Positions 1 to 64,000 of a stretch of DNA of 64,000 bases are shown here, one piece after another. Within the stretch, counting starts at the first letter, position 1. Each line of letters begins with the position of its first letter. The position numbers and the translations under genes were made by a program. The stretch is from Staphylococcus sp. (GTDB taxonomy: Bacteria > Bacteroidota > Bacteroidia > Bacteroidales > Muribaculaceae). Below the pieces are notes generated by a model. The model made no database searches, was not told the DNA's origin, and saw only the letters and a list, made by a program, of their open reading frames with translations. The stretch is taken from NCBI GenBank assembly GCA_023665865.1, contig JAMPDC010000001.1, positions 1,510,637 to 1,574,636 of the forward strand, read 5' to 3'.

Positions 1-105
1 ATTGGATTTTCAGCCGCGAAGCGCTATCAATAAGCTGAGACTGACATCCTTGCCAACCTGTAGACCAAACATTATTAAGTATCCTAAATCTAAAACAATA
101 AGCTA
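1..105. other. 5' edge: possible tail of an upstream gene plus leader
   Basis: The window opens inside unknown sequence. Two forward frames carry short open stretches from the edge, stopping at 31-33 (TAA) and 36-38 (TGA). One may be the end of the gene preceding the acid-sugar operon, but they are too short to identify. The remaining roughly 70 bases are AT-rich leader for the aldolase gene. No TAnnTTTG box is seen, so the operon promoter or a first operon gene may lie upstream of the window. Confidence 0.3.
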
Positions 106-990
106 ATGAAAAATTGTAAGTATCGCGGAGTGGTCGTACCTATGGTGACACCCGTGACCGCAAAACAGGAGCTTGACACCGCCGCTGTCGAGCGTATAAT
201 CGAATTTTTCGCACAAAATGGAGTCGCACCTCTTCTGATGGGCACCACCGGCGAAGGCAACAGCGTTTCGGCCTCCGACGGACTTCTTCTTGTCGAGACC
301 GCAGTCAAGGCTGCCCGCGGACGCATCCTCATCTATGCCGGACTGACCGGAAACTGCTTCTCGGAGCAGCTTAAACAGGCCGAAGCCTATACCAAAGCCG
401 GGGCCGACGTCATCGTGGCCACCCTCCCCTCCTACTATGCACTGACTGAAGAGCAGATGTATGGCTACTACAAGTCGCTGGCCGACAGCATCACCGGCCC
501 GCTGATGCTCTACAACATCCTCGCCACCACCCACATGTCGATCCCCGTCGACGTGATCCGCCGTCTCGCCGACCATCCCAACATCGTTGGCCTCAAAGAT
601 TCCGAGCGCGATCTCGAGCGCATGAAGCAGTGTATCGCCATCTCCCGTGAGCGTGAGGACTTCACTTATTTCTGCGGCTGGGCTGCCCAGTCGGCCTTCT
701 CGCTGTCGATCGGCGGCGACGGCATCGTGCCCAGCACCGGAAACTATGTCCCTGACATGTTCGCAAAACTCTATGACGCAGCCGTGGCCGGCGACATGGA
801 CACCGCCAACCGCCTCCAGGACGAGACAAACGAGATAGCCAAGATCTATCAGGCAGGTCGCACTCTTGGGCAGTCACTGACCGCTCTCAAAGTCATGATG
901 CAGACCAAAGGTCTCTGCGAGCCGTGGATACTCATGCCCCTCACCCGCCTCTCAGCCGATGACGAACAAGCCATAATCGCCAAGCTATGA
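106..990 (+). CDS. DapA/N-acetylneuraminate-lyase family aldolase or dehydratase
   Basis: This 294-residue class I (Schiff-base) TIM-barrel lyase is of normal family length. The substrate-carboxylate loop GTTGE is at residues 46-50, the catalytic Tyr at 136 (LYNIL), and the Schiff-base Lys at 164 (GLKDSE). The GRT sequence that follows YNVP in true dihydrodipicolinate synthases is absent, so lysine biosynthesis is unlikely. The family cleaves or dehydrates 2-keto-3-deoxy sugar acids, often releasing pyruvate. Its stop overlaps the start of the symporter gene by 4 bp, and the rest of the operon encodes four-carbon acid-sugar enzymes. I infer an aldolase acting on a 2-keto-3-deoxy acid. The substrate is not readable from sequence. 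Confidence 0.85.
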   Translation: MKNCKYRGVVVPMVTPVTAKQELDTAAVERIIEFFAQNGVAPLLMGTTGEGNSVSASDGLLLVETAVKAARGRILIYAGLTGNCFSEQLKQAEAYTKAGADVIVATLPSYYALTEEQMYGYYKSLADSITGPLMLYNILATTHMSIPVDVIRRLADHPNIVGLKDSERDLERMKQCIAISREREDFTYFCGWAAQSAFSLSIGGDGIVPSTGNYVPDMFAKLYDAAVAGDMDTANRLQDETNEIAKIYQAGRTLGQSLTALKVMMQTKGLCEPWILMPLTRLSADDEQAIIAKL

Positions 991-2579
991 ACGATATCCA
1001 CTGGATTGACTACCTGATAGTCTTCCTCTCCATAGCCGCGGCTATCGGAGCCGGCCTCTATTTTGCGCGCCGACAGAAGGACACAAGCACATATTTCGCC
1101 GCCGGCGGCCGCATCCCGGCCTGGGCGGTGGGAATGTCAATTTTCGCCACCCTGATCTCAAGCGTGACCTTCCTGGCCTATCCCGGTGCGGCCTATGCCG
1201 ACAACTGGATTCTTCTCGTCCAGGGCCTGATGGTCCCGCTGGTACTCCTCGCCCTCATCGGAGTCATCGTGCCACTTTTCCGCAAGGTGGTGAAGCTCTC
1301 GACCTATGAGTATTTCGAGCGCCGCTTCGGACTTTTCGCCCGAATGTACAGCTCCTTTGCCTTCACTCTGGGCCACTTCTCGAAGGCCGGCACAGTGTTT
1401 TTCCTCGTATCGATGGCGCTGTCCACCTTCCTTGATTTCAACATCTATGCCATAGTCATCATCCTCGGCGTGACCATCATCTTCCTGACCCTCCTCGGTG
1501 GCATGGAAGCGATCGTGTGGATGGACGTCGCTCAAGGCGGCCTCCTCATCGGCGGCGGCCTCATCTGCGTGGCGCTGCTCCTCTTTCTCCCCGAAGGTGG
1601 CCCGGCCGAGGTGCTGCACATCGCCGGCGAGTATAACAAGATCGACGTCGGGCCCTACGACTGGGATCTGACGCAGCTGACATTCATCGTCATGGTGCTC
1701 AACGGTATCTTCTACGCTCTCCAGAAGTATGGCACTGACCAGACCATAGTCCAGCGCTATCTCGCCGCCAAAAACGACACGGATGCCAAGAAAGCCGCCT
1801 ATATCGGCGTGTTGATGAGCGTGCCTATCTGGGCGCTGTTCATGTTTATCGGCACCTGCCTCTTCGCCTACTATCATTCATCCGGCGCCCCGGGTCTCCC
1901 CGACGGGCTAAAGGCCGATGAAGTCTTCCCCTACTTCATCAGCAACGAGCTTCCGGTGGGCATCCGCGGTCTCATCATCGCAGCCCTCGCCGCAGCTGCG
2001 ATCTCGAGCCTCGACACTGACCTCAACTGCCTCTCGGCAATCGCCGTCCAGGACTATTACGTGCGCTTCAAGAAAAACGCGACCGACAAGCAGCAGCTCC
2101 GCTTCGGCCGCCGCATGGTGGTCCTCTCGGGTATCGGCGCGGTCGGCGTGGCCATCCTCTATATCTCGTGGGGTGGTGAGGGTGTCCTCGGCGCACTCTT
2201 CTCGCTCTATGCCATCTTCTCGGCCGGCATCGTCGGCATCTTCCTCCTGGGGCTCTTCAGCCGCAGGGCCAACAAACAGGGCCTCTATGTCGGCATCGCA
2301 GCCGCAGTCCTCTTCACCGCCTATGCCGTCCTCACCTCGACCAAGGTCGATATCCACGGCACCGGCGTCAAGGAGACACTCCTCGATCTCGGCGACTGGA
2401 ACTTCACCCACCACAAATACATGCTGGGCGTCTACAGCCACCTCATCGTGCTCGTGGTCGGCTATCTTGCCAGCTACTTCTTCGCCGCACCGCTGGCAGC
2501 CAAGGAGCTGACAATCTTCGGCTATCTCGAAGAGCGCCGCAAAGCCAAAGACAATCAACTCGAAGTAGAATCAATCTGA
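987..2579 (+). CDS. Sodium:solute symporter (SSS family)
   Basis: A 530-residue polytopic inner-membrane protein starting MNDIHWIDYLIVFLSIAAAI, with about 13-14 hydrophobic segments typical of the SSS family (Na+-coupled uptake of sugars, sialic acid and organic acids). The early segment TSTYFAAGGRIPAWAVGMS and the SLDTDLNCLSAIAVQD stretch around residues 339-354 fit the family. The ATG overlaps the preceding stop by 4 bp, so translation is probably coupled. It is the only transporter in the operon and most likely imports the operon's substrate; specificity is inferred from context only. Confidence 0.9.
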   Translation: MNDIHWIDYLIVFLSIAAAIGAGLYFARRQKDTSTYFAAGGRIPAWAVGMSIFATLISSVTFLAYPGAAYADNWILLVQGLMVPLVLLALIGVIVPLFRKVVKLSTYEYFERRFGLFARMYSSFAFTLGHFSKAGTVFFLVSMALSTFLDFNIYAIVIILGVTIIFLTLLGGMEAIVWMDVAQGGLLIGGGLICVALLLFLPEGGPAEVLHIAGEYNKIDVGPYDWDLTQLTFIVMVLNGIFYALQKYGTDQTIVQRYLAAKNDTDAKKAAYIGVLMSVPIWALFMFIGTCLFAYYHSSGAPGLPDGLKADEVFPYFISNELPVGIRGLIIAALAAAAISSLDTDLNCLSAIAVQDYYVRFKKNATDKQQLRFGRRMVVLSGIGAVGVAILYISWGGEGVLGALFSLYAIFSAGIVGIFLLGLFSRRANKQGLYVGIAAAVLFTAYAVLTSTKVDIHGTGVKETLLDLGDWNFTHHKYMLGVYSHLIVLVVGYLASYFFAAPLAAKELTIFGYLEERRKAKDNQLEVESI

Positions 2580-2592
2580 TATAGTAACTCAA

Positions 2593-3738
2593 ATGAAACC
2601 CATAACTCTTTTGCAGCCGCAGAAAATCGTATTCGGTTCGGGCTGCATCCAGACTTTCGTCGAAGACTATCTGAAGCTTGGTCACAAACGCCTGTTCGTC
2701 CTGACGGCTCCTCCCATCGTCCCCCTCATCGAGCCGGCTCTCGCAGAGCTCAAGGAGAAGGGCGTGGCCATTGAGGTGTTCCAGAACATTCTCGCCGAGC
2801 CGACACTCAATGAATTCAACTCCATCCTCAAGCTCGCGCGCGACTTCGGCGCCGACAGCGTGGTCGGTGTAGGCGGAGGCTCAGTGCTCGACGTCGCCAA
2901 ACTCGTCGCAGCCTTCATCAACAGCGATCAGGAAGCAGCCGACTGCTTCGGCACAGGTTTCATCAACAAGAAAGGTGTATGGCTCGCCTGTCTCCCCACC
3001 ACCGCCGGCACCGGCAGCGAGGTCTCGCCCAACGCTATCCTCCTCGATGAGCGTGACAAGCTCAAGAAGGGTATCGTCAGCCCCTATCTCCTTGCCGACG
3101 CAGCATACGTCGACCCCAAACTCACCATGACAGTCCCCGCGAAGGTCACCGCCGACACCGGCATGGATGCCCTCACTCACTGCATCGAGGCCTACACCAA
3201 CAAGTTTGCCCATCCTGCGGCTGACATCTATGCCCTCCAGGGCATCCGCCTCATCGCCGCCAATCTCCTCCGCGCAGTCAAGGACGGCTCCGACGTCGAG
3301 GCACGCGAGGCACTCGCTCTCGGCTCGCTCTACGGCGGTCTGGTGCTCGGCCCGGTCAACACCGCTGCCGTCCACGCACTCAGCTATCCCCTCGGTGGTG
3401 AATTCCACATCCCCCACGGACTTTCCAACGCCATCCTTCTCCCGTCGGTCATGAAGTTTAACCGTCCGGCCAATCTCCGCAAATATGCCGAGGTAGCGAT
3501 AGCCTGCGGCGCCCCCGCCGGCAAGGATGACGACGAGACCGCCCAGAACGGTGTCGACTTCATCTGCGAGCTCTCCAAGGCTGTCGGCATCCCCCAGAAA
3601 CTCACCGAACTCAACATCCCCCAGAGCGCCGTCGACCGCATGGCCAAGGCCGCGATGGAAGTGCAGCGCCTGCTCAAAAACAATCCCCGCGAGGTCTCCG
3701 AACAGGACGCCAAAGATATCTACAACTCACTCTATTGA
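2593..3738 (+). CDS. Iron-containing (group III) alcohol dehydrogenase
   Basis: This 381-residue NAD(P)-dependent oxidoreductase has full family length. The dinucleotide motif GVGGGSVLDVAK is at about 92-103. The four metal ligands of the FucO type are present: Asp192 and His196 in DTGMDALTHCIEAY, then His261 (HALSYPLGG) and His275 (HIPHGLSN). The family interconverts aldehydes and alcohols, for example lactaldehyde/propanediol. Thirteen bases separate it from the symporter and three from the PdxA-like gene, so it is operonic. In this setting it could reduce the aldehyde released by the upstream aldolase, which is inference. Confidence 0.9.
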   Translation: MKPITLLQPQKIVFGSGCIQTFVEDYLKLGHKRLFVLTAPPIVPLIEPALAELKEKGVAIEVFQNILAEPTLNEFNSILKLARDFGADSVVGVGGGSVLDVAKLVAAFINSDQEAADCFGTGFINKKGVWLACLPTTAGTGSEVSPNAILLDERDKLKKGIVSPYLLADAAYVDPKLTMTVPAKVTADTGMDALTHCIEAYTNKFAHPAADIYALQGIRLIAANLLRAVKDGSDVEAREALALGSLYGGLVLGPVNTAAVHALSYPLGGEFHIPHGLSNAILLPSVMKFNRPANLRKYAEVAIACGAPAGKDDDETAQNGVDFICELSKAVGIPQKLTELNIPQSAVDRMAKAAMEVQRLLKNNPREVSEQDAKDIYNSLY

Positions 3739-3741
3739 ATC

Positions 3742-4779
3742 ATGAAACCGATTTTAGCACTCACCATGGGTGATCCCGCCGGCATCGGCCCCGAGATCAC
3801 CGTCCGCGCGCTCAGCCACCCGGAGACCTACGAGAAATGCCGCCCCATCGTCACCGGCGATGCCGCCGTGATGCAGGAGGCCGTAAAGCTTCTCGGCTTC
3901 GACTTCAAGATCAACGCCGTCACCGACGTGAAGGACGCTAAGTTTGAGTTCGGCACCATCGACGTCTACGATCTCAAGTGTGTCGACATGTCGACCTTCC
4001 GCTTCGGCGAAGTCCAGGCCCAGTGTGGCAACGCTGCTTTCGTCAGCATCCGCAAGGCCATAGATCTCGCGCTCGCCAATGAGGTAGACGGCACCGTCAC
4101 CGCTCCCCTCAACAAGGAGGCGCTCAATCTCGCTGGCCATCATTTCGACGGCCACACGGAGATCTATGCCACCTTCACCAACACCAAGAAATATGCCATG
4201 ATGCTCGCCGACGAGAACATCCGCGTCATCCACGTCTCGACCCATGTGCCCCTGCGCAAGGCGTGTGACCTCGTCAAGAAGGATCGCATCATCGAGGTGA
4301 CCGAGCTCATCGCCGACGCCTGCAAGCAGTTTGGCATCGAGAATCCCCTCATCGGCATCGCCGGCCTCAATCCCCACAGCAGCGAGAACGGCATGTTTGG
4401 CTTCGAGGAGGCCGAGGAGATCATCCCCGCCATCGAGGAGCTCCGCGCCCGCGGCTTCAACGTCGACGGCCCCGTGCCCCCCGACTCAATCTTCGCCAAA
4501 GCGAAGTGCGGTAAATATGACGGCTGCGTGGCGATGTATCACGACCAGGGCCACATCCCCCTGAAGGTCTGCGCCTTCAACTGGAACAAGGAGACAGGCA
4601 AGATGGAGAGCGCAAACGGTGTCAACATCACCCTCGGACTCCCCATCATCCGCGTCAGCGTCGACCACGGCACAGCCTTCGACGTTGCCGGCAAGGGAAT
4701 AGCAAGCGACGACGCCATGGTGCTCAGCATCGACTATGCCACCCGCATGGCAAAATACCGCCTCGGCGTCAAGGACTGA
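3742..4779 (+). CDS. pdxA2: PdxA-family 4-phospho-acid dehydrogenase (PdxA2-like)
   Basis: This 345-residue protein has the PdxA fold: start MKPILALTMGDPAGIGPEI, metal-binding histidines at 168 (STHVPL), 212 (NPHSSENG) and 267 (MYHDQGH), and a C-terminal VSVDHGTAFDVAGKG. PdxA oxidises and decarboxylates 4-phosphohydroxy-threonine in vitamin B6 synthesis. PdxA2 paralogues adjacent to DUF1537 kinases instead convert 4-phospho-D-threonate or -erythronate to DHAP plus CO2. The DUF1537 kinase directly downstream (5-bp gap) argues strongly for the PdxA2 role. Biosynthetic PdxA cannot be fully excluded because no second copy is visible here. Confidence 0.88.
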   Translation: MKPILALTMGDPAGIGPEITVRALSHPETYEKCRPIVTGDAAVMQEAVKLLGFDFKINAVTDVKDAKFEFGTIDVYDLKCVDMSTFRFGEVQAQCGNAAFVSIRKAIDLALANEVDGTVTAPLNKEALNLAGHHFDGHTEIYATFTNTKKYAMMLADENIRVIHVSTHVPLRKACDLVKKDRIIEVTELIADACKQFGIENPLIGIAGLNPHSSENGMFGFEEAEEIIPAIEELRARGFNVDGPVPPDSIFAKAKCGKYDGCVAMYHDQGHIPLKVCAFNWNKETGKMESANGVNITLGLPIIRVSVDHGTAFDVAGKGIASDDAMVLSIDYATRMAKYRLGVKD

Positions 4780-4784
4780 CAGCG

Positions 4785-5861
4785 ATGATAGCAGTTATCG
4801 CCGACGATATCACCGGCGCGGCTGAGATGGCGGGCATAGCCCACCGTCTCGGGCTGCGCGTGAGCCTCACGATGCACCCCGATGCCCCCGGGGGTGACTG
4901 CGATGTGCTCGTCGTTGCCACCGACACCCGCTCGATGAGCGAGGAGGTGGCCCGCGGCGAGAGTGCAGCCGTGGCGCGTGCGCTCGATGCGAACCCCGCC
5001 GTCAGCCACATCTTCAAGAAGACCGACTCAGCTCTGCGCGGACATGTGGTGGCCGAGCTGGAGGCTATTCTGGCCGAGACGACCTACAGCCGCGTGCTCT
5101 ATCTCCCCGCCAACCCCTCGAAGGGGCGCACGATCTCCGGCGGCGTCTACTACATCTCCGGCACTCCGCTCAGCGAGACCGATTTCTCCTTCGATCCGGA
5201 GTTTCCGGCCCTCACGTCGGCCCTTGGCGAGCGCTTCGCCGGCTGCCGCGATAAGGGGATCGACTATGCCGACGCCGAAACCGCAGGCGACATCAGCCGC
5301 CTTGTCGAGGCCACGCCTGCCGACACTCTGCTCGCCGGCGCTGCCGACCTCTTCACTGCCTTTTTAGGAAAATATGCCCCCGCCACCACTTCCACCACGC
5401 CCTCAGGCTTCAGCCTGAGCACCGATGACAGCATAGTGGTCTGCGGAAGCACCCAGAGCAAGGCCATCGACTGCGGTATCACGGCCTATCCGATGCCTAC
5501 GACGCTCTACGACGGGCTCACGACGCCCGACGGCTGGATCGCCGAGCTGTCCGACGCCTATCGCCGCGAGGGTGCGCTGATCATCGGCATGAGTGACCGT
5601 CACCGCACGGGCAAGGAGAGTGCCGTCTATCTCCGCGAGACGATGGCTACAGTCGTCGCAGCCCTCTGCGGCGGTGTCCGCCCCCCGCGCGAACTCGTCA
5701 TCGAGGGTGGTGCCACAGCCTTTGCCATACTCCGGCGCCTCGGATGGGACACCTTTGTCATCACCGATGAGATCGCTCCGGGAGTGATCCGCATGAGGAG
5801 CTCTTCGGGGACGGGGGTCACCATGAAGCCGGGGAGCTATCCCTGGGGAGGGCTGTTTTAG
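4785..5861 (+). CDS. Four-carbon acid sugar kinase (DUF1537 family)
   Basis: This 358-residue cytoplasmic kinase has the N-terminal sugar-binding signature IADDITGAAEMAG at residues 5-17. The C-terminal nucleotide-binding region contains EGGATAFAILRRLGW, a PGVIRM turn and a terminal KPGSYPWGG. DUF1537 enzymes phosphorylate D-threonate, D-erythronate and related acids at O4, feeding PdxA2. It is somewhat shorter than the usual 400-430 residues, but both ends look intact. It is the last gene of the operon; a palindromic repeat begins about 12 bases after the stop and may act as the transcript end. Confidence 0.88.
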   Translation: MIAVIADDITGAAEMAGIAHRLGLRVSLTMHPDAPGGDCDVLVVATDTRSMSEEVARGESAAVARALDANPAVSHIFKKTDSALRGHVVAELEAILAETTYSRVLYLPANPSKGRTISGGVYYISGTPLSETDFSFDPEFPALTSALGERFAGCRDKGIDYADAETAGDISRLVEATPADTLLAGAADLFTAFLGKYAPATTSTTPSGFSLSTDDSIVVCGSTQSKAIDCGITAYPMPTTLYDGLTTPDGWIAELSDAYRREGALIIGMSDRHRTGKESAVYLRETMATVVAALCGGVRPPRELVIEGGATAFAILRRLGWDTFVITDEIAPGVIRMRSSSGTGVTMKPGSYPWGGLF

Positions 5862-5872
5862 CTCAATCAACT

Positions 5873-6008
5873 TATAGCCTCGGAGAGGCGTTTCGTGGAA
5901 GCATCACTTGTGTCACGAGACGCCTCTCCGAGGCTATATATATGGGTGGGGAGATGTCCCCCGGACCTTGTCCGGGGTTTCTGCACGATGTCTCTGCCTC
6001 CGGCAGAG
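5873..6008. repeat. Composite palindromic repeat, copy A (right part only)
   Basis: The sequence begins with the inner inverted repeat TAGCCTCGGAGAGGCG (5876-5891), whose complement CGCCTCTCCGAGGCTA is at 5921-5936. It continues with the mini-hairpin CCCCGGACCTTGTCCGGGG (5959-5977) and CTGCCTCCGGCAG (5994-6006). Copies at 6471-6667 and 11272-11468 also carry a matching left arm, which this copy lacks. It sits just downstream of the kinase stop and could terminate the acid-sugar operon. Confidence 0.9.
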
Positions 6009-6078
6009 ATGAGTTGAGAGTCGTGAGTCGTGAGTCTCCGGTAGGGATCCAACGGCACAAGCCGGAAATAGGAAGGGG

Positions 6079-6160
6079 GGTACAGAAATTCAGAATTGAC
6101 ACAAATAACAGATTATTATATTATACTTTGTTATTTGTGTCAATTCTGAATTTCTGTACC
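6079..6160. repeat. Perfect 32-bp inverted repeat (hairpin or miniature element)
   Basis: The arm 6079-6110 (GGTACAGAAATTCAGAATTG...) is exactly complementary to 6129-6160, with an 18-nt AT-rich loop. On the plus strand it is followed by six T residues (6161-6166), so it could work as a terminator for rightward transcripts, though 32 perfect pairs is far longer than usual. A MITE-like element is the alternative. It lies just beyond the 3' end of the SRP RNA gene, which is on the other strand. Confidence 0.9.
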
Positions 6161-6183
6161 TTTTTTAGCTGAAGTAGGGATAC

Positions 6184-6290
6184 AAAAAAAGGGTAAGCTT
6201 ACTACATCGCACCGCTACAACCCGATACCGTTGCTTCGATCAAGACCTGGCGGAGTTCTCGGGGAGCTGGTCGTGTAGGACTTACCCGGC
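6184..6290 (-). ncRNA. ffs: Signal recognition particle RNA (small bacterial type)
   Basis: Read on the minus strand, GGGTAAG (6287-6281) pairs with CTTACCC (6197-6191), and an inner CTACA/TGTAG pairing follows. The domain IV asymmetric loop is visible as CCAGG ... GAAGCA (about 6250-6232), the conserved Ffh-binding site. Seven Ts (6190-6184) directly follow the closing stem as terminator. A perfect promoter lies upstream at 6293-6323. The RNA is about 100 nt, the usual short form. The apical loop is not the standard GGAA tetraloop. It works with Ffh and FtsY to target membrane proteins. The call rests on the CAGG/AGCA motifs plus closing stem. Confidence 0.82.
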
Positions 6291-6292
6291 TG

Positions 6293-6323
6293 CAAAGGTA
6301 CTACTTTTTTCCGAATCCACAAA
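6293..6323 (-). promoter_or_regulatory. Housekeeping promoter of the SRP RNA gene
   Basis: On the minus strand, TTTG (6323-6320) is followed after 19 nt by TACCTTTG (6300-6293). This is the Bacteroidetes -33/-7 consensus, with initiation expected about 6-10 nt further on, at the first bases of the closing stem. Confidence 0.85.
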
Positions 6324-6470
6324 CATCACCACTAACTTTTACAAGGAATTTTACAAAAAACAGGTCCAACAGCAATGGCGACGCATCCCGGTTATCCGCG
6401 CGTCAGAAGGATACAGATGGCCATAAGGTCAGACGGGCATCGACCTCCCGACAGATACAGCCTGCGGGAG

Positions 6471-6667
6471 GCTCTGCCGGAGGCAGTGTGGTCGTGATGA
6501 AGCCCCAGGCAAGGCCTGGGGATAGCAATGTGATAACCGATATAGCCTCGGAGAGGCGGCTTATGGGCGCACGACTACACCTCTCCGAGGCTATTGTTGC
6601 GTATGTGTATGGCTATCCCCGGACCTTGTCCGGGGTTTCTGCACGATGGCTCTACCTCCGGTAGAGC
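6471..6667. repeat. Composite palindromic repeat, copy B (complete)
   Basis: The left arm is CTGCCGGAGGCAG plus CCCCAGGCAAGGCCTGGGG. The centre is TAGCCTCGGAGAGG ... CCTCTCCGAGGCTA, and the right arm is CCCCGGACCTTGTCCGGGG plus ACCTCCGGT. The whole is an inverted repeat in which each block is itself a small hairpin with a 3-nt loop. The left half is nearly identical to copy C at 11272. A further short hairpin, CCTCCCG/CGGGAGG, abuts it at 6444-6471. Confidence 0.93.
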
Positions 6668-6747
6668 TTCTGTAAGTGCGTAAAGAAAAGGGCCGCGCAA
6701 GCAGCACGACCCTCTTCTTTGCTTTTCAATGTAGTATTATGACGATA

Positions 6748-7245
6748 TTATTCTTTATAGCGCAACTCACATCCGGGGAGTCCGGCTTCAATAAGCTTAT
6801 TGCACTGATTAATAATCTCAGTCTCGGATTGATTGACATCTATGGGCATTTTGTAGATTTCAACTACTCTCGCATCGCGCACGATATTCCTTTCAATCTC
6901 ATCAACAGTAGGAATATCAGGCAATGCCAAATACTCATCATAAGTCCAATTTGTAAATCCAGTCATATAGCCTACTATACCCCAACCATTGAGATAGAAA
7001 CCATTAGACAGTTCAACAGGTCTTTTGTTTAAGGAGCCTTTGATTCCCGGCAAAGCCACTACATGCTGCCTATTCTCATCAAGCATGACAGTTACCAAAT
7101 GAGCATAATCACCATTTAATTTATAGATTTGTATGCTGGGAGTCACATTAAACTTAACATCATTAGTGTTGTTTTGTGGTTCATCGCTACTACAACTTGC
7201 AATAAACACGCCTAAAAGAATGAATAATAAACTAATTTTCTTCAT
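6748..7245 (-). CDS. Putative lipoprotein of the C10 protease operon
   Basis: A 165-residue protein with a lipoprotein signal MKKISLLFILLGVFIASC, with Cys18 as lipid anchor, followed by SSDEPQNN, a flexible linker. The mature part (about 145 residues) has no motif I recognise. It lies 29 bp downstream of the C10 peptidase gene on the same strand and shares its AT-rich composition. By position it could be a protease inhibitor or accessory protein, which is inference only. No terminator is obvious downstream except the hairpins of repeat copy B. Confidence 0.75.
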   Translation of the reverse strand: MKKISLLFILLGVFIASCSSDEPQNNTNDVKFNVTPSIQIYKLNGDYAHLVTVMLDENRQHVVALPGIKGSLNKRPVELSNGFYLNGWGIVGYMTGFTNWTYDEYLALPDIPTVDEIERNIVRDARVVEIYKMPIDVNQSETEIINQCNKLIEAGLPGCELRYKE

Positions 7246-7274
7246 GATACATTGTTTTTAATTATTAAATTTTA

Positions 7275-8519
7275 CTAAAGATAAACAGTGAAGAACAGGG
7301 CTTTATTTCTAAAATTTCCATTTTGGGTATGGAAAACGTCATCATTAAAATATCCATTATCCTCTCCATTCCACCCCCAATTAAACCAACTAAGCATACT
7401 TTCAGAAATTACATTCTCAACCTCAGTCCATTCCAAAGAGCTTATGGGCCTAACATATTCTATCATTTGCTTCTTCATATATTTAAACCCATCTGCAATC
7501 CACATGTGTCCCATATCATTTTCGTTAAAGCCACCAACTATGATTATACCATCTTTCAGATTATAACGTATACATTGCTTGTAATAGCTCTGGGTCGCAG
7601 TGAGTTTAAAACCAAATGACAATGCTGCTTGTCTGATTCCATTTTCGGTAGTTCCTGTTCCATACTCAAAAAATGAATTCTTATATTCACTCCCAGCACG
7701 TTTTCCTATTTCTCTAAGCAAAGAGGCAATCGCATCGTGCGGAGAATTCGGTTGGCAACAATAATCCGAGGTACCAATAGTATGCCGCTTCATGTTAGGC
7801 CAATCCAAATCAATAATTTCATTATTACGATACGTCAATTTTATCGATTTTGGATACTCAAAATAACTCATAGCCATTCCCAATGCAGTATTACTACAGC
7901 CTGTTAGTCCATTGTCACAATATTTTCCATATATTCCACTCTGATCCCACTCCACATCAACTCGTGGTGAGACAGATACTGAATCCAAGATAATTTCTTC
8001 TCTTTTAACTTCCTGGATTTCAAATGGCGAATTTGGATTTGGATTTGAAGGATTTATCGGCAGCCCAGCCGAATACGCGACAGCCATATCTATGAACATG
8101 GTGAGTCCGGGATTAGTACATTCCTCTGCGGTTGTATAGTGGCCGGCCTCCGTTACTGCAAGGAGTGATTCCCCCGAACGGTTTGCACAGATCACTGCAT
8201 AGCCTGCATTATCCTTGTAGTTAAGGACATAAAGGAGTGTATCGGCATCGCCGGAGCGGGAAGTGCCGGAAGTGACATAACTGATACCGGAAGAAAGGTC
8301 CAACTCGCGGGCAACCGAAGCTCTTGATGATTTTGAGCCATCATCGAGCAATGAGCGTGCATCGTTGGCAATCTGAATAGCCTCATCAAGCGAGCGCTTT
8401 TCAGTCATTGTAGTTACAGTTTTCAGATCAAGCTTTGACGACTCCGGCTCTTCGACTGCATCCGAGCTACATGAGGCTACAAGAAGCCCGACAGCAAGAA
8501 ATGGGATAAGAGTTTTCAT
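7275..8519 (-). CDS. C10 family (streptopain-like) cysteine protease lipoprotein
   Basis: This 414-residue protein has a lipoprotein signal ending LLVASC (Cys17). An N-terminal propeptide (about 35-180) resembles the Spi/prodomain of C10 zymogens. The catalytic domain holds nucleophile Cys208 in LTGCSNTALGMAMSYF, His338 in GHMWIADGF, and the aromatic WFNWGWNGEDNGYF (378-391), matching streptopain/Bfp motifs. All catalytic elements are present, so it is probably an active, surface- or periplasm-anchored protease. It is transcribed with the DUF3244-like gene upstream (26-bp gap). Base composition is much more AT-rich than the flanks, suggesting horizontal acquisition. Confidence 0.85.
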   Translation of the reverse strand: MKTLIPFLAVGLLVASCSSDAVEEPESSKLDLKTVTTMTEKRSLDEAIQIANDARSLLDDGSKSSRASVARELDLSSGISYVTSGTSRSGDADTLLYVLNYKDNAGYAVICANRSGESLLAVTEAGHYTTAEECTNPGLTMFIDMAVAYSAGLPINPSNPNPNSPFEIQEVKREEIILDSVSVSPRVDVEWDQSGIYGKYCDNGLTGCSNTALGMAMSYFEYPKSIKLTYRNNEIIDLDWPNMKRHTIGTSDYCCQPNSPHDAIASLLREIGKRAGSEYKNSFFEYGTGTTENGIRQAALSFGFKLTATQSYYKQCIRYNLKDGIIIVGGFNENDMGHMWIADGFKYMKKQMIEYVRPISSLEWTEVENVISESMLSWFNWGWNGEDNGYFNDDVFHTQNGNFRNKALFFTVYL

Positions 8520-8545
8520 GATGAATGTATTTAATATGATTATAG

Positions 8546-8923
8546 TTAAATTAATGTCTCGCCGATATATGTGACAGAACCTATGTTGATAGTTATGACC
8601 ACATATCCTTTAAATCCATTTAGAGGCACAACCATTTCAGGGTTGAAACATCCGCCATCTGAGGCGATTTCCGAGCCGGATATGCCATCAGTAATCGTTA
8701 CCAATCCCATAATTGAGTTTTCAGAAACTATTATAATATTCTCGCCATCGAAGTAACAAGAGACGGGAATATAGGCTGGTGCCTTGGGAATAATAAGGTC
8801 ATCATTTTTCCCAGTATTCAACGTTATCTTTTCTTCGCCCTTATCATCAGCTCTAACACCAGATAACATAAAGAAAGAAGATATAAATAATGTGACCAAT
8901 GACACTATAAGTCTATTTTTCAT
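8546..8923 (-). CDS. DUF3244-like small secreted protein (putative C10 protease inhibitor)
   Basis: A 125-residue protein with a signal peptide (hydrophobic residues 5-24, probable cleavage after VRA at 25). The mature domain is about 100 residues, beta-rich, ending VVITINIGSVTYIGETLI, a pattern of DUF3244 proteins. In Bacteroides such proteins lie beside C10 proteases and include staphostatin-like inhibitors (Bfi type). Here it is first in the operon, directly upstream of the C10 gene, as expected for an inhibitor that protects the cell. Assignment to DUF3244 is by pattern and context. Confidence 0.65.
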   Translation of the reverse strand: MKNRLIVSLVTLFISSFFMLSGVRADDKGEEKITLNTGKNDDLIIPKAPAYIPVSCYFDGENIIIVSENSIMGLVTITDGISGSEIASDGGCFNPEMVVPLNGFKGYVVITINIGSVTYIGETLI

Positions 8924-8950
8924 ATTGTTTGTTGTTAAAAGTTACGGTAG

Positions 8951-8982
8951 CAAAGTTAGGGGATATGCGGACTTTTAGCAAA
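8951..8982 (-). promoter_or_regulatory. Promoter of the C10 protease operon
   Basis: On the minus strand TTTG (8982-8979), 20 nt, then TAACTTTG (8958-8951). Initiation is expected near 8944, leaving a leader of about 20 nt before the ATG at 8923. This fits a constitutive Bacteroidetes sigma-ABfr promoter. Confidence 0.85.
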
Positions 8983-9170
8983 AAATCGGGCCTTAATCAA
9001 CCTTAAAATTCAGGCGATTCAGCTGATATAAAGTATTAATTATCAAGTATTTACACAAAGGACTAAAAATTATTTTCTTAAAACCGCCTCAAAAGCGAGA
9101 TAAAACACTATTAATCAACACGTTATACAAAATAACACATCTATCACACAGCTATATCATTGAATAGCAA
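8983..9170. other. AT-rich intergenic spacer
   Basis: No coding frame, hairpin with T-run or RNA gene was seen between the C10 operon promoter and the 3' end of the TPR regulator gene. The sequence is strongly AT-rich, marking the edge of the AT-rich island. Confidence 0.5.
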
Positions 9171-10871
9171 TTAATTACCTTTAGTCAAATTTAGCCGTCG
9201 GAGGATTTCGGGCGCCTCGGGTCCCGCTGCCGTAAGGATGGCTTTCTTCAGGTTGCTTTTGGCCGTGTATATGGAGCCAAGGTTGGGTTTAGACATGAGT
9301 ACCGAGATAGTCTCGACGCTGAAACCGACATAGAGATAGATGGTGAGTTGATAGTGCCAGGGGCGGAGGTCGGGACAGAGGTCACGGAAGCGCGACATCC
9401 ACCCGTCTGAATGACGGTCAATAAGGGCTTCTATCTCCGAGAGCATCTCGGGAGACTGCATCTGGCTGAGCACACCAACCACCTCACGGCGGAAATTCTC
9501 ACCTCCTGCGGGCGTCGCCGCCGGATGGCGATACCAGGCATTGCAGAGCGCGTCGACCATCTCAAATTTCTGACCGAAGAGGGCATTGAGCTCAGTCTGT
9601 AGGGCTTCGGAGCGTCGGGAGTTGGCATGGAAATCTTTCTCCAACATGGTGAGACGGAGCATGAGCTGCGCCTCACTCGCACGGCGCGCCCGCAGACGGG
9701 CGCGATAGGCGACAAATCCGAGAATAACCGCAAGCAACAGGAGAATAGCGACAGCTGTGAGAGCCATATTAAGCTTACGCGCTTGCCGGGCCGAGGCTGC
9801 ATCCTCGCGCGCCCGAGCATTAAAGTATTCTCCCATCAAGAGAACCTTCGGATGCGTTATGTCAGACTCATTATAATCAGTCTGCCCATCGCCCCACTCA
9901 ATCGCATAGTCATACCCCTCACGATAACGCCCTAACTTACCATAAATTCTGGCGAGATTGTAATCTACATAAAGCGAATCGCGGGTAGACGTCCTATCAA
10001 TGAGAGCCGAGTCCACTGCACAAAGAGCCTCCTCATATCGCTCAAGTTTATATAAGGCATTGGCGAGTTTAGACCACTGATAAGACTGTAGCCCTCCTTG
10101 CCGAAGTTTCAAGTCCAACAAGTCAGTAAGAGTTTTGTCATATTCTTTTGTCACGCTATGGAGTTGTTCTCTTGAGCGAAGCATGGCTATCCACAGATGG
10201 GTATGAGCATATTTCACCGAATCCACTGCATCAAGGACACTGCGGGCCTTGTCATACTGGCGCGTCCAGGTGTAGCCGTCGGCTATGAGATAGTCCATCC
10301 AGTCGGCGTGGGTCTGCTTACCGGCAAGGAGAAATTGCTCTTTGGCTTTCAAGGCCCAACTGAGGGATTCGGACATGATATAGATACCTGAGTAGACAAT
10401 GGAGAGCTCACGGGCACTCATGGCTGCATAGAAGTGGTCGCCCCTGTCGATGGCAATATTGTAGGCTTCATGGAGCTGAATGAGCGCCTGCTCATAGTCC
10501 TCGCGTTCGTAGAGGAAGTAGCCGTAGTAGAAAAGCGTCTGAGTCTCCAGACTGTCGCGGCGTCCGGCATAGTAGCGGAGGGCTGGCATGAGAGTGGAGT
10601 CGGAGTCGTAGGGACGGTATGACTTGTCGGAAGCCTTGGCGAATAGGAGCTGCCGGCGGGCAACGCGGGCGGGATCGAGGGCTGAGGTGTCGATGGCGGA
10701 GACTATGGCAAGGGCGGAGTCGGGGGCGGAGTCCATGAGGATGTCGGCCCGGCGGAAGGCGGCGTCGGCTTCACGGGCGGTGTGGCTGCAGGCCGCAAGG
10801 AGGGTGGCCGCGACGAGCGCTGCGACCGCAAGGATGAGGGTGAGGGTACTATGTGGGCGGTTTGTTGACAT
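9171..10871 (-). CDS. Membrane-anchored TPR protein with C-terminal HTH (putative regulator)
   Basis: With the ATG at 10871 the protein has 566 residues. A TTG 39 bases upstream also opens the frame but gives an unnatural N-terminus. It starts with a hydrophobic segment ending LLAAC (lipobox-like), then about 330 residues of TPR-like helical repeats, a transmembrane segment (ALTAVAILLLLAVILGFVAY, near residue 370), a coiled stretch, and a C-terminal domain with a LuxR-like helix-turn-helix pattern (YLYVGFSVETISVLMSKPN...IYTAKSNLKK). Such TPR-TM-HTH proteins are common one-component sensors in Bacteroidales. Periplasmic TPRs with a cytoplasmic HTH is the likely topology. Its targets are unknown; neighbours are the protease operon and the pectin cluster. 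Confidence 0.75.
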   Translation of the reverse strand: MSTNRPHSTLTLILAVAALVAATLLAACSHTAREADAAFRRADILMDSAPDSALAIVSAIDTSALDPARVARRQLLFAKASDKSYRPYDSDSTLMPALRYYAGRRDSLETQTLFYYGYFLYEREDYEQALIQLHEAYNIAIDRGDHFYAAMSARELSIVYSGIYIMSESLSWALKAKEQFLLAGKQTHADWMDYLIADGYTWTRQYDKARSVLDAVDSVKYAHTHLWIAMLRSREQLHSVTKEYDKTLTDLLDLKLRQGGLQSYQWSKLANALYKLERYEEALCAVDSALIDRTSTRDSLYVDYNLARIYGKLGRYREGYDYAIEWGDGQTDYNESDITHPKVLLMGEYFNARAREDAASARQARKLNMALTAVAILLLLAVILGFVAYRARLRARRASEAQLMLRLTMLEKDFHANSRRSEALQTELNALFGQKFEMVDALCNAWYRHPAATPAGGENFRREVVGVLSQMQSPEMLSEIEALIDRHSDGWMSRFRDLCPDLRPWHYQLTIYLYVGFSVETISVLMSKPNLGSIYTAKSNLKKAILTAAGPEAPEILRRLNLTKGN

Positions 10872-11191
10872 TTTCGGCGGCAAGTTAATGATTTTTATCG
10901 GCTTTGGCAAGCAGATTTTCGGGAAAAATCGCCACTGACTACTGAAAAATAATTATGAGCGGGGGCTGAGCGGGCCGAAAATTACTTAATTTTAGGTATG
11001 GTGGATGCGGCGGGGAGATAGTAATTTTGTAATGTGAAAATGAGACAGCCCCGCAGCCTCATTTCACAAAGATAATTGTACGAAATTTGATAAAAAACAC
11101 TTGGACAATATTGAAGCGCAAGCTCACCGCTGACATAGCGAATAAACTGGCTTCTGTAATCTATTTTTGAAATTGATGCTATTGTTTAAAA
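10872..11191. other. Intergenic region with weak promoter-like and hairpin elements
   Basis: No gene was found. On the minus strand TATCTTTG occurs at 11074-11067 without a clear TTTG partner, and a stem TGTGAAA(A)TGAG / CTCATTTCACA spans 11032-11069. Either could belong to the leader of the TPR regulator gene. On the plus strand TATTTTTG occurs at 11162-11169, upstream of the terminator at 11192-11236, so a very short plus-strand RNA is conceivable. Confidence 0.35.
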
Positions 11192-11236
11192 CGGCGTGGC
11201 CGATGGTTGTGAAACCCTCCACCACGCCGGTTTTTT
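11192..11236. terminator. Bidirectional rho-independent terminator
   Basis: The stem CGGCGTGG (11192-11199) / CCACGCCG (11222-11229) is followed by six Ts on the plus strand and TTTT on the minus strand. It most likely ends leftward transcripts of the acetylesterase gene that read through repeat copy C. Confidence 0.75.
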
Positions 11237-11271
11237 GTGTGTTATTTTGTGTTGTGAGGGAATGGGGTGGA

Positions 11272-11468
11272 TGCTGCCGGAGGCAGTGTGATCGTGATGA
11301 AGCCCCAGGCAAGGCCTGGGGGGAGCAATGTGATAACCGATATAGCCTCGGAGAGGCGACAGCGTGCGGTAACAGTATGTCGCCTCTCCGAGGCTATTAT
11401 GAGGGTGCGGTCGGCCTGCCCCAGGCTGCGCCCGGGGTTTCGGCATAATGCACCTGCCTCCGGCAGGT
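11272..11468. repeat. Composite palindromic repeat, copy C (complete)
   Basis: It has the same architecture as copy B: left CTGCCGGAGGCAG and CCCCAGGCAAGGCCTGGGG, centre TAGCCTCGGAGAGGCG ... CGCCTCTCCGAGGCTA, right CCCCAGGCTGCGCCCGGGG and CTGCCTCCGGCAG. The left half, through TGTGATAACCGATATAGCC, is almost the same base by base as copy B. The central loop and right-arm spacer differ. Confidence 0.93.
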
Positions 11469-11563
11469 GAGAATATGTGGGATCCCTGACGGGCGTGGGT
11501 GGCGAGACTATGAGGGATTCTACCAGGTGTTTTCCTCCGGAGCGGGAGGCTTGCGGGGGATTG

Positions 11564-12415
11564 CTATTTGTTGAGATTGTAGACGGTGCGGCGGACGTAG
11601 GGTTTCAGGCCGGGCACCTGACGGGCAATGGCGTCGGCGGCGATGCGCGAGACGATGATGCCGCCAAGGACGTTGAGGTGGGTATTGTCGATGCGTCCTT
11701 TGGGAGCAAACTCATAGACCCCGACGGGCATCCACATGAAGAGCTCGCGTGATGCGTCGCGTCCGAGCCCCTGGACGAGCTCATGGGTGAGGGTGTTCAT
11801 GTCGATGAAAGTGACGCCCATCTCCTCGGCCACGTTGCGGGGCGCGATGCGATAGTCACCATGGGTGTCGACAAGAGTATCCCCCTCGGCGGGATAGTTC
11901 TGGAGTCCGTCTTTCCATGTCTTCTGGCGGTCGTCGGTCTCGGCGGCGGCAATGCCCCGTGCGGGGAAGTTGCGGCGGACGATGGAGTTCATGAGGATAG
12001 GGGTGGCGCCTTTCTCACGCGCTTCAGTGACGAATTTGCGCAGATTGTCGTCGAAAGTCGAGCCGGGGATGGTGTAGCGGTCAGGACTCTTGGCCTTCTC
12101 GTCGTTGTGACCGAACTGGATGATGACATAGTCGCCCGGACGTATGAGCGAGCGCACCTTGTCCCAGCGGCCTTCGTCGATGAAGCTCTTCGAGCTGCGG
12201 CCATTGACGGCATGGTTGTCGACCTTTACAGGGCCTTCGAGGTAGATCGGGAGCATCTGGGCCCAGCCACGCTCCTGGTTCTCCTTGTCGAGAGGTTTGT
12301 TGGCCATCGTTGAGTCACCGATGGTGAAGATTGTGATTGTGTCCGAGGGCACCTGAGCGGCCATTGTCATCGCCGGGAGTGCCAGTGCTACTAACAGGGA
12401 TTTTAAAGATTTCAT
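11564..12415 (-). CDS. Rhamnogalacturonan acetylesterase (SGNH/GDSL hydrolase)
   Basis: This 283-residue protein has a signal peptide (cleavage about MAA-20). SGNH block I is IFTIGDSTMANKP with nucleophile Ser35, block III is IIQFGHNDE near residue 104, and the Asp243/His246 dyad is in DNTHLNVLGG. This is the RhgT/CE12-like arrangement, which removes acetyl groups from rhamnogalacturonan. It is a single-gene unit on the minus strand, divergent from the MntA-HepT pair, and functionally part of the pectin cluster to the right (GH105, GH106). The family call is strong; exact substrate is inferred. Confidence 0.88.
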   Translation of the reverse strand: MKSLKSLLVALALPAMTMAAQVPSDTITIFTIGDSTMANKPLDKENQERGWAQMLPIYLEGPVKVDNHAVNGRSSKSFIDEGRWDKVRSLIRPGDYVIIQFGHNDEKAKSPDRYTIPGSTFDDNLRKFVTEAREKGATPILMNSIVRRNFPARGIAAAETDDRQKTWKDGLQNYPAEGDTLVDTHGDYRIAPRNVAEEMGVTFIDMNTLTHELVQGLGRDASRELFMWMPVGVYEFAPKGRIDNTHLNVLGGIIVSRIAADAIARQVPGLKPYVRRTVYNLNK

Positions 12416-12437
12416 GATAAGGATTGGTTGGTTGATG

Positions 12438-12445
12438 CAAAATTA
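12438..12445 (-). promoter_or_regulatory. -7 box of the acetylesterase gene
   Basis: On the minus strand TAATTTTG (12445-12438) lies 23 nt before the ATG. An imperfect TTTC (12469-12466) is the -33 partner at 20 nt. It overlaps the divergent mntA promoter. Confidence 0.6.
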
Positions 12446-12454
12446 CGCATAATA

Positions 12455-12486
12455 ATTGTTATATCGAAAGATAATTTCTATTTTTG
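12455..12486 (+). promoter_or_regulatory. Promoter of the mntA-hepT operon
   Basis: ATTG (12455-12458), 20 nt, TATTTTTG (12479-12486). Initiation near 12493 decides the start codon: the TTG at 12484 lies inside the box, so translation must begin at ATG 12514. Confidence 0.7.
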
Positions 12487-12513
12487 CATGCAACAAATCT
12501 TAGCCTATTCACA

Positions 12514-12825
12514 ATGACAAAGTCCACGCTATCAGACATAATACCCAAACTACGGGCATATTTCTCCACTCAGCCGGTCACTCGCGCATGGCTGTTTGGC
12601 TCTTACTCCCGCGGCGAGGAGTCGGAGAACAGTGACGTGGATATTCTGCTTGAATTTGACGAGAAAGCCCATGTCTCGCTTTTCACGATGGGAAACATGT
12701 ATTCGTCGCTCACCGAGCTGCTTCATCGCGCAGTGGATATCGTTGAGAAAGATACTCTCATGAATTTCGCCATAGCATCTGTCGAAAAAGATAAAATACT
12801 GATTTATGAGAGAAATAATCCGTGA
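12514..12825 (+). CDS. mntA: MntA-type minimal nucleotidyltransferase antitoxin
   Basis: This 103-residue protein has the nucleotidyltransferase signature G29-S30, ten residues, then D41-V-D43 (GSYSRGEESENSDVD), i.e. the GSX10DXD motif of MNT antitoxins. In characterised MntA-HepT systems MntA AMPylates a tyrosine next to the HEPN active site of HepT and so neutralises it. The gene overlaps hepT by 20 bp, typical of this system. The start is chosen from the promoter, whose -7 box covers the earlier TTG. Confidence 0.88.
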   Translation: MTKSTLSDIIPKLRAYFSTQPVTRAWLFGSYSRGEESENSDVDILLEFDEKAHVSLFTMGNMYSSLTELLHRAVDIVEKDTLMNFAIASVEKDKILIYERNNP

Positions 12826-13153
12826 TCGTGAACGAGTAAGACATATGATTGAAGCCATTGACCAGATCCAAGATGCCCGTCGGCGTTTTTCAGAGCATGA
12901 TCTTGTCAATGATCCGGTTATTTTCTATGGACTCGTCAAATGGGTGGAGGTGATTGGCGAAGCTGCATATAAAATTACAGAGAACACACGATGCGATTGG
13001 CCCGACATCCCCTGGAAATCAATAATCGGCATGCGACATGTGCTGGTCCATGGCTACTACCAGATAAAGCCCGAGAGACTTATGGCTACAATCAGTGAAG
13101 AATTGCCTGAATTGCGGGAAATATTGGCAAAACTATATGCCCGATTAAGTTGA
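12806..13153 (+). CDS. hepT: HepT-type HEPN toxin (DUF86)
   Basis: This 115-residue all-helical HEPN protein contains the RX4HXY motif as Arg77-His82-Tyr84 in RHVLVHGYY, the ribonuclease site plus the tyrosine modified by MntA. It overlaps the antitoxin gene by 20 bp. HepT cleaves RNA (tRNA in the best-studied case) when not modified. The pair sits between the acetylesterase and the glycosidase operon and looks like an insertion in the pectin locus. All motif residues are intact. Confidence 0.88.
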   Translation: MREIIRDRERVRHMIEAIDQIQDARRRFSEHDLVNDPVIFYGLVKWVEVIGEAAYKITENTRCDWPDIPWKSIIGMRHVLVHGYYQIKPERLMATISEELPELREILAKLYARLS

Positions 13154-13202
13154 TATTTTCAAATTGGGCAGAGAGAGGATACTTCAATCTCCCTCCCCTA
13201 CA

Positions 13203-13234
13203 CTTGATTGCTTTAAGGAAAAGTGCTAACTTTG
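13203..13234 (+). promoter_or_regulatory. Promoter of the pectin glycosidase operon
   Basis: CTTG (13203-13206), 20 nt, TAACTTTG (13227-13234). Expected initiation near 13241 excludes the GTG at 13223 as start codon and supports ATG 13259. Confidence 0.75.
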
Positions 13235-13258
13235 CAGAAAATCCTTAAATCAAGACTG

Positions 13259-15364
13259 ATGACAATCAAACACCTGCTTTTTGCCGCAGTGCTCGCTATG
13301 CCCGCGCAGCTCTTTGTCTCCTGCGGAAGTGCCTCGGCCATTGACCGTCAGGCACTCGTCGGGCGCAACAATCCGCACATCACAACCATCGATACCCTCG
13401 CGTCGCTCTCGGTCGGCAACGGCGAGTTTGCCGTGACCGTCGACGTCACCGGTTTGCAGACCTTCCCCGAAGTCTATAGCAACGGTGTGCCCTTGGGCAC
13501 CCAGAGCCAATGGGGATGGCACAGCTTCACGAACCCCGACAGTCTCCGCTTTGAGGAAACGCTCAAGGATTTCGACTTCGGCCGCGGACGGCAGGAACCC
13601 TACTCCACAGAGTTTAAGGAAGCGGGGCGCAACAAGGACGCGTCCGTGTGGTATCGCGTCAATCCCCATCGCCTCCATCTCGGCGCACTCGGTTTTGCCG
13701 GACTGACACCCGACCGCATCAGCGACATCGACCAGACACTCGACATGTGGAACGGCGAGATCCGCTCAGATTTCAAGGTTGACGGAGAGGCTGTCAGCGT
13801 CAAGACTTACGTGCATCCCGACCGCGACATGATGGCCGCGTCGATCAGTTCCAAAAACCATCTTCCCGTAGCGCTCCGTCTCCCTTATCCCACAGGCGGA
13901 CATTGTGACGACGCCTGCGACTGGGATGCTGACTCGCTGCATCAGACAGAGATCGTCAGCCTCTCGGAGAGCAGCGCCACTCTGCGCCACAGTCTCGACT
14001 CGACGGTCTACTACATCAATCTGTCATGGACAGGGGCTGAGTCGCCCGTCATGAGCGGACGCAACACTGCGACCATCACCCCGACGGCCGACGACTGGAC
14101 CATCACTGCAACCTATACCCTCGAACCCTCATCATCGCCCGCACCGACCGTGGCAGAGACCCGCGAGGCTACCGGCAAATACTGGAATGACTTCTGGCAG
14201 AAGGGTGGCGCGGTCGATTTCAGCCGCTGCACCGATCCGCGTGCCGCTGAGCTCGAACGCCGGGTGGTGCTCTCGCAATATCTGCTCGCCATCCAGTGTG
14301 CAGGCTCTACCCCGCCTCAGGAGACAGGATTGACCTACAATTCATGGTTCGGGAAATTCCACCTGGAAATGATCTGGTGGCACCAGGCCCAGTTTGCCCT
14401 CTGGGGTCACGAGGATCTGCTCAACCGCACCCTCCCCTGGTATGAATCGGCCGCAGGTGTGGCACGCGACATCGCCTCACGCCAGGGATTCAAAGGTCTG
14501 CGCTGGATGAAGATGACCGATCCCTCGGCGCTCGAAGCACCCTCCAAGGTCGGATCTTTCCTCATCTGGCAACAGCCACATCTGATCTATCTCGCAGAAC
14601 TGGCTTTCCGTGCCAACTCCGACTCCACCATCATTGACCGCTACTATGACCTCGTGCAGGAGACAGCCGAATTCATGGCCGATTTCGCCGACAAGGATTC
14701 GCTCGGACGCTATACACTCCGCGGCATCATCCCCGCTCAGGAGACCCTCCGCGCAGCTGAGACTGTCAACCCGCCCTTCGAGCTGTCATACTGGCACTTC
14801 GGGCTCAACACCGCCCAGAAATGGCGTGAGCGCAAGGGACAGGAGCGTGTCAAGGAATGGGACAAGATCATAGCCTCGCTCTCGCCTCTCGCAGCCAAAG
14901 ACAGTCTCTATCTCGCTGCCGAGACCGCGCCCGAGACCTACAGTGACATCCGTCTGACCTCCGACCACATGGCTGTCCTCGCCGCTGTCGGTATTCTTCC
15001 GGCATCGCCGTTGGTGAAAAACGACATCATGGACAATACCTTTGACTGGGTCTACGACAACTGGAACTGGGACAAGACCTGGGGTTGGGATTATCCCACC
15101 ACCGCTATGAACGCCGTCCGCCTCGGCCATCCCGAGAAGGCCATCAACGCCCTGCTCATGGACAAGCGCACCAACACCTATCTTCCCAACGGCCACAACT
15201 ACCAGGACAAGCGCCTGCGCTGCTATCTGCCGGGCAACGGCGGCCTGCTGACGGCTGTCGCGCTGATGTGTGCCGGCTGGGACGGTTGCGAAACTGAAAA
15301 TCCCGGTTTCCCGAAGGATGGCACCTGGGATGTGCGTTGGGAAGGCATCAAACCTATGCCATAA
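13259..15364 (+). CDS. Six-hairpin glycosidase-like lipoprotein (GH65-like)
   Basis: A 701-residue protein with signal MTIKHLLFAAVLAMPAQLF and lipobox-like FVSC. The N-terminal half is beta-rich. The C-terminal half has the (alpha/alpha)6 character of clan-L-like glycosidases, with IWWHQAQFALWGHEDLLNR near residue 376, FLIWQQPHLIYLAELAFR near 438, and WGWDYPTTAMNAVRLG near 610. I cannot assign a CAZy family with certainty; GH65-like is the nearest. It is the first gene of a four-gene operon ending in GH106 and GH105 enzymes, so a role in removing a rhamnogalacturonan side-chain sugar is likely. It is probably outer-membrane or periplasm anchored. Confidence 0.65.
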   Translation: MTIKHLLFAAVLAMPAQLFVSCGSASAIDRQALVGRNNPHITTIDTLASLSVGNGEFAVTVDVTGLQTFPEVYSNGVPLGTQSQWGWHSFTNPDSLRFEETLKDFDFGRGRQEPYSTEFKEAGRNKDASVWYRVNPHRLHLGALGFAGLTPDRISDIDQTLDMWNGEIRSDFKVDGEAVSVKTYVHPDRDMMAASISSKNHLPVALRLPYPTGGHCDDACDWDADSLHQTEIVSLSESSATLRHSLDSTVYYINLSWTGAESPVMSGRNTATITPTADDWTITATYTLEPSSSPAPTVAETREATGKYWNDFWQKGGAVDFSRCTDPRAAELERRVVLSQYLLAIQCAGSTPPQETGLTYNSWFGKFHLEMIWWHQAQFALWGHEDLLNRTLPWYESAAGVARDIASRQGFKGLRWMKMTDPSALEAPSKVGSFLIWQQPHLIYLAELAFRANSDSTIIDRYYDLVQETAEFMADFADKDSLGRYTLRGIIPAQETLRAAETVNPPFELSYWHFGLNTAQKWRERKGQERVKEWDKIIASLSPLAAKDSLYLAAETAPETYSDIRLTSDHMAVLAAVGILPASPLVKNDIMDNTFDWVYDNWNWDKTWGWDYPTTAMNAVRLGHPEKAINALLMDKRTNTYLPNGHNYQDKRLRCYLPGNGGLLTAVALMCAGWDGCETENPGFPKDGTWDVRWEGIKPMP

Positions 15365-15382
15365 CCTCATTCTGACCGACAG

Positions 15383-18300
15383 ATGAAAGTCAAACCGCTC
15401 GTCGCCGCGATCCTCATCACTGCCACCTCACTTCTGACCTATGCCGGAAGCGGGGTGCGCCCGCATCACTACAGTCCGTCCGGGACCTCGGCGGTCGCCG
15501 TCGATGGCACCTCCCGCTTCAACCGTGCGCTCTATGGCGCCCACACAGGCTTCCACATGGAGTGTTCCGACATGACTGAGTTCGGGATCTATCTTCCACA
15601 CATGGGAGGCAATCTGAGACTGACACTTCCGGAGGGGAAATGCACGGCAATCTATACCCCCGGCCGCATGGACTACAAGCAGGGAGGTGTCGAGGTCGAG
15701 GCTCAGGTGATGCGCAGCGAAGACATGGCGCTCTGGCGGCTGACAAATACGTCCGGGAAGAGCGTGACGATACCGGTGCGCTTCGGAGGTGTAGCCGACA
15801 AGGGATTCTCGCGCAACGGTGACCTCGGCGTCGACGACCCGACATGTTTCGACCTGAAGCCGGAATATTGCGAGGGAAACATCTATGAGGTCGACAAAGA
15901 TGTCGTCACCATCGAATATGGCCGTAAGCAACGGTCAACGCTGACCCTCGTCATCCCCGCCGACAACCATACGATCACCGATCTCCCGACCTACGAGGGG
16001 ATGATCACACTCAAGCCCGGCGAAAGCAAATATATCGCGCTCTTTCCGGCCGGATCAAACGCCGCAGCAGTCTCCGTCGAAGCTCTCATGGAGCGGGCGG
16101 AGAAGGAGCGGGCGGAGATAGCCTCGTCGGTCAGCTTCTCCACTCCAGCCGGATGGCTCAACCCGCTTGGAGGAGCATTGGCGATAGCGGCCGACGGAAT
16201 CTGGAGCGGACAGGCGTGGCTCCACGGATCAATCGGCTGGCGCACACCTCACCTCGGTTGGCGCGGAGCCTATACGGGTGATGCAATAGGCCGTCATGAC
16301 CGCGCACTGACCCATTTCCTGACCTACGCCGACAATCAGATCACTGACATCCCTCCCGTCTACCCACATCCGCGCCAGGACTCTACACTCAACCTCGCCC
16401 GGGCCGAGAAGCGCTGGGGCACACCGATGTATAGCGACGGTTACATCTGCCGGCGACCGGGAAAGAAGAATGAGATGTCGCACTACGACATGAACCTCGT
16501 CTATGTCGATGCTATGCTGCGCCATTTCCGCCACACGGCCGACACTGCCGCCATGCGCAGGCTATTTCCCGTGATCAAACGTCATCTTGCCTGGGAAAAA
16601 CGCAATTTCGACCCTGACGGCGACCATCTCTATGACGCATATTGCTGCATCTGGGCGAGCGACGCCCTCTACTACAGCGGAGGTGCCGTCACCCACTCAT
16701 CAGCCTACAATCTTTTTGCCAACAGACTCACCGCCCGCATAGCCGAGCTGCTCGGTGAAGATCCCACACCCTATCTCGCCGAGGCCGACGGCATCGCCGC
16801 CGCCATCGACAGCATACTTTGGATGGCCGACAGAGGCCACTGGGCTGAGTATCGTGACGCGGGCGGTCACCGGCGTCTCCATCCCGGCGCCGCTCTGTGG
16901 ACCATATATCATGCCATTGACTCGGAAATAGCCGATGAGTTCAAAGCATACGCAGCCACCTGCTATGTCGACCGTGAGATACCCCACATTCCGGTTGAAG
17001 GCGAAGGTGTGGAGGAAGGACTGTTCACGCTGTCGACCACAAACTGGAAACCATATTCGTGGAGTATCAACAATGTGGCCATCGCCGAGGTCATGCACAC
17101 GGCCCTTGCCTATTGGCAGGCCGGACGCGCGGACGAAGCCTACCGCCTTATGGAGAGCGTGGCCGCCGATAATATGTATCTCGGAGCCTCTCCGCTCAAT
17201 TTCGGTCAGATCAGCCACTATGACGCGGCCCGTGGAGAGTGTTACCGCGACTTCGCAGACCCGATCGGAGTGTGGAGCCGAGCGTTGACTGAGGGGCTCT
17301 TCGGAGTGCGTCCCGACATGCTCGCGCAGCAACCTACCGTAAGGCTCGTGCCCGGTTTCCCCTCATGGTGGACAGAGGCGGAGATCTCGCTGCCAGACAT
17401 AAGCTACACCTTCAAGCGCGAAGGCTCAAGACTGCACTATACGATCGACAACCGTTACAGCTCTGACCCGAATCTCGAACTGACCGTGGCTGCCAAAGGC
17501 GTGGCTTCGGTGAAAGTCAACGGACAGGAAGCGAAGTGGCATCCTGCCGGGAACTCAATCGGCACACCACGCATCGTCGTTGACGCCGGCAACGCCAGAC
17601 ATCTCGACATCGAGATCGTGGAGAGCGATAAGTTCATCCCGTCGTCCACAGGCCGTGTCCGTATGGAGGGTCCGGTGAAATTCAGCGAGATGACCGACGG
17701 CACTCTCGCCTATTGGGAAGTTGAAACCGGCGAATTGCCAAAGTCCGCCATACCCTCGCCCGGATTTGACGACGTCAACAGTGCCCTTTGCTCGCCGGTA
17801 GACCTCAGCGGATACTATAACGCAGCCGTGACCGACATCTTCCGCAACGAGTATCTCTCCCCCCGTCCTGCCGTCACCACCCTGCAGTTGCCCAAACAGG
17901 GCATAGGAGAGTGGTGTCATCCACAGCTCACAGCCGACATCGACGACTCGGGGCTGCGCAGACATCTCGCCTCGACAGGCGGACTCCTCGAGACCGAAGC
18001 GGGAGTAAACTTCAAGCTCCCGGCCGAGGGACGCAACATAGCCTTCACATCTCTCTGGGACAACTATCCCGACAGTATCCGCATAGGGCTTCAAGGCCAC
18101 GCCTCACATCTCTATCTGCTTATGGCAGGATCGACCAACCACATGCAGTGGGGAGTGGACAACGGTGTGGTCCGTGTGCGCTACGCCGACGGGACAGAAG
18201 AAACGACACCTCTCGTCAACCCTCACAACTGGGCGCCGATAGAACTCGACTTTTACCACGACGACCATGCCTTTGCCATGGCTCCTGGCACCCTGCCCCC

Positions 18301-18517
18301 CTACAGAGTACACCTTGAGAGCGGACACGCGAGCCGGCGGCTCGGCGACGAGCTTGGAATCACCGGAGCAGGTGACCGCTACATCAAGGGTGGAGCCGGA
18401 ATCATGCTCGACATACCGGCGGATCCCGAACGCGAACTGTCGTCACTCACCATTGAAACACTCTCGGGCGATGTGGTCATCGGACTGATGGGTCTCAGCC
18501 TCCAACGCCCGCTATAG
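15383..18517 (+). CDS. DUF4450-type large secreted protein, glycosidase-like
   Basis: A 1044-residue protein with signal peptide MKVKPLVAAILITATSLLTYA. The N-terminus (RFNRALYGAHTGFHMECSDM near 45-64) matches my memory of DUF4450. The middle part (about 270-660) has (alpha/alpha)6-type features, e.g. HYDMNLVYVDAMLRHFRHT and LYDAYCCIWASDALYYSGG. The C-terminal 300 residues look like beta-sandwich carbohydrate-binding modules. Activity is unknown. It lies 18 bp after the preceding glycosidase and 27 bp before GH106, so it very probably acts on the same pectic glycan. Confidence 0.7.
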   Translation: MKVKPLVAAILITATSLLTYAGSGVRPHHYSPSGTSAVAVDGTSRFNRALYGAHTGFHMECSDMTEFGIYLPHMGGNLRLTLPEGKCTAIYTPGRMDYKQGGVEVEAQVMRSEDMALWRLTNTSGKSVTIPVRFGGVADKGFSRNGDLGVDDPTCFDLKPEYCEGNIYEVDKDVVTIEYGRKQRSTLTLVIPADNHTITDLPTYEGMITLKPGESKYIALFPAGSNAAAVSVEALMERAEKERAEIASSVSFSTPAGWLNPLGGALAIAADGIWSGQAWLHGSIGWRTPHLGWRGAYTGDAIGRHDRALTHFLTYADNQITDIPPVYPHPRQDSTLNLARAEKRWGTPMYSDGYICRRPGKKNEMSHYDMNLVYVDAMLRHFRHTADTAAMRRLFPVIKRHLAWEKRNFDPDGDHLYDAYCCIWASDALYYSGGAVTHSSAYNLFANRLTARIAELLGEDPTPYLAEADGIAAAIDSILWMADRGHWAEYRDAGGHRRLHPGAALWTIYHAIDSEIADEFKAYAATCYVDREIPHIPVEGEGVEEGLFTLSTTNWKPYSWSINNVAIAEVMHTALAYWQAGRADEAYRLMESVAADNMYLGASPLNFGQISHYDAARGECYRDFADPIGVWSRALTEGLFGVRPDMLAQQPTVRLVPGFPSWWTEAEISLPDISYTFKREGSRLHYTIDNRYSSDPNLELTVAAKGVASVKVNGQEAKWHPAGNSIGTPRIVVDAGNARHLDIEIVESDKFIPSSTGRVRMEGPVKFSEMTDGTLAYWEVETGELPKSAIPSPGFDDVNSALCSPVDLSGYYNAAVTDIFRNEYLSPRPAVTTLQLPKQGIGEWCHPQLTADIDDSGLRRHLASTGGLLETEAGVNFKLPAEGRNIAFTSLWDNYPDSIRIGLQGHASHLYLLMAGSTNHMQWGVDNGVVRVRYADGTEETTPLVNPHNWAPIELDFYHDDHAFAMAPGTLPPYRVHLESGHASRRLGDELGITGAGDRYIKGGAGIMLDIPADPERELSSLTIETLSGDVVIGLMGLSLQRPL

Positions 18518-18544
18518 AACCAACAACAATCATCACTACCTCCA

Positions 18545-21337
18545 ATGCGAAAACTAATACTAACCGCCATATCGCTGCTTGCGGCGGCTTTCCAACCAAT
18601 AGCCGGAACTGATGTCACCGACTGGTATCCGATCGTTACCGAAAACCGGCCCTTCGTCCGCTGGTGGTGGCTCGGAAGTGCCGTCGACTCCATAGGTCTG
18701 ACCTATAACCTTGAGCAATTTGCCGGCAAGGGACTCGGAGGTGTCGAGATCACCCCGATCTATGGTGTCAAGGGCAACGAGGTCAACGACATAGACTTTC
18801 TCTCGCCCGGATGGATGCAGATGCTCGGCCACACGATAGCCGAAGGTGACCGCCTCGGCCTGCAGATCGACATGAACAACGGCACCGGCTGGCCTTTCGG
18901 CGGTCCGGAAGTAGGGATCGAACACAGTGCCCGCAAGCTCGTGGTCGAGAAATGGGACGCAGCTCCCGGCAAACGTTTCACCGCCAAGATCGTCCCCTCC
19001 GACAAGCGGCAACGCCCGGTGGCAACCCTCCAGTCCATCATCGCAGTCAACGGTAAGAAGCGCGCCATCCTCACCGACAAACTCAACCGTGACACCATCC
19101 TCAACTGGAAGGCCCCCTCAGGCGAGGGGGAGTGGACTATCTACGGTATCTTCTGCGGACGCACACTCCAGAAAGTCAAGCGTGCAGCGCCGGGGGGCGT
19201 AGGTCTCGTGGTCAACCACTATGACAGTGTCGCCGTCAACCGGTATCTCGACCGCTTCGACAAAGCCTTTGCGGAGTCAGGATGCCGTGTGCCCGACACA
19301 TTTTTCAATGACTCCTATGAAGTCTACGGTGCGGACTGGACAGACAATTTCCCCGAAGAGTTCCACCGTGACCACGGCTACAGCCTTGAGCTCTACATGC
19401 CTGAATTTCTCGCCGAGGATAAGCACGACGAGCTCCGCTCACGCATAGTCCACGACTACCGTCAGACTCTCGGACGCCTCTTGCAGGAAAACTTCACCAA
19501 TGTGTGGAGCCGGCGCGCACATGCTCTGGGCGCCCGCATCCGCAACCAGAGCCACGGATCGCCAGCCAACATCATCGACCTCTATGCGGCTGTCGACATT
19601 CCCGAATGTGAATCATTCGGGCAGACCACCTTCAATATCCCCGGACTCAACCAGGACGGCCCCACACGCCCGAGCGACGCAGACCCGGCAGTGCTGAAAT
19701 TTGCCTCATCCGCAGCCCATCTCACCGGCAAGCGTCTCACTTCAGCCGAGACATTGACGTGGCTCACCGAACATTTCCGCACCTCCCTCTCCCGCTGCAA
19801 GCCGGAGCTTGACCAGATGTTCTGTTCGGGTGTCAACCACGTCTATTTCCACGGCGCACCCTATTCGCCCAAGGGGGTTGACTTCCCCGGATGGATGTTC
19901 TATGCATCGATCAACATGTCGCCCACCAACAGCATCTGGCGCGATGCCGACGCCCTCTTCAGCTACATCTCCCGCTGCCAGGCCTTTCTCACGGCCGGAA
20001 CTCCCGACAATGACTTTCTACTCTACTTTCCCATCGATGAGGTGTGGCAACGACAAGGTGGACGCCCCTATATGATGTTTGAGATCCACCGCATGGACGA
20101 GCGTATGCCCGACATCAAAGGTGCCGTCCACGAGATCATTGACGCCGGCTATGACTCCGACTATCTCTCGGACTCACTCCTGATGCGCCTCAAGACCGGG
20201 ACAGAGGGGCGCATCGTAGCCGATGGTGGTGCCGAATACGGAGCCATCATTGTCCCGCCGACACGCACCATGTCGCCCTCGACTCTCCGACAGCTGCTCA
20301 AACTGGCCGATGAGGGTGCCACAATAGTATTCGCTGGCAAGATCCCATCGGATGTGGCCGGACTTTCAGACCTTGAGAGACGACGTGGAGAGCTTGCATC
20401 ACTCGCCGTCGGTCTGCCGGCCGTCGACTCAGTCCCGAGTGTCACATCAAGAGGCAAGGGACGCATCATCACCGCCCCCGACATCACCACCGCGCTTCCC
20501 CTCATCGGCTGCGAGCCGGAGACCATGCGCTCGGAAGAGGGTCTCTCAGCCATCCGTCGCCGCAACGAGGCAGGAGGCTACAACTACTTCATCGCCAACC
20601 TCACCGACCGTGAGTGTGATTCGTGGGTCAAACTCGGCCGCCAGGCTGTCAGCGCGGAGATTTTCGATCCGCTCAACGGAATCTCCGGCCTTGCAAAGAC
20701 CCGATCCTCGCGCAGCGGCACCACAGAGGTGCGTCTGCAACTCGCACCGGGACAATCATTGCTGCTCAAGACCTTCCCCGAACGCCACGACGAGCTGACG
20801 CCCTGGAAATACATCGAGTCAAAAGGCTCACCAATCGAATTCAAGGATGGTTGGGCCATCACGTTTCTTCAGAGCGAACCGGCCATCGACGGCACCTTTG
20901 CCATTGACAGCCTCGCCCCGTGGACCGAGCTGGCAACCGAGGCGGCCAAAGTCAATTTCGGCACTGGACGCTACACTATCGAGTTTGATCTGCCGGAGGC
21001 AGCCGATGCCGACGACTGGCTCCTCGATCTCGGAGATGTCCGCGAAAGTGCAGAGGTCAGTGTCAACGGCCAGCCGGCCGGCAAAGCATGGGCCGTCCCC
21101 TTCACCCTCCGTATCGGCCATCTGCTCCATCCGGGCAGCAACAGCCTCACGATCGACGTGACCAACATCCAGGCAAACCGTATCGCCGACTATGAGAGAC
21201 GCGGAGTGGAGTGGCGCATCTTCAAGGACGCCAACATAGCCTCGGTCACCAATGCTAAAGTCTTCACCTTCGGAGACTGGCCCACCCTGCCCGCAGGTCT
21301 CAACTCCACCGTCCGGCTCATCCCCCTGAAGTATTGA
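18545..21337 (+). CDS. GH106 alpha-L-rhamnosidase
   Basis: A 930-residue protein with signal peptide (residues 1-21). The N-terminal motif FVRWWWLGSAVD, followed by GLGGVEITPIYG and IDMNNGTGWPFGGP, is characteristic of GH106, a Ca-dependent inverting alpha-L-rhamnosidase TIM barrel. The C-terminus carries a jelly-roll (ESAEVSVNGQPAGKAWAVPF, DVTNIQANRIADYER) as in BT0986-type enzymes. It should remove L-rhamnose from pectic oligosaccharides in the periplasm and works beside GH105, which removes the unsaturated uronic acid. Length is normal for the family. Confidence 0.9.
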   Translation: MRKLILTAISLLAAAFQPIAGTDVTDWYPIVTENRPFVRWWWLGSAVDSIGLTYNLEQFAGKGLGGVEITPIYGVKGNEVNDIDFLSPGWMQMLGHTIAEGDRLGLQIDMNNGTGWPFGGPEVGIEHSARKLVVEKWDAAPGKRFTAKIVPSDKRQRPVATLQSIIAVNGKKRAILTDKLNRDTILNWKAPSGEGEWTIYGIFCGRTLQKVKRAAPGGVGLVVNHYDSVAVNRYLDRFDKAFAESGCRVPDTFFNDSYEVYGADWTDNFPEEFHRDHGYSLELYMPEFLAEDKHDELRSRIVHDYRQTLGRLLQENFTNVWSRRAHALGARIRNQSHGSPANIIDLYAAVDIPECESFGQTTFNIPGLNQDGPTRPSDADPAVLKFASSAAHLTGKRLTSAETLTWLTEHFRTSLSRCKPELDQMFCSGVNHVYFHGAPYSPKGVDFPGWMFYASINMSPTNSIWRDADALFSYISRCQAFLTAGTPDNDFLLYFPIDEVWQRQGGRPYMMFEIHRMDERMPDIKGAVHEIIDAGYDSDYLSDSLLMRLKTGTEGRIVADGGAEYGAIIVPPTRTMSPSTLRQLLKLADEGATIVFAGKIPSDVAGLSDLERRRGELASLAVGLPAVDSVPSVTSRGKGRIITAPDITTALPLIGCEPETMRSEEGLSAIRRRNEAGGYNYFIANLTDRECDSWVKLGRQAVSAEIFDPLNGISGLAKTRSSRSGTTEVRLQLAPGQSLLLKTFPERHDELTPWKYIESKGSPIEFKDGWAITFLQSEPAIDGTFAIDSLAPWTELATEAAKVNFGTGRYTIEFDLPEAADADDWLLDLGDVRESAEVSVNGQPAGKAWAVPFTLRIGHLLHPGSNSLTIDVTNIQANRIADYERRGVEWRIFKDANIASVTNAKVFTFGDWPTLPAGLNSTVRLIPLKY

Positions 21338-21358
21338 TCAATCACACCAATCAGCAAT

Positions 21359-22504
21359 ATGAAAAAAACATTTCTACTCGCCATCGCCCTGCTCATGGGG
21401 CTCCCGGCCTTTGCAGCCAAGAACTCATCATCCGAAAGTATACCTCCACGCCAGGAGACTCTGAAGACACTCATCAAGGTCAACGACCACTATCTTAAAA
21501 AGCATCCCGATCCTCTCGTCGGCATACCCTACTACTCGCGCAAGAAGGTCTATGAGGCCAATATCTGGACCCGTGCCGTCTATTTCGAGGGACTTATGGC
21601 TCTCTATTCCATCTATCCCGACAACCGCTACTATGACTACGCTTACGATTGGGGCGAGGGCTTCAAATGGGGTATGAGACGCGACGACACCACGACCCGC
21701 AATGCCGACAATTATTGCTGCGGACAGACCTATGTGGATCTCTACCGTCTCACACCCGAGCCAAAGATGCTCACCAAGACAAAGGCTTGCATGAACATGC
21801 TCATCAATACTCCGCAAGTCGACGACTGGACCTGGATCGACGCCATACAGATGGGTATGCCTCTTCTGGTGAAGATGAGCGCACTCACCGGCGATCCTCG
21901 CTACAGCGAGAAGGCTTTCAAGATGTATGAATGGTCACGAAACACTCTCGCCGGCGGTCTATTCAACGAGAAAGAGGGACTATGGTGGCGCGACAAGGAT
22001 TTCGTTCCCCCCTACACCGAGCCTAACGGTAAAAACTGCTACTGGTCGCGCGGCAACGGTTGGGTTGTGGCCGCACTCGTGCGTGTGCTCAGCGAACTCC
22101 CGGCCGACGCACCTCACCGCGACCTCTACATCAAGGACCTCAAAGCCATGTGTGAGGCAGCCCTTAAATGCCAGCGTGAGGACGGTTTCTGGAATGTCAG
22201 CCTCCATGATGACAGCAATTTCGGTGGCAAGGAACTGACAGGAACCGCTCTGTTTGTCTATGGTATGGCCTGGGGTATCAACAACGGTATCCTTGACCGC
22301 GAGACATATCTCCCCGCCCTCACCCGCGCATGGAACGCAATGGTAAATGATGCCGTGCATCCCGACGGCTATCTCGGTTATGTCCAGGGAACAGGTAAGG
22401 AACCGAAGGACGGACAGCCTGTGGCCTATGATTCCAAACCCGACTTCGACGACTACGGTACCGGCTGCTTCCTCCTCGCTGGCTCAGAAGTCTACAAACT
22501 ATAA
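21359..22504 (+). CDS. GH105 unsaturated rhamnogalacturonyl hydrolase
   Basis: A 381-residue (alpha/alpha)6-barrel enzyme with signal peptide (cleavage about FAA-20). Motifs: ANIWTRAVYFEGLMALY, DNYCCGQTYVDLY, WTWIDAIQMGMPLL with the probable catalytic Asp161, CYWSRGNGWVVAALVRVL. GH105 removes 4,5-unsaturated galacturonate (or glucuronate) from oligosaccharides left by rhamnogalacturonan lyases, by hydrating the double bond. It ends the operon and is followed by a 28-bp palindrome. No lyase gene is in the window, so the partner lyase must be elsewhere. Confidence 0.92.
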   Translation: MKKTFLLAIALLMGLPAFAAKNSSSESIPPRQETLKTLIKVNDHYLKKHPDPLVGIPYYSRKKVYEANIWTRAVYFEGLMALYSIYPDNRYYDYAYDWGEGFKWGMRRDDTTTRNADNYCCGQTYVDLYRLTPEPKMLTKTKACMNMLINTPQVDDWTWIDAIQMGMPLLVKMSALTGDPRYSEKAFKMYEWSRNTLAGGLFNEKEGLWWRDKDFVPPYTEPNGKNCYWSRGNGWVVAALVRVLSELPADAPHRDLYIKDLKAMCEAALKCQREDGFWNVSLHDDSNFGGKELTGTALFVYGMAWGINNGILDRETYLPALTRAWNAMVNDAVHPDGYLGYVQGTGKEPKDGQPVAYDSKPDFDDYGTGCFLLAGSEVYKL

Positions 22505-22530
22505 TCGGATAACCGGCCGGTTATCCGATT
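22503..22530. terminator. 28-bp perfect palindrome after the GH105 gene
   Basis: AATCGGATAACCGG and its exact complement CCGGTTATCCGATT abut with no loop, starting within the stop codon of the GH105 gene. As RNA it would fold to a strong hairpin, but no T-run follows. It could be a terminator/processing signal or a protein-binding palindrome. Confidence 0.55.
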
Positions 22531-22572
22531 ATCCGATCTAACTCCTATTCTTAGATTTGATTCTATTTCCGA

Positions 22573-22660
22573 GACAATTTTAGATCTTAATATATGATGA
22601 GTTTAGCAAGTTTAATTGGCTTGCAGAGAAAAAACGTCTGAAGAAAGATCTAAAATTGTC
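22573..22660. repeat. 16-bp inverted repeat around a small remnant frame
   Basis: GACAATTTTAGATCTT (22573-22588) is perfectly complementary to AAGATCTAAAATTGTC (22645-22660). Between and across them a short lysine-rich frame runs to TAG at 22682-22684 (for example ...WLAEKKRLKKDLK...). It may be the remnant of a mobile element or of a former toxin-antitoxin gene. No full gene is present. Confidence 0.6.
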
Positions 22661-22708
22661 AGGAAAGAGATCAAAAATTTCTTAGATGTTCGTCAGTAGA
22701 CATGTGAA

Positions 22709-22981
22709 TTAGCCAAATAACTCCGAATGAGAGCCAAGGCGCAGCACCCCGATTTGATTCTCAGTTTCGTCAATCCAAATCAGCAGAAAATCGCCTTCGA
22801 CATGACATTCCATGCAATCTTTATAATCCCCCTTCAACATGTGAGGGTTATATTCTTTTGGAATCGGAATCTCATCACGTAACATCTTTAATATTTCCAC
22901 AACCTTCTCCATCTTCTTTGGTTGATTGCGGAATCTCTTGGCATCCTTTTTATATTGACTTGAAAAACGAAGAACTTTCAT
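22709..22981 (-). CDS. YafQ-type mRNA interferase toxin
   Basis: This 90-residue RelE-superfamily toxin aligns by eye with YafQ: PHMLKGDYKDCMECHVEGD, LLIWID and LRLGSHSELFG. All catalytic positions of YafQ are retained (His of NPHML, His and Asp of CHVEGD, His of GSHSELF), so it should cleave mRNA at the ribosome. It overlaps the antitoxin stop by 4 bp and is translated from the same transcript. It may also help repress the operon as a complex with the antitoxin. Confidence 0.88.
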   Translation of the reverse strand: MKVLRFSSQYKKDAKRFRNQPKKMEKVVEILKMLRDEIPIPKEYNPHMLKGDYKDCMECHVEGDFLLIWIDETENQIGVLRLGSHSELFG

Positions 22982-23229
22982 AAGCCCATAGACTTATACA
23001 TAGCTTCTACACTCGACACATCGAGTTCATCTTGCAGTTTTCCGGACTTCGCTTCTGCAATAGCAGCCCGTGTGGTTTCGTTAGGCTCTGAATATGCCAA
23101 ATCCAACAGAGCACACTCTACAAAATTATTAAGACTGCGATTCTGCTTACGTGCCATTTTCTTTAAACGCTCGATGAGCTCCACAGGCAAGCGGAAACTC
23201 TGAGCTTTTTTCTGTATTGCTATATCCAT
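22978..23229 (-). CDS. Antitoxin of the YafQ-type pair (ribbon-helix-helix)
   Basis: With the ATG at 23229 it has 83 residues: MDIAIQKKAQSFRLPVELIE opens a ribbon-helix-helix DNA-binding domain, followed by a helix MARKQNRSLNNFVECALLDL and an acidic tail that should wrap the toxin. A TTG at 23250 also opens the frame but lies inside the -7 box, so it is rejected as start. The protein neutralises the downstream toxin and probably autoregulates the operon. Confidence 0.82.
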   Translation of the reverse strand: MDIAIQKKAQSFRLPVELIERLKKMARKQNRSLNNFVECALLDLAYSEPNETTRAAIAEAKSGKLQDELDVSSVEAMYKSMGL

Positions 23230-23247
23230 TATGAATTCTTTTGTGTG

Positions 23248-23279
23248 CAAAAATAATACATTTGTATTACAATAACAAG
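23248..23279 (-). promoter_or_regulatory. Promoter of the YafQ-type toxin-antitoxin operon
   Basis: On the minus strand CTTG (23279-23276), 20 nt, TATTTTTG (23255-23248), giving initiation near 23240 and a very short leader before the ATG at 23229. An RHH operator is expected to overlap it. Confidence 0.7.
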
Positions 23280-23312
23280 GAATGAGGTTCTTTTGATCAA
23301 CTGCTACGGATA

Positions 23313-23355
23313 TAAAAAGAATCAGCCTCGCAATCCGGTCGGGATTGCAAGGCTG
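23313..23355 (-). terminator. Terminator of the initiator tRNA gene
   Basis: On the minus strand CAGCC-TT-GCAATCC, a 5-nt loop, GGATTGC-GA-GGCTG, then ATTCTTTTT. It begins about 10 nt after the tRNA 3' end. Confidence 0.85.
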
Positions 23356-23365
23356 TCGGTTTTAG

Positions 23366-23437
<72 letters not shown>

Positions 23438-23454
23438 ATGTCATTTTCGTGGTG

Positions 23455-23486
23455 CAAAGGTAGGAACTTTTATTGGCGCCACCAAA
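23455..23486 (-). promoter_or_regulatory. Promoter of the initiator tRNA gene
   Basis: On the minus strand TTTG (23486-23483), 20 nt, TACCTTTG (23462-23455): a perfect match to the consensus, the same -7 octamer as the SRP RNA gene. Confidence 0.88.
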
Positions 23487-23620
23487 TTTTAGGACACATT
23501 TTAGTGTTAAATTTTGCTAACACCGACTTTGTTGCTTGCAAAATGCGGGTTTCGGACGTTATAAGTTTAGGGAAAATCAATTTTCATCACCCCGAGGAGG
23601 GATTTTCACAGCTTATTTCG

Positions 23621-23628
23621 TACTTTTG
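23621..23628 (+). promoter_or_regulatory. -7 box upstream of the rhomboid pair
   Basis: TACTTTTG lies only 6 nt before the first possible ATG (23634). No TTTG partner is present at the usual distance. Initiation near 23635 would make that ATG leaderless, which favours ATG 23664. Confidence 0.5.
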
Positions 23629-23663
23629 CACTTATGCTAAACAGAAGTTCATTTTTCTCACAG

Positions 23664-24383
23664 ATGCCGCCGGTCACAAAAAATCTGATTATCATCAACC
23701 TGATAGTCTGGCTGGCGATGTTCATATTGCCGTCACGCCTTGGAGTTAGCCTTGAGAGCTTTGGTGGCCTCCACTACTTCACTGCGCCCGACTTCAATCC
23801 GGCACAGTTGCTGACCTACATGTTCATGCACGACACCGGAGGTTTCGCGCACATATTTTTCAACATGTTCACCCTGTTCATGTTCGGCATGACCATCGAG
23901 CGCGCTCTCGGCAGCCAGCGCTTCCTGTTCTACTACATCTCCTGTGGTGTCGGCGCAGCCCTTATCCAGGAACTGACCTGGGCATTGACGTGGGAAGACA
24001 CTTTCGTGCGTCTTTTCGCCAATCAGAACCACATCGACTTTCCGGAAGCGAGAGAATTCATGTCGACAGCGCTCGGCCACAACTTCACCTCCCAGTTTCT
24101 CAACAGCTTCATCACCGTGGGCGCCTCGGGTGCCATCTACGGTATCCTGCTCGCCTTCGGCATGCTCTTCCCCAACCAGACAGTCTATCTCTACTTCGCC
24201 GTCCCCGTCAAGGCCAAATGGATGGTGATCGGTTGGGGTGCCATCGAGCTGCTCATCGGACTGAGCGAGGCCGCAGGCAAGCCTGACGGCATAGCCCACT
24301 TCGCCCATCTCGGGGGAATGATATTCGGCTTCCTGATCATCCTCTACTGGAAAAAGAAAGGCACCTTCAATGGCAGTTATTGA
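23664..24383 (+). CDS. Rhomboid family intramembrane serine protease (first of two)
   Basis: With ATG 23664 it has 239 residues; the ATG at 23634 would add 10 but would be nearly leaderless. Six transmembrane segments are evident. The catalytic serine is Ser155 in VGASGAIYG, with His215 in AHFAHLGG; His63 and Asn67 (HIFFNM) are the oxyanion-side residues. It should cleave membrane-spanning substrates in the inner membrane. Its 3' end overlaps the second rhomboid gene by 14 bp. Substrates cannot be read from sequence. Confidence 0.88.
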   Translation: MPPVTKNLIIINLIVWLAMFILPSRLGVSLESFGGLHYFTAPDFNPAQLLTYMFMHDTGGFAHIFFNMFTLFMFGMTIERALGSQRFLFYYISCGVGAALIQELTWALTWEDTFVRLFANQNHIDFPEAREFMSTALGHNFTSQFLNSFITVGASGAIYGILLAFGMLFPNQTVYLYFAVPVKAKWMVIGWGAIELLIGLSEAAGKPDGIAHFAHLGGMIFGFLIILYWKKKGTFNGSY

Positions 24384-25326
24384 CACTATCAGGCAGCTGG
24401 GCCGCAATTTCAACGGCTCGACGATGCTGATGAAACTCATCTGGGTCAACATCGGTGTCTTTGTCGCGCTGCGTCTGGCTGCTATCGTGTGTGTGTTCTC
24501 AGGCAATCCGGCCTTCCTCAACCACATCATGAGCTATGTGCAGCTTCCGAGCAACACTCTCGCGCTCATGACGCGCCCGTGGACGATAGTCACATATATG
24601 TTCGCACAATACGACGTGCTCCACATCCTGTTCAACATGGTGTGGTTCTACTGGTTCGGGTCGCTGTTCATGATGGTAGCCACCTCGCGCCAGCTCTTCG
24701 CCCTATATATACTCGGAGGTCTCGGAGGGGCGGCACTCTTCCTGCTGAGCTACGCCACTCTGCCTGGCCTCGCATGGCACAGTGGAGTGCTCATCGGCTC
24801 GTCGGCCTCGGTCATAGCGATCGTCACCGCAGCGGCCATACTGATGCCTGACGTCAGAATCCACCTTCTGCTCATCGGCAGCATCTCACTCAAATGGATA
24901 GCCATCGCCACGATCGGCCTCGTGCTCATCGGCGTCACCGGCAGCAATGCGGGCGGTGAGATAGCCCACATCGGCGGAGTCATTGTCGGGGCGGTCTATG
25001 CCCTGCGCATGCGCCGCGGCCACGATATCACCCGTCCGTTCAACGAAGTCTTTGACCGGATAGCCAACTTCTGGAACCGCTTTGCCTCGACAATCTGGAA
25101 CAGCTTCGCCACCCCGTCCGGAAAAGGTTCCGACAGCACCGCGCGTCAAGCATCCAAACCATCGTCGGCATCCTCAGGCCGACCGCAACCGTCGGCACCG
25201 AGCTGTAGCGCGGACGACCGCGAGGCGCTCGACGCCATCCTCGACAAGATTAAAAAATCAGGCTACTCCGCCCTCACACCCGAAGAGCGGCAACGCCTCT
25301 TTGATGTCAGCAAGAAAATAAAGTGA
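24370..25326 (+). CDS. Rhomboid family protease (second), with hydrophilic C-tail
   Basis: A 318-residue protein with six membrane segments, the GSSAS active-site variant (Ser145 equivalent to the family GxSG serine; the last Gly is Ser-Val here), His200 in IAHIGG, and HILFNM (85-90). Residues about 240-318 form a soluble tail rich in Ser/Pro with a C-terminal helical module (REALDAILDKIKKSGYSALT...) common to Bacteroidetes rhomboids. The gene overlaps the first rhomboid, so the two are co-translated and may work as a pair. Confidence 0.85.
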   Translation: MAVIDTIRQLGRNFNGSTMLMKLIWVNIGVFVALRLAAIVCVFSGNPAFLNHIMSYVQLPSNTLALMTRPWTIVTYMFAQYDVLHILFNMVWFYWFGSLFMMVATSRQLFALYILGGLGGAALFLLSYATLPGLAWHSGVLIGSSASVIAIVTAAAILMPDVRIHLLLIGSISLKWIAIATIGLVLIGVTGSNAGGEIAHIGGVIVGAVYALRMRRGHDITRPFNEVFDRIANFWNRFASTIWNSFATPSGKGSDSTARQASKPSSASSGRPQPSAPSCSADDREALDAILDKIKKSGYSALTPEERQRLFDVSKKIK

Positions 25327-26480
25327 AACTCCGCCGTCCACATCGCCCCGTCAAGTCTACAATCCTCGCCATCGGCGTGGGGATCAATCTTTTCGTAGCC
25401 ATGCTCACGGTTTTCTCGGCCTATGGCGGCCTGTTTGACCCCGAGACCAGAGTCATCGCCTCGCTCGCAGCAATGGTGCTTCCGGCACTTCTGCTCGCCG
25501 GGATAGCTCTCGCTTTGATCGACCTCTTCTTTGACCGAAGGCTCCCGCTCATCATTGCCGCCGGGTGGCTCGTGTCGCTGCCTTCAATCCTTGTCTTCTC
25601 CCCTCTCCATGCCGGCCACCCCAGACTCAACGCCGAGGAAAAGGCGAGATCGTTCACGTTCATGACCTACAACGTGCTCCATCTGTGGGATTTCCGCGGC
25701 GAGAATCCGCAACTGACACAAAACGCCACCCTCGGCTACATACTCGCGGCAGACGCCGACATAGTCAGCCTTCAGGAGCTCGAGATGCTCCGGCCCGACA
25801 AGACCTGGAAGGTGACGCAGGCGCAGATCGACTCCGTCAAGGAGCGCTATCCCCACCGCATCATCGACGCTAAGAAGCAACTGACAGTGCTTTCGAAATA
25901 TCCCGTAGAACTTGTCCGCACAAGCATCGACGACAACCAGGCTGACCTCATCGACTGCTTCAGACTCGATGTCATGGGCAGGGAGCTGCATCTGCTCAAC
26001 GTCCATCTAAAATCCATTGGTCTCACTCCGGAGGACAAGGAACTCTACAAGGAGAGCATGTCTATCCCCGAGACAAAAGGCGAGCTCAAACGTGAGCTCA
26101 AGGAGGTGAAATCGCAACTGCTGACCAAACTCGCCGAGGCATTCCGCATCCGGGCGCGTCAGGCACGCGATATCTGGGCTGTGATCGACTCTATCGGAGG
26201 AGCGTTTATAGTAGCCGGAGACTTCAACGACATACCCGACTGCTATGCCATCCGCACCATCCGTGGCAAGGATATGCACGACGCATACGCCGAGGCCGGC
26301 TTCGGGCCGACCATCACCTATCACGGAGACCGCTTCTACTTCCGCATCGACCAGGTGCTTTACCGCGGGAACTTCCGTGCGGTGGACATCGTCAGGGGAA
26401 ACATCTCGTCGAGCGACCACAACCCGCTCCTGACCACATTCCTATTCCAAGATCAAGATCAAAATCAAGATAGACACTGA
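25323..26480 (+). CDS. Membrane-anchored endonuclease/exonuclease/phosphatase protein
   Basis: A 385-residue protein starting at GTG 25323, overlapping the rhomboid stop (GTGA). Three N-terminal transmembrane segments (about 10-95) precede an EEP-fold domain: FMTYNVLHL (Asn), VSLQELEML (catalytic Glu), IVAGDFNDIP (Asp-Asn) and SSDHNPLLT (Asp-His). All catalytic residues are kept. The domain probably faces the periplasm and could act on nucleic acid, lipid or sugar phosphates. Its place in the rhomboid operon gives no clear function. Confidence 0.85.
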   Translation: MKLRRPHRPVKSTILAIGVGINLFVAMLTVFSAYGGLFDPETRVIASLAAMVLPALLLAGIALALIDLFFDRRLPLIIAAGWLVSLPSILVFSPLHAGHPRLNAEEKARSFTFMTYNVLHLWDFRGENPQLTQNATLGYILAADADIVSLQELEMLRPDKTWKVTQAQIDSVKERYPHRIIDAKKQLTVLSKYPVELVRTSIDDNQADLIDCFRLDVMGRELHLLNVHLKSIGLTPEDKELYKESMSIPETKGELKRELKEVKSQLLTKLAEAFRIRARQARDIWAVIDSIGGAFIVAGDFNDIPDCYAIRTIRGKDMHDAYAEAGFGPTITYHGDRFYFRIDQVLYRGNFRAVDIVRGNISSSDHNPLLTTFLFQDQDQNQDRH

Positions 26481-26520
26481 TACCACGCAAAACATTATCA
26501 CATCACTTCAAATTCATGCT

Positions 26521-28698
26521 ATGAACAAGATTTTAACCGCCGCCCTCGGAGCCATCCTGCTCCCGGCAGCACTTAGCACCCCTACTGACATGCGCGCAGA
26601 TACCCGTCAGAATCCATTCCTGGTGCCCTACGACACCCCCTTTGAGATTCCTCCGTTTGACAAAATCACCTATGCCGACTATCTCCCCGCCATCGAGAAG
26701 GGTATAGCCGAAGAGAAAGCCGAGATTGCAGCTATCGCCAACAATCCCGACACCCCGACCTTCGACAACACCATCCTTGCGATGGAAAAAAGCGGCGCTC
26801 TGCTCCAGAAGGTCATGCTCGTCTTCGGAGCCCTCGACGAGACCGACAACAACAAGGATATGCAAGCCATCTCTGAGAAAGCCTATCCTATGGTGTCGGC
26901 TCTTTCAGACGAGACAATGATGAACGACAAACTCTTCCAGCGCGTCAAATATCTCTATGACCGCCGCGACCAGCTCGGACTCGACGGCGCGCAGAAACGT
27001 GCGCTCGAACTTGCATACAAGAATTTTACCCGCAACGGCGCGCTTCTCTCAGCGTCCGAGAAGGAACAGCTCAAGGCTCTCAACAACGAGATCACCCAGC
27101 TCCAGCTGACATTCAACAAGAATCTTCTCGCCGCGACCAACAGCTTTGAGCTCGTGGTCGACGATGCAGCCCAGCTCGCAGGCATCCCCGCCGGCATCGT
27201 GGCAACAGCCGCCGAAGAGGCCAACAAGCGTGGCAAAGCCGGCAAGTGGGTGTTCACACTTCACGCTCCCAGCCGCCTGCCGGTGCTCAAATTTGCCGAC
27301 AACCGCAACCTGCGCGAGAAAATGTATCAGGCCTACATGAATCTCGCATCAAACGACCCCTATGACAACCGCCCGATCATCGGCCAGCTTGTCAAAGCCC
27401 GTGCCAAGAAAGCCCATCTCCTCGGATTCAAGGATTTCGCCTCCTACATGACCGACAATGTCATGGCCAAGAATCCCGAAGCCGCACGCTCACTCCTCAT
27501 GCAGGTGTGGGGCCCGACAAAAGACCGTGTGGCCGAGGAAGAGGCAGAGATGCAGAAATATATCGATGCTTCAGGCGAGAAATTCAAGCTCGCTCCCTGG
27601 GACTACTATTATTATGCGGAGAAAGTGCGCCAGCAGAAGTTTGACCTCAACGAGAATGAAGTCAGCGCCTACTTCTCTGTCGACAACGTGCGCAAAGGCA
27701 TCTTCACCCTCGCCGAGCGTCTCTATGGCGTGACCTTCACCGAACTCCCCGACGCCCCGAAATATAACCCCGAAGTCAAGGTCTATGAAGTGAAAGACAA
27801 GGACAACAACCATGTCGCAGTCTTCATGACCGACTACTTCCCCCGTCCTTCCAAGCGCCAGGGTGCGTGGATGAGCGAATTCCGCGGAGCGTTTGAGGAC
27901 GCCGACGGCACCTCCGCCCGTCCCATCGTCTACAACGTCGGAAACTTTACCCGTCCGACAGCCGACACCCCCGCCCTCCTCACCATCGATGAGGTTGCCA
28001 CAATGTTCCATGAATTCGGCCACGGCCTCCACGGCATGCTCACCAAGGCCAAGCTCCGCAGCCAGGCCGGCACCAATGTCGACCGCGACTTCGTGGAACT
28101 CCCCTCGCAGATCACCGAACACTGGGCTATGGAACCGGAACTCCTGAAAGAATTCGCCTTCCACTACAAGACCGGCGAAGTGATCCCCGAATCGCTCATC
28201 AACCGTCTCCAGGCTGCCTCGACCCACAATCAGGGCTTTGAGCTCACCGAGCGTGTGACTGCTGCCCTCCTCGACCTCGAATGGGGCTCACTCAACCCCG
28301 CTGACAACGACAATATTGACGTCGATGCCTTTGAAAAGCAGGTGGCAGCCAAACTCGACATGCCGTCGACCATCGCCTACCGCTACCGCTCACCCTACTT
28401 CAAACACATCTTCGGCGGCGACCAGTATGCTTCCGGCTACTATACCTATCTCTGGGCAGAGGTACTTGACACCGACGGTTTCGAGCTCTTCTCTGAAAAA
28501 GGTATTTTCGATCCCGAGACAGCCAAGTCTTTCAAGGAAAATATCCTCGAAATGGGTGGCAGCGAAGATCCGATGACCCTATTCAAGCGTTTCCGCGGAC
28601 ATGAGCCCAAGGTCGACGCCCTCCTGCGCAACCATGGCCTCACACCCGCCAAAGAAAGTGCAAAGGGTGGCGACATCAATGTCCCCGGCGGCAAATAA
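26521..28698 (+). CDS. dcp: M3 family peptidyl-dipeptidase (Dcp-like)
   Basis: A 725-residue zinc metallopeptidase with a signal peptide (about residues 1-26), so periplasmic. The active site H497-E-F-G-H501 is in FHEFGHGLHG, and the third ligand Glu is in VELPSQITEHWAM about 28 residues later. It matches the M3A/Dcp layout in length. It removes dipeptides from the C-terminus of oligopeptides. It lies 41 bp downstream of the EEP gene, perhaps in the same transcript, and is followed by a 15-bp perfect hairpin. Confidence 0.92.
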   Translation: MNKILTAALGAILLPAALSTPTDMRADTRQNPFLVPYDTPFEIPPFDKITYADYLPAIEKGIAEEKAEIAAIANNPDTPTFDNTILAMEKSGALLQKVMLVFGALDETDNNKDMQAISEKAYPMVSALSDETMMNDKLFQRVKYLYDRRDQLGLDGAQKRALELAYKNFTRNGALLSASEKEQLKALNNEITQLQLTFNKNLLAATNSFELVVDDAAQLAGIPAGIVATAAEEANKRGKAGKWVFTLHAPSRLPVLKFADNRNLREKMYQAYMNLASNDPYDNRPIIGQLVKARAKKAHLLGFKDFASYMTDNVMAKNPEAARSLLMQVWGPTKDRVAEEEAEMQKYIDASGEKFKLAPWDYYYYAEKVRQQKFDLNENEVSAYFSVDNVRKGIFTLAERLYGVTFTELPDAPKYNPEVKVYEVKDKDNNHVAVFMTDYFPRPSKRQGAWMSEFRGAFEDADGTSARPIVYNVGNFTRPTADTPALLTIDEVATMFHEFGHGLHGMLTKAKLRSQAGTNVDRDFVELPSQITEHWAMEPELLKEFAFHYKTGEVIPESLINRLQAASTHNQGFELTERVTAALLDLEWGSLNPADNDNIDVDAFEKQVAAKLDMPSTIAYRYRSPYFKHIFGGDQYASGYYTYLWAEVLDTDGFELFSEKGIFDPETAKSFKENILEMGGSEDPMTLFKRFRGHEPKVDALLRNHGLTPAKESAKGGDINVPGGK

Positions 28699-28745
28699 TT
28701 GCAAATTATTGTTAAATACCGACCCAAATACAATAAAAAATCGCT

Positions 28746-28782
28746 CAAAGATAGGCTTTTTCAAAAGAAAAGCCTATCTTTG
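28746..28782. terminator. 15-bp perfect hairpin after the dipeptidase gene
   Basis: CAAAGATAGGCTTTT (28746-28760) pairs exactly with AAAAGCCTATCTTTG (28768-28782) around a 7-nt loop. It probably terminates the dcp transcript. The right arm also contains TATCTTTG, a -7 like octamer, on the plus strand. Confidence 0.75.
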
Positions 28783-28870
28783 TTTCAGCAATTAAATCGG
28801 ATACATAACAATTTGCGAAACCCTAAAATTCACAAATAACGTATTCTTTCTAAACTATTGCATATTTAGA

Positions 28871-28943
28871 ACCAACCTACGTTAACTAATAAGTGAATCA
28901 TAGGTTACGATAAGGCAACTCGTGAGAGTAGCCTTATTTTTTT
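28871..28943 (+). ncRNA. Candidate small structured RNA with terminator
   Basis: AACCTA/TAGGTT close a loop at 28874-28906. It is followed by a strong terminator ATAAGGC-A-ACTC gtga GAGT-A-GCCTTAT (28910-28937) with a run of T to 28943. There is no gene directly upstream, since dcp already has its own hairpin about 130 nt earlier. A short RNA between the two hairpins is plausible. No good promoter was found, so this remains a candidate. Confidence 0.4.
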
Positions 28944-29075
28944 ACCATATATGCGGGGGTGGATGTCAGGTCTGAAATCTGTATTCTGGGCCATTGTAGT
29001 GGGTAAAAGCTAACTAAATGAAGCCGGATTTATTGTATCAGCCACTGATTTGCGAGGTTAAATTTTGTCAATTCA
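28944..29075. other. Intergenic spacer
   Basis: Between the terminator at 28910-28943 and the sigma-factor promoter no gene is supported. A 47-codon frame from 29018 runs through the promoter and is not credible. Confidence 0.4.
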
Positions 29076-29107
29076 GTTGCGGGGATGGGCAGAAAATGAT
29101 AAATTTG
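29076..29107 (+). promoter_or_regulatory. Promoter of the ECF sigma factor gene
   Basis: GTTG (29076-29079), 20 nt, TAAATTTG (29100-29107). The leader to the ATG at 29214 is about 100 nt and very AT-rich. The housekeeping-type box argues against pure autoregulation. Confidence 0.65.
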
Positions 29108-29213
29108 CATTACAATTTTACAATATATCATCAAAACACCTTTATTTACTTAATATTTTAACCAATTCTGCCTATCGAAACATTGCTACTCTAACCAATC
29201 AACTTAGACTACA

Positions 29214-29804
29214 ATGGAACATCTGACTAAGCTTTCCGACCAGGAATTGGTCGCTGCTTACGCCAACAACAACAATGAAGCTTTTGACGTGCTTCTGCAA
29301 CGCCACCAGCAAAAGGTTTACTCCTATATCTTACACATTGTGAAAAACAAGGATGTCGCCGACGATATTTTTCAAGAAACTTTCGTAAAGGCCATCATGA
29401 CCATCAAGCAAGGACGCTATACCGAGCACGGGAAATTTTCCGGCTGGCTCACACGCATAGCCCACAACCTCATCATCGACTACTTCCGCCAGGAGAAGAT
29501 TGAAAACTCCGTGTCGGCCGACGATGAGACCACCGCTGTGCTCAACCGCCGCGATCTATGCGAGGGTAACATCGAGGATGCACTTGTCAGCACACAGATA
29601 GACACCGACCTGCGCCGCATCGTCATGGCTCTCCCCGACGCCCAGCGCGAGGTGCTCGTCATGCGCTTCTACCGCAACATGTCGTTCAAAGAGATAGCTG
29701 AAGCCACATCTGTCAGCATCAACACAGCTCTCGGACGCATGCGCTACGCGATCATGAACATGCGCCGCATAGCAGCCGAAAACAACATAGCTCTTGCAAT
29801 CTGA
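29214..29804 (+). CDS. ECF-type RNA polymerase sigma factor
   Basis: A 196-residue sigma-70 family protein. Region 2 is seen in VADDIFQETFVKAI and GWLTRIAHNLIIDYFR; region 4 in LPDAQREVLVMRFYRNMSFKEIAEAT...LGRMRYAIMNMR. No anti-sigma gene follows, unlike FecI/FecR-type loci, so control must be by another route. A perfect 12-bp hairpin lies just after the gene. The downstream porin gene starts 153 bp later and might be a target; this is inference. Confidence 0.92.
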   Translation: MEHLTKLSDQELVAAYANNNNEAFDVLLQRHQQKVYSYILHIVKNKDVADDIFQETFVKAIMTIKQGRYTEHGKFSGWLTRIAHNLIIDYFRQEKIENSVSADDETTAVLNRRDLCEGNIEDALVSTQIDTDLRRIVMALPDAQREVLVMRFYRNMSFKEIAEATSVSINTALGRMRYAIMNMRRIAAENNIALAI

Positions 29805-29816
29805 ACTGTCCACACC

Positions 29817-29854
29817 ACAATCATTGCGGCTCCATCGGGGGTCGCAATGATTGT
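29817..29854 (+). terminator. 12-bp hairpin after the sigma factor gene
   Basis: ACAATCATTGCG (29817-29828) pairs perfectly with CGCAATGATTGT (29843-29854). No T-run follows, so termination is likely but not certain. Confidence 0.5.
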
Positions 29855-29956
29855 ATAGGCCCCCTTCTCTCCCTCTTCCGCCGCAATCCCGCCCCACAAC
29901 CTCGTTGGAGTCCATATCATCACCGCCACTATCATCAATCGTCAATACACAAAAAA

Positions 29957-30997
29957 ATGTCACGTCAACTATTGTTATGTCTCCTCCTCCTTTCATTTAT
30001 CGCCCCCGAAATCTCAGCTGCTGGAAGCGCGGCCGCTGAAGAGGAGACGAAGATCGACCTCATGCCTAAAATCCACGGCGCATTCCGCGCCCGCTGGGAA
30101 TATGACACTCCAAATGACCGCAACCGCTTTGAAGTGCGCAATGCCCGAGTGACACTCAACGGCATGATAGCTCCGACAATCGACTACTTTTTCCAGACCG
30201 ACCTCTGCGATCAGGGCAAGATGAAAATCCTTGACGCATGGGGCCGCATAGCAATCACAGACGGCCTGAAATTTCAGGCCGGACAATTCCGTCTCCCCTT
30301 CGGTACCGACTGTTTCCGCGCTCCGGCCAACTATGTGTTTGCCAACCGATCGTTTGTCGGCGGCACGCTCAACAATATCCGTGGCGTTGGCGCCAAGCTC
30401 TCCTACACGCTGCCTCTGCCCGAGAGCTCCTCGCTGCTCATCGAAGGCGGAGCCTTCAACCGCACAGCCATGGCCGACCACACGATATGGAATTCCGACA
30501 TGGTCTTCGCCGGAAAAGCCGTCTATACCTATGATCACATAAAGATTGCCGCCGGCGCTGAGACCATAATCCCCGACTCCGTGCGCATCAATGCCTTCTC
30601 CGGATCAGTGACATGGACCTGCGGTGGATGGACAGTCGAAGGCGAATATCTCAACAAGCATTTCGTCCACCGGTCCTCGCGCACCGGGCATGGATATAAC
30701 TTCTTTGTCGACTACGGATTTCCTGTAAAGGCCGGTGTCTTCAACCGCGCGTCGGTCCAGGGCCGCTTCGACGGCATGACAAAACAGAGCTCCGGAATCT
30801 ACAACACGGCCCACGTTCTGCCTCTCAATCTTGAGGCAAGAAACCGCATCACGGTAGGCGGCACTCTGACCTATGCCTACAAAGCCGTGCACTGCGACGT
30901 GCGCCTCAACTACGAGAAATATTTCTATCACGAGGGAGTAGTCCCGGCCGTAGGTGCCGACGATAAGATCTGCGCCGAAATGGTGATCAGGTTCTAA
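29957..30997 (+). CDS. Phosphate-selective-type porin (OprO/OprP family)
   Basis: A 346-residue outer-membrane beta-barrel with a signal peptide (about 1-22) and the terminal aromatic of barrel proteins (ICAEMVIRF). The pattern FEVRNARVTLNGMIAPTIDY, FFQTDLCD and GQFRLPFG is that of the phosphate-selective porin O/P family. Ion specificity in Bacteroidales members is untested as far as I know. Its stop lies inside the 3' end of the convergent glycosyltransferase gene (11-bp overlap), leaving no room for separate terminators. Confidence 0.85.
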   Translation: MSRQLLLCLLLLSFIAPEISAAGSAAAEEETKIDLMPKIHGAFRARWEYDTPNDRNRFEVRNARVTLNGMIAPTIDYFFQTDLCDQGKMKILDAWGRIAITDGLKFQAGQFRLPFGTDCFRAPANYVFANRSFVGGTLNNIRGVGAKLSYTLPLPESSSLLIEGGAFNRTAMADHTIWNSDMVFAGKAVYTYDHIKIAAGAETIIPDSVRINAFSGSVTWTCGGWTVEGEYLNKHFVHRSSRTGHGYNFFVDYGFPVKAGVFNRASVQGRFDGMTKQSSGIYNTAHVLPLNLEARNRITVGGTLTYAYKAVHCDVRLNYEKYFYHEGVVPAVGADDKICAEMVIRF

Positions 30998-32087
30998 GCA
31001 CTTCCCTATAGACGTCAACTGTCTGCGCGGCTATGCTATCCCAATCGTAGAGACTGAGATCATAGTCGCGCGGTGAGTTTGCGGGGGCGGAACATTTGCG
31101 CACCATGTCCTCGGCGAGCTCAGCCACATCACCGACATGGTAGAAATCAGTCTTATCCAGACAGGAAAGACGGTTAGCGTCAATATCACTCACCAAAACA
31201 TCGAGGCCATAGCTCATACCCTCAAGGAGGGCTATGGGGAGTCCTTCGTGGTAAGATGACATCACGAAGAGTGAAGCGTTGGTCATCACCTGATTCAGCT
31301 TCTCGCCCTTTATAAACCCGGTCAGGACAACGCCATTCTCCTTCGCCATCTGTTTGAGCGACAGCGAGTAGGCATCCTCATGGTCACTGTCGCCGGCGAT
31401 CACAAGCCTGAACTTCGACCCAAGTCCCGAGCGGCGATAGGCCTCGATGAGATCGTGAAAACCTTTCTCCTTGACAAACCGCCCGATGGCAAGGATATAG
31501 GGACTGCCGGCAATACCGAGTTGCTGCAGGTATGAGTCTGACACGGATTTGACCGGACGGTTGACACCATTGAATATGAGGCAGGAATCCGTGCGGCCAT
31601 ATTCTGCCCGCAGGATGTCGGCAATGACGGTCGAGATGACTATCACCTTGTTGGCAAAACGCGTCCCCATCCGCTCGCCAAGGCGAAGGATTGTCTTGGC
31701 CATGCGTCCCCACTTCTGACGGTTGTAGTCCGGGCCATGATTGGTCATGACTACTTTCAGCCCGAGCAGACGGGCGACCGGAGTGACTATCGCAGGGCCT
31801 ATGGCATGAATGTGGACAATGTCAGGATTCAGACTGCGGGCCTTGATGAGAGCGAGGAGTGTGTGAATGATAGCTTCAAAGCTCTTTTTGCGCGGGGCAT
31901 AGACATCGATGAGCTTCACACCCCGATACTCGCTGATACGGTTGTCAGTGGTGATGTATGGCGTGCGGCGTATGACCGTCACCTCATGGCCCATGGCCGC
32001 TATGCGGGGATAGAGCTCCTCACAGTGCGTCTCGACGCCTCCAAGAATATCCGGGATCCCTCGCGTCCCGACGACGACTATCTTCAT
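30987..32087 (-). CDS. GT4-type glycosyltransferase (DUF1972 N-domain)
   Basis: A 366-residue GT-B enzyme. The N-terminus MKIVVVGTRGIPDILGGVET is the DUF1972 form, and the donor site has GRFVKEKGFHDLIEAY and SSYHEGLPIALLEGMSYG (the EX7E-like region). It transfers a sugar from an activated nucleotide to a glycan acceptor, at the cytoplasmic face. It is the last gene in a GT - radical SAM - GT set on the minus strand. Acceptor and sugar are unknown; a surface polysaccharide is likely. Confidence 0.87.
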   Translation of the reverse strand: MKIVVVGTRGIPDILGGVETHCEELYPRIAAMGHEVTVIRRTPYITTDNRISEYRGVKLIDVYAPRKKSFEAIIHTLLALIKARSLNPDIVHIHAIGPAIVTPVARLLGLKVVMTNHGPDYNRQKWGRMAKTILRLGERMGTRFANKVIVISTVIADILRAEYGRTDSCLIFNGVNRPVKSVSDSYLQQLGIAGSPYILAIGRFVKEKGFHDLIEAYRRSGLGSKFRLVIAGDSDHEDAYSLSLKQMAKENGVVLTGFIKGEKLNQVMTNASLFVMSSYHEGLPIALLEGMSYGLDVLVSDIDANRLSCLDKTDFYHVGDVAELAEDMVRKCSAPANSPRDYDLSLYDWDSIAAQTVDVYREVLRT

Positions 32088-32137
32088 GGGCTATATTATT
32101 TAAGGATATTGTGTTGATACGTTGAGTTATGACAGGT

Positions 32138-33196
32138 TCAGTCGAGCTTGCGCATGACACCCTGCTCCGGATCCTGCCCGACATCATACCAGCGCTTGTC
32201 GAGGATAGGTCTGAGCCCTCGGAGGGAGCGGATCTTATTCTTGATCGCCCATCCGAGCGGATGACGGATATATTTGTGCATGACAGGCGACGCAGTGCCC
32301 ACCATCCAGCAGTTTTTGGGACATTTCCTCACCTTTTCCCTCACTCGCTCAGCCTGTTCGCTAGTCCAGAGTTCCATGAAGGGAGCATCGTGGATGTTGC
32401 CCATAGAATCTTTCCACACCTTAGCCTCCAGTCCATTGCAGGGATAGACCTCACCCCAGGGGTCAATGAAGAAGTTGGCCGAGCCGGCCTCGCAGGGGAG
32501 CATGCGGCGATTGCCCTCGATGTAGTTGATAAGACCCATGTTGAAAAACGCACGGAACCACGACTTCGGATGATTCTCCTTGAGCTGCCACTCGATCAAG
32601 GTCTCGAAATCGCGGCAGACGGTCTCACGGTTGGTGATCTCATTGTCGTCCTTGTGGAAGTAGTATGAATTGTGGAAGGCAGCCGTTGCAAATTCCAGTC
32701 CGAGAGACTTTGAGAGACGGTAGAGCGACAGCATATCCTCGGAATTATTGTTTGAGACAGTGCAACCGAAGCCGATATCCTTGACACCCATCTGACGGAG
32801 CTTGAGCAGAGTCCTCAGACCCTTGTCGAAACCACCCTCACGTCCGCGCAATTCATCGTTCTTACGGCTGAGGCCCTCGATCGAGATACGGATGCCGATG
32901 TTGGGGAAGCGGCGCGCGAGCGCGATCACTCTCTCCTCAAACCATCCCGAAGTGGAGATGACGATGCGGTCAGTGTGGCGGAAACACTCCTCGACGATCT
33001 CCGGAAGATCCTCACGGATGAAGGGTTCACCACCCGTCAGGTTGATAAATTTCAACTTGGGCAGCGAAGTGAGGTCAGAGGCCTTGATTTCCTCCTTCTT
33101 ATCGGTGGGATACTGCCAGATATTGCACATCTGGCACTGCATCGGGCACCTGTAGGTCAGTATTATTGACGCATCGGTCGGTTTTATCTGTTTCAT
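32138..33196 (-). CDS. Radical SAM/SPASM protein
   Basis: With ATG at 33196 (the TTG one codon earlier is less likely) it has 352 residues. The radical SAM cluster motif is C17-x3-C21-x2-C24 in TYRCPMQCQMCNIW, and GGEPFIRED is the SAM-binding GGE element. A C-terminal SPASM-like region binds extra Fe-S (CEAGSANFFIDPWGEVYPCN, then KVRKCPKNCW). Such proteins modify peptides or carbohydrates by radical chemistry. It lies between two glycosyltransferases with short gaps, so a sugar-modifying role is as likely as peptide maturation. No precursor peptide was seen. Confidence 0.85.
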   Translation of the reverse strand: MKQIKPTDASIILTYRCPMQCQMCNIWQYPTDKKEEIKASDLTSLPKLKFINLTGGEPFIREDLPEIVEECFRHTDRIVISTSGWFEERVIALARRFPNIGIRISIEGLSRKNDELRGREGGFDKGLRTLLKLRQMGVKDIGFGCTVSNNNSEDMLSLYRLSKSLGLEFATAAFHNSYYFHKDDNEITNRETVCRDFETLIEWQLKENHPKSWFRAFFNMGLINYIEGNRRMLPCEAGSANFFIDPWGEVYPCNGLEAKVWKDSMGNIHDAPFMELWTSEQAERVREKVRKCPKNCWMVGTASPVMHKYIRHPLGWAIKNKIRSLRGLRPILDKRWYDVGQDPEQGVMRKLD

Positions 33197-33222
33197 CAAA
33201 CTTCTTTAGTCTATAAATTTTA

Positions 33223-34431
33223 TCAGCGCAGACCGTAGGCAGCTTCAAGCCTTGAGAAATGGTTTGCGGAGGAGAAACGCCGGAGCGCATTATCTTTTAT
33301 CATTTCGCGGTTCCAGTCGGCAGTGCAGGCCTTGAGCAGACTCTCACGCAGATCCTCGCGGTCGCCACAGTCAAAGATCAATCCATCACGGCCCGACACA
33401 ATCAGCTCGGGGATGCCGCCGATGTCAGCCCCGACAACCGGAGTGCCCAACGAGAGAGATTCTATCACACTCAGAGGATTGTTTTCATACCAGACCGACG
33501 GGACGACCGAGAACATCGCACCCTTGAGGAGCGATCCAACCTGCTCACCCGAGAGGGGACCGAGAAACTCGATGTTGGAAGCAGTGGCATATTTCGCGGC
33601 CAATTCCTCAGCCATAGGGCCGCCACCCGCCACCTTTATCTTATATGGGAGTCCGGAGGCAACCTCAAGCAGAAAATCGACACCCTTTTCGGCCGACAGG
33701 CGCCCGACGTAGCAATAGTAGGGCTCCGCTGCGGCCGGGACTTCTCCTGCTGCGGCAGCCCCGAGCCTGTCAGGGTCGATGAAATTGCAGTTGACAAGCA
33801 GCTTGCCGTCACTGTAGCCTGCCTTCATCATCATCCGCTTCATAAACTCGCTCGGACAGATGAAAGCGTCGACATTGCGCTCAAGCACATGCCGGTTCCA
33901 TCTGAGAGCCTCGAGCCACCCGATGACGCTTGCGGCGAGGGAGCCTTTCATGCAGCGGCGGCGCACGACGGCAAAAGGACTGCCCCCCACACAGTCCTCG
34001 CAGACCCCGTCGGGGGTCAGGCAACTGTAGGAAGGACAGATGAGTTTATAGTCATGGAGAGTCCACACGACCCGGAGGCCCCGCTCATGGGCCATCACGA
34101 CAAGTATGGGCGAAAGATAGCTGTGGATGTTGTGGAAATGAACGATATCGGGCCGGAATTCATCAAGAACCGCAGCAAATCTGCTCCTGACATCGTCGAG
34201 ACCGAACACACGCCTGACAGCGGCGAGCTTCCCGGACACCGGTCCGGAGAAATCGACCTCCGGAGCGAAATGGCGCGACCATTCCGAGGGTATGTTTTCA
34301 GAATAATCCATCGAGAACACAGCTGTCCCGAATCCCTGCGCGGCAAGCAGCCGCTCGAGATTGATCGCACACACGCAATCGCCCCCGCGGGGATAATAGA
34401 ACTTGTTAACTATCAATACTCTCGGTTTCAT
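33223..34431 (-). CDS. GT4-type glycosyltransferase
   Basis: A 402-residue GT-B enzyme starting MKPRVLIVNKFYYPRGGDCV. The N-domain includes DIVHFHNIHSYLSP and a Cys-rich stretch (CPSYSCLTPDGVCEDCVGG) typical of a subgroup of capsule/LPS glycosyltransferases. The donor site is YVGRLSAEKGVDFLLEV, followed by ENNPLSVIESLSLGTPVVG. It is the first gene of the GT - radical SAM - GT unit. A long antisense frame across it is a shadow. Confidence 0.88.
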   Translation of the reverse strand: MKPRVLIVNKFYYPRGGDCVCAINLERLLAAQGFGTAVFSMDYSENIPSEWSRHFAPEVDFSGPVSGKLAAVRRVFGLDDVRSRFAAVLDEFRPDIVHFHNIHSYLSPILVVMAHERGLRVVWTLHDYKLICPSYSCLTPDGVCEDCVGGSPFAVVRRRCMKGSLAASVIGWLEALRWNRHVLERNVDAFICPSEFMKRMMMKAGYSDGKLLVNCNFIDPDRLGAAAAGEVPAAAEPYYCYVGRLSAEKGVDFLLEVASGLPYKIKVAGGGPMAEELAAKYATASNIEFLGPLSGEQVGSLLKGAMFSVVPSVWYENNPLSVIESLSLGTPVVGADIGGIPELIVSGRDGLIFDCGDREDLRESLLKACTADWNREMIKDNALRRFSSANHFSRLEAAYGLR

Positions 34432-34629
34432 ATTCTAAAATAGGAAGTGGTAAGGTACCTGCTACAGACACAGCGCATCCGTGAGTGTCGGTCACTGCAC
34501 AATCATAGATTAAGGTCAACACATCTTTATTTAATAAACTTTCCGCAGGCCCAATTATTGTGTATCGGGAAGGAAACATTTAGCGCATATTGAAAAACTC
34601 CGCCATTTGGAAAGCCCGTGAATTTTACG

Positions 34630-34661
34630 TTTGCTCTTTTTGCAGAAAATCACTAACTTTG
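34630..34661 (+). promoter_or_regulatory. Promoter of the rseC-rnfBC operon
   Basis: TTTG (34630-34633), 20 nt, TAACTTTG (34654-34661): perfect match. Initiation is expected near 34668, so the start of rseC is ATG 34715 and not the frame's earlier start at 34631. Confidence 0.88.
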
Positions 34662-34714
34662 CTCCCGAATATCTTAAAGTGTGTTTTTATCCTCCGTGTT
34701 TTTTATCTATTATC

Positions 34715-35137
34715 ATGAGTAAAGAAAACGTGAAACACCGTGGCGTTGTCGAGAAAGTCGGGCCCGGCTACATCATCATCCGCACACAGGACGAATGTAA
34801 GTGTGACGGATGTGCGATCACCGCACTTTGCAACAGCAAGGACGGAGGGAAAGAATTGCTGACCATCGACACACCCTCGTCGGCCGATTTCACGCCCGGC
34901 GACCGCGTCGAGGCAAGCGCCTCACCCGGTTCCACCCTTCAGGCAGCCTGGTGGGCTCTGATCCTTCCGACCATAGTCTTTGCCGGCGTGACACTCGCGT
35001 GCCGCTTCGGGTGTCCCGAAATGGGAGGCTGGTCGCTGGCCGTCGGTTTTGCCGCCCTCGCGCTCTATGATCTCTTCCTCTACCGCCAGCGCAAGCGCCT
35101 CGCGCAGAAAGTCAGCTGGACGGTCACCAAACTCTGA
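34715..35137 (+). CDS. rseC: RseC/MucC family SoxR-reducing system protein
   Basis: A 140-residue protein. A small N-terminal domain with cysteines (ECKCDGCAITALC, about 24-36) precedes two transmembrane helices (AAWWALILPTIVFAGVTLA and SLAVGFAALALYDLFLY). RseC-like proteins accompany Rnf genes in Bacteroidetes and take part in redox control in proteobacteria. The promoter fixes the start at 34715. The gap to rnfB is 59 bp. Confidence 0.85.
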   Translation: MSKENVKHRGVVEKVGPGYIIIRTQDECKCDGCAITALCNSKDGGKELLTIDTPSSADFTPGDRVEASASPGSTLQAAWWALILPTIVFAGVTLACRFGCPEMGGWSLAVGFAALALYDLFLYRQRKRLAQKVSWTVTKL

Positions 35138-35196
35138 CCTCACGATGGCTAAAGTCTGAAAACTCAATATCTATTCATGAATTCATCTACCTTACC

Positions 35197-36057
35197 ATGA
35201 ACATTATAGTAACTTCAATCATTGTCCTCGGGATTATCGGCATCGTCGGAGCCGCCGTGCTCTACATTGTCGCCAAGCGCTTCCATGTGCATGAAGATCC
35301 CCGTATCGATCAAGTTGAGGCGCTTCTGCCCGGCGCCAACTGTGGCGGCTGCGGCCGTAGCGGCTGCCGCGACTTCGCTGCCGCCTGTGTATGCGCTGAT
35401 ACCCTCGACGGACTCAACTGCCCCTCTTCGGGTAGCGCAGTCATGAAACAGATCGGCGACATCGTCGGCCTCACAGCTGTCGAAGCCAAGCCGAAAATCG
35501 CAGTATTGAAATGTAACGGCACCTGTGACCTCCGTCCGCAAGTGGCCCGCTACGAAGGCGCTCCCTCCTGCGCAGTGCTTGCATCGCTCGGAGCCGGCCA
35601 GACAGGCTGTCCCAACGGCTGCCTCGGCTGTGGAGACTGCGTGGCCGCCTGCCCCTACGACGCCATCGAGATGAACCTCGAGACAGGTCTGCCCGAAGTG
35701 AAAGAAGACAAGTGTGTCGGTTGCGGTGCCTGCGTCAAAGCCTGCCCGCGCGCCATCATCGAGCTCCGCTATAAAGGGCCGCGCGGCATGAGAGTCTATG
35801 TCGCCTGCTCAAACAAGGAGAAAGGCGCTGTGGCGATGAAAGAATGTAAAGTCGCATGTATCGGCTGCTCGAAATGTGCCAAAGAGTGTACACACGACGC
35901 TATCACCATCGCCAACAACCTCTCATATATCGACTATGAGAAATGCAAGTTGTGCCGCAAGTGTGTCGATGTCTGCCCGACCCATGCCATCCACGCTGTC
36001 AACTTCCCGGTCAAGAAAGCTGCGCCGGCCAAAGACAAAGTCGAAGAAACAGTCTGA
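35197..36057 (+). CDS. rnfB: Electron transport complex protein RnfB
   Basis: A 286-residue iron-sulfur protein. An N-terminal membrane anchor (IIVTSIIVLGIIGIVGAAVL) precedes the RnfB-type cluster motif GANCGGCGRSGCRDFA and several ferredoxin motifs (CLGCGDCVAACPYDAIE, CVGCGACVKACP, CIGCSKCAKECT, CKLCRKCVDVCP). It feeds electrons from ferredoxin into the Rnf Na+/H+-pumping ferredoxin:NAD+ oxidoreductase. It is complete and followed 21 bp later by rnfC. Confidence 0.93.
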   Translation: MNIIVTSIIVLGIIGIVGAAVLYIVAKRFHVHEDPRIDQVEALLPGANCGGCGRSGCRDFAAACVCADTLDGLNCPSSGSAVMKQIGDIVGLTAVEAKPKIAVLKCNGTCDLRPQVARYEGAPSCAVLASLGAGQTGCPNGCLGCGDCVAACPYDAIEMNLETGLPEVKEDKCVGCGACVKACPRAIIELRYKGPRGMRVYVACSNKEKGAVAMKECKVACIGCSKCAKECTHDAITIANNLSYIDYEKCKLCRKCVDVCPTHAIHAVNFPVKKAAPAKDKVEETV

Positions 36058-36078
36058 TACCCTGATAAATAGAAGCTC

Positions 36079-37422
36079 ATGAAACTGCATACGTTCAAAA
36101 TCGGCGGTATCCATCCCGCTGAAAACAAGATTGCCGCCGGCAAACCCATCGAGAACATGCCTCTGCCGGAGGAAGTTGTACTCCCGGTCGCACAACATAT
36201 CGGCGCCCCAGCCAACCCAATCGTAAAGAAAGGCGACAAGGTTCGCCGCGGCGACTGTGTGGCAGAGGCCGGAGGCTTTGTCTCCGCCCCCATCCACACT
36301 CCCATCTCCGGAACAGTCACCAAGATCGACGTCTGCCGCACCCCCCAGGGTCTCCCCGTCCAGGCCATCTACATCAAGAGCGACGAGGCTGACCGCCAGG
36401 CTGATGCCGACAGCATGATGAACCGCGAGAAGCCTGTCCGCAGCGAAAGTGAAATAGCCGTCCTCGATGGAAAAGCCATCATCGACATCATCAAGAGCGC
36501 CGGCATCGTCGGTCTCGGCGGTGCAACCTTCCCCTGCCACGTGAAACTCTCGCCCCCTCCCGGCTCAAAGGCCGAGGTGGTGATCATCAATGCCGCCGAA
36601 TGTGAGCCCTGTCTCTCATGTGACGACATGCTCATGCGCGAGAACCCGGCCCAGATCGTCAAGGGTGTGGAACTCCTCATGAAAGCAGCCGGAGTCAACC
36701 GCGGTGTCATCGCCATCGAGAATAATAAACCTGAGGCTATCGCCGCACTCACCGCTGCCGCTACCGGCTCAGCAGGCATTGAAGTCATGCCCATGATGGT
36801 GAAATATCCGCAGGGAGGTGAAAAGCAGCTCATCGAAGCTGTCATCGGTAAGGAAGTCCCCTCGGGAGGACTGCCTATCGCCACAGGCGCTATCGTCCAG
36901 AACGTAGCGACCGCCTATGCTGTCTATCGCGCCGTGGTGCTCGGCGAACCTCTCATGGACCGCGTGCTCACCCTCCACGACGGCGAGACAGGCCGCAACA
37001 TGCGCGTGCCGTTCGGCACAATTCTCGCCACCCTCGTCGGTGACCGCCAGCCCGAGAAGATCATCATCGGCGGCCCCATGATGGGACGCACCGCCTCCAC
37101 TCTCCAGACACCGATGATCAAAGGCACCTCAGGCATCCTCCTCGACAGCCGTTACGCACACCGCCGTGAGGCCGAAAACTGTATCCGTTGCGGAAAATGC
37201 TCTGAAGCCTGCCCGATGGGTCTCGAACCCTTCCTTCTCGCCACACTCTCACGCCTGAAAGAATGGGACGAAGCAGAGAGCCAGAAGATAGCCAACTGCA
37301 TTGAGTGTGGTTCATGCAGCTATGCCTGCCCGGCGTCGCGCCCGGTCGTCGACTATGTGAGACTCGGCAAGCAGAAAGTCATGGCCGCCATGCGCGCACG
37401 TGCCGCAGCCGCAAAGAAATAA
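36079..37422 (+). CDS. rnfC: Electron transport complex protein RnfC
   Basis: A 447-residue NADH/FMN-binding subunit. The N-domain is KIGGIHPAENKIAAGKPI and the barrel-sandwich region about 30-90. The NADH/FMN-binding stretch is GLGGATFPCHVKLSPPPG and NAAECEPCLSCDDMLM, and two [4Fe-4S] motifs are at the C-terminus (CIRCGKCSEACP, CIECGSCSYACP). Length is normal. Instead of rnfD, a rho-independent terminator follows 26 bp after the stop. The other Rnf subunits are not in this window. Confidence 0.93.
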   Translation: MKLHTFKIGGIHPAENKIAAGKPIENMPLPEEVVLPVAQHIGAPANPIVKKGDKVRRGDCVAEAGGFVSAPIHTPISGTVTKIDVCRTPQGLPVQAIYIKSDEADRQADADSMMNREKPVRSESEIAVLDGKAIIDIIKSAGIVGLGGATFPCHVKLSPPPGSKAEVVIINAAECEPCLSCDDMLMRENPAQIVKGVELLMKAAGVNRGVIAIENNKPEAIAALTAAATGSAGIEVMPMMVKYPQGGEKQLIEAVIGKEVPSGGLPIATGAIVQNVATAYAVYRAVVLGEPLMDRVLTLHDGETGRNMRVPFGTILATLVGDRQPEKIIIGGPMMGRTASTLQTPMIKGTSGILLDSRYAHRREAENCIRCGKCSEACPMGLEPFLLATLSRLKEWDEAESQKIANCIECGSCSYACPASRPVVDYVRLGKQKVMAAMRARAAAAKK

Positions 37423-37447
37423 GCGACTGCCACAGCCGAAAAAATTG

Positions 37448-37483
37448 AAAAAAGTGCCGGATGATTAAATCCGGCACTTTTTT
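37448..37483 (+). terminator. Terminator after rnfC
   Basis: AGTGCCGGAT (37453-37462) with ATCCGGCACT around a 6-nt loop, flanked by A-run and T-run (six Ts), so it can work in both directions. It closes the shortened rnf operon. Confidence 0.92.
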
Positions 37484-37508
37484 CATATCATATTCAACAA
37501 ATAATCCT

Positions 37509-37516
37509 TATCTTTG
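37509..37516 (+). promoter_or_regulatory. -7 box of the aminotransferase gene
   Basis: TATCTTTG about 80 nt before the ATG. The -33 region has only TTTC slightly too far upstream (37481), so it is a weaker match than other promoters here. Confidence 0.55.
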
Positions 37517-37595
37517 CAGCAGGATATAAGAGGAGCAACCGCCCCTCGCAGTTAACCTTAACCACTTACCATTCACCCTTAACGCATAACTCATC

Positions 37596-38792
37596 ATGAC
37601 CCACATCTCAGACCGCGTTCAGGCGCTCGCACAGTCAGCGACGCTGGCTATGTCACAGAAGAGCAACGAGCTCAAAGCCCAGGGAGTAGACGTCATCAAC
37701 CTCTCGGTTGGTGAACCCGACTTTGAAACCCCGCATCACATCAAGGAAGCCGCCAAGCGCGCCATTGATGAAAACTTTACGTTCTACACCCCGGTGCCCG
37801 GCTACATGTCGCTCCGCAAGGCTGTGTCCGAAAAGCTCGCAAAAGAAAACGGCGTCAACTTCGCTCCCGAGCAGATCGTAGTGTCAAACGGTGCGAAGCA
37901 AGCTCTCTGCAACGTCATACTCGCCACTATCAACCCCGGCGACGAGGTCATCATCCCGATGCCCGCATGGGTAAGCTATGTGGAAATGGTGAAACTCGCA
38001 GGCGGCACAACCGTACAGATCCAGGCCGATATCCACCAGGACTTCAAGATCACACCCGAACAGCTTGAGGCAGCGGTCACTCCCGCCACCCGCATGATCC
38101 TCCTCTGCTCTCCCTCGAATCCCACCGGTAGCATCTACTCACGCGACGAGCTCCAGGCTCTGGTCAACGTGCTTGCCAAATATCCCGACATAATGGTGCT
38201 CGCCGATGAGATCTACGAGCACATCAACTTTACAGGCGCGTTCACCTCACTCGCCTCATTCCCCGAAATCGCCGACCGCACCATCATCATCAACGGTGTC
38301 TCCAAGGCATACGCGATGACTGGCTGGCGTATCGGCTATTGCGCTGCTCCCCAGTGGCTCGCAAAGGCTGTGACCAAACTTCAGGGCCAATATACATCAA
38401 ACGCCTCGTCAATCGCACAGAAAGCAGCCGAAGCCGCCTACACCGGACCGCAGGATTGCATAGCCGAGATGAACAAGGCATTTGAACGCCGCCGCAATCT
38501 CGTGGTCGACCTTGCCTCAAAGATACCCGGACTCAAAGTCAACCGTCCACAGGGCGCTTTCTACCTCTTCCCCGAGGTCAGCGCCTACATCGGCAAGACC
38601 ACACCCGAAGGCAAGCAGATCGCATCGTCGGGCGACCTCGCAATGTATCTCCTTGAGAAAGGCCATGTCGCAACCGTCGACGGAGCCGCTTTCGGTATGG
38701 AAGGCTACATCCGTCTCAGCTATGCTACCTCTGACGACAATCTCCGCGAGGCCCTGCGCCGCATCGCCGAGACTCTCGCCTCTCTTAAATAA
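37596..38792 (+). CDS. Aspartate-type aminotransferase (PLP fold type I)
   Basis: A 398-residue class I/II aminotransferase. Key motifs: LSVGEPDFETPHHI, the SNGAKQAL phosphate loop, LCSPSNPTGSIYS, and the PLP-binding lysine in GVSKAYAMTGWRIGY, which also ends with the substrate-side Arg motif. It most likely transfers the amino group of aspartate to 2-oxoglutarate. It lies 117 bp upstream of tyrS with a hairpin in between. Substrate choice within the subfamily is not fixed by sequence alone. Confidence 0.9.
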   Translation: MTHISDRVQALAQSATLAMSQKSNELKAQGVDVINLSVGEPDFETPHHIKEAAKRAIDENFTFYTPVPGYMSLRKAVSEKLAKENGVNFAPEQIVVSNGAKQALCNVILATINPGDEVIIPMPAWVSYVEMVKLAGGTTVQIQADIHQDFKITPEQLEAAVTPATRMILLCSPSNPTGSIYSRDELQALVNVLAKYPDIMVLADEIYEHINFTGAFTSLASFPEIADRTIIINGVSKAYAMTGWRIGYCAAPQWLAKAVTKLQGQYTSNASSIAQKAAEAAYTGPQDCIAEMNKAFERRRNLVVDLASKIPGLKVNRPQGAFYLFPEVSAYIGKTTPEGKQIASSGDLAMYLLEKGHVATVDGAAFGMEGYIRLSYATSDDNLREALRRIAETLASLK

Positions 38793-38817
38793 ACTGAATT
38801 AACGAACCAAAACATAT

Positions 38818-38860
38818 CCCGTGACCGGGTCTGACTTTATAGGGCAGACCCGGTCTCGGG
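38818..38860 (+). promoter_or_regulatory. GC-rich hairpin in the tyrS leader
   Basis: CCCG...CCGGGTCTG (38818-38833) pairs with CAGACCCGG...CGGG (38844-38860), without a T-run. It may act as an mRNA-stability or weak termination element between the aminotransferase and tyrS genes. No T-box sequence is visible. Confidence 0.45.
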
Positions 38861-38909
38861 ATGAAAGGGCCCATCCAAATGGTGCCCGATAAACCTTCAA
38901 ACGAATCAA

Positions 38910-40205
38910 ATGGATTTTATTGACGAACTTACCTGGCGCGGCATGATCCACACAGTCATGCCCGGAACAGATGAACAGCTCAAAAAAGGCATGACCACGG
39001 CCTATCTCGGCATCGACCCGACAGCCGACAGCCTGCATATCGGGCACCTCTGCGGCGTGATGATGCTCCGTCATTTCCAACGCTGCGGCCACAAGCCCCT
39101 GGCACTCGTCGGCGGCGCGACAGGCATGATCGGTGACCCCTCAGGCAAGAGTGCCGAACGCAACCTCCTTGACGAGACAACCCTCCGCCACAATCAGGAG
39201 GCTATCAAAAAGCAGCTCGCAAAGTTTCTCGACTTCGACAGCGACGCCCCCAACAAGGCTGAGATGGTCAACAACTACGACTGGACAAAGGACGTAACCT
39301 TCCTCGATTTCGCCCGCGAAATCGGCAAGCACATCACCGTCAACTACATGATGGCCAAAGACTCCGTGCAGAAGCGCCTCAACGGCGAGGCCCGCGACGG
39401 CCTCAGCTTCACCGAGTTCACCTATCAACTCCTCCAGGGATTTGACTTCTACACTCTCTACAAGGATAAGGACTGCAAACTCCAGCTCGGCGGCTCGGAC
39501 CAGTGGGGCAACATCACCACCGGCACCGAACTTATCAGACGTAAACTCGGCGGCGAGGCATACGCCCTCACCTGCCCGCTCATCACCAAAGCCGACGGCG
39601 GTAAGTTTGGCAAGACCGAGAGCGGCAACGTATGGCTCGATCCCCGCTACACATCTCCCTACAAATTCTATCAGTTCTGGCTCAACGTCTCAGACGCCGA
39701 CGCCGAGAAATATATCAAGATTTTCACCGAGCTTACCCGCGAAGAGGTTGCAGCCCTCGTCGAAGAACAGGCCCAGAACCCCGGCGCGCGTCCCTTGCAG
39801 AAGCGTCTTGCCAAGGAAGTGACGACTATGGTTCACTCAGCCGAGGAATATGAGGCTGCCGTCGAGGCATCGCAGATACTCTTCAGCAACCACGCCAACG
39901 AGACTCTCAAAAAAATCGACGAGGCCACGCTACTCGCCGTCATGGAAGGTGTGCCTCAGTTTGAAGTGAAGCGCAGCGCCATCGAAGAGGGTGTCAAGCT
40001 CGCCGACCTCCTCACCGACCTTGCCCCCGTCTTCCCCTCGAAGGGCGAGATGCGCAAGATGGTCCAGGGTGGCGGCGTCAGCATCAACAAGGAGAAAATC
40101 TCCGACCCCTACGCTCCCGCTTCGACCGACATGCTTCTCAACAATAAGTATATCCTCGTCCAGCGTGGTAAGAAGAACTACTTCCTTCTCCACGTCGCCG
40201 ACTGA
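38910..40205 (+). CDS. tyrS: Tyrosyl-tRNA synthetase
   Basis: A 431-residue class I synthetase. [16 protein letters not shown] holds the HIGH signature, [13 protein letters not shown] the KMSKS-equivalent (KFGKT), and [14 protein letters not shown] the tyrosine-site region. The C-terminal 65 residues form the S4-like tRNA-binding domain ([12 protein letters not shown]...[14 protein letters not shown]). It charges tRNA-Tyr in the cytoplasm. A strong terminator follows. Confidence 0.96.
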
Positions 40206-40240
40206 GACTGAGACTTTTTTCAACCGCACATACAATCCTG

Positions 40241-40286
40241 ACGACAGGGACTCCTCAAAACAGAGTCCCTGTCGTTCTTTTTTTTC
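40241..40286 (+). terminator. Terminator after tyrS
   Basis: ACGACAGGGACTC (40241-40253) pairs with GAGTCCCTGTCGT (40263-40275), then C and a run of Ts to about 40285. Confidence 0.95.
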
Positions 40287-40353
40287 GTCCACCTTGGATT
40301 ATTGGAGCATAGAGCGACACAATATTCTCCGCGGCAAAGCGTTATAAAAAGTG

Positions 40354-41112
40354 ATGAATCATCACTTTCACATACAATCGCAATGGCTCCGGGCATCCTG
40401 GCGGATGCTCGTGATGATTGTCGGCGTCCTGATGCTCGCCTCCGCTCCCGCTGCGGCCCAGAGCCTCAACGACAAGCTGATGAACCGCCCCTATGCTGAC
40501 CTGCGCCGCTGGCACCTCGGCTTCTCGGTCGGTGTCCACACCCAGGATTTCTCCTTTATCCACAACGGATACACTACTGAAAACGGCGAGCAATGGTTTG
40601 TCGAGCAGCCGGGATTTCAGCCGGGATTCTGTGTCAACGGTCTCTTTGACTACCGCCTGGGCACATATTTCAACCTCCGCTTCACCCCGGGTATGTATTT
40701 CGGCAACCGCGATGTCACGATGCGTGAATACAACAGCGGCACCGAACTGCGCCAGAACCTGAAATCGGCACTCGTAGTCCTCCCGGTCGACTTGAAATTC
40801 TCAGGACTCCGCTACCGCAACGCACGCCCCTACATAACCGCCGGTATCATGCCGACATTCAATGTGGCTAAGCAGAAAAGCGACTATCTCCGCACAAAAA
40901 CCTCCGACTTCTTCCTCACATGCGGATTCGGTTGCGATTTCTATCTTCCATACTTCAAATTCAACCCGGAGATAAAATTCTGCTTCGGTATCGGTGACAA
41001 CCTCCAGCATGACCGCGACGACATCTCTGAGGAGCCCGACAAACTTAAAATCACACAGTCGCTCAAGAAGGCCGTCTCACAGATGGTCGTATTAACCTTC
41101 TATTTCGAATGA
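40354..41112 (+). CDS. porT: Type IX secretion protein PorT
   Basis: A 252-residue outer-membrane protein. ATG 40354 is preferred to the GTG one codon earlier. Hydrophobic signal up to about residue 35 (MLASAPAAAQ), then the PorT-like RPYADLRRWHLGFSVGVHTQ and a beta-barrel ending VVLTFYFE. PorT is required for T9SS assembly. Its stop overlaps the porP start (ATGA), so here porT heads the porPKLMN operon. Confidence 0.85.
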   Translation: MNHHFHIQSQWLRASWRMLVMIVGVLMLASAPAAAQSLNDKLMNRPYADLRRWHLGFSVGVHTQDFSFIHNGYTTENGEQWFVEQPGFQPGFCVNGLFDYRLGTYFNLRFTPGMYFGNRDVTMREYNSGTELRQNLKSALVVLPVDLKFSGLRYRNARPYITAGIMPTFNVAKQKSDYLRTKTSDFFLTCGFGCDFYLPYFKFNPEIKFCFGIGDNLQHDRDDISEEPDKLKITQSLKKAVSQMVVLTFYFE

Positions 41113-42164
41113 CACACAGACCAAACTACTTTTCCAAAGCACTGGTATCGCTCGTAGCAGGTCTGATACTGTTGCTGACCCCGACCGTCGCCCAAGCCCA
41201 GGGCGACGCCATGCTCACGCAATACTGGGCACTCCCTACATACTACAATCCCGGAGCCGTCGGCGACAGCGACTATCTTCGCATCAGAGGAGCAGGCCGC
41301 TTGCAGTGGATCGGTATCGACAATGCCCCGCAGACCTTTCTCGCAGCCGCCGATATGCCCTTCAAAGTGTTCAACAAGCGTCTCGGCACAGGTCTCGTGG
41401 TCCAGCAGGAATCCATGGGCCTTTTCCGGAACCTCACCATCGGTGCCCAGATCGGCTACAAGCAGAAACTCTTCAAGGGAGAACTCACCATGGCTCTTCA
41501 GGTAGGTTTCTTCAACGAGCAGTTCAAAGGCTCGGAGGTCTATATCCCCGACGACGACGATTTCCACACGCCTGAGGACGAAGCCATCCCTTCGAAAGAC
41601 GTGGCCGGCAATGCCCTCGATCTCGGAGTGGGACTCTTCTATACCCACAAGAAATTCTGGGCCGGTGTCTCGCTCATGCATGCCAACAACCCGACCGTGA
41701 CTTTCACCGACGATACCCAGAGCGGTAGCCTCTCGCGCGCCGACGACATCAGCGGCGGAGACAGCGGAAGCAGTTCTGAAATCACAAAAAAATATCAGTT
41801 CACCGCACAACGCGCTGCATATTTCATGGCCGGGAGCAATATTCCTATTAAAAACACGTTATTTGAAGTGATACCATCCGTCATAGTCCGCAGCGATTTC
41901 ACCTACACAGATTTTGAAATCACCGGTCGGGTCCGCTACAACAAGCTATTCACCGCCGGGGTCGGCTATCGCTACAACGACGCTGTCTCGATTATGCTCG
42001 GAGCCGATATCAAAGGTATATTCATCGGCTACAGCTACGACTATCACCTTTCCGACATTTCAAAAGCCTCTTCAGGCAGCCACGAGCTTGTCGCAGGCTA
42101 TAGCCTTAAACTTGATTTTTCTGAGAAAAACCGCAACAAACACAAGAGCATACGCATAATGTAA
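41109..42164 (+). CDS. porP: PorP/SprF family T9SS membrane protein
   Basis: A 351-residue outer-membrane barrel with signal peptide (cleavage after AQA). The start of the mature part, QGDAMLTQYWALPTYYNPGA, is the hallmark of PorP/SprF proteins. In Porphyromonas PorP associates with PorE/PorK-N and T9SS function. It is 3 bp upstream of porK. A Ser/Gly/Asp-rich insert (about 198-225) distinguishes it from shorter family members. Confidence 0.9.
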   Translation: MTHRPNYFSKALVSLVAGLILLLTPTVAQAQGDAMLTQYWALPTYYNPGAVGDSDYLRIRGAGRLQWIGIDNAPQTFLAAADMPFKVFNKRLGTGLVVQQESMGLFRNLTIGAQIGYKQKLFKGELTMALQVGFFNEQFKGSEVYIPDDDDFHTPEDEAIPSKDVAGNALDLGVGLFYTHKKFWAGVSLMHANNPTVTFTDDTQSGSLSRADDISGGDSGSSSEITKKYQFTAQRAAYFMAGSNIPIKNTLFEVIPSVIVRSDFTYTDFEITGRVRYNKLFTAGVGYRYNDAVSIMLGADIKGIFIGYSYDYHLSDISKASSGSHELVAGYSLKLDFSEKNRNKHKSIRIM

Positions 42165-42167
42165 CTT

Positions 42168-43607
42168 ATGAAAAAGATTCTCCACATACTTTTCGCTCTG
42201 ACCCTCCTATCAACAGCCATTTCGTGTGCTACCGGGAGCCGCACAGCTTCAGGTGGCGAAGTGACCGGTGTCGGGGCCACATCCTGGGCCGAGCCCACCC
42301 CCTATGGCATGGTTCTCGTCTCGAGAGGTTCCGTGAAGATGGGCCCCTCCAAAGCTGACTCCCTCTGGAATCTGCGTGCTGACGCGCGCGGTGTCTCTGT
42401 CGACGCTTTCTGGATGGACGAGACTGAGATCACAAACTCGAAATACAAGCAGTTTGTGTTCTGGGTGCGCGACTCCATCATCCGCGAGCGCCTCGCCGAC
42501 CCGGCCTATGGCGGCAACGAGGAGTTTAAGATCGAGGAAGACCGCGAGGGCAACCCCGTCACTCCTCATCTCAACTGGAACAAGTCAATCCCCTGGCGCA
42601 ATGCCAATGAGGACGAACAGCGTGCCATCGAGAGCGTCTACCGCACCAACCCCATCACCGGTACACGCGAACTTGATCCCGAGCAGCTCAACTACCGCTA
42701 CGAGATCTACAACCACACCGAGGCTGCCCGTCGCAAGAACCGCCTCAATCCGGCCCGACGCGAGTATAACACCGACAAGCCAGTCCCCACCGATCTCCCG
42801 ATCATTTCCAAGGACACCGCCTATATCAACGACGAGGGTGAGATCATCCGCGAGACAATCACACGCGGTCTCACAGGCGACTTCGACTTTGTCAATACCT
42901 ATATTGTCAACATCTATCCCGACACCACCGCGTGGATCAACGATTTTGACAACGCATACAACGAACCATACGTCCGTCTCTACTTCTCGCACGGCGGCTA
43001 CAATGACTATCCCGTCGTCGGTGTCAGCTGGGAGCAGGCAAACGCTTTCGCAAACTGGCGCACCGACTTCCTCCGCCGCTCGCTCGGACGCGACGGTGTC
43101 TATGTGGAGCCCTACCGCCTCCCGACCGAGGCCGAGTGGGAATACGCAGCCCGCGCCGGCAAGAGCGAGAACATGTATCCCTGGGACGGCGACCTGCCGC
43201 TGACCGAAGATCAAGGCTGTTTCTACGCCAACTTCAAGCCTCAGGAAGGCAACTTCGTCCAGGACGGACAGCTGATCACCTCGCGCGTCGGGACATATTC
43301 GCCCAACGACTTCGGCCTCTATGACATGGCCGGCAATGTCAGCGAATGGACCTCGACAGCCTATACCGAAAGTGTCAGCAAGCTTACAAGCGACCTCAAC
43401 CCCGAATATCGCTACGACGCCGCTATCGAAGACCCCTACAAGATGAAGCGCAAGATCGTCAGAGGCGGTTCGTGGAAAGACGTGGCCCACAATATCCGTT
43501 CCGACATCCGCATGTGGGAATATCAGAACGAACAGCGTTCATACATCGGTTTCCGCTGCGTGCGCTCACAGATCGGCTTCGCCAAGGGCACCAAAGCCAA
43601 GAAATAA
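42168..43607 (+). CDS. porK: Gliding/T9SS lipoprotein PorK (GldK)
   Basis: A 479-residue lipoprotein with signal ending ISC at about residue 20. The FGE-sulfatase-type domain runs from MVLVSRGSVKMG to the C-terminus (SVDAFWMDETEITNSKYKQF, RLPTEAEWEYAARAG, YDMAGNVSEWTSTAY, VRGGSWKDVAHNIRSD). PorK forms, with PorN, the large periplasmic ring attached to the outer membrane. Length and order match porK in Porphyromonas. It is followed by porL after 38 bp. Confidence 0.93.
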   Translation: MKKILHILFALTLLSTAISCATGSRTASGGEVTGVGATSWAEPTPYGMVLVSRGSVKMGPSKADSLWNLRADARGVSVDAFWMDETEITNSKYKQFVFWVRDSIIRERLADPAYGGNEEFKIEEDREGNPVTPHLNWNKSIPWRNANEDEQRAIESVYRTNPITGTRELDPEQLNYRYEIYNHTEAARRKNRLNPARREYNTDKPVPTDLPIISKDTAYINDEGEIIRETITRGLTGDFDFVNTYIVNIYPDTTAWINDFDNAYNEPYVRLYFSHGGYNDYPVVGVSWEQANAFANWRTDFLRRSLGRDGVYVEPYRLPTEAEWEYAARAGKSENMYPWDGDLPLTEDQGCFYANFKPQEGNFVQDGQLITSRVGTYSPNDFGLYDMAGNVSEWTSTAYTESVSKLTSDLNPEYRYDAAIEDPYKMKRKIVRGGSWKDVAHNIRSDIRMWEYQNEQRSYIGFRCVRSQIGFAKGTKAKK

Positions 43608-43645
43608 TACTCATCCTCCGACACAATCCAAACTTTACTCCGACC

Positions 43646-44599
43646 ATGACTAAAGAAAAGATAAAAAATCAGATAAGCACCATCATGCGATGGGAGGGTG
43701 GACAGCGCCTTTTCAACGCGGCCTACAGTATCGGCGCCGCGATCGTGATCTGGGGTGCCCTCTTCAAAATCCTCCACCTTCCCGGTGGCAACACTCTCCT
43801 CTGCATCGGTATGGGCACTGAGGTACTCATGTTTATCCTCACCGCCTTTGACCGTCCCCCGAAAGAATATCACTGGGAAGACGTCTTCCCCGAACTTGAC
43901 GGACGCGAGAGCGATCCGCGCGTCATCCGCGGCGGAGGCTACACCGGTCAGGCCAACGGCATCCCCTCTGCCGATGGATATGTCACCGACGGCTATGCCC
44001 GCGAGGCTGTAGGCCTCCCTGCCGGTGTCAACATCAGCGAGGAAGACAGCCTCGCTCTCAGCGAAAGCATCAAACGCATGTCGACTGCGGCCGAACAGCT
44101 CTCGAAGATGGCAGAACTCACCACTGCGACTCAGGAATATCTCTCACAGATGTCGGCCATCTCAACCCAGATGGAACAGCTCCGCCAGACCACAGAGTCG
44201 CTCAACGCCGTCTCCAACGTGCTCCTCGACAGCTACCGCGCCATCACCGAAAACTCGGCGTCGATCACCGAGAACTCCCGTGGCTACATCGAGCGTATGG
44301 GTGATCTCAACCGTAATCTCGGCGGCCTCAACACCATCTATGAGATCCAGCTCAAAAGCGTCTCGACTCAGCTCGAATCCATCGACCGCGTCAACCGCGG
44401 CATAAAGGACATACGCGACATGTATGAAAAGAGCGCTTCGCAGAGTGCACGCTATTGCGAGGAGACCGAAAAGATGGCCCGCTACATGCAGCAGCTCAAT
44501 CAGGTCTATGAGAAAATGCTCCATGCCATGACCGTCAACATGTATCGCCCGATGATGAACGACATCCCCGGCGCCAAATCGTCAGGCATGACCGACTAA
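43646..44599 (+). CDS. porL: T9SS motor protein PorL (GldL)
   Basis: A 317-residue inner-membrane protein from ATG 43646. The open frame extends far upstream inside porK, but those codons are a shadow. Two transmembrane helices (NAAYSIGAAIVIWGALFKIL and LCIGMGTEVLMFILTAF), with a Glu in the second as expected for the proton channel, precede a long cytoplasmic coiled-coil (residues about 130-300). With PorM it forms the proton-powered motor that drives T9SS. Confidence 0.93.
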   Translation: MTKEKIKNQISTIMRWEGGQRLFNAAYSIGAAIVIWGALFKILHLPGGNTLLCIGMGTEVLMFILTAFDRPPKEYHWEDVFPELDGRESDPRVIRGGGYTGQANGIPSADGYVTDGYAREAVGLPAGVNISEEDSLALSESIKRMSTAAEQLSKMAELTTATQEYLSQMSAISTQMEQLRQTTESLNAVSNVLLDSYRAITENSASITENSRGYIERMGDLNRNLGGLNTIYEIQLKSVSTQLESIDRVNRGIKDIRDMYEKSASQSARYCEETEKMARYMQQLNQVYEKMLHAMTVNMYRPMMNDIPGAKSSGMTD

Positions 44600-44650
44600 C
44601 TCCCCTCCACTCCCAAAAGTCAATCATTTCAAGATTTGAAACCTAAATAA

Positions 44651-46216
44651 ATGGCAGAATCAGTAGTAAGACTTTCCCCAAGGCAGAAGATGATAAACCT
44701 CATGTATATCGTCCTCACCGCTATGCTTGCGCTCAACGTTTCGAGCGACGTGCTCGACGGCTTCGTGCAGGTGGAGGACGGTCTCGCGCGCACAAATGCC
44801 AACATGGGGCGCCGCAACGACGCGGTCTATTCGCAACTTGAGGCTTTCACCGAGCAGAATCCCGGCAAGGGTATGCCCTGGCTCGAGAAAGCCAACGATG
44901 TGCGCCGTCGCTCGGCGAATATTTTCACCCTTGTCGACTCCCTCAAGCGCGCCATCGTCATCGAGGCTGACGGCCCCGAAGGAGATGTCAGAAATATCAA
45001 CCGCCGCGACGACCTCGATGCTGCCGCCTTGGTCATGCTCGCTCCCGGTGGCAACGGTGGCAAGGTCCTCCACTCGGCCATCGACCAGTACCGCGACTTC
45101 GTCACCTCGCTCGTCGCCGACTCCGTCAAGTGCACAAGTATCCGTGAAGCTCTCTCGACGGCTCCCTACAAGCGTCCGGGCACAGTCACTCCCCAGCTCT
45201 GGGAAGAGGCCAAATTCGAGCAGCAGCCGGTGGTCGCCGCGGTCACTCTCCTCACCAAGCTCCAGAACGATATCCGGTATGCCGAGGGTGAGGCCCTGGC
45301 CAATCTTCTCGCAGCTGTCGACGCCGGCGATGTCCGCGTCAACGAGCTCAACGCCTTCGTCATCCCCCAGTCGCGCATGGTCATGCGCGGTGGCAAATAT
45401 AGCGCCAATATCGTCCTCGCAGCAGTCGACACGACCGCGCGTCCCACCATCTTCGTGGCCGGCAAGCAGCTCGGCAACGAGAAGGGTCTCTATGAATTCG
45501 TGACATCCTCGACCGGAACCTTTGACTATAACGGTTACCTTGAGGTGACCCATGGCGACGGTTCGTCGACCCGACACCCCTTCTCCTCCAGCTACACCGT
45601 CATGGAGCCTACAGCCACTGTCTCGGCAACGATGATGAATGTCCTCTATGCCGGCATTGACAACCCGATGAGCATTTCTGTCCCCGGAGTGCCCATGAAC
45701 GCCGTGAGCGCCACCATGACCAACGGATCCCTGACCCGCAGCGGCGACAACTGGATAGCCCGCCCGGCTAAAGTCGGGGAGAACGCCACCATTACCGTCT
45801 CGGCCAATATCGACGGGCAGAATCAGACCGTCGCCACAACCTCCTTCCGCGTCCGCAAACTTCCCGATCCCGTGGCTTTCATCACCTACACCGGTCAGAA
45901 CGGAGCAAAAGACCGCTACAAAGGCGGCACACCGCTCTCGAAAACAATACTGACCTCAGCGCCCGGCATCAACGCGGCCATCGACGACGATATGCTCAAC
46001 ATCGACTTCCAGGTCCTCGGATTCGAGACCGTCTTCTTCGACCAGATGGGCAACGCCATCCCCGAAGTCTCGCAGGGAGCCTCGTTCTCTCAGCGTCAGA
46101 AAGACCAGTTCAAACGTCTGTCACGCGGCAAACGCTTCTACATCTCCCGCATCCGCGCCAAGGGTCCCGACGGCATCGAGCGAGTGCTCAGCCCTGTTGA
46201 GGTTATTGTCAATTAA
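44651..46216 (+). CDS. porM: T9SS motor protein PorM (GldM)
   Basis: A 521-residue protein with one N-terminal transmembrane helix (MINLMYIVLTAMLALNVSSD), followed by the GldM N-terminal helical domain and three beta domains reaching across the periplasm (YTVMEPTATVSATMMNVLYA, NPMSISVPGVP, PDPVAFITYTGQNGAKDRYK). It couples PorL to the PorK/N ring. Complete and of normal length. Confidence 0.95.
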   Translation: MAESVVRLSPRQKMINLMYIVLTAMLALNVSSDVLDGFVQVEDGLARTNANMGRRNDAVYSQLEAFTEQNPGKGMPWLEKANDVRRRSANIFTLVDSLKRAIVIEADGPEGDVRNINRRDDLDAAALVMLAPGGNGGKVLHSAIDQYRDFVTSLVADSVKCTSIREALSTAPYKRPGTVTPQLWEEAKFEQQPVVAAVTLLTKLQNDIRYAEGEALANLLAAVDAGDVRVNELNAFVIPQSRMVMRGGKYSANIVLAAVDTTARPTIFVAGKQLGNEKGLYEFVTSSTGTFDYNGYLEVTHGDGSSTRHPFSSSYTVMEPTATVSATMMNVLYAGIDNPMSISVPGVPMNAVSATMTNGSLTRSGDNWIARPAKVGENATITVSANIDGQNQTVATTSFRVRKLPDPVAFITYTGQNGAKDRYKGGTPLSKTILTSAPGINAAIDDDMLNIDFQVLGFETVFFDQMGNAIPEVSQGASFSQRQKDQFKRLSRGKRFYISRIRAKGPDGIERVLSPVEVIVN

Positions 46217-46317
46217 AATTTAAAGGCTATAGCAGCCCATCATCCCAATCAGACCAATCCGCGGGGCACCAGTCCCCACGACATTCAATATACACACCAC
46301 CATACACTGTTCACACA

Positions 46318-47460
46318 ATGAAGAAGATTCTTCTTACCGCCATAGTGATGCTCATCTCAGCAGCCGGTTTCGCTCAGGAATCGAGCAGTAGCTCTGTCGT
46401 CAGACGCCGTGGAGCCGACGACCGCAACAAGGCCGGCGCGACACAGGGTGTCACTCAGCGCATGCAGGCTCACTACGAAGACTCACCCATGACTGACTCT
46501 GAGCTCCAATGGATGCGCGTGATGTATCGCCAGCTCGACCTTACGAAAGACGAGAACGCCGCCCTCTACTATCCCGACGAACCGATAGCCGGTCAGGAAA
46601 ATCTCTTCCGCATCATACTCGGACGCATGGCCGACAATCAGCTTGCCGCCTACGAGTATCTTGACGGACGCGAGGTCTTCTCCGATGACTATAAAGTCAA
46701 GATGCGCGATGTGCTCGACCGCTTCCACATCCTCTATACCGACGCAAAAGGCTCGACCGAGAAAAATCCACGCTTCACGATCGAGGAGGCCGACGTCCCG
46801 GCATCGGAAGTGCTCACATACTACATCATCGAACGCTGGGAATTTGACAAACGCTCCAACCGCATGCGCACCCGCATCGAAGCGATCTGCCCGGTGCTCC
46901 ACCGCGCGGGCGACTTCGGAGGCGAGGCGGTGAAATATCCCATGTTCTGGGTGAAATATGACGAACTCCGCCCCTATCTCTCCACCCAAAACATCTTTAC
47001 CAACGACGACAACAACCTCGCCACCTGCACCTACGACGACTATTTCCAGCTCGGGCTCTACAACGGTGAGATCTATAAGACACGCAACTTGAAAAACAAG
47101 TCGCTCATGCAGCTTCACCCCGATCCCGAGGAGCTCGCCCACGCTCAAGACAGCATCCAGAAGCGTCTCGACAGCTATGAGGACAAACTCTGGGTTCCGT
47201 CGCTCGAAGAACTTGCCGCACGACGCGAAGCCGCTGAACAGGCTGAACTCGCTGCTGCGGGCGAAACTTCAGAGGTAGCATCTGATGGCGTACAGGCGGA
47301 TGCTCCAAAGACCGTCAAACGCACCACCCGCTCATCACGCGGATCGTCAACCTCGACTGCAAGCAAGAGCAAACCGGCCAAGAAGGTCAAGAAACCAAAG
47401 TCGGTCAAAAGCTCATCATCGTCGAGCGCCGTCCGCTCTGTGAGAAACCGTAAACGATAG
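46318..47460 (+). CDS. porN: T9SS ring protein PorN (GldN)
   Basis: A 380-residue periplasmic protein with signal peptide (cleavage after GFA, residue 19). The central domain has YRQLDLTKDENAALYYPDEP and NLFRIILGRMADNQLAAYEY as in GldN. The last 65 residues are a Ser/Lys/Arg-rich tail (e.g. SRGSSTSTASKSKPAKKVKK), not expected in the fold. PorN binds PorK to build the ring. Last gene of the T9SS operon. Confidence 0.92.
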   Translation: MKKILLTAIVMLISAAGFAQESSSSSVVRRRGADDRNKAGATQGVTQRMQAHYEDSPMTDSELQWMRVMYRQLDLTKDENAALYYPDEPIAGQENLFRIILGRMADNQLAAYEYLDGREVFSDDYKVKMRDVLDRFHILYTDAKGSTEKNPRFTIEEADVPASEVLTYYIIERWEFDKRSNRMRTRIEAICPVLHRAGDFGGEAVKYPMFWVKYDELRPYLSTQNIFTNDDNNLATCTYDDYFQLGLYNGEIYKTRNLKNKSLMQLHPDPEELAHAQDSIQKRLDSYEDKLWVPSLEELAARREAAEQAELAAAGETSEVASDGVQADAPKTVKRTTRSSRGSSTSTASKSKPAKKVKKPKSVKSSSSSSAVRSVRNRKR

Positions 47461-47640
47461 ACTGAGTCTCTCTCTTCCCCTCTCTCCCCATCCATCACAT
47501 TATTTTTTCCACCCACACCCTCCCCCGCCGCAAGGCACGGTGGTCGTCATCTCAAACAAAGTCCTTTCTCACAGCTTGCTAACTTAAGGACAGTGACACC
47601 GCCGCAGGGGGAGGGTTTTTACATATCCGGATATGACACA
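47461..47640. other. Intergenic spacer
   Basis: T/C-rich sequence without a coding frame or RNA gene that I can support, between porN and the shared terminator. Confidence 0.4.
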
Positions 47641-47687
47641 AATAGATAGAGCCGCAGGGTTGAGAATTCCTGCGGCTCTGTCTATTT
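47641..47687. terminator. Shared terminator of porN and the DUF3256 gene
   Basis: AATAGA-T-AGAGCCGCAGG (47641-47658) pairs with CCTGCGGCTCT-G-TCTATT (47669-47686), lying between convergent genes. It probably ends transcripts from both sides. Confidence 0.75.
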
Positions 47688-47705
47688 GAGATATGTGTAT
47701 CTGTT

Positions 47706-48335
47706 TTACTTGCTAAGCGTGAAGCGCTTTCCGTTCCACTCATAGACGAGATTGGGACGGAGATATTGCGAGAGGTCATCGTAGACCGCCTTGTCGAGAA
47801 ACTGGGAGAGGTTATTGGTGAGCGTCAATGTCTGCGAGCCCGGGGCTATGCGGTAGGACGACAGCATGAAAGGCACCTGCATCGTCACCTCCTCAGGATT
47901 CTTCTGGCCGGCCTCAGTCAGCCACTCTGGCCAACCGGGTTTGGTGAAGAGGCTTTCAGCCGGCAGAGGATTCCAGTCGGCATCAAAAAACTTGATGGTT
48001 GAGTCAAGGCCGGGAGTGGCCACAGTGTTGATCAGGGCAATGACTGTGCCTTTCTGTCCCTTCAACTCAACAAGCTGCATGGCTGAGGAGTCGGTCAGCT
48101 TGACGGTGAGCGACTCGGGGGTCAGTTCGGTGATGACCGAACGCCCGTCGAGAGTGTTTTGCGAGGGTGTCGACATTCCGTTCTTGAAATAATCGACCAT
48201 ATCCAGACGGGTATTGCGGTCGAGGAGCGGAAACACACTCTGTGGTGCCGACGTGAACAGATCGGCAACTGATGTCTGCGCAATGCCGGTCAGCGATGCA
48301 AACAGGAGCGCAAGGGTCAGAAAATGCTTTTTCAT
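47706..48335 (-). CDS. DUF3256 family secreted protein
   Basis: A 209-residue protein with signal peptide (MKKHFLTLALLFASLTGIAQ). The mature part has the DUF3256 pattern: VADLFTSAPQSVFPLLDRNT, LDMVDYFKNGM, and a C-terminal LSQYLRPNLVYEWNGKRF. Function is unknown; the family is restricted to Bacteroidales as far as I recall. It lies 65 bp downstream of the helicase gene on the same strand. Confidence 0.85.
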   Translation of the reverse strand: MKKHFLTLALLFASLTGIAQTSVADLFTSAPQSVFPLLDRNTRLDMVDYFKNGMSTPSQNTLDGRSVITELTPESLTVKLTDSSAMQLVELKGQKGTVIALINTVATPGLDSTIKFFDADWNPLPAESLFTKPGWPEWLTEAGQKNPEEVTMQVPFMLSSYRIAPGSQTLTLTNNLSQFLDKAVYDDLSQYLRPNLVYEWNGKRFTLSK

Positions 48336-48400
48336 TACTTATGAAGTGCTTATGTAACTCTTATTTTTTTGACGGTGGCCAAACTGAAAGGTTTAAGCCA

Positions 48401-50098
48401 TCACTTCTTGTTTTTCTTCTTATCGGCGATTTTCGAGTAGTCACGGTCGGCATCAGCGATCTCACTGTGGATCCGTTTACCATAGAAATCCGCACCGGTG
48501 AGAGCCCCGACCACCTTACGGGCATCTGATTTCTTTACATCAAACAGCGAATAGCCCTGGAGCAGGTCGATACGGCCTACATCGACACGCTTGCCGTTGA
48601 CAAGTTTGTTGAGCATCTCGATCAGATTTCCGGCAAAGAAGCCATCGCGCTTGCCGACGTTGATATAGATGCGCTCCATGCCGCGCTCGGCAGTGCGGCG
48701 GTCTTTCTCCTTGTCGTTTTTCGGACGGTCGTGTTCCTTACGGTTGCGCTCCGACTTCGATGGCTTGGCATCGATGAAATCAATTCTGGGAGCATCCTTA
48801 TAGTAGTCAAGCAGACGATTGAACTCGAGCGAGATGACGCGCTTGAGCAGATCCTCCTCCGAAAGCCATTCGAGCTTGCGGGATATGCCGGGAAGATAGG
48901 CGGCGATCTCCTCTTCGTTGACTTTCACGCGCTCAATGCGGTCGGCCAGATTGTAGAGCTGCTTCTCTATGATATGTTCAGGCGTGGGGACATCCTTATG
49001 TTCGAAAGTCTTGCCGATGATGCGCTCGATCTCACGCAGACGACCCTTCTCACGGGAGTGGATGATTGCAATGGAAACGCCCGACTTGCCGGCGCGGCCT
49101 GTACGGCCCGAGCGATGGGTATAGACGGCTGTATCGTCAGGCAGACCATAGTTGATCACATGAGTGACGTCATCGACATCGAGACCGCGGGCGGCAACGT
49201 CGGTTGCGACAAGCATCGTCACCACGCGGTCGCGGAATTTCTTCATGACAATGTCGCGCTGCTGCTGGGAAAGGTCTCCGTGGAGAGCCTCGGCATTGTA
49301 GCCGTCACGGATAAGATTGTCGGCCACCTCCTGAGTGTCGCGGCGTGTGCGGCAGAAAATAATGGCGTAGATATTGGGCGAATTGTCGACGATACGCTTG
49401 AGGGCAAGATATTTGTCGCGCGCATTGACCATATAATATATATGACGCACGTTCTGGGCACCCTCGTTGCGCGTACCGACCACGATCTCCTCATAGTCTT
49501 TCATGTAGCGCTTGGCAATCTTGGCTATATCTGCAGGCATCGTGGCCGAGAAGAGGAGCATCTTGCGGTTTTCGGGGACATAGGAAAGGATCTCCTCAAG
49601 AGAATCGAGGAAGCCCATGTTGAGCATCTCATCGGCCTCGTCGAGCACCACGGTCTTTACGTCATCGAGCTTGACAACTCCGCGTTTGATAAGGTCGATG
49701 AGTCGGCCAGGGGTTGCGACGATGATCTGGACACCCTTTTTCAACATGCGGATCTGGCTCTCGATACTCGAACCGCCGTAGACGGGGAGCACCTTGACAG
49801 CAGGGATGTATTTCGAGAAATCTGCGAGGTCACTGCCTATTTGCAGACAGAGTTCGCGGGTCGGGGCGAGGATGAGCGCCTGCGGACGGTTGATCTCGGG
49901 ATCCACACGCTGGAGCACAGGCAGACCGAAAGCGGCAGTCTTTCCCGTTCCGGTCTGAGCGAGTGCGATTATATCGTTGGCGTCGCCGAGCAGACGGGGT
50001 ATCACACGTTCCTGCACCGGCATGGGATTTTCAAAGCCAAGATCAATGATGGCTTTACGAAGTGGTTCGCTAACGCCAAGTTCTTCAAATGTTTTCAT
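48401..50098 (-). CDS. deaD: DEAD-box RNA helicase (CsdA/DeaD-like)
   Basis: A 565-residue helicase. Q-motif FENPMPVQERVIP, motif I AQTGTGKT (44-51), Ia PTRELC, II VLDEADEML, III SATMP, V ATDVAARGLD and VI HRSGRTGRAGKSG are all present. A linker rich in charged residues and a DbpA-type RNA-binding domain (YINVGKRDGFFAGNLIEMLN...) form the C-terminus, as in CsdA/DeaD. Role: ribosome assembly and RNA unwinding, especially in the cold. It has its own leader of about 125 nt after envC. Confidence 0.95.
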   Translation of the reverse strand: MKTFEELGVSEPLRKAIIDLGFENPMPVQERVIPRLLGDANDIIALAQTGTGKTAAFGLPVLQRVDPEINRPQALILAPTRELCLQIGSDLADFSKYIPAVKVLPVYGGSSIESQIRMLKKGVQIIVATPGRLIDLIKRGVVKLDDVKTVVLDEADEMLNMGFLDSLEEILSYVPENRKMLLFSATMPADIAKIAKRYMKDYEEIVVGTRNEGAQNVRHIYYMVNARDKYLALKRIVDNSPNIYAIIFCRTRRDTQEVADNLIRDGYNAEALHGDLSQQQRDIVMKKFRDRVVTMLVATDVAARGLDVDDVTHVINYGLPDDTAVYTHRSGRTGRAGKSGVSIAIIHSREKGRLREIERIIGKTFEHKDVPTPEHIIEKQLYNLADRIERVKVNEEEIAAYLPGISRKLEWLSEEDLLKRVISLEFNRLLDYYKDAPRIDFIDAKPSKSERNRKEHDRPKNDKEKDRRTAERGMERIYINVGKRDGFFAGNLIEMLNKLVNGKRVDVGRIDLLQGYSLFDVKKSDARKVVGALTGADFYGKRIHSEIADADRDYSKIADKKKNKK

Positions 50099-50224
50099 TA
50101 TAATATAGTGTTTTTATAGAGGCCTGTCTGACATTTGACATCAGATGCCCCTTGGTTTTCCGGATTTACTTGCTGATGCAGAGACACCAACATATATATA
50201 ACCACTTCGCATTGCCTAATGTTC

Positions 50225-51625
50225 CTATTTCACCCACAAGGTGGGATTGAGCTTCTGGCGCTCGTTGCGGATTTCAAAGTGGAGAATACTGCGGTTCGAG
50301 TCATCAGGGTCCGAATAGATCTTTCCGAGCGATTGTCCGGCTTTGACATTGTCGCCCTGCTTGACATTGACCGAAGCAAGTCCGGCATAGATTGTGATAT
50401 ATTTTCCGTGGCGGATCATCACGATGGAGTTGAAGCCATCCTGCTTGAAGATCGCCGATACTTTTCCTGCAAATACCGCTCTGGCCGCACTGCCGTGGGC
50501 GACCTCGATGTCGATACCGGAATTGTCGGTCTCGACATGCTTGAGTGTCGGATGAGGCTGGCGTCCGAAACGGCGCACGATCTTATATTTACCGGCAACA
50601 GGGAAGAGAAGCCGACCCTTGTTGGCTGCGAAAGAGCCTGTCAGCTCCGAGGCGGCAGTCGAAGCAGCCGTCTGTGTGCGGGCATTGGCCGAGGCCACCT
50701 CCTTTGCTGAACGCTCTCCGACGTCCGAGCCATCGCTTTTCGCAGTCGAGGCTGAGGCCGGGGCCTTGGTTCCGGCCTTGCTCTTGGCCTTGGCTTCAGC
50801 AACAGCCTTGCGCCGGGCCTGCTCTTCCTCACGCGCTATGCGTGCCTGCTCTGCCGCAATGAGGCGGTCGAGTTCACGGTCAAGCGCTGCGGCTTTCTTT
50901 TTCTGTTCGTCGAGCGAGCGTTTGAGCGCACTGTCCTCCTTGCGGAGCTTGGTCACCATCTCCTTTGACTCTTTCTGCTGCCGGGTGAGCGTCTGCTGGG
51001 TCTCCTCCGCCTTTCGATAGGCCACGTCCTTATTGTGGCGCAGCGATGTCAGATGAGCACGACGCTCAGCTATACGGTCTATACCCTCCCTGATATTAGC
51101 GGCCTTCCTCTCACGCCATGCCGCGAACTGACGCAGGTAGCGGATGCGGCTGTAGGCCTCGGAAAAACTTCCGGCTGAGAAGATAAACGATATGTCGCTC
51201 ATGGTATCGTAGTGAGGTTGCAATTCCTTCATGGCTTTGAGATAAGCCTTGCGCATGTCGTCGAGGTCACCTTCGAGACGGGTGATAGAGTCGGCAGTGA
51301 CAGTGATGGCCGAGCCGAGGGAGTCGATGTGTGACCGCAGGTCGTTGACCTTCGATGTATTGGCCTCGATGTCGGCGTTGAGCGAATTGAGGCGGTTGAG
51401 CTGCCGGTTAAGCTCCTTGCTGTTGGTCTTGAGCTTGGTGGCAGTCTCCGAGATTTTCCGCTCGGTGGATGTCTTGTCTTTCTTCACGGTTTCCATTGTC
51501 CGCTGCGGTGTGCGGGCCGACGACCTCTTGCGTCGGCTCTGTGCGTCGGCGGGAGAAAAAGCGATGAGTATAGCCGCCAGTATGACAGCCATGCGTCTGC
51601 TCCAGATTTTGATGCACTTTGACAT
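50225..51625 (-). CDS. EnvC-like murein hydrolase activator (degenerate M23/LytM)
   Basis: A 466-residue protein. A signal segment (about 1-28) is followed by a long coiled coil (about 40-290), an Ala/Lys-rich linker and a C-terminal LytM/M23 domain (about 345-466). The Zn ligands of active M23 enzymes are replaced: the first His is Asn in DNSGIDIE and the HxH loop reads YAGL; only LHFEIR remains. This is the EnvC condition: it activates amidases and does not cut itself. Transcribed with the DUF4292 and TPR genes. Confidence 0.9.
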   Translation of the reverse strand: MSKCIKIWSRRMAVILAAILIAFSPADAQSRRKRSSARTPQRTMETVKKDKTSTERKISETATKLKTNSKELNRQLNRLNSLNADIEANTSKVNDLRSHIDSLGSAITVTADSITRLEGDLDDMRKAYLKAMKELQPHYDTMSDISFIFSAGSFSEAYSRIRYLRQFAAWRERKAANIREGIDRIAERRAHLTSLRHNKDVAYRKAEETQQTLTRQQKESKEMVTKLRKEDSALKRSLDEQKKKAAALDRELDRLIAAEQARIAREEEQARRKAVAEAKAKSKAGTKAPASASTAKSDGSDVGERSAKEVASANARTQTAASTAASELTGSFAANKGRLLFPVAGKYKIVRRFGRQPHPTLKHVETDNSGIDIEVAHGSAARAVFAGKVSAIFKQDGFNSIVMIRHGKYITIYAGLASVNVKQGDNVKAGQSLGKIYSDPDDSNRSILHFEIRNERQKLNPTLWVK

Positions 51626-51690
51626 ATCTCAGGAAGAATTGTGACAATTATCGGTTTTTTATACGGAAGGAGAGAGCGGGCGTGGTGGCA

Positions 51691-52566
51691 TCACTGCTTT
51701 TTCAGCTTGCCGAGGATCTCGGCCGCGCGGACTCTCTTGTAGCCCTTGGGAGCTGACCATGCTTTGGCATAACCACGGCCCCATTCAGCCTTGGAAGGCT
51801 TGATCTCAATGCCGCCGGTAAATGTACCTTTCGCCGTCGGTGCGGAGATCATGGTCGTGGCTGCCACAGGTCCGGTGGCAGTTGTCGAGAAGTCGGAATA
51901 GTCGGCCGTGATCGGTGCGCGCCCAGGGATATTGACCGTGAGAAGTTCGAGATTGCCGGTCGGGGTGTCGAGGGTAAAGTCATAGTCCATACCCATCACT
52001 GAGCGCGTAGGCGTGATGGTCCACGTGGCGGCATTGCCACCCAACTTGCAATCTGAAAGACGGATGCCATCCTTGCCAACGACAAAAGGACGTCCGAGCA
52101 ACAGATCCTGCACATTTCCGACCGTGGCCGGAAATCCGCCGAAAAGATCATGAATACTCTCGGCGAAATATATCTTTTCAAGTTTATAGGTGGCATAGAC
52201 ACTGTCGGTCGTCACCATGACGGTCGCCACTTCCATACCGAAAAACCGGAGCGAGAGATTGATCAAACGGTCACGCACCATAGTCATGGTGCCTCCGACA
52301 CTAAAACGCTTAGGGCTCTGGAGATTGAGCGTCACCGGCACCTTCATTTCCTCCCAGCCGCTGTAGCTCCCCTCGAGCGATCCGAACAGTTGCTCAAGCT
52401 GAGCCTTGCCGAGAGCCGAGGCATTGCCGGTCTCATATCCGGCCGATGTGCCCGACGACGCACTGCGTCCGGAGTGGCAGGATGCGGTCAGGAGAGTGAT
52501 GAATATCGAAAACAACAGACAACCCGCCATACGGCGGGTGTCGCTAAGCAGTATGAATGATGTCAT
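51691..52566 (-). CDS. DUF4292 lipoprotein
   Basis: A 291-residue protein with lipobox LLTASC (Cys30 from the first ATG, or residue 18 if translation starts at the second Met). The fold resembles LolA-like lipid-binding domains (MKVPVTLNLQSPKRFSVGGT, MVRDRLINLSLRFFGMEVAT). The start overlaps the TPR gene's stop (ATGA), favouring the first ATG. Found beside EnvC and TPR genes in many Bacteroidales; a role in envelope lipid or lipoprotein handling is inferred. Confidence 0.82.
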   Translation of the reverse strand: MTSFILLSDTRRMAGCLLFSIFITLLTASCHSGRSASSGTSAGYETGNASALGKAQLEQLFGSLEGSYSGWEEMKVPVTLNLQSPKRFSVGGTMTMVRDRLINLSLRFFGMEVATVMVTTDSVYATYKLEKIYFAESIHDLFGGFPATVGNVQDLLLGRPFVVGKDGIRLSDCKLGGNAATWTITPTRSVMGMDYDFTLDTPTGNLELLTVNIPGRAPITADYSDFSTTATGPVAATTMISAPTAKGTFTGGIEIKPSKAEWGRGYAKAWSAPKGYKRVRAAEILGKLKKQ

Positions 52567-54308
52567 TTGAAGAAATATGTCTTATGTTTCACTTTCTTTT
52601 CAAGGAGCTTATTGTCGGGGGCAAGTTTGAAAGCCTCTTTCCAGAACTCCAGAGCGCCGTCGGGATCACCGTCCATGAAATAGATGTCGCCTGCATGCTC
52701 AAGCACTTCTTCCGACTGTTCGCCGGCCATGATCTCAAGCGTCCGGTCGATGATCTCGCGGGCCTTTGCATAATCCTTGCGTTTGAACAGCACCCAGGCA
52801 TAGGTGTCGAGAGTAGTGGCGTTGTCAGGTTCGGCCTCAGAAGCCTTTTCGACCATGGAGAGAGCCTTGTCGAGATCGCGGCCCTCGCAGGCGAGATAGT
52901 AAGCGCAGTTGTTGAGCGCCATGTAATTGTCGGGGTTATAGAGGAGCGACTTCTGGTAGAATGTAAAGGCACTGTCGGCCAATTCCTGCCCGTAGAGATT
53001 GTCGGCGATGGCACCATAGATACTCGAGAGGGTCATGACATCGGTCGAGTCGACATATTGCAGCGCATTGTTGTATTCGATAGAGGCTTTCTGCCGGTCA
53101 CCCTCCTGCGCATAGATGGAACCGAGCACAAGATACTGCTTGCCATCCTCAGGATAGTAGCGCAGGGAGCGCTTGATGGCATCGCGGGCCTTGTCGAGCT
53201 CGTTTTCCTGAAGATAGAGCGACGACAGCATCTGCCACCCCTCCTGATCGGCAGGATCGAGATCAAGCGTGCGTTCAGTCTGCTCGGCCGCTTTCACATA
53301 GTCGTGCGTAAGTATGAGGTAGCGTGAATAGAGCGAATGGATGTCATGCTCATGGGGATGTTGCTCGATCAGCACGTCAAAGAGCTGACCGATGCGCGGG
53401 AGCTGGGTGGAATCGCTATACATCTCCTGGATGTAGCTGCGGAGAATCTCAAGTTTCGTGTTGACGTCGAGGTCTTTCTGGATCAAAGCCTGGAAAACTT
53501 CATTGTCAAAGGCAGCGCTGTCGCCAAGCGACTTATAGAACTGTGCGCGGGAATAGTATGCGAGACCGTTGGTCGGGTCGATGACACAAGCGCTGTCATA
53601 AAACTCTTTCGCACGGTCGCTCAATCCGAACATTGAGTAGATGTCGCCGGAAAAGATCTGGAACTCGACGTTTTTCGGCGAAGCCGCACGCAGGCGGTCA
53701 ACCTCACCGAGAATCGAAGCTGTGTCCTGGAGAGTGTAGTAGAGCTTGATTTTTGTCGACGAGAGGGGTATGCTCATGCCCTCCGACGCTTCAACGGAGT
53801 CGTAGACGGCAATGGCACGGTCACGGTCGGCATCAGTGCCACCCTGTCCGAGCACGTTCGCGTAGCGGTAGGTGATCTCAAGATGGTCGGGATAGTAGGT
53901 GTGGAGCCGTTTCCATGTGCGCAGAGCCTCCTCGCGGTTGAGGAGCTGCTCGTTGAGCATCGCATAGCGCGAGCCATAGTAGAGATCCGAGGGATTCTCC
54001 TCGGTGTAGGCCCGCAACAGATCTATCGACTTATCGAGCAAGGTGGAGTCGATCTGTGACAGACGCAGCAGATAGGGCCACAGCTCAACCCCGAGATCCT
54101 TGTCATCGGCATTGAGTTCGTGGGCTCTCTCGAGCAGCGAGAAGGCGGCATCGAGTTGCCCCTGTGATTTTGCCCGGAGTGCTTCGAGATAGATATAGTC
54201 AGCTTTGCGCGCATCCTCGCCCGATGATAGATCCCGACGGCTTTTGGCCATCAGTGAAAGCGCACCGAGCACGATGACTGCCAGAATGAGGATGGGAAGT
54301 TTTTTCAT
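52563..54308 (-). CDS. TPR-repeat periplasmic protein
   Basis: A 581-residue protein with an N-terminal signal or anchor (MKKLPILILAVIVLGALSLM) and about 12 TPR units over the rest (e.g. DLYYGSRYAMLNEQLLNREE, GLAYYSRAQFYKSLGDSAAF, YMALNNCAYYLACEGRDLDK). It is probably a scaffold in the periplasm for outer-membrane or secretion components. It lies 26 bp after dut and overlaps the DUF4292 gene by 4 bp. Confidence 0.88.
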   Translation of the reverse strand: MKKLPILILAVIVLGALSLMAKSRRDLSSGEDARKADYIYLEALRAKSQGQLDAAFSLLERAHELNADDKDLGVELWPYLLRLSQIDSTLLDKSIDLLRAYTEENPSDLYYGSRYAMLNEQLLNREEALRTWKRLHTYYPDHLEITYRYANVLGQGGTDADRDRAIAVYDSVEASEGMSIPLSSTKIKLYYTLQDTASILGEVDRLRAASPKNVEFQIFSGDIYSMFGLSDRAKEFYDSACVIDPTNGLAYYSRAQFYKSLGDSAAFDNEVFQALIQKDLDVNTKLEILRSYIQEMYSDSTQLPRIGQLFDVLIEQHPHEHDIHSLYSRYLILTHDYVKAAEQTERTLDLDPADQEGWQMLSSLYLQENELDKARDAIKRSLRYYPEDGKQYLVLGSIYAQEGDRQKASIEYNNALQYVDSTDVMTLSSIYGAIADNLYGQELADSAFTFYQKSLLYNPDNYMALNNCAYYLACEGRDLDKALSMVEKASEAEPDNATTLDTYAWVLFKRKDYAKAREIIDRTLEIMAGEQSEEVLEHAGDIYFMDGDPDGALEFWKEAFKLAPDNKLLEKKVKHKTYFFK

Positions 54309-54334
54309 TTGACGAAATACGGTGTGGAAAAGTC

Positions 54335-54778
54335 TCAGTCGACCCCGGTGTGACCGAAGCCACCGTCGCCGCGCTCGGTCTCGTCGATACGGTCGACCTG
54401 TTCCCAGGCGACATGGACATATTCCTTGATCACGAGCTGCGCGATGCGCTCACCGTCGGTGATAGTGTAGGGTTCGTTTGAGAGGTTAATGACAATAATT
54501 CCGATTTCACCACGATAGTCCGCATCAATGGTTCCGGGAGTGTTGACGAGCGAGATGCCATGTTTCAAGGCAAGCCCCGAACGGGGACGCACCTGACACT
54601 CATAGCCCTGCGGGAGCTGCATGCGCAGACCGGTGGGGATCAGGGCCCGTTGCAGAGGCTGCAGGGTCAGTGGTTCCTTGAGATTTGCACGGACATCCAT
54701 CCCGGCAGACGAGTGGGTCTCGTAGGCAGGCAGTGGATGTGAGGAGTCATTGATGATTTTTACCTTGATATGTTCCAT
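54335..54778 (-). CDS. dut: dUTP diphosphatase
   Basis: A 147-residue trimeric dUTPase with all five motifs: SAGMDVRA (1), [11 protein letters not shown] (2), [14 protein letters not shown] (3), GERIAQLVI (4) and the C-terminal [11 protein letters not shown] (5). It hydrolyses dUTP to dUMP, keeping uracil out of DNA and supplying thymidylate synthesis. First gene of the minus-strand run that continues to the DUF3256 gene. Diverges from the PPIase gene across a 291-bp gap. Confidence 0.96.
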
Positions 54779-55018
54779 AGATGGAGCCGGAGAAACGGTT
54801 GAAAATAGTCGAAAGTGAAATACTTATTATAATTAACAAGCGAAAGTAGCAAAAATCTTTCAAATCCGACGAGTTTTTATCCAGGAAATTGAAATGTCGG
54901 CCGTAAAACACCCCTGAAAGCCCCTCTCTACAATGGTTTTGACACAGGAATGTCATAGTGTCGAGTGTGAAATTTTCTTTAAATCGCAGTGATTTTAGCG
55001 TGTTTGTGAGATTTTTAG

Positions 55019-55026
55019 TAACTTTG
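55019..55026 (+). promoter_or_regulatory. -7 box of the PPIase operon
   Basis: TAACTTTG, 43 nt before the GTG start. A TTTG at 55003 is too close to be the -33 element, and TTTA at 54994 is the nearest at about 21 nt. The upstream 200 bases show no other feature. Confidence 0.6.
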
Positions 55027-55069
55027 GGGCTGATATTCGGAATTCTCACATTTATCATTAGACAAGCTC

Positions 55070-56434
55070 GTGAAAATCAAATCAATAATATTACTCGGCA
55101 TCCTTCTTCTTTCGGGAGCCGCTTATGTTTCAGCCGGCACCGACAACGTAGCCGAAGAAGTAGCATGGGTCGTGGGCGACCAACCCATCTGGAAATCAGA
55201 AATCGAGGAAGCCTATCAGAACATGCTTTTCGAGAGAGTGCCCATTGCAGGCGACCCTTATTGCGTTGTCCCCGAGCAGCTTGCCATCCAGAAGCTCTAT
55301 CTCCACCAGGCCGATATGGACACCATCGAGATTGCTGACGCAATGGTGTTTCAGAACGTCGAGATGACCATCAACGGCTACATCAACGACCTTGGCTCGA
55401 AGGAGAAAGTCGAGCAGTATTTCAACAAGTCTATCCCTGCACTGCGCGAGTCGCTGCGCGAGATGGTGCGCAGCCGAGGCCGCGTCCAGGAAGTGCAGCG
55501 CAACCTGACAAAAGATATCACCAGCACTCCGGCCGAGATACGTCGCTATTTCGACAAACTTCCTGCCGACAGCATCCCCTGGGTGCCTCTCCAGGTCGAG
55601 ACTCAGATCCTCACAGTAGCTCCTGCCATCCCCCGCGAAGCCATCGAGGATGTGAAAGCCCGTCTGCGCAACTTCACCGAGCAGGTCAACAAAGGTGAAA
55701 GCCAGTTCTCAACCCTCGCAATCCTCTATTCGGAAGATCCCGGCAGCGCCAGCCGCGGCGGAGAGCTCGGTTTCAGCGGCCGCGCCCAGTTTGTGCCGGA
55801 ATTCTCGGCTGTCGCCTTCAACCTCAACGATCCCAAGAAAGTATCGAAAATCGTCGAGACTGAATATGGTTTCCACATCATCCAGCTCATCGAGAAGCGC
55901 GGTGACCGCATCAACGTGCGCCACATCCTGCTCAAACCTAAAGTTGACGAGAAGGATCTCACCGAGGCCGTCACCCGCATGGACTCGCTCCGTACCGACA
56001 TAATAGCGAAAAAATTCACCTTCGAGGATGCAGTCTCCATCATCTCACAAGACAAGGATACCCGCAACAACCGCGGATCAATGGTCAACAACAACACTGG
56101 CTCGACCCGCTTCCAGATGAGCGAGCTTCCTCAGGAAATAGCCAAACTCGTCAACGACATGGAACCGGGTGACATCTCGAAGCCCTTCATCATGCTCGAT
56201 CCCAAAACCCAGCATGAGATCGTGGCTATGGTCAAGCTGACAAACCGCATCCCGGGCCACAAGGCCAACATCAGCGATGACTTCCAGCTGATCAAGTCGA
56301 TGTATGAGACCTCGCGCCGTCAGGAAATCCTCGACACTTGGCTGGCCAATAAAATCAAAAATACATATATCCGCATCGAAGACGGCTGGCGCGACTGCGA
56401 GTTCCAGAACAAAGGCTGGGTCAAGCAGCAGTAA
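55070..56434 (+). CDS. SurA-like peptidyl-prolyl isomerase
   Basis: A 454-residue periplasmic chaperone starting at GTG 55070, with signal peptide (IILLGILLLSGAAYVSAG). An N-terminal SurA-like helical domain (about 25-165) is followed by two parvulin domains (ASRGGELGFSGRAQFVPEF...; VRHILLKPKVDEKDL...). It assists outer-membrane protein folding. It is followed by an OstA-like gene after 30 bp, forming an outer-membrane biogenesis unit. Confidence 0.9.
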   Translation: MKIKSIILLGILLLSGAAYVSAGTDNVAEEVAWVVGDQPIWKSEIEEAYQNMLFERVPIAGDPYCVVPEQLAIQKLYLHQADMDTIEIADAMVFQNVEMTINGYINDLGSKEKVEQYFNKSIPALRESLREMVRSRGRVQEVQRNLTKDITSTPAEIRRYFDKLPADSIPWVPLQVETQILTVAPAIPREAIEDVKARLRNFTEQVNKGESQFSTLAILYSEDPGSASRGGELGFSGRAQFVPEFSAVAFNLNDPKKVSKIVETEYGFHIIQLIEKRGDRINVRHILLKPKVDEKDLTEAVTRMDSLRTDIIAKKFTFEDAVSIISQDKDTRNNRGSMVNNNTGSTRFQMSELPQEIAKLVNDMEPGDISKPFIMLDPKTQHEIVAMVKLTNRIPGHKANISDDFQLIKSMYETSRRQEILDTWLANKIKNTYIRIEDGWRDCEFQNKGWVKQQ

Positions 56435-56464
56435 GGACAGAACCGATAATCATCCTGCGTCCTG

Positions 56465-58495
56465 ATGAAACAGTCATCAATACTCGCACTTTTAGCGGTC
56501 GCTGTCATCTCGCTCCCCGCGATGTTCGCACAGAATCCAAAGGATGGCGAAGCTAAGGCTCCCGCGCCTAAGACGGCTCCCGCGCCGCGCAAGAGTGTGA
56601 TCCGCCCCACCATCCCGCAAGCCGACCGCCATGAACCGGGCAAGGTGTTTCTCGAGAAAGCCGACAGACTCATGTTTGACCAGGCGAGAGATTCCGACGT
56701 GCAGATTCTGGTAGGCAACGTCATGTTCCGCAAGGGAGACATGTTCATGTATTGCGACAGCGCACGCTTCAACGAGAAAACATCCTCGCTCGACGCTTTC
56801 AGAAACGTGCACATGGAGCAAGGCGACACCCTCTTTGTCTATGGCGACGAACTCTACTACAACGGCATCGAGGAGCTCGCCGAACTGCGTGCATATCCCG
56901 GCAACCGCGTCAGACTTATAAACCGCGACGTATCGCTGACCACCGACGTGTTTTTCTACGATATGGTCAACGAGGTCGGTTATTATGAGACCGGCGGCAC
57001 ACTCACCGACAAGCAAAACATACTGAAGTCGCTTCAGGGATACTATTACCCGAACACAAAGGACGCATTTTTCTATCTAAATGTCGACCTCACCGGGCCG
57101 CGCCCCAACGACACGCTGAGAATGTTTACCGACTCGCTGACCTACAACACTGCCACCAACATCGCCCAGTTGATGTGTCAGACCCTCATTGTCAGCAAGG
57201 ATGGAGAAATCAACTCAACCTCCGGTTTCTATGACACCAATCTCGGCATGGCCGATCTCTATGACCGCTCGAGAGTCCACACACGCCGCGGCAACTATCT
57301 GACAGGCGACACACTCTTCTATGACCGGGAGAAAGGCTTCGGCGAGGCTTTCGGCAACATGGTGCTGACTGACTCAGCCCGCCGCTCCGAGCTCAGGGGG
57401 GACTACGGATTCTATAACGAGCTGACAGATTCAGCCTTTGTCACAGGCAACGCTCTCGCGCTTGAATATTCCAAGGCCGACACGCTCTATCTCCACGGCG
57501 ACACCATCAGCGCCTACATGCTTGCCGATTCATCCAAAGTCACCAACGCATACCACCGTGTCCGTTTCTTCCGCAACGACATACAGGGACTCTGTGACTC
57601 ACTGAGCATAGTCGAGCGCGACTCCATACTATATATGTATTACCATCCCGTCATCTGGAACGGCGACAACCAGATCGTCGGCAACGTCATCTATCTCCAT
57701 TTCAACGACTCGACCACCGACTGGGCGCGTCTGCCGGAATCAGCCATGGTAGCGCAACATGTCGGGGAGGACTGCTACAATCAACTTGTCGGCGACGACA
57801 TGACGGCGTGGTTCAACGACTCGACCATCCGCCGCCTCTATGTCGAGGGAAGTGTCCAGCAGATCATGTTCCCGATGGAAAACGACTCGACCTACAACAA
57901 GTTTGTCTTCTCCGAGAGCAGCTATATGGATGCATACTTCAACGGCAACGATATCGAGCACCTCATCATGTGGCCTGAGACCACAGGTAAGGCCACACCA
58001 CTCTATCTGGCCAAACGGTCATCATACTATCTACAGAATTTCCGTTGGTTCGGACCGCTCCGCCCCATGTCGCCTGACGAAATTTTCGACTATCCGTCAG
58101 AGATGGCCGATCTGAAATCCATGCAGATATTCTCGAAGGTCAGGCCGGATGCCTACACCATACGCGGCACTGTCACCGGACGTCCGAAACCACTCGAACC
58201 GGCCGCCGACAATATGCCCGGTCCCCAGACGAAGACCAAACTTCCCGGCAGAGCGGCGCTGACCGACTCACTGCGCAATATCTCCGACTCCCTCGGCCTC
58301 AACACCGATTCGCTAACCCTGACCCCGGCGGGTCTTGATGTCCCGGAAGAAGAAGCCACGACTGCTCCCGTCGACACAGGCGCGTCGGAAGAGGATGAAG
58401 GGCAGGAAAACAAGCAGCCGGAGAGCCCTGCGGAGCCCGCAGCCATAATCCCCGATTCTTCAAAACGCAACAGCAATCCAGATACAAAAGCATGA
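56465..58495 (+). CDS. OstA-like (LptA/LptD N-domain) protein
   Basis: A 676-residue secreted protein (signal cleaved after MFA-QN). Residues about 55-200 form an OstA/LptA beta-jellyroll (VQILVGNVMFRKGDMFMYCD, NVHMEQGDTLFVYGDELYYN), extended by further repeats of the same type to about 560. The last 110 residues are low-complexity (Pro/Asp/Glu). It probably binds or transports LPS in the periplasm. It overlaps mutL by 4 bp. Confidence 0.85.
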   Translation: MKQSSILALLAVAVISLPAMFAQNPKDGEAKAPAPKTAPAPRKSVIRPTIPQADRHEPGKVFLEKADRLMFDQARDSDVQILVGNVMFRKGDMFMYCDSARFNEKTSSLDAFRNVHMEQGDTLFVYGDELYYNGIEELAELRAYPGNRVRLINRDVSLTTDVFFYDMVNEVGYYETGGTLTDKQNILKSLQGYYYPNTKDAFFYLNVDLTGPRPNDTLRMFTDSLTYNTATNIAQLMCQTLIVSKDGEINSTSGFYDTNLGMADLYDRSRVHTRRGNYLTGDTLFYDREKGFGEAFGNMVLTDSARRSELRGDYGFYNELTDSAFVTGNALALEYSKADTLYLHGDTISAYMLADSSKVTNAYHRVRFFRNDIQGLCDSLSIVERDSILYMYYHPVIWNGDNQIVGNVIYLHFNDSTTDWARLPESAMVAQHVGEDCYNQLVGDDMTAWFNDSTIRRLYVEGSVQQIMFPMENDSTYNKFVFSESSYMDAYFNGNDIEHLIMWPETTGKATPLYLAKRSSYYLQNFRWFGPLRPMSPDEIFDYPSEMADLKSMQIFSKVRPDAYTIRGTVTGRPKPLEPAADNMPGPQTKTKLPGRAALTDSLRNISDSLGLNTDSLTLTPAGLDVPEEEATTAPVDTGASEEDEGQENKQPESPAEPAAIIPDSSKRNSNPDTKA

Positions 58496-60429
58496 GCGAT
58501 GTCATCCGTCTATTGCCCGATTCCGTAGCCAACCAGATTGCGGCTGGCGAGGTGATCCAACGACCGGCCTCGGTGATCAAGGAGCTGGTTGAAAATTCCA
58601 TCGACGCCGGAGCGACTTCCATCACCATCATCCTCAAGGACGCCGGCCGAACCCTCATCCAAGTCATCGACAACGGCAGCGGCATGAGCGACACGGATGC
58701 GCGTCTCGCTTTCGAGCGCCACGCGACATCAAAAATCCGCAAAGCCGACGACCTCTTCGCTCTCTCGACCATGGGATTTCGCGGAGAGGCGCTTGCATCT
58801 ATCGCCGCCATCGCGCAGATCGACCTCCGGACAATGCTCAAGGGGGAGACGGTCGGCACACGCCTGATCATCAATGGCTCAAAAGTTGAAAGCCAGCAGC
58901 CGGAAGCCTGTGCACCCGGCAGCAACCTGATGGTCAAAAATTTGTTTTTCAACGTGCCTGCGCGCCGCAAGTTCCTGAAGAAGGACTCTGTCGAGATGAG
59001 CAATATCATGAGGGAGTTCGAACGCCTGACCCTCGTCAACACCGGCGTAGACTTCACTCTCATAAGCAACGACGTCACTCTCCACTCCCTCCGCCGCACC
59101 TCCTTCAAGCAACGCATCACAGATCTTTTCGGCAAATCGGTCGGCAAGCAGCTCATACCCATCGACACGGACACCTCCATTGTCAGGCTAAGCGGATTCA
59201 TCGGCCTTCCGGAAAATGCCCGCAAGCGCAACCAACTGCAATATTTCATGGTCAACGGACGCAATATGCGTCATCCCTATTTCCACAAGGCCATCATGCA
59301 GTGCTACGAGCGTCTTATCCCGGCCGACGAGCAGCCAAACTATTTCATAAATCTCACCGTCGAGCCCGAGACAATCGACGTCAACATCCATCCGACCAAA
59401 AGCGAGATCAAATTTGAAAACGAGCAAGCCATCTGGCAGATACTCACAGCCGCCGTGCGCGAATCACTCGGACGCTTCAACGCCGCCCCGGCCATAGACT
59501 TCGATGTCGACGAAGCCCCGGAAATCCCGGCCTTCTCCCCCGACGGATCCAGCGCGCCGGAAGTGGAACTCGATCAGGACTACAACCCCTTCCAGACAGG
59601 CTCCCGCGGATCAAAAATCTCGGCATTTATCTCCGACGGAGAGGACGATGAGGAAGCCCCCTACAATCCTCTCGCCGATTTTCCGGCCGCGACACGCAGC
59701 AGTTCCACCGGTCAACAGGCCGCAGGCCGCAAGGCTTCGGCCAATTTCCAGGATTGGGAAAAACTCTATAACGACTTCGTCAAGAAACGCGACGACGGCT
59801 ATGCCTCGATGGTGGAAAGCAAGGTCAATCTGCCTGAAAGCGAACTGGAGCTCGACGACACTTCGCCGTCAAACGCCACACTGCAAATCAAAAACTCATA
59901 TATACTCACCCCGTCGCGCGACGGGCTTATGGTCATCGACCAGCATCGTGCCCACAAGCGCATACTCTACGACAGTTATCTAGCCAAGGCCCGCGAACAT
60001 GCCTTCGTCTGCCAGACAACCATGTTTCCCGAAATTGTGGAACTTTCTCCAGCCCAGAACGCCATACTGACCGACATCGCGCCATCGCTTGAGGAACTGG
60101 GATTCAACATCGCACCTCTCGGCGACAATTCATGGAGCATCACCGGCCAACCCTCAATCATGACCGGCAGCAACCCGCGCGACACCCTCCTCGGCATGAT
60201 AGAGACCATCACCGAGTCGGGCGATGATCCGGCGGCCTCTCTTCAGGAACGCATAGCGCTCTCCATGGCCCGCACCGCCGCGATCAAACGCGGACAGCCG
60301 CTGACGGCGGCTGAAATGGACCATCTTATCAGCGATTTGTTCAAACTTTCAACTCCGGCGCGAACTCCAGAGGGCAAACTGGTGTTTACTATCATAAATC
60401 TCGACGACATCTCCGGTATGCTCGGCTGA
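58492..60429 (+). CDS. mutL: DNA mismatch repair protein MutL
   Basis: A 645-residue protein. The GHKL ATPase part is normal: NQIAAGEVIQRPASVIKELV, DNGSGM, TSKIRKADDLFALSTMGFRG. A linker (about 340-440) precedes a C-terminal dimerisation domain. At the place of the endonuclease motif DQHA-xx-E-xxxx-E it has DQHRAHKRILYD (from 483), and the later Cys/His metal motifs are also missing (RTPEGKL in place of CPHGRP). It is thus expected to be a non-nicking MutL. Start ATGA overlaps the OstA-like gene. Confidence 0.94.
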   Translation: MSDVIRLLPDSVANQIAAGEVIQRPASVIKELVENSIDAGATSITIILKDAGRTLIQVIDNGSGMSDTDARLAFERHATSKIRKADDLFALSTMGFRGEALASIAAIAQIDLRTMLKGETVGTRLIINGSKVESQQPEACAPGSNLMVKNLFFNVPARRKFLKKDSVEMSNIMREFERLTLVNTGVDFTLISNDVTLHSLRRTSFKQRITDLFGKSVGKQLIPIDTDTSIVRLSGFIGLPENARKRNQLQYFMVNGRNMRHPYFHKAIMQCYERLIPADEQPNYFINLTVEPETIDVNIHPTKSEIKFENEQAIWQILTAAVRESLGRFNAAPAIDFDVDEAPEIPAFSPDGSSAPEVELDQDYNPFQTGSRGSKISAFISDGEDDEEAPYNPLADFPAATRSSSTGQQAAGRKASANFQDWEKLYNDFVKKRDDGYASMVESKVNLPESELELDDTSPSNATLQIKNSYILTPSRDGLMVIDQHRAHKRILYDSYLAKAREHAFVCQTTMFPEIVELSPAQNAILTDIAPSLEELGFNIAPLGDNSWSITGQPSIMTGSNPRDTLLGMIETITESGDDPAASLQERIALSMARTAAIKRGQPLTAAEMDHLISDLFKLSTPARTPEGKLVFTIINLDDISGMLG

Positions 60430-60470
60430 GATTTCACCGTGCATCCGCAAATTCATCACTCACACCGCAA

Positions 60471-61682
60471 ATGATCATCCGTTTTATACTGTGTATCATC
60501 CTTACGCTGACATTTGTCACTCCGGTCACTGCCGGGGAGGCTGACGACTGTCGTGACGTGACTGTATCACTGCTGACCGCACGCGCCGGAGCCGATATCT
60601 ATCAGCTCGAGGGACACACAGCCCTGCGCATACAGCATCCGCTGCGTGGCGACTATGTGGTCAACTGGGGTCTGTTTGACTTCAATTCCCCCAACTTCGT
60701 CTACCGCTTCGTCAAAGGCGAGACCGACTACATGGCCGGAGCTGCCGCCACCGAGCATTTCCTGCGCATCTATGAGCGCGAGGGCCGGGCTGTGGTAGAG
60801 CAGATTCTCAATCTCACCCCCGAACAAAAATGCCGCATAGTCGAGCTGACCGATATCAATCTTCAGCCCGCCAACCGCGTCTATCGCTACAACTATGTCC
60901 TCGACAACTGCGCCACCCGCCCTCTCGCCATCATCGAGAAAGCGATCGGCGACACTCTCCGTCTCGGCGCCAAGCCGGGAGTGCCCGTTGAGGCAACCGA
61001 AACATTCCGCAGCGCGATGACCCACTACCATAGCAACTATCCGTGGTATCAATTCGGCATCGACCTCGCGCTCGGCTCCGGCATCGACCGCAAGATCAGC
61101 TCACGGGAGATGTCGTTTGCTCCGGAAGCACTCGAGCAGATGCTCGCTGACGCTACTCTACCCGACGGCTCGAAAGCAGTCAGCGACACCACGACACTCA
61201 CCGGCTCAACCGGCACAAGCGCCATCGACGGCCCCACACCGTGGTATCTCGCACCCAGATTCTGGGTCTTTGCGGTGCTTATCCTCTCACTCAGCCTTTC
61301 AGACAGCCAGTGGCGCAGGAGATCGAAATCGCCCGGCATAGTCGCTAAGATTTTCGACACCGTCGTCTTCTCCCTGATGGGTCTCACCGGCTGCGTCATA
61401 GTCTTTCTCATCTTCATCTCAGTCCATGAGGCCACCTCGCCCAACTGGCTCCTGCTCTGGCTCAATCCCCTCTGTTTTATCGGGGCTGTAGCCGTGTGGT
61501 CAAAAAGGCTTGAAAAGTTGTTAGTTTGCTATCAAATTGTTAACTTTGCACTACTTATTCTCCTCCTGATAATCTTCGGATTCAACATTCAGGTCCCCAA
61601 TCCTGCCTTCATCCCCTTGATCATGGCTGATGGAGTGCGGGCATTGGCATATATAGTCACATATAACAAGAAAAACCGATAA
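60471..61682 (+). CDS. DUF4105 (Lnb-type) membrane protein
   Basis: A 403-residue protein. After a signal peptide (cleavage about VTA-GE), the N-domain DVTVSLLTARAGADIYQLEG, HTALRI and YNYVLDNCATRPL is the DUF4105 pattern, with a conserved His and Cys that recall an NlpC/P60-like site. Residues about 255-400 carry four to five transmembrane helices, a common second part in Bacteroidetes. Function unknown; a periplasmic hydrolase is possible. Confidence 0.85.
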   Translation: MIIRFILCIILTLTFVTPVTAGEADDCRDVTVSLLTARAGADIYQLEGHTALRIQHPLRGDYVVNWGLFDFNSPNFVYRFVKGETDYMAGAAATEHFLRIYEREGRAVVEQILNLTPEQKCRIVELTDINLQPANRVYRYNYVLDNCATRPLAIIEKAIGDTLRLGAKPGVPVEATETFRSAMTHYHSNYPWYQFGIDLALGSGIDRKISSREMSFAPEALEQMLADATLPDGSKAVSDTTTLTGSTGTSAIDGPTPWYLAPRFWVFAVLILSLSLSDSQWRRRSKSPGIVAKIFDTVVFSLMGLTGCVIVFLIFISVHEATSPNWLLLWLNPLCFIGAVAVWSKRLEKLLVCYQIVNFALLILLLIIFGFNIQVPNPAFIPLIMADGVRALAYIVTYNKKNR

Positions 61683-61690
61683 AAATACCG

Positions 61691-63322
61691 ATGTCCCAAC
61701 GCAAAAGCCGTCAGATAAGTACCCGTCTCGCCAGTGTGCTCGTAGTCTCACTGGTGACGATAGGCATCGGTGCGTTCACACCCCTGCGGGCGCAGTCAAA
61801 GCGTCCGGCTCTCGTCGTCGGCATCATAGTTGAAGGTCTCAACGCCGACAACATCAACCTCCTGCGCGACAACTTCGGCAAGGATGGCTTCAACCGTTTC
61901 ATCAACGACGGTGTCAGCATAGAGAACATTGATTTCGGCCCGGGCGTAGACGCCACCGCAGCGACCGCCATACTCATGACCGGAGCCGCCCCCGGAGTCA
62001 ACGGCATCCCCTCGGCCCGCGTCTGGGACAGAGAGACCAAATCTGACTACCCCGTCCTGCTTGACCCCGCAAACATAGGCAACTTCACCGACGAGACATT
62101 CTCGCCGCAGGCACTGAAGGTCTCCACTATCAGTGATGAGATCCGTATTGCCGACGGAGGCATAGGACTTGTCCACTCCGTGGCCCCCGACGCCCAGGTG
62201 GCCATACTGCTTGCCGGACACGCAGGCAACAGCGGCTTCTGGCTCAATGATTTCAACGGCAAGTGGAGCACCTCGACATTCTACAAGGATATACCGGGCT
62301 CAATCGCACGCCGCAACTATGGAGTGACCCTCTCAAACCGCCTCGACACCATCGCGTGGGTTCCTTCAATCCCGCTCGAGCAATATCCTGACCTCCCGGA
62401 ATACAAGCGTCTCTATCCCTTCCGCTACACTTATCCTGCCCGTGATGCCAACCGTTTCAGAGCATTCAAAGCCTCCGCTCCAGGCAACCATGAGGTGGCA
62501 GAGACCGGCATCGAATATATCTCGTCGCTCAAACTCGGCGAGAGAGGCGTCACCGACATGCTCAACCTCGGGTTTAACGTCAGCCCCTATCTCTACTCCC
62601 GTGAGGCTGACACACGGACCGAGACCATGGACGCCTATCTGCGTCTTGACGCCGACATAGCCAGCATAGTCAAAGCCGTGGAAAAAGGTCCCGGTCTGGC
62701 AAATTCGATCATCTTCATTGCCGGAACACCCGCTCCGACCAACAGCAAACGCGATGACGAACGCTGGAACATCCCCTCCGGACAGTTCTCTCCGCGCAGG
62801 GCCGTATCGCTGCTCAACATGTATCTCATGGCTATCCACGGCAATGGAGAATATGTCAGCGGCTATCATAACGGATATTTCTATCTCAACCGCAAGTTTC
62901 TGAAGGAGCTTGACCTCGACGAAGCCAAGATACGCCGCGAGAGCGCGGAATTTCTAACCCGCATGAGCGGTGTGAGCACCGTCTACACCATCGACGACAT
63001 CATGGAGCGTCGCGCAGGCGACGACCCGCTCGCCATGCAGCGCAACACCTCTCCCGTCCATGCCGGAGACCTTCTCGTCACAGTCAATCCCGGATGGGAA
63101 ATCTCTGACGAAAGCGAACAGGTGCAGCCCGGCAGCCAGCAACAGGTGGTCAGAAACGTGGCTACCACCAATCCTTTCTACATGCTCGCCCCTTCGACCA
63201 TCCCGCAGACCATCGACTCAACCGTCGATGCCCGCGTGATAGCGCCGACCGTGACGAGGATCCTGCGCATCCGTTCGCCCAACGCCGCGTCGCTCCCTCC
63301 GCTCCGTCTCCAGACCAAGTGA
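61691..63322 (+). CDS. Alkaline-phosphatase-superfamily protein, probably catalytically altered
   Basis: A 543-residue secreted protein with signal peptide (residues about 12-35). The fold is recognisable as type I phosphodiesterase/PafA-like: RPALVVGIIVEGLNADNINL, DATAATAILMTGAAPGVNGI, AILLAGHAGNSGFWLNDF. By-eye comparison with PafA shows Glu for the first metal Asp, no clear nucleophile Thr at the GHASIYTG-equivalent, Asn in place of His in HGI, and no DHG. It may be a pseudo-enzyme or use other residues. It lies 9 bp after the DUF4105 gene and upstream of secA. Confidence 0.78.
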   Translation: MSQRKSRQISTRLASVLVVSLVTIGIGAFTPLRAQSKRPALVVGIIVEGLNADNINLLRDNFGKDGFNRFINDGVSIENIDFGPGVDATAATAILMTGAAPGVNGIPSARVWDRETKSDYPVLLDPANIGNFTDETFSPQALKVSTISDEIRIADGGIGLVHSVAPDAQVAILLAGHAGNSGFWLNDFNGKWSTSTFYKDIPGSIARRNYGVTLSNRLDTIAWVPSIPLEQYPDLPEYKRLYPFRYTYPARDANRFRAFKASAPGNHEVAETGIEYISSLKLGERGVTDMLNLGFNVSPYLYSREADTRTETMDAYLRLDADIASIVKAVEKGPGLANSIIFIAGTPAPTNSKRDDERWNIPSGQFSPRRAVSLLNMYLMAIHGNGEYVSGYHNGYFYLNRKFLKELDLDEAKIRRESAEFLTRMSGVSTVYTIDDIMERRAGDDPLAMQRNTSPVHAGDLLVTVNPGWEISDESEQVQPGSQQQVVRNVATTNPFYMLAPSTIPQTIDSTVDARVIAPTVTRILRIRSPNAASLPPLRLQTK

Positions 63323-63420
63323 GACCGCCGGGGATTAAAGGAACACACACTCCACTCTCTCCCGGACTATAAATTTTCCAATATTTTACATTAAACCGTA
63401 TATAAAGAACCAAACCATAT

Positions 63421-64000
63421 ATGTCACTTCAATCATTCCTCACCAAGATTTTCGGCAACAAGTCGACACGCGACCTTAAGGAAATCGAGCCTATCGTCAA
63501 GAAAATCGAAGCTCTCGGGCCTGAGGTCAAACAACTCACCATCGACCAGCTCCGCGAACGCATCAACAATGTCCGCGCCGATATCGCACAGACAATCGCA
63601 CCCGAGCAGGAAGAAAACGACCGCCTCAAAGTCGAGGTTGAGGAACTTCCCTTTGACCAGCGTCAGCCCATCTGGGACAAGATCGACCAAAATGAGAAAA
63701 CCATACTCGACAAGATCGAAGATAAGCTCAACGAGCACCTCCCTGTGGTGTTTGCCGTAGTCCGCGAAACCGCGGCCCGCTTCGCTGCCAACGAAACTAT
63801 CGTAGTCAAGGCCACCCAGCTTGACCGCGACCTCGCCGCCCAGGGCAAGGACTTTGTCAGCATCGACGGTGACAACGCCATCTGGAAAAACCACTGGCTC
63901 GCCGGCGGCAATGAAATCCACTGGGACATGACCCACTACCGCGTGCAGCTCATCGGCGGTATCGTGCTCCATCAGGGCAAGATCGCCGAGATGGCTACCG
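63421..64000 (+). CDS. secA: Protein translocase subunit SecA (5' part)
   Basis: The first 193 codons are present: MSLQSFLTKIFGNKSTRDLK, then a Bacteroidetes-type insertion (about 55-100), and WDMTHYRVQLIGGIVLHQGK, IAEMAT just before the Walker A site (GEGKT expected next). The gene runs off the window edge. SecA is the ATPase driving Sec export, the first step for all T9SS and lipoprotein cargo. The 98 bases before the ATG are AT-rich without a clear TAnnTTTG box. Confidence 0.95.
   Translation, partial: MSLQSFLTKIFGNKSTRDLKEIEPIVKKIEALGPEVKQLTIDQLRERINNVRADIAQTIAPEQEENDRLKVEVEELPFDQRQPIWDKIDQNEKTILDKIEDKLNEHLPVVFAVVRETAARFAANETIVVKATQLDRDLAAQGKDFVSIDGDNAIWKNHWLAGGNEIHWDMTHYRVQLIGGIVLHQGKIAEMAT

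Follow-up and report, generated by a model that had tools for sequence, protein, structure and literature searches.

A five-gene operon of Bacteroidota that probably imports and degrades the rhamnogalacturonan II acid DHA via D-threonate

A compact five-gene operon in a Muribaculaceae genome probably serves the import and catabolism of DHA (3-deoxy-D-lyxo-hept-2-ulosaric acid). We put the probability of this reading at about 0.7, because the gene set recurs in bacteria that carry a relative of the DHA-releasing enzyme of rhamnogalacturonan II (RG-II). With somewhat less assurance, we suggest that it represents the first recognised DHA catabolic pathway in any organism, namely a widespread Bacteroidota cassette that completes RG-II use by converting the C7 diacid into pyruvate and DHAP via D-threonate, and whose symporter and aldolase may also take Kdo. 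A preliminary description of this DNA had arrived at DHA from gene families and stereochemistry, and thus as an inference; the proposal now gains overall support from the gene neighbourhood outside Bacteroidales, the distribution among genomes and the stereochemistry.

DHA is named as a component of RG-II or as a target of GH143 in the available parts of several papers (PMC6811678, PMC7939467, PMC12282258, PMC6353982), and people commonly take up RG-II with their food according to the part available of one of them (PMC12282258). RG-II-cutting enzymes are described, while the fate of the released DHA is not described in the open literature that was searched. The statement of the preliminary description that no such pathway is known agrees with this search, which lends it weak support since subscription journals were mostly missing. 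A named cassette would fill this gap, mark the bacteria whose use of RG-II is complete and supply DHA-specific enzymes for RG-II analysis. It would also tell what a so far unnamed branch of DapA-like aldolases and DUF1537 kinases does.

The window, i.e. the whole stretch of 64,000 nucleotides that was analysed, contains the five open reading frames where the preliminary description had placed them (Table 1). Its claim of a tight operon is borne out by the positions, by the Pfam families, with matches of all five products exceeding the family cut-offs, and by the spacing: the aldolase and symporter frames overlap by 4 bp and the remaining gaps are 13, 3 and 5 bp. The operon looks like a transcription unit of its own, because a terminator-like hairpin upstream, outside the window (L002:15466-15500), separates it from a SusC/SusD-looking cluster, whose identity was assigned by eye. 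The SusC/SusD-looking genes were rejected as members of the operon for the same reason; among six stretches of the same genus (L021-L026), a SusC match is found in L025 only, where it lies outside the set on the far side of the kinase. The arms of the inverted repeat behind the kinase gene are 96% complementary with a spacer of 16 nt, and the repeat was not called by the terminator scan, which requires a T-run. Pectin enzymes lie nearby, as had been noticed before, in a group (11564-22504) that is distinct from a large RG-II-type locus elsewhere in the genome. The latter holds a GH143-type gene, 1.2 Mb from the operon, together with homologues of apiosidase, GH141, GH95, GH78, GH106 and GH142.

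Table 1. Features of the operon and its surroundings in the window, with proposed roles
Feature	Position	Strand	Family or structure	Proposed role or context
Aldolase, DapA/NanA family	106..990	+	DHDPS/NAL superfamily, PF00701	Proposed DHA aldolase
SSF Na+/solute symporter	987..2579	+	PF00474	Proposed DHA importer
Fe-dependent alcohol dehydrogenase (Fe-ADH)	2593..3738	+	PF00465, PF25137	Would reduce the C4 aldehyde acid to D-threonate
PdxA2-like dehydrogenase	3742..4779	+	PF04166	Would oxidise and decarboxylate D-threonate 4-phosphate
DUF1537 kinase, short form, 358 aa	4785..5861	+	PF07005, partial PF17042	Proposed D-threonate 4-kinase
Inverted repeat	5873..5938 (5873-5897 / 5914-5938)		25-nt arms	Directly 3' of kinase gene; possible transcript end
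GDSL esterase	11564-12415			Nearby pectin-enzyme group
DUF4450 protein	15383-18517			Nearby pectin-enzyme group
GH106	18545-21337			Nearby pectin-enzyme group
GH88-family	21359-22504			Nearby pectin-enzyme group

Judged from its Pfam match (PF00701, DHDPS, E 2.7e-54) and its residues, the first gene product belongs to the DHDPS/NAL superfamily and is a class I aldolase of the pyruvate type. In the alignment of 61 rows, window sequence included, G46, T47, G49, E50, Y136 and K164 are invariant and T48 is kept in 60 rows; we take this GTTGE motif, the Tyr and the Schiff-base Lys to be the catalytic residues of the superfamily. The aldolase stays under the cut-off of all seven NCBIfam models that it matched, DapA, NanA and KdgD among them. 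The identity as DapA was rejected on the curated score (165 bits, cut-off 206.15) and on Thr141, which is Thr in 61/61 rows and is aligned to an Arg of the DHDPS chain 3noe, presumably DapA R138, which binds the second carboxylate. Sialic-acid lyase or KDG aldolase was likewise rejected on the scores for nanA (96.7 bits, cut-off 382), KdgD (77.2 bits, cut-off 373.95) and the archaeal KDG aldolase (104.6 bits, cut-off 390).

The metal ligands of the Fe-ADH, which we assume to be D192, H196, H261 and H275, are each kept in 65 or more of the 66 rows, and its nearest PDB chains are 1,3-propanediol oxidoreductase, alcohol dehydrogenase 2, methanol dehydrogenase and lactaldehyde reductase. The best PDB match of the symporter is the SiaT sialic-acid transporter from Proteus mirabilis (5nv9, E 1.2e-77), in which Ser60, Thr63 and Arg135 form the site for the Neu5Ac carboxylate, according to the available part of the report (PMC5931594). 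The counterparts of Ser60 and Thr63 are invariant in 63/63 symporter rows, as is Lys247 at the position of SiaT Gln250; the Arg135 position is occupied by Lys in 49 rows and by other residues in 14.

The preliminary description was right about the families of the kinase and the dehydrogenase, but both fall far under the curated NCBIfam cut-offs for the D-threonate enzymes. The dehydrogenase reaches 328.8 of 583 bits on the model of D-threonate 4-phosphate dehydrogenase (NF002891) and passes the general pdxA model TIGR00557 (348.2 bits, cut-off 290.35). Its best-matching chain is 4jqp (295.5 bits), and it is nearer to PdxA2 chains (2hi1, 'dehydrogenase 2', 289.4 bits; 6e85, 'D-threonate 4-phosphate dehydrogenase', 277.6 bits) than to the PdxA1 chain 1r8k ('dehydrogenase 1', 189.7 bits). 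A vitamin B6 role is unlikely for it, because the genome has a second PdxA elsewhere, which scores 218 bits on the D-threonate 4-phosphate model. The kinase matches PF07005 (SBD_N; E 6.8e-35, 121.3 bits, cut-off 25), and PF17042 (NBD_C) only over positions 89-161 of 168 (33.1 bits, cut-off 28.3). Its best NCBIfam model is D-threonate kinase (NF047819), matched by residues 2-152 only with 103.4 of the 450 bits required; the alignment of 51 kinase sequences has 35 invariant columns.

The gene set recurs across Bacteroidota, under record titles such as Muribaculaceae, Prevotella, Phocaeicola, Spirosoma, Echinicola, Larkinella, Niastella, Pedobacter and Melioribacter. We sampled the loci of 80 of 156 relatives, and 64 of the 80 were not limited by contig ends by our own criterion. 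All five genes are present in 54 of these 64 loci by tblastn anywhere in the locus, which may count paralogues, and in 40 when open reading frames within 8 kb of the kinase are required; because of this conservation, the recurrence is beyond chance. The kinase and a PdxA2-type gene adjoin in nearly all loci. Within the fetched stretches of Prevotella, the Fe-ADH was not found in three loci (L059, L065, L079), and only ADH, PdxA and kinase were present in four (L063, L072, L076, L082). Aldolase orthologues (48-90% identity) were found in all five operon-bearing genomes tested, in none of 11 genomes that are GH143-positive but have no kinase and in none of 12 genomes not among the GH143-positive matches listed, a status that for G218, G225 and G255 means no more than this. 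A separate aldolase-SSF pair was present in three genomes (L129, L130, L132) from the GH143-positive part of this test.

The preliminary description had proposed to search the neighbourhoods for RG-II loci, and outside Bacteroidales RG-II genes often adjoin the operon. Of the 25 loci there, 11 have a homologue of GH143, the DHA-hydrolase half of BT_1020, at most 10 kb away from the operon; with GH142 homologues included, the number rises to 12 of 25. Such markers were found within 10 kb in none of the 55 Bacteroidales loci, the window's own kind, where the link to GH143 is by genome only; in two further Bacteroidales loci beyond the 55 (L032 and L033), GH143 is in the operon's neighbourhood. 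The 25 and 55 loci were split by record titles, with L103 titled Bacteroidetes only and L102 a record from Sedimentisphaerales that has an incomplete set; L040 carries the title Paenibacillus but belongs to G184, a genome of the same genus. The name 'BT1017-like esterase' for a gene beside the operon is putative and was given from alpha/beta-hydrolase Pfam matches and from the partners described in the available part of PMC7939467.

The operon had also been expected to go with pectin genes, and a GH143-type domain (PF24067) is present in 87 of 91 kinase-bearing genomes, three of the matches being weak or partial (G640, G650, G661), where a match means homology to the BT_1020 propeller and does not by itself prove DHA hydrolysis in each genome. 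It was not found in G606, G626, G658 and G663; the count omits L042, which lies in the same assembly as L041. The kinase is present in 2 of 257 genomes of the class, the window's own included. Among 393 genomes of the order, all 12 with the kinase fall among the 20 with a strong GH143-type match, and among 198 genomes of the family, all six fall among the nine that are GH143-type-positive; the operon is lacking in 8 of these 20 and 3 of these 9 carriers. GH106, a broader pectin marker, occurs in 46 of the 198 genomes of the family, and none of the 37 Muribaculaceae that carry GH106 and lack GH143 has the kinase. The association of kinase and GH143 gave Fisher p-values of 1e-9 (family), 5e-18 (order) and 9e-6 (within GH106-positive genomes), which overstate independence because relatives share ancestry; the order table drops four weak PF24067 matches (G205, G211, G390, G485; E 1.6e-6 to 5.3e-4), none of them kinase-positive.

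What the sequences show is a conserved set of genes, the enzyme families that it encodes and its link to GH143-type genes; from these we infer the substrate, the order of steps, the direction of the ADH and the energetics as follows. Release of DHA from RG-II side chain D would take first an arabinofuranosidase (GH142) and second a DHA hydrolase (GH143), and the SiaT-like symporter would move the free acid across the inner membrane. The aldolase would cleave it via a Schiff base to pyruvate and D-threo-tetruronate (2,3-dihydroxy-4-oxobutanoate), whose aldehyde would be reduced by the Fe-ADH. Fischer bookkeeping confirms the earlier claim that the D-lyxo configuration gives D-threonate at this point. 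The DUF1537 kinase would then form D-threonate 4-phosphate, which the PdxA2-like enzyme may oxidise and decarboxylate to DHAP and CO2. In sum, one DHA and one ATP would yield pyruvate, DHAP and CO2, and the NAD(P)H used by the ADH could be recovered at the PdxA step.

The same bookkeeping gives Kdo and DHA an identical configuration at C4-C6, and for this reason the symporter and aldolase may accept Kdo. It is conceivable, though unlikely, that these two serve mainly Kdo of RG-II side chain C, releasing pyruvate and D-arabinose, and that the other three genes have a separate role. Such a role is in keeping with BNR_2 sialidase-like genes, possible Kdo hydrolases, which 12 of the 25 loci outside Bacteroidales have at most 10 kb away from the operon. 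However, a tetronate kinase and a PdxA2-type enzyme are not required for D-arabinose, and the two adjoin in almost all loci; the separate aldolase-SSF pairs mentioned above could handle Kdo instead.

A general operon for tetronates (threonate or erythronate), with aldolase and transporter loosely attached, has a slim chance of being correct; plant ascorbate breakdown might feed it, as L-threonate arises from ascorbate according to the available part of PMC12540250. A pyruvate aldolase would be superfluous there, yet the aldolase orthologues track the kinase, and a tie to GH143, with no kinase in the GH106 carriers that lack GH143, would be unexpected. The chance is slimmer still for aceric acid or some other acid of RG-II, or for a C7 deoxy-aldarate other than DHA with the same C5-C6 configuration. 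GH143 marks RG-II degraders generally, and a correlation with it would be expected of the genes for every sugar of RG-II. Aceric acid, however, lacks the 3-deoxy-2-keto structure, and an aldolase of this superfamily should release no pyruvate from it. The pair of kinase and PdxA fits a C4 acid derived from a C7 3-deoxy-2-ketoaldarate, and DHA is the sugar of RG-II that belongs to this class.

The DHA reading can be compared with several known systems. BT_1020 of Bacteroides thetaiotaomicron, reportedly a GH143/GH142 protein from a study of RG-II depolymerisation, would supply DHA, and homologues of both halves occur near the operon outside Bacteroidales. That work concerns cutting of the polymer, and the available parts of the published accounts contain no catabolic step for DHA. 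Sialic acid catabolism is similar in that SiaT is the closest solved symporter and the NanA lyase belongs to the superfamily of our aldolase, whereas the operon's partners are a kinase and a dehydrogenase of C4 acids, the aldolase scores poorly on nanA and Arg135 of SiaT is mostly replaced by Lys. The D-threonate pathway, said to have been described by Zhang et al. in 2016, consists of DtnK (a DUF1537 kinase) and PdxA2, the same two families as in the operon. The operon, in contrast, would generate D-threonate intracellularly, with aldolase and reductase acting on a C7 acid, and has a short kinase far under the D-threonate kinase cut-off. The glucarate/galactarate route with GarL aldolase, GarR reductase and GarK kinase shares the logic that pyruvate is cleaved off and the semialdehyde acid is reduced and then phosphorylated, while the operon would act on a C7 instead of a C6 substrate with the DHDPS/NAL aldolase, Fe-ADH and DUF1537 families and an additional PdxA2 step.

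The five ORFs at the start of the window all run in the same direction; the first two overlap by 4 bp and the later gaps are 13, 3 and 5 bp. These positions, the spacing and the Pfam families agree with the five-gene operon of the preliminary description, which is confirmed. Upstream, outside the window, SusC-/SusD-looking genes and two lipoprotein-like genes (named by eye) are separated from the aldolase gene by a terminator-like hairpin. TAACTTTG, with its 3' end about 114 bp upstream of the aldolase start codon, agrees with the Bacteroidetes -7 consensus (TAnnTTTG), though such matches number 10 in 17 kb against 4.25 expected and are weak alone.

Features of the operon and its surroundings (window positions unless a fetched locus, L, is named)
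Feature	Position	Strand	Basis or remark
Aldolase (ALD), PF00701 (DHDPS)	106-990	+	Pfam
Symporter (SSF), PF00474	987-2579	+	Pfam
Fe-alcohol dehydrogenase (ADH), PF00465/PF25137	2593-3738	+	Pfam
PdxA (PDX), PF04166	3742-4779	+	Pfam
DUF1537 kinase (KIN), PF07005/PF17042	4785-5861	+	Pfam
Inverted repeat	5873-5938		3' of operon
Terminator-like hairpin	L002:15466-15500		between upstream genes and aldolase gene
Bacteroidales small SRP RNA	6187-6294	-	shortly 3' of operon
C10-family peptidase with Spi-type inhibitor domain	7275-8519	-	after operon
701-aa protein	13259-15361		zero Pfam matches; between GDSL esterase and DUF4450/GH106/GH88 group
tRNA	23366-23437	-	

The operon was proposed to degrade 3-deoxy-D-lyxo-hept-2-ulosaric acid (DHA), a sugar of rhamnogalacturonan II (RG-II), via D-threonate. 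DHA (carboxyl C1, keto C2, deoxy C3, D-lyxo C4-C6, carboxyl C7) would be cut by the aldolase at C3-C4 into pyruvate and an aldehyde acid of four carbons, whose reduction would give D-threonate, as Fischer bookkeeping of the D-lyxo configuration predicts, and the DUF1537 kinase and a PdxA2-type enzyme would convert it to DHAP. A DUF1537 kinase with PdxA2 is said, from the work of Zhang and colleagues, to convert D-threonate to DHAP. Two papers cite Zhang et al., 2016 regarding four-carbon acid sugars (PMC12540250, PMC7954711). The gene families are known; their combination and substrate would be new, as far as searches of an open-access library show.

In an alignment of 61 rows, the aldolase retains the catalytic residues and lacks the DHDPS Arg, and the Schiff-base lysine is followed by Glu167 (61/61) and Arg168 (58/61), which may bind the far carboxylate. 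Among solved structures, the symporter is nearest to SiaT, whose Ser60 and Thr63 bind the sialic-acid carboxylate (PMC5931594). The residues aligned to both are invariant, and Lys stands at SiaT Arg135 in 49/63 and at Gln250 in 63/63 sequences, an added basic group that would suit a diacid. The operon PdxA is closer to PdxA2 than to PdxA1, and the genome has another PdxA besides. The NCBIfam scores of the kinase and the PdxA did not reach the curated D-threonate cut-offs.

The DHA route is supported by GH143 neighbourhoods and by co-occurrence across genomes, evidence new to the author of the preliminary description. The arabinofuranosidase half of the Bacteroides thetaiotaomicron enzyme BT_1020 belongs to family GH142. 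GH143 was founded on this bimodular enzyme, with the DHA-hydrolase site in a five-bladed beta-propeller (PF24067, 'BT_1020-like', in our analysis) and a second, beta-L-arabinofuranosidase site (PMC6811678). In Anditalea (L090), each half of BT_1020 (5mqr) is matched by a gene of its own, the N-terminal half by the second gene 5' of the aldolase (E 9e-236, query residues 23-611) and the C-terminal half by a gene 5 kb past the kinase (E 6.7e-215); GH78, GH95, GH88-family and alpha/beta-hydrolase esterase genes are also present. Among 25 loci titled outside Bacteroidales, a GH143 homologue lies within 10 kb of the operon in 11 (rough chance 6e-17, modelled on two random copies per 5 Mb), GH143 or GH142 in 12, and at least one of GH143, GH142, esterase and BNR_2 in 21, the RG-II role of the last two being presumed. 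None of these four markers was found in the 10-kb flanks of 55 Bacteroidales loci; two additional Bacteroidales genomes (L032, L033) carry markers near the operon.

In the genome under study, a frame of 1111 codons that matches PF24067 lies 1.2 Mb from the operon, surrounded by matches to GH142, two GH78, esterase, apiosidase, GH95, GH2, DUF5703, GH106 and GH141. The organism should thus have the means to release DHA, for which the operon is a plausible sink. One of the two GH78 genes carries a fused sialidase-like BNR_2 domain (L122:2937-6839; contig C1, about 303-307 kb); this rhamnosidase fusion may well be the enzyme that takes Rha-Kdo (side chain C) off RG-II.

PF24067 was found in 48/50 kinase-bearing genomes of one list and 43/45 of a second, or 87/91 when four genomes common to both (identical contig positions) are counted once; the 87 include weak or partial matches in G640, G650 and G661, and the four without a match are G606, G626, G658 and G663. 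In the family Muribaculaceae, all 6 kinase genomes of 198 fall inside the 9 with PF24067. In the order Bacteroidales (393 genomes), PF24067 occurs in 24, 20 of them strong (E < 1e-80), and all 12 kinase genomes are within these 20, across eight families. Fisher p values (1e-9 family, 5e-18 order) are inflated by common ancestry. GH106, taken as a broader marker of pectin use for comparison, occurs in 46/198 family genomes, including 9/9 GH143 carriers; within GH106 carriers the kinase is present in 6/9 with GH143 versus 0/37 without (p 9e-6). Among 28 genomes tested, an aldolase orthologue (48-90% identity) was found in 5/5 operon genomes, in 0/11 GH143-positive kinase-less genomes (two with a 30-32% match) and in 0/12 outside the GH143-positive set. 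The kinase is absent from 8/20 strong GH143 carriers in the order.

Because GH143 is a general mark of RG-II degraders, this co-occurrence alone cannot separate DHA from other RG-II sugars. DHA is singled out by chemistry, since a C7 3-deoxy-2-ketoaldarate provides substrate for a pyruvate aldolase and also for a kinase of C4 acids. Kdo, the other RG-II ulosonic acid, has the same configuration at C4-C6, so the operon may use both acids. A further aldolase resembling DapA, which shares 30-32% identity with that of the window, was seen in L129-L132 (genomes G264, G216, G260, G304). It adjoins another SSF symporter in L129, L130 (with a GH28 match) and L132, lies about 10 kb from a GH143 match in G304, and is a candidate for acting on Kdo or another pectin ulosonate.

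Relatives were collected by a kinase scan of GTDB genomes, which gave 156, and 80 were kept. The complete five-gene set was detected (tblastn, E 1e-15, any position in the locus) in 58/80 loci and in 54/64 without contig-end limit, or in 40/64 by a stricter test that required ORFs no more than 8 kb from the kinase. Two gene orders occur: ALD-SSF-ADH-PDX-KIN in Muribaculaceae, most Prevotella loci, Echinicola and Anditalea, and ADH-ALD-PDX-KIN-SSF in Spirosoma, Larkinella, Pedobacter, Niastella and the Bacteroidales genomes G260 and G203. By tblastn of the fetched stretches, ADH is absent from L059, L065 and L079, and ALD and SSF from L063, L072, L076 and L082, where ADH-PDX-KIN is present; several kb separate ALD-SSF from ADH-PDX-KIN in L053, L067 and L068. 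This split suggests two modules, one for uptake and cleavage (ALD-SSF) and one for the C4 acid (ADH-PDX-KIN).

The DUF1537 kinase diverges much more rapidly than the other four operon genes: its identity to the same-genus loci L037, L039 and L040 is 64-65%, versus 89-95% for the others. A PfkB-type sugar kinase (cluster c10, 12 loci) adjoins it on the opposite strand in L053, L063, L065, L067 and L082; the L053 copy (11055-12113), the only one scanned, has best matches of the KDG-kinase kind. In Prevotella sp. tf2-5 (L051:264-5132), the aldolase is immediately preceded by a split transketolase, an FGGY kinase resembling GlpK, and an isomerase that has sulfoquinovose isomerase, far under cut-off, as its sole NCBIfam match. 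This layout presumably resembles the route by which apiose, also a sugar of RG-II, is used through transketolase; matches to rhamnulokinase and rhamnulose-1-phosphate aldolase lie downstream.
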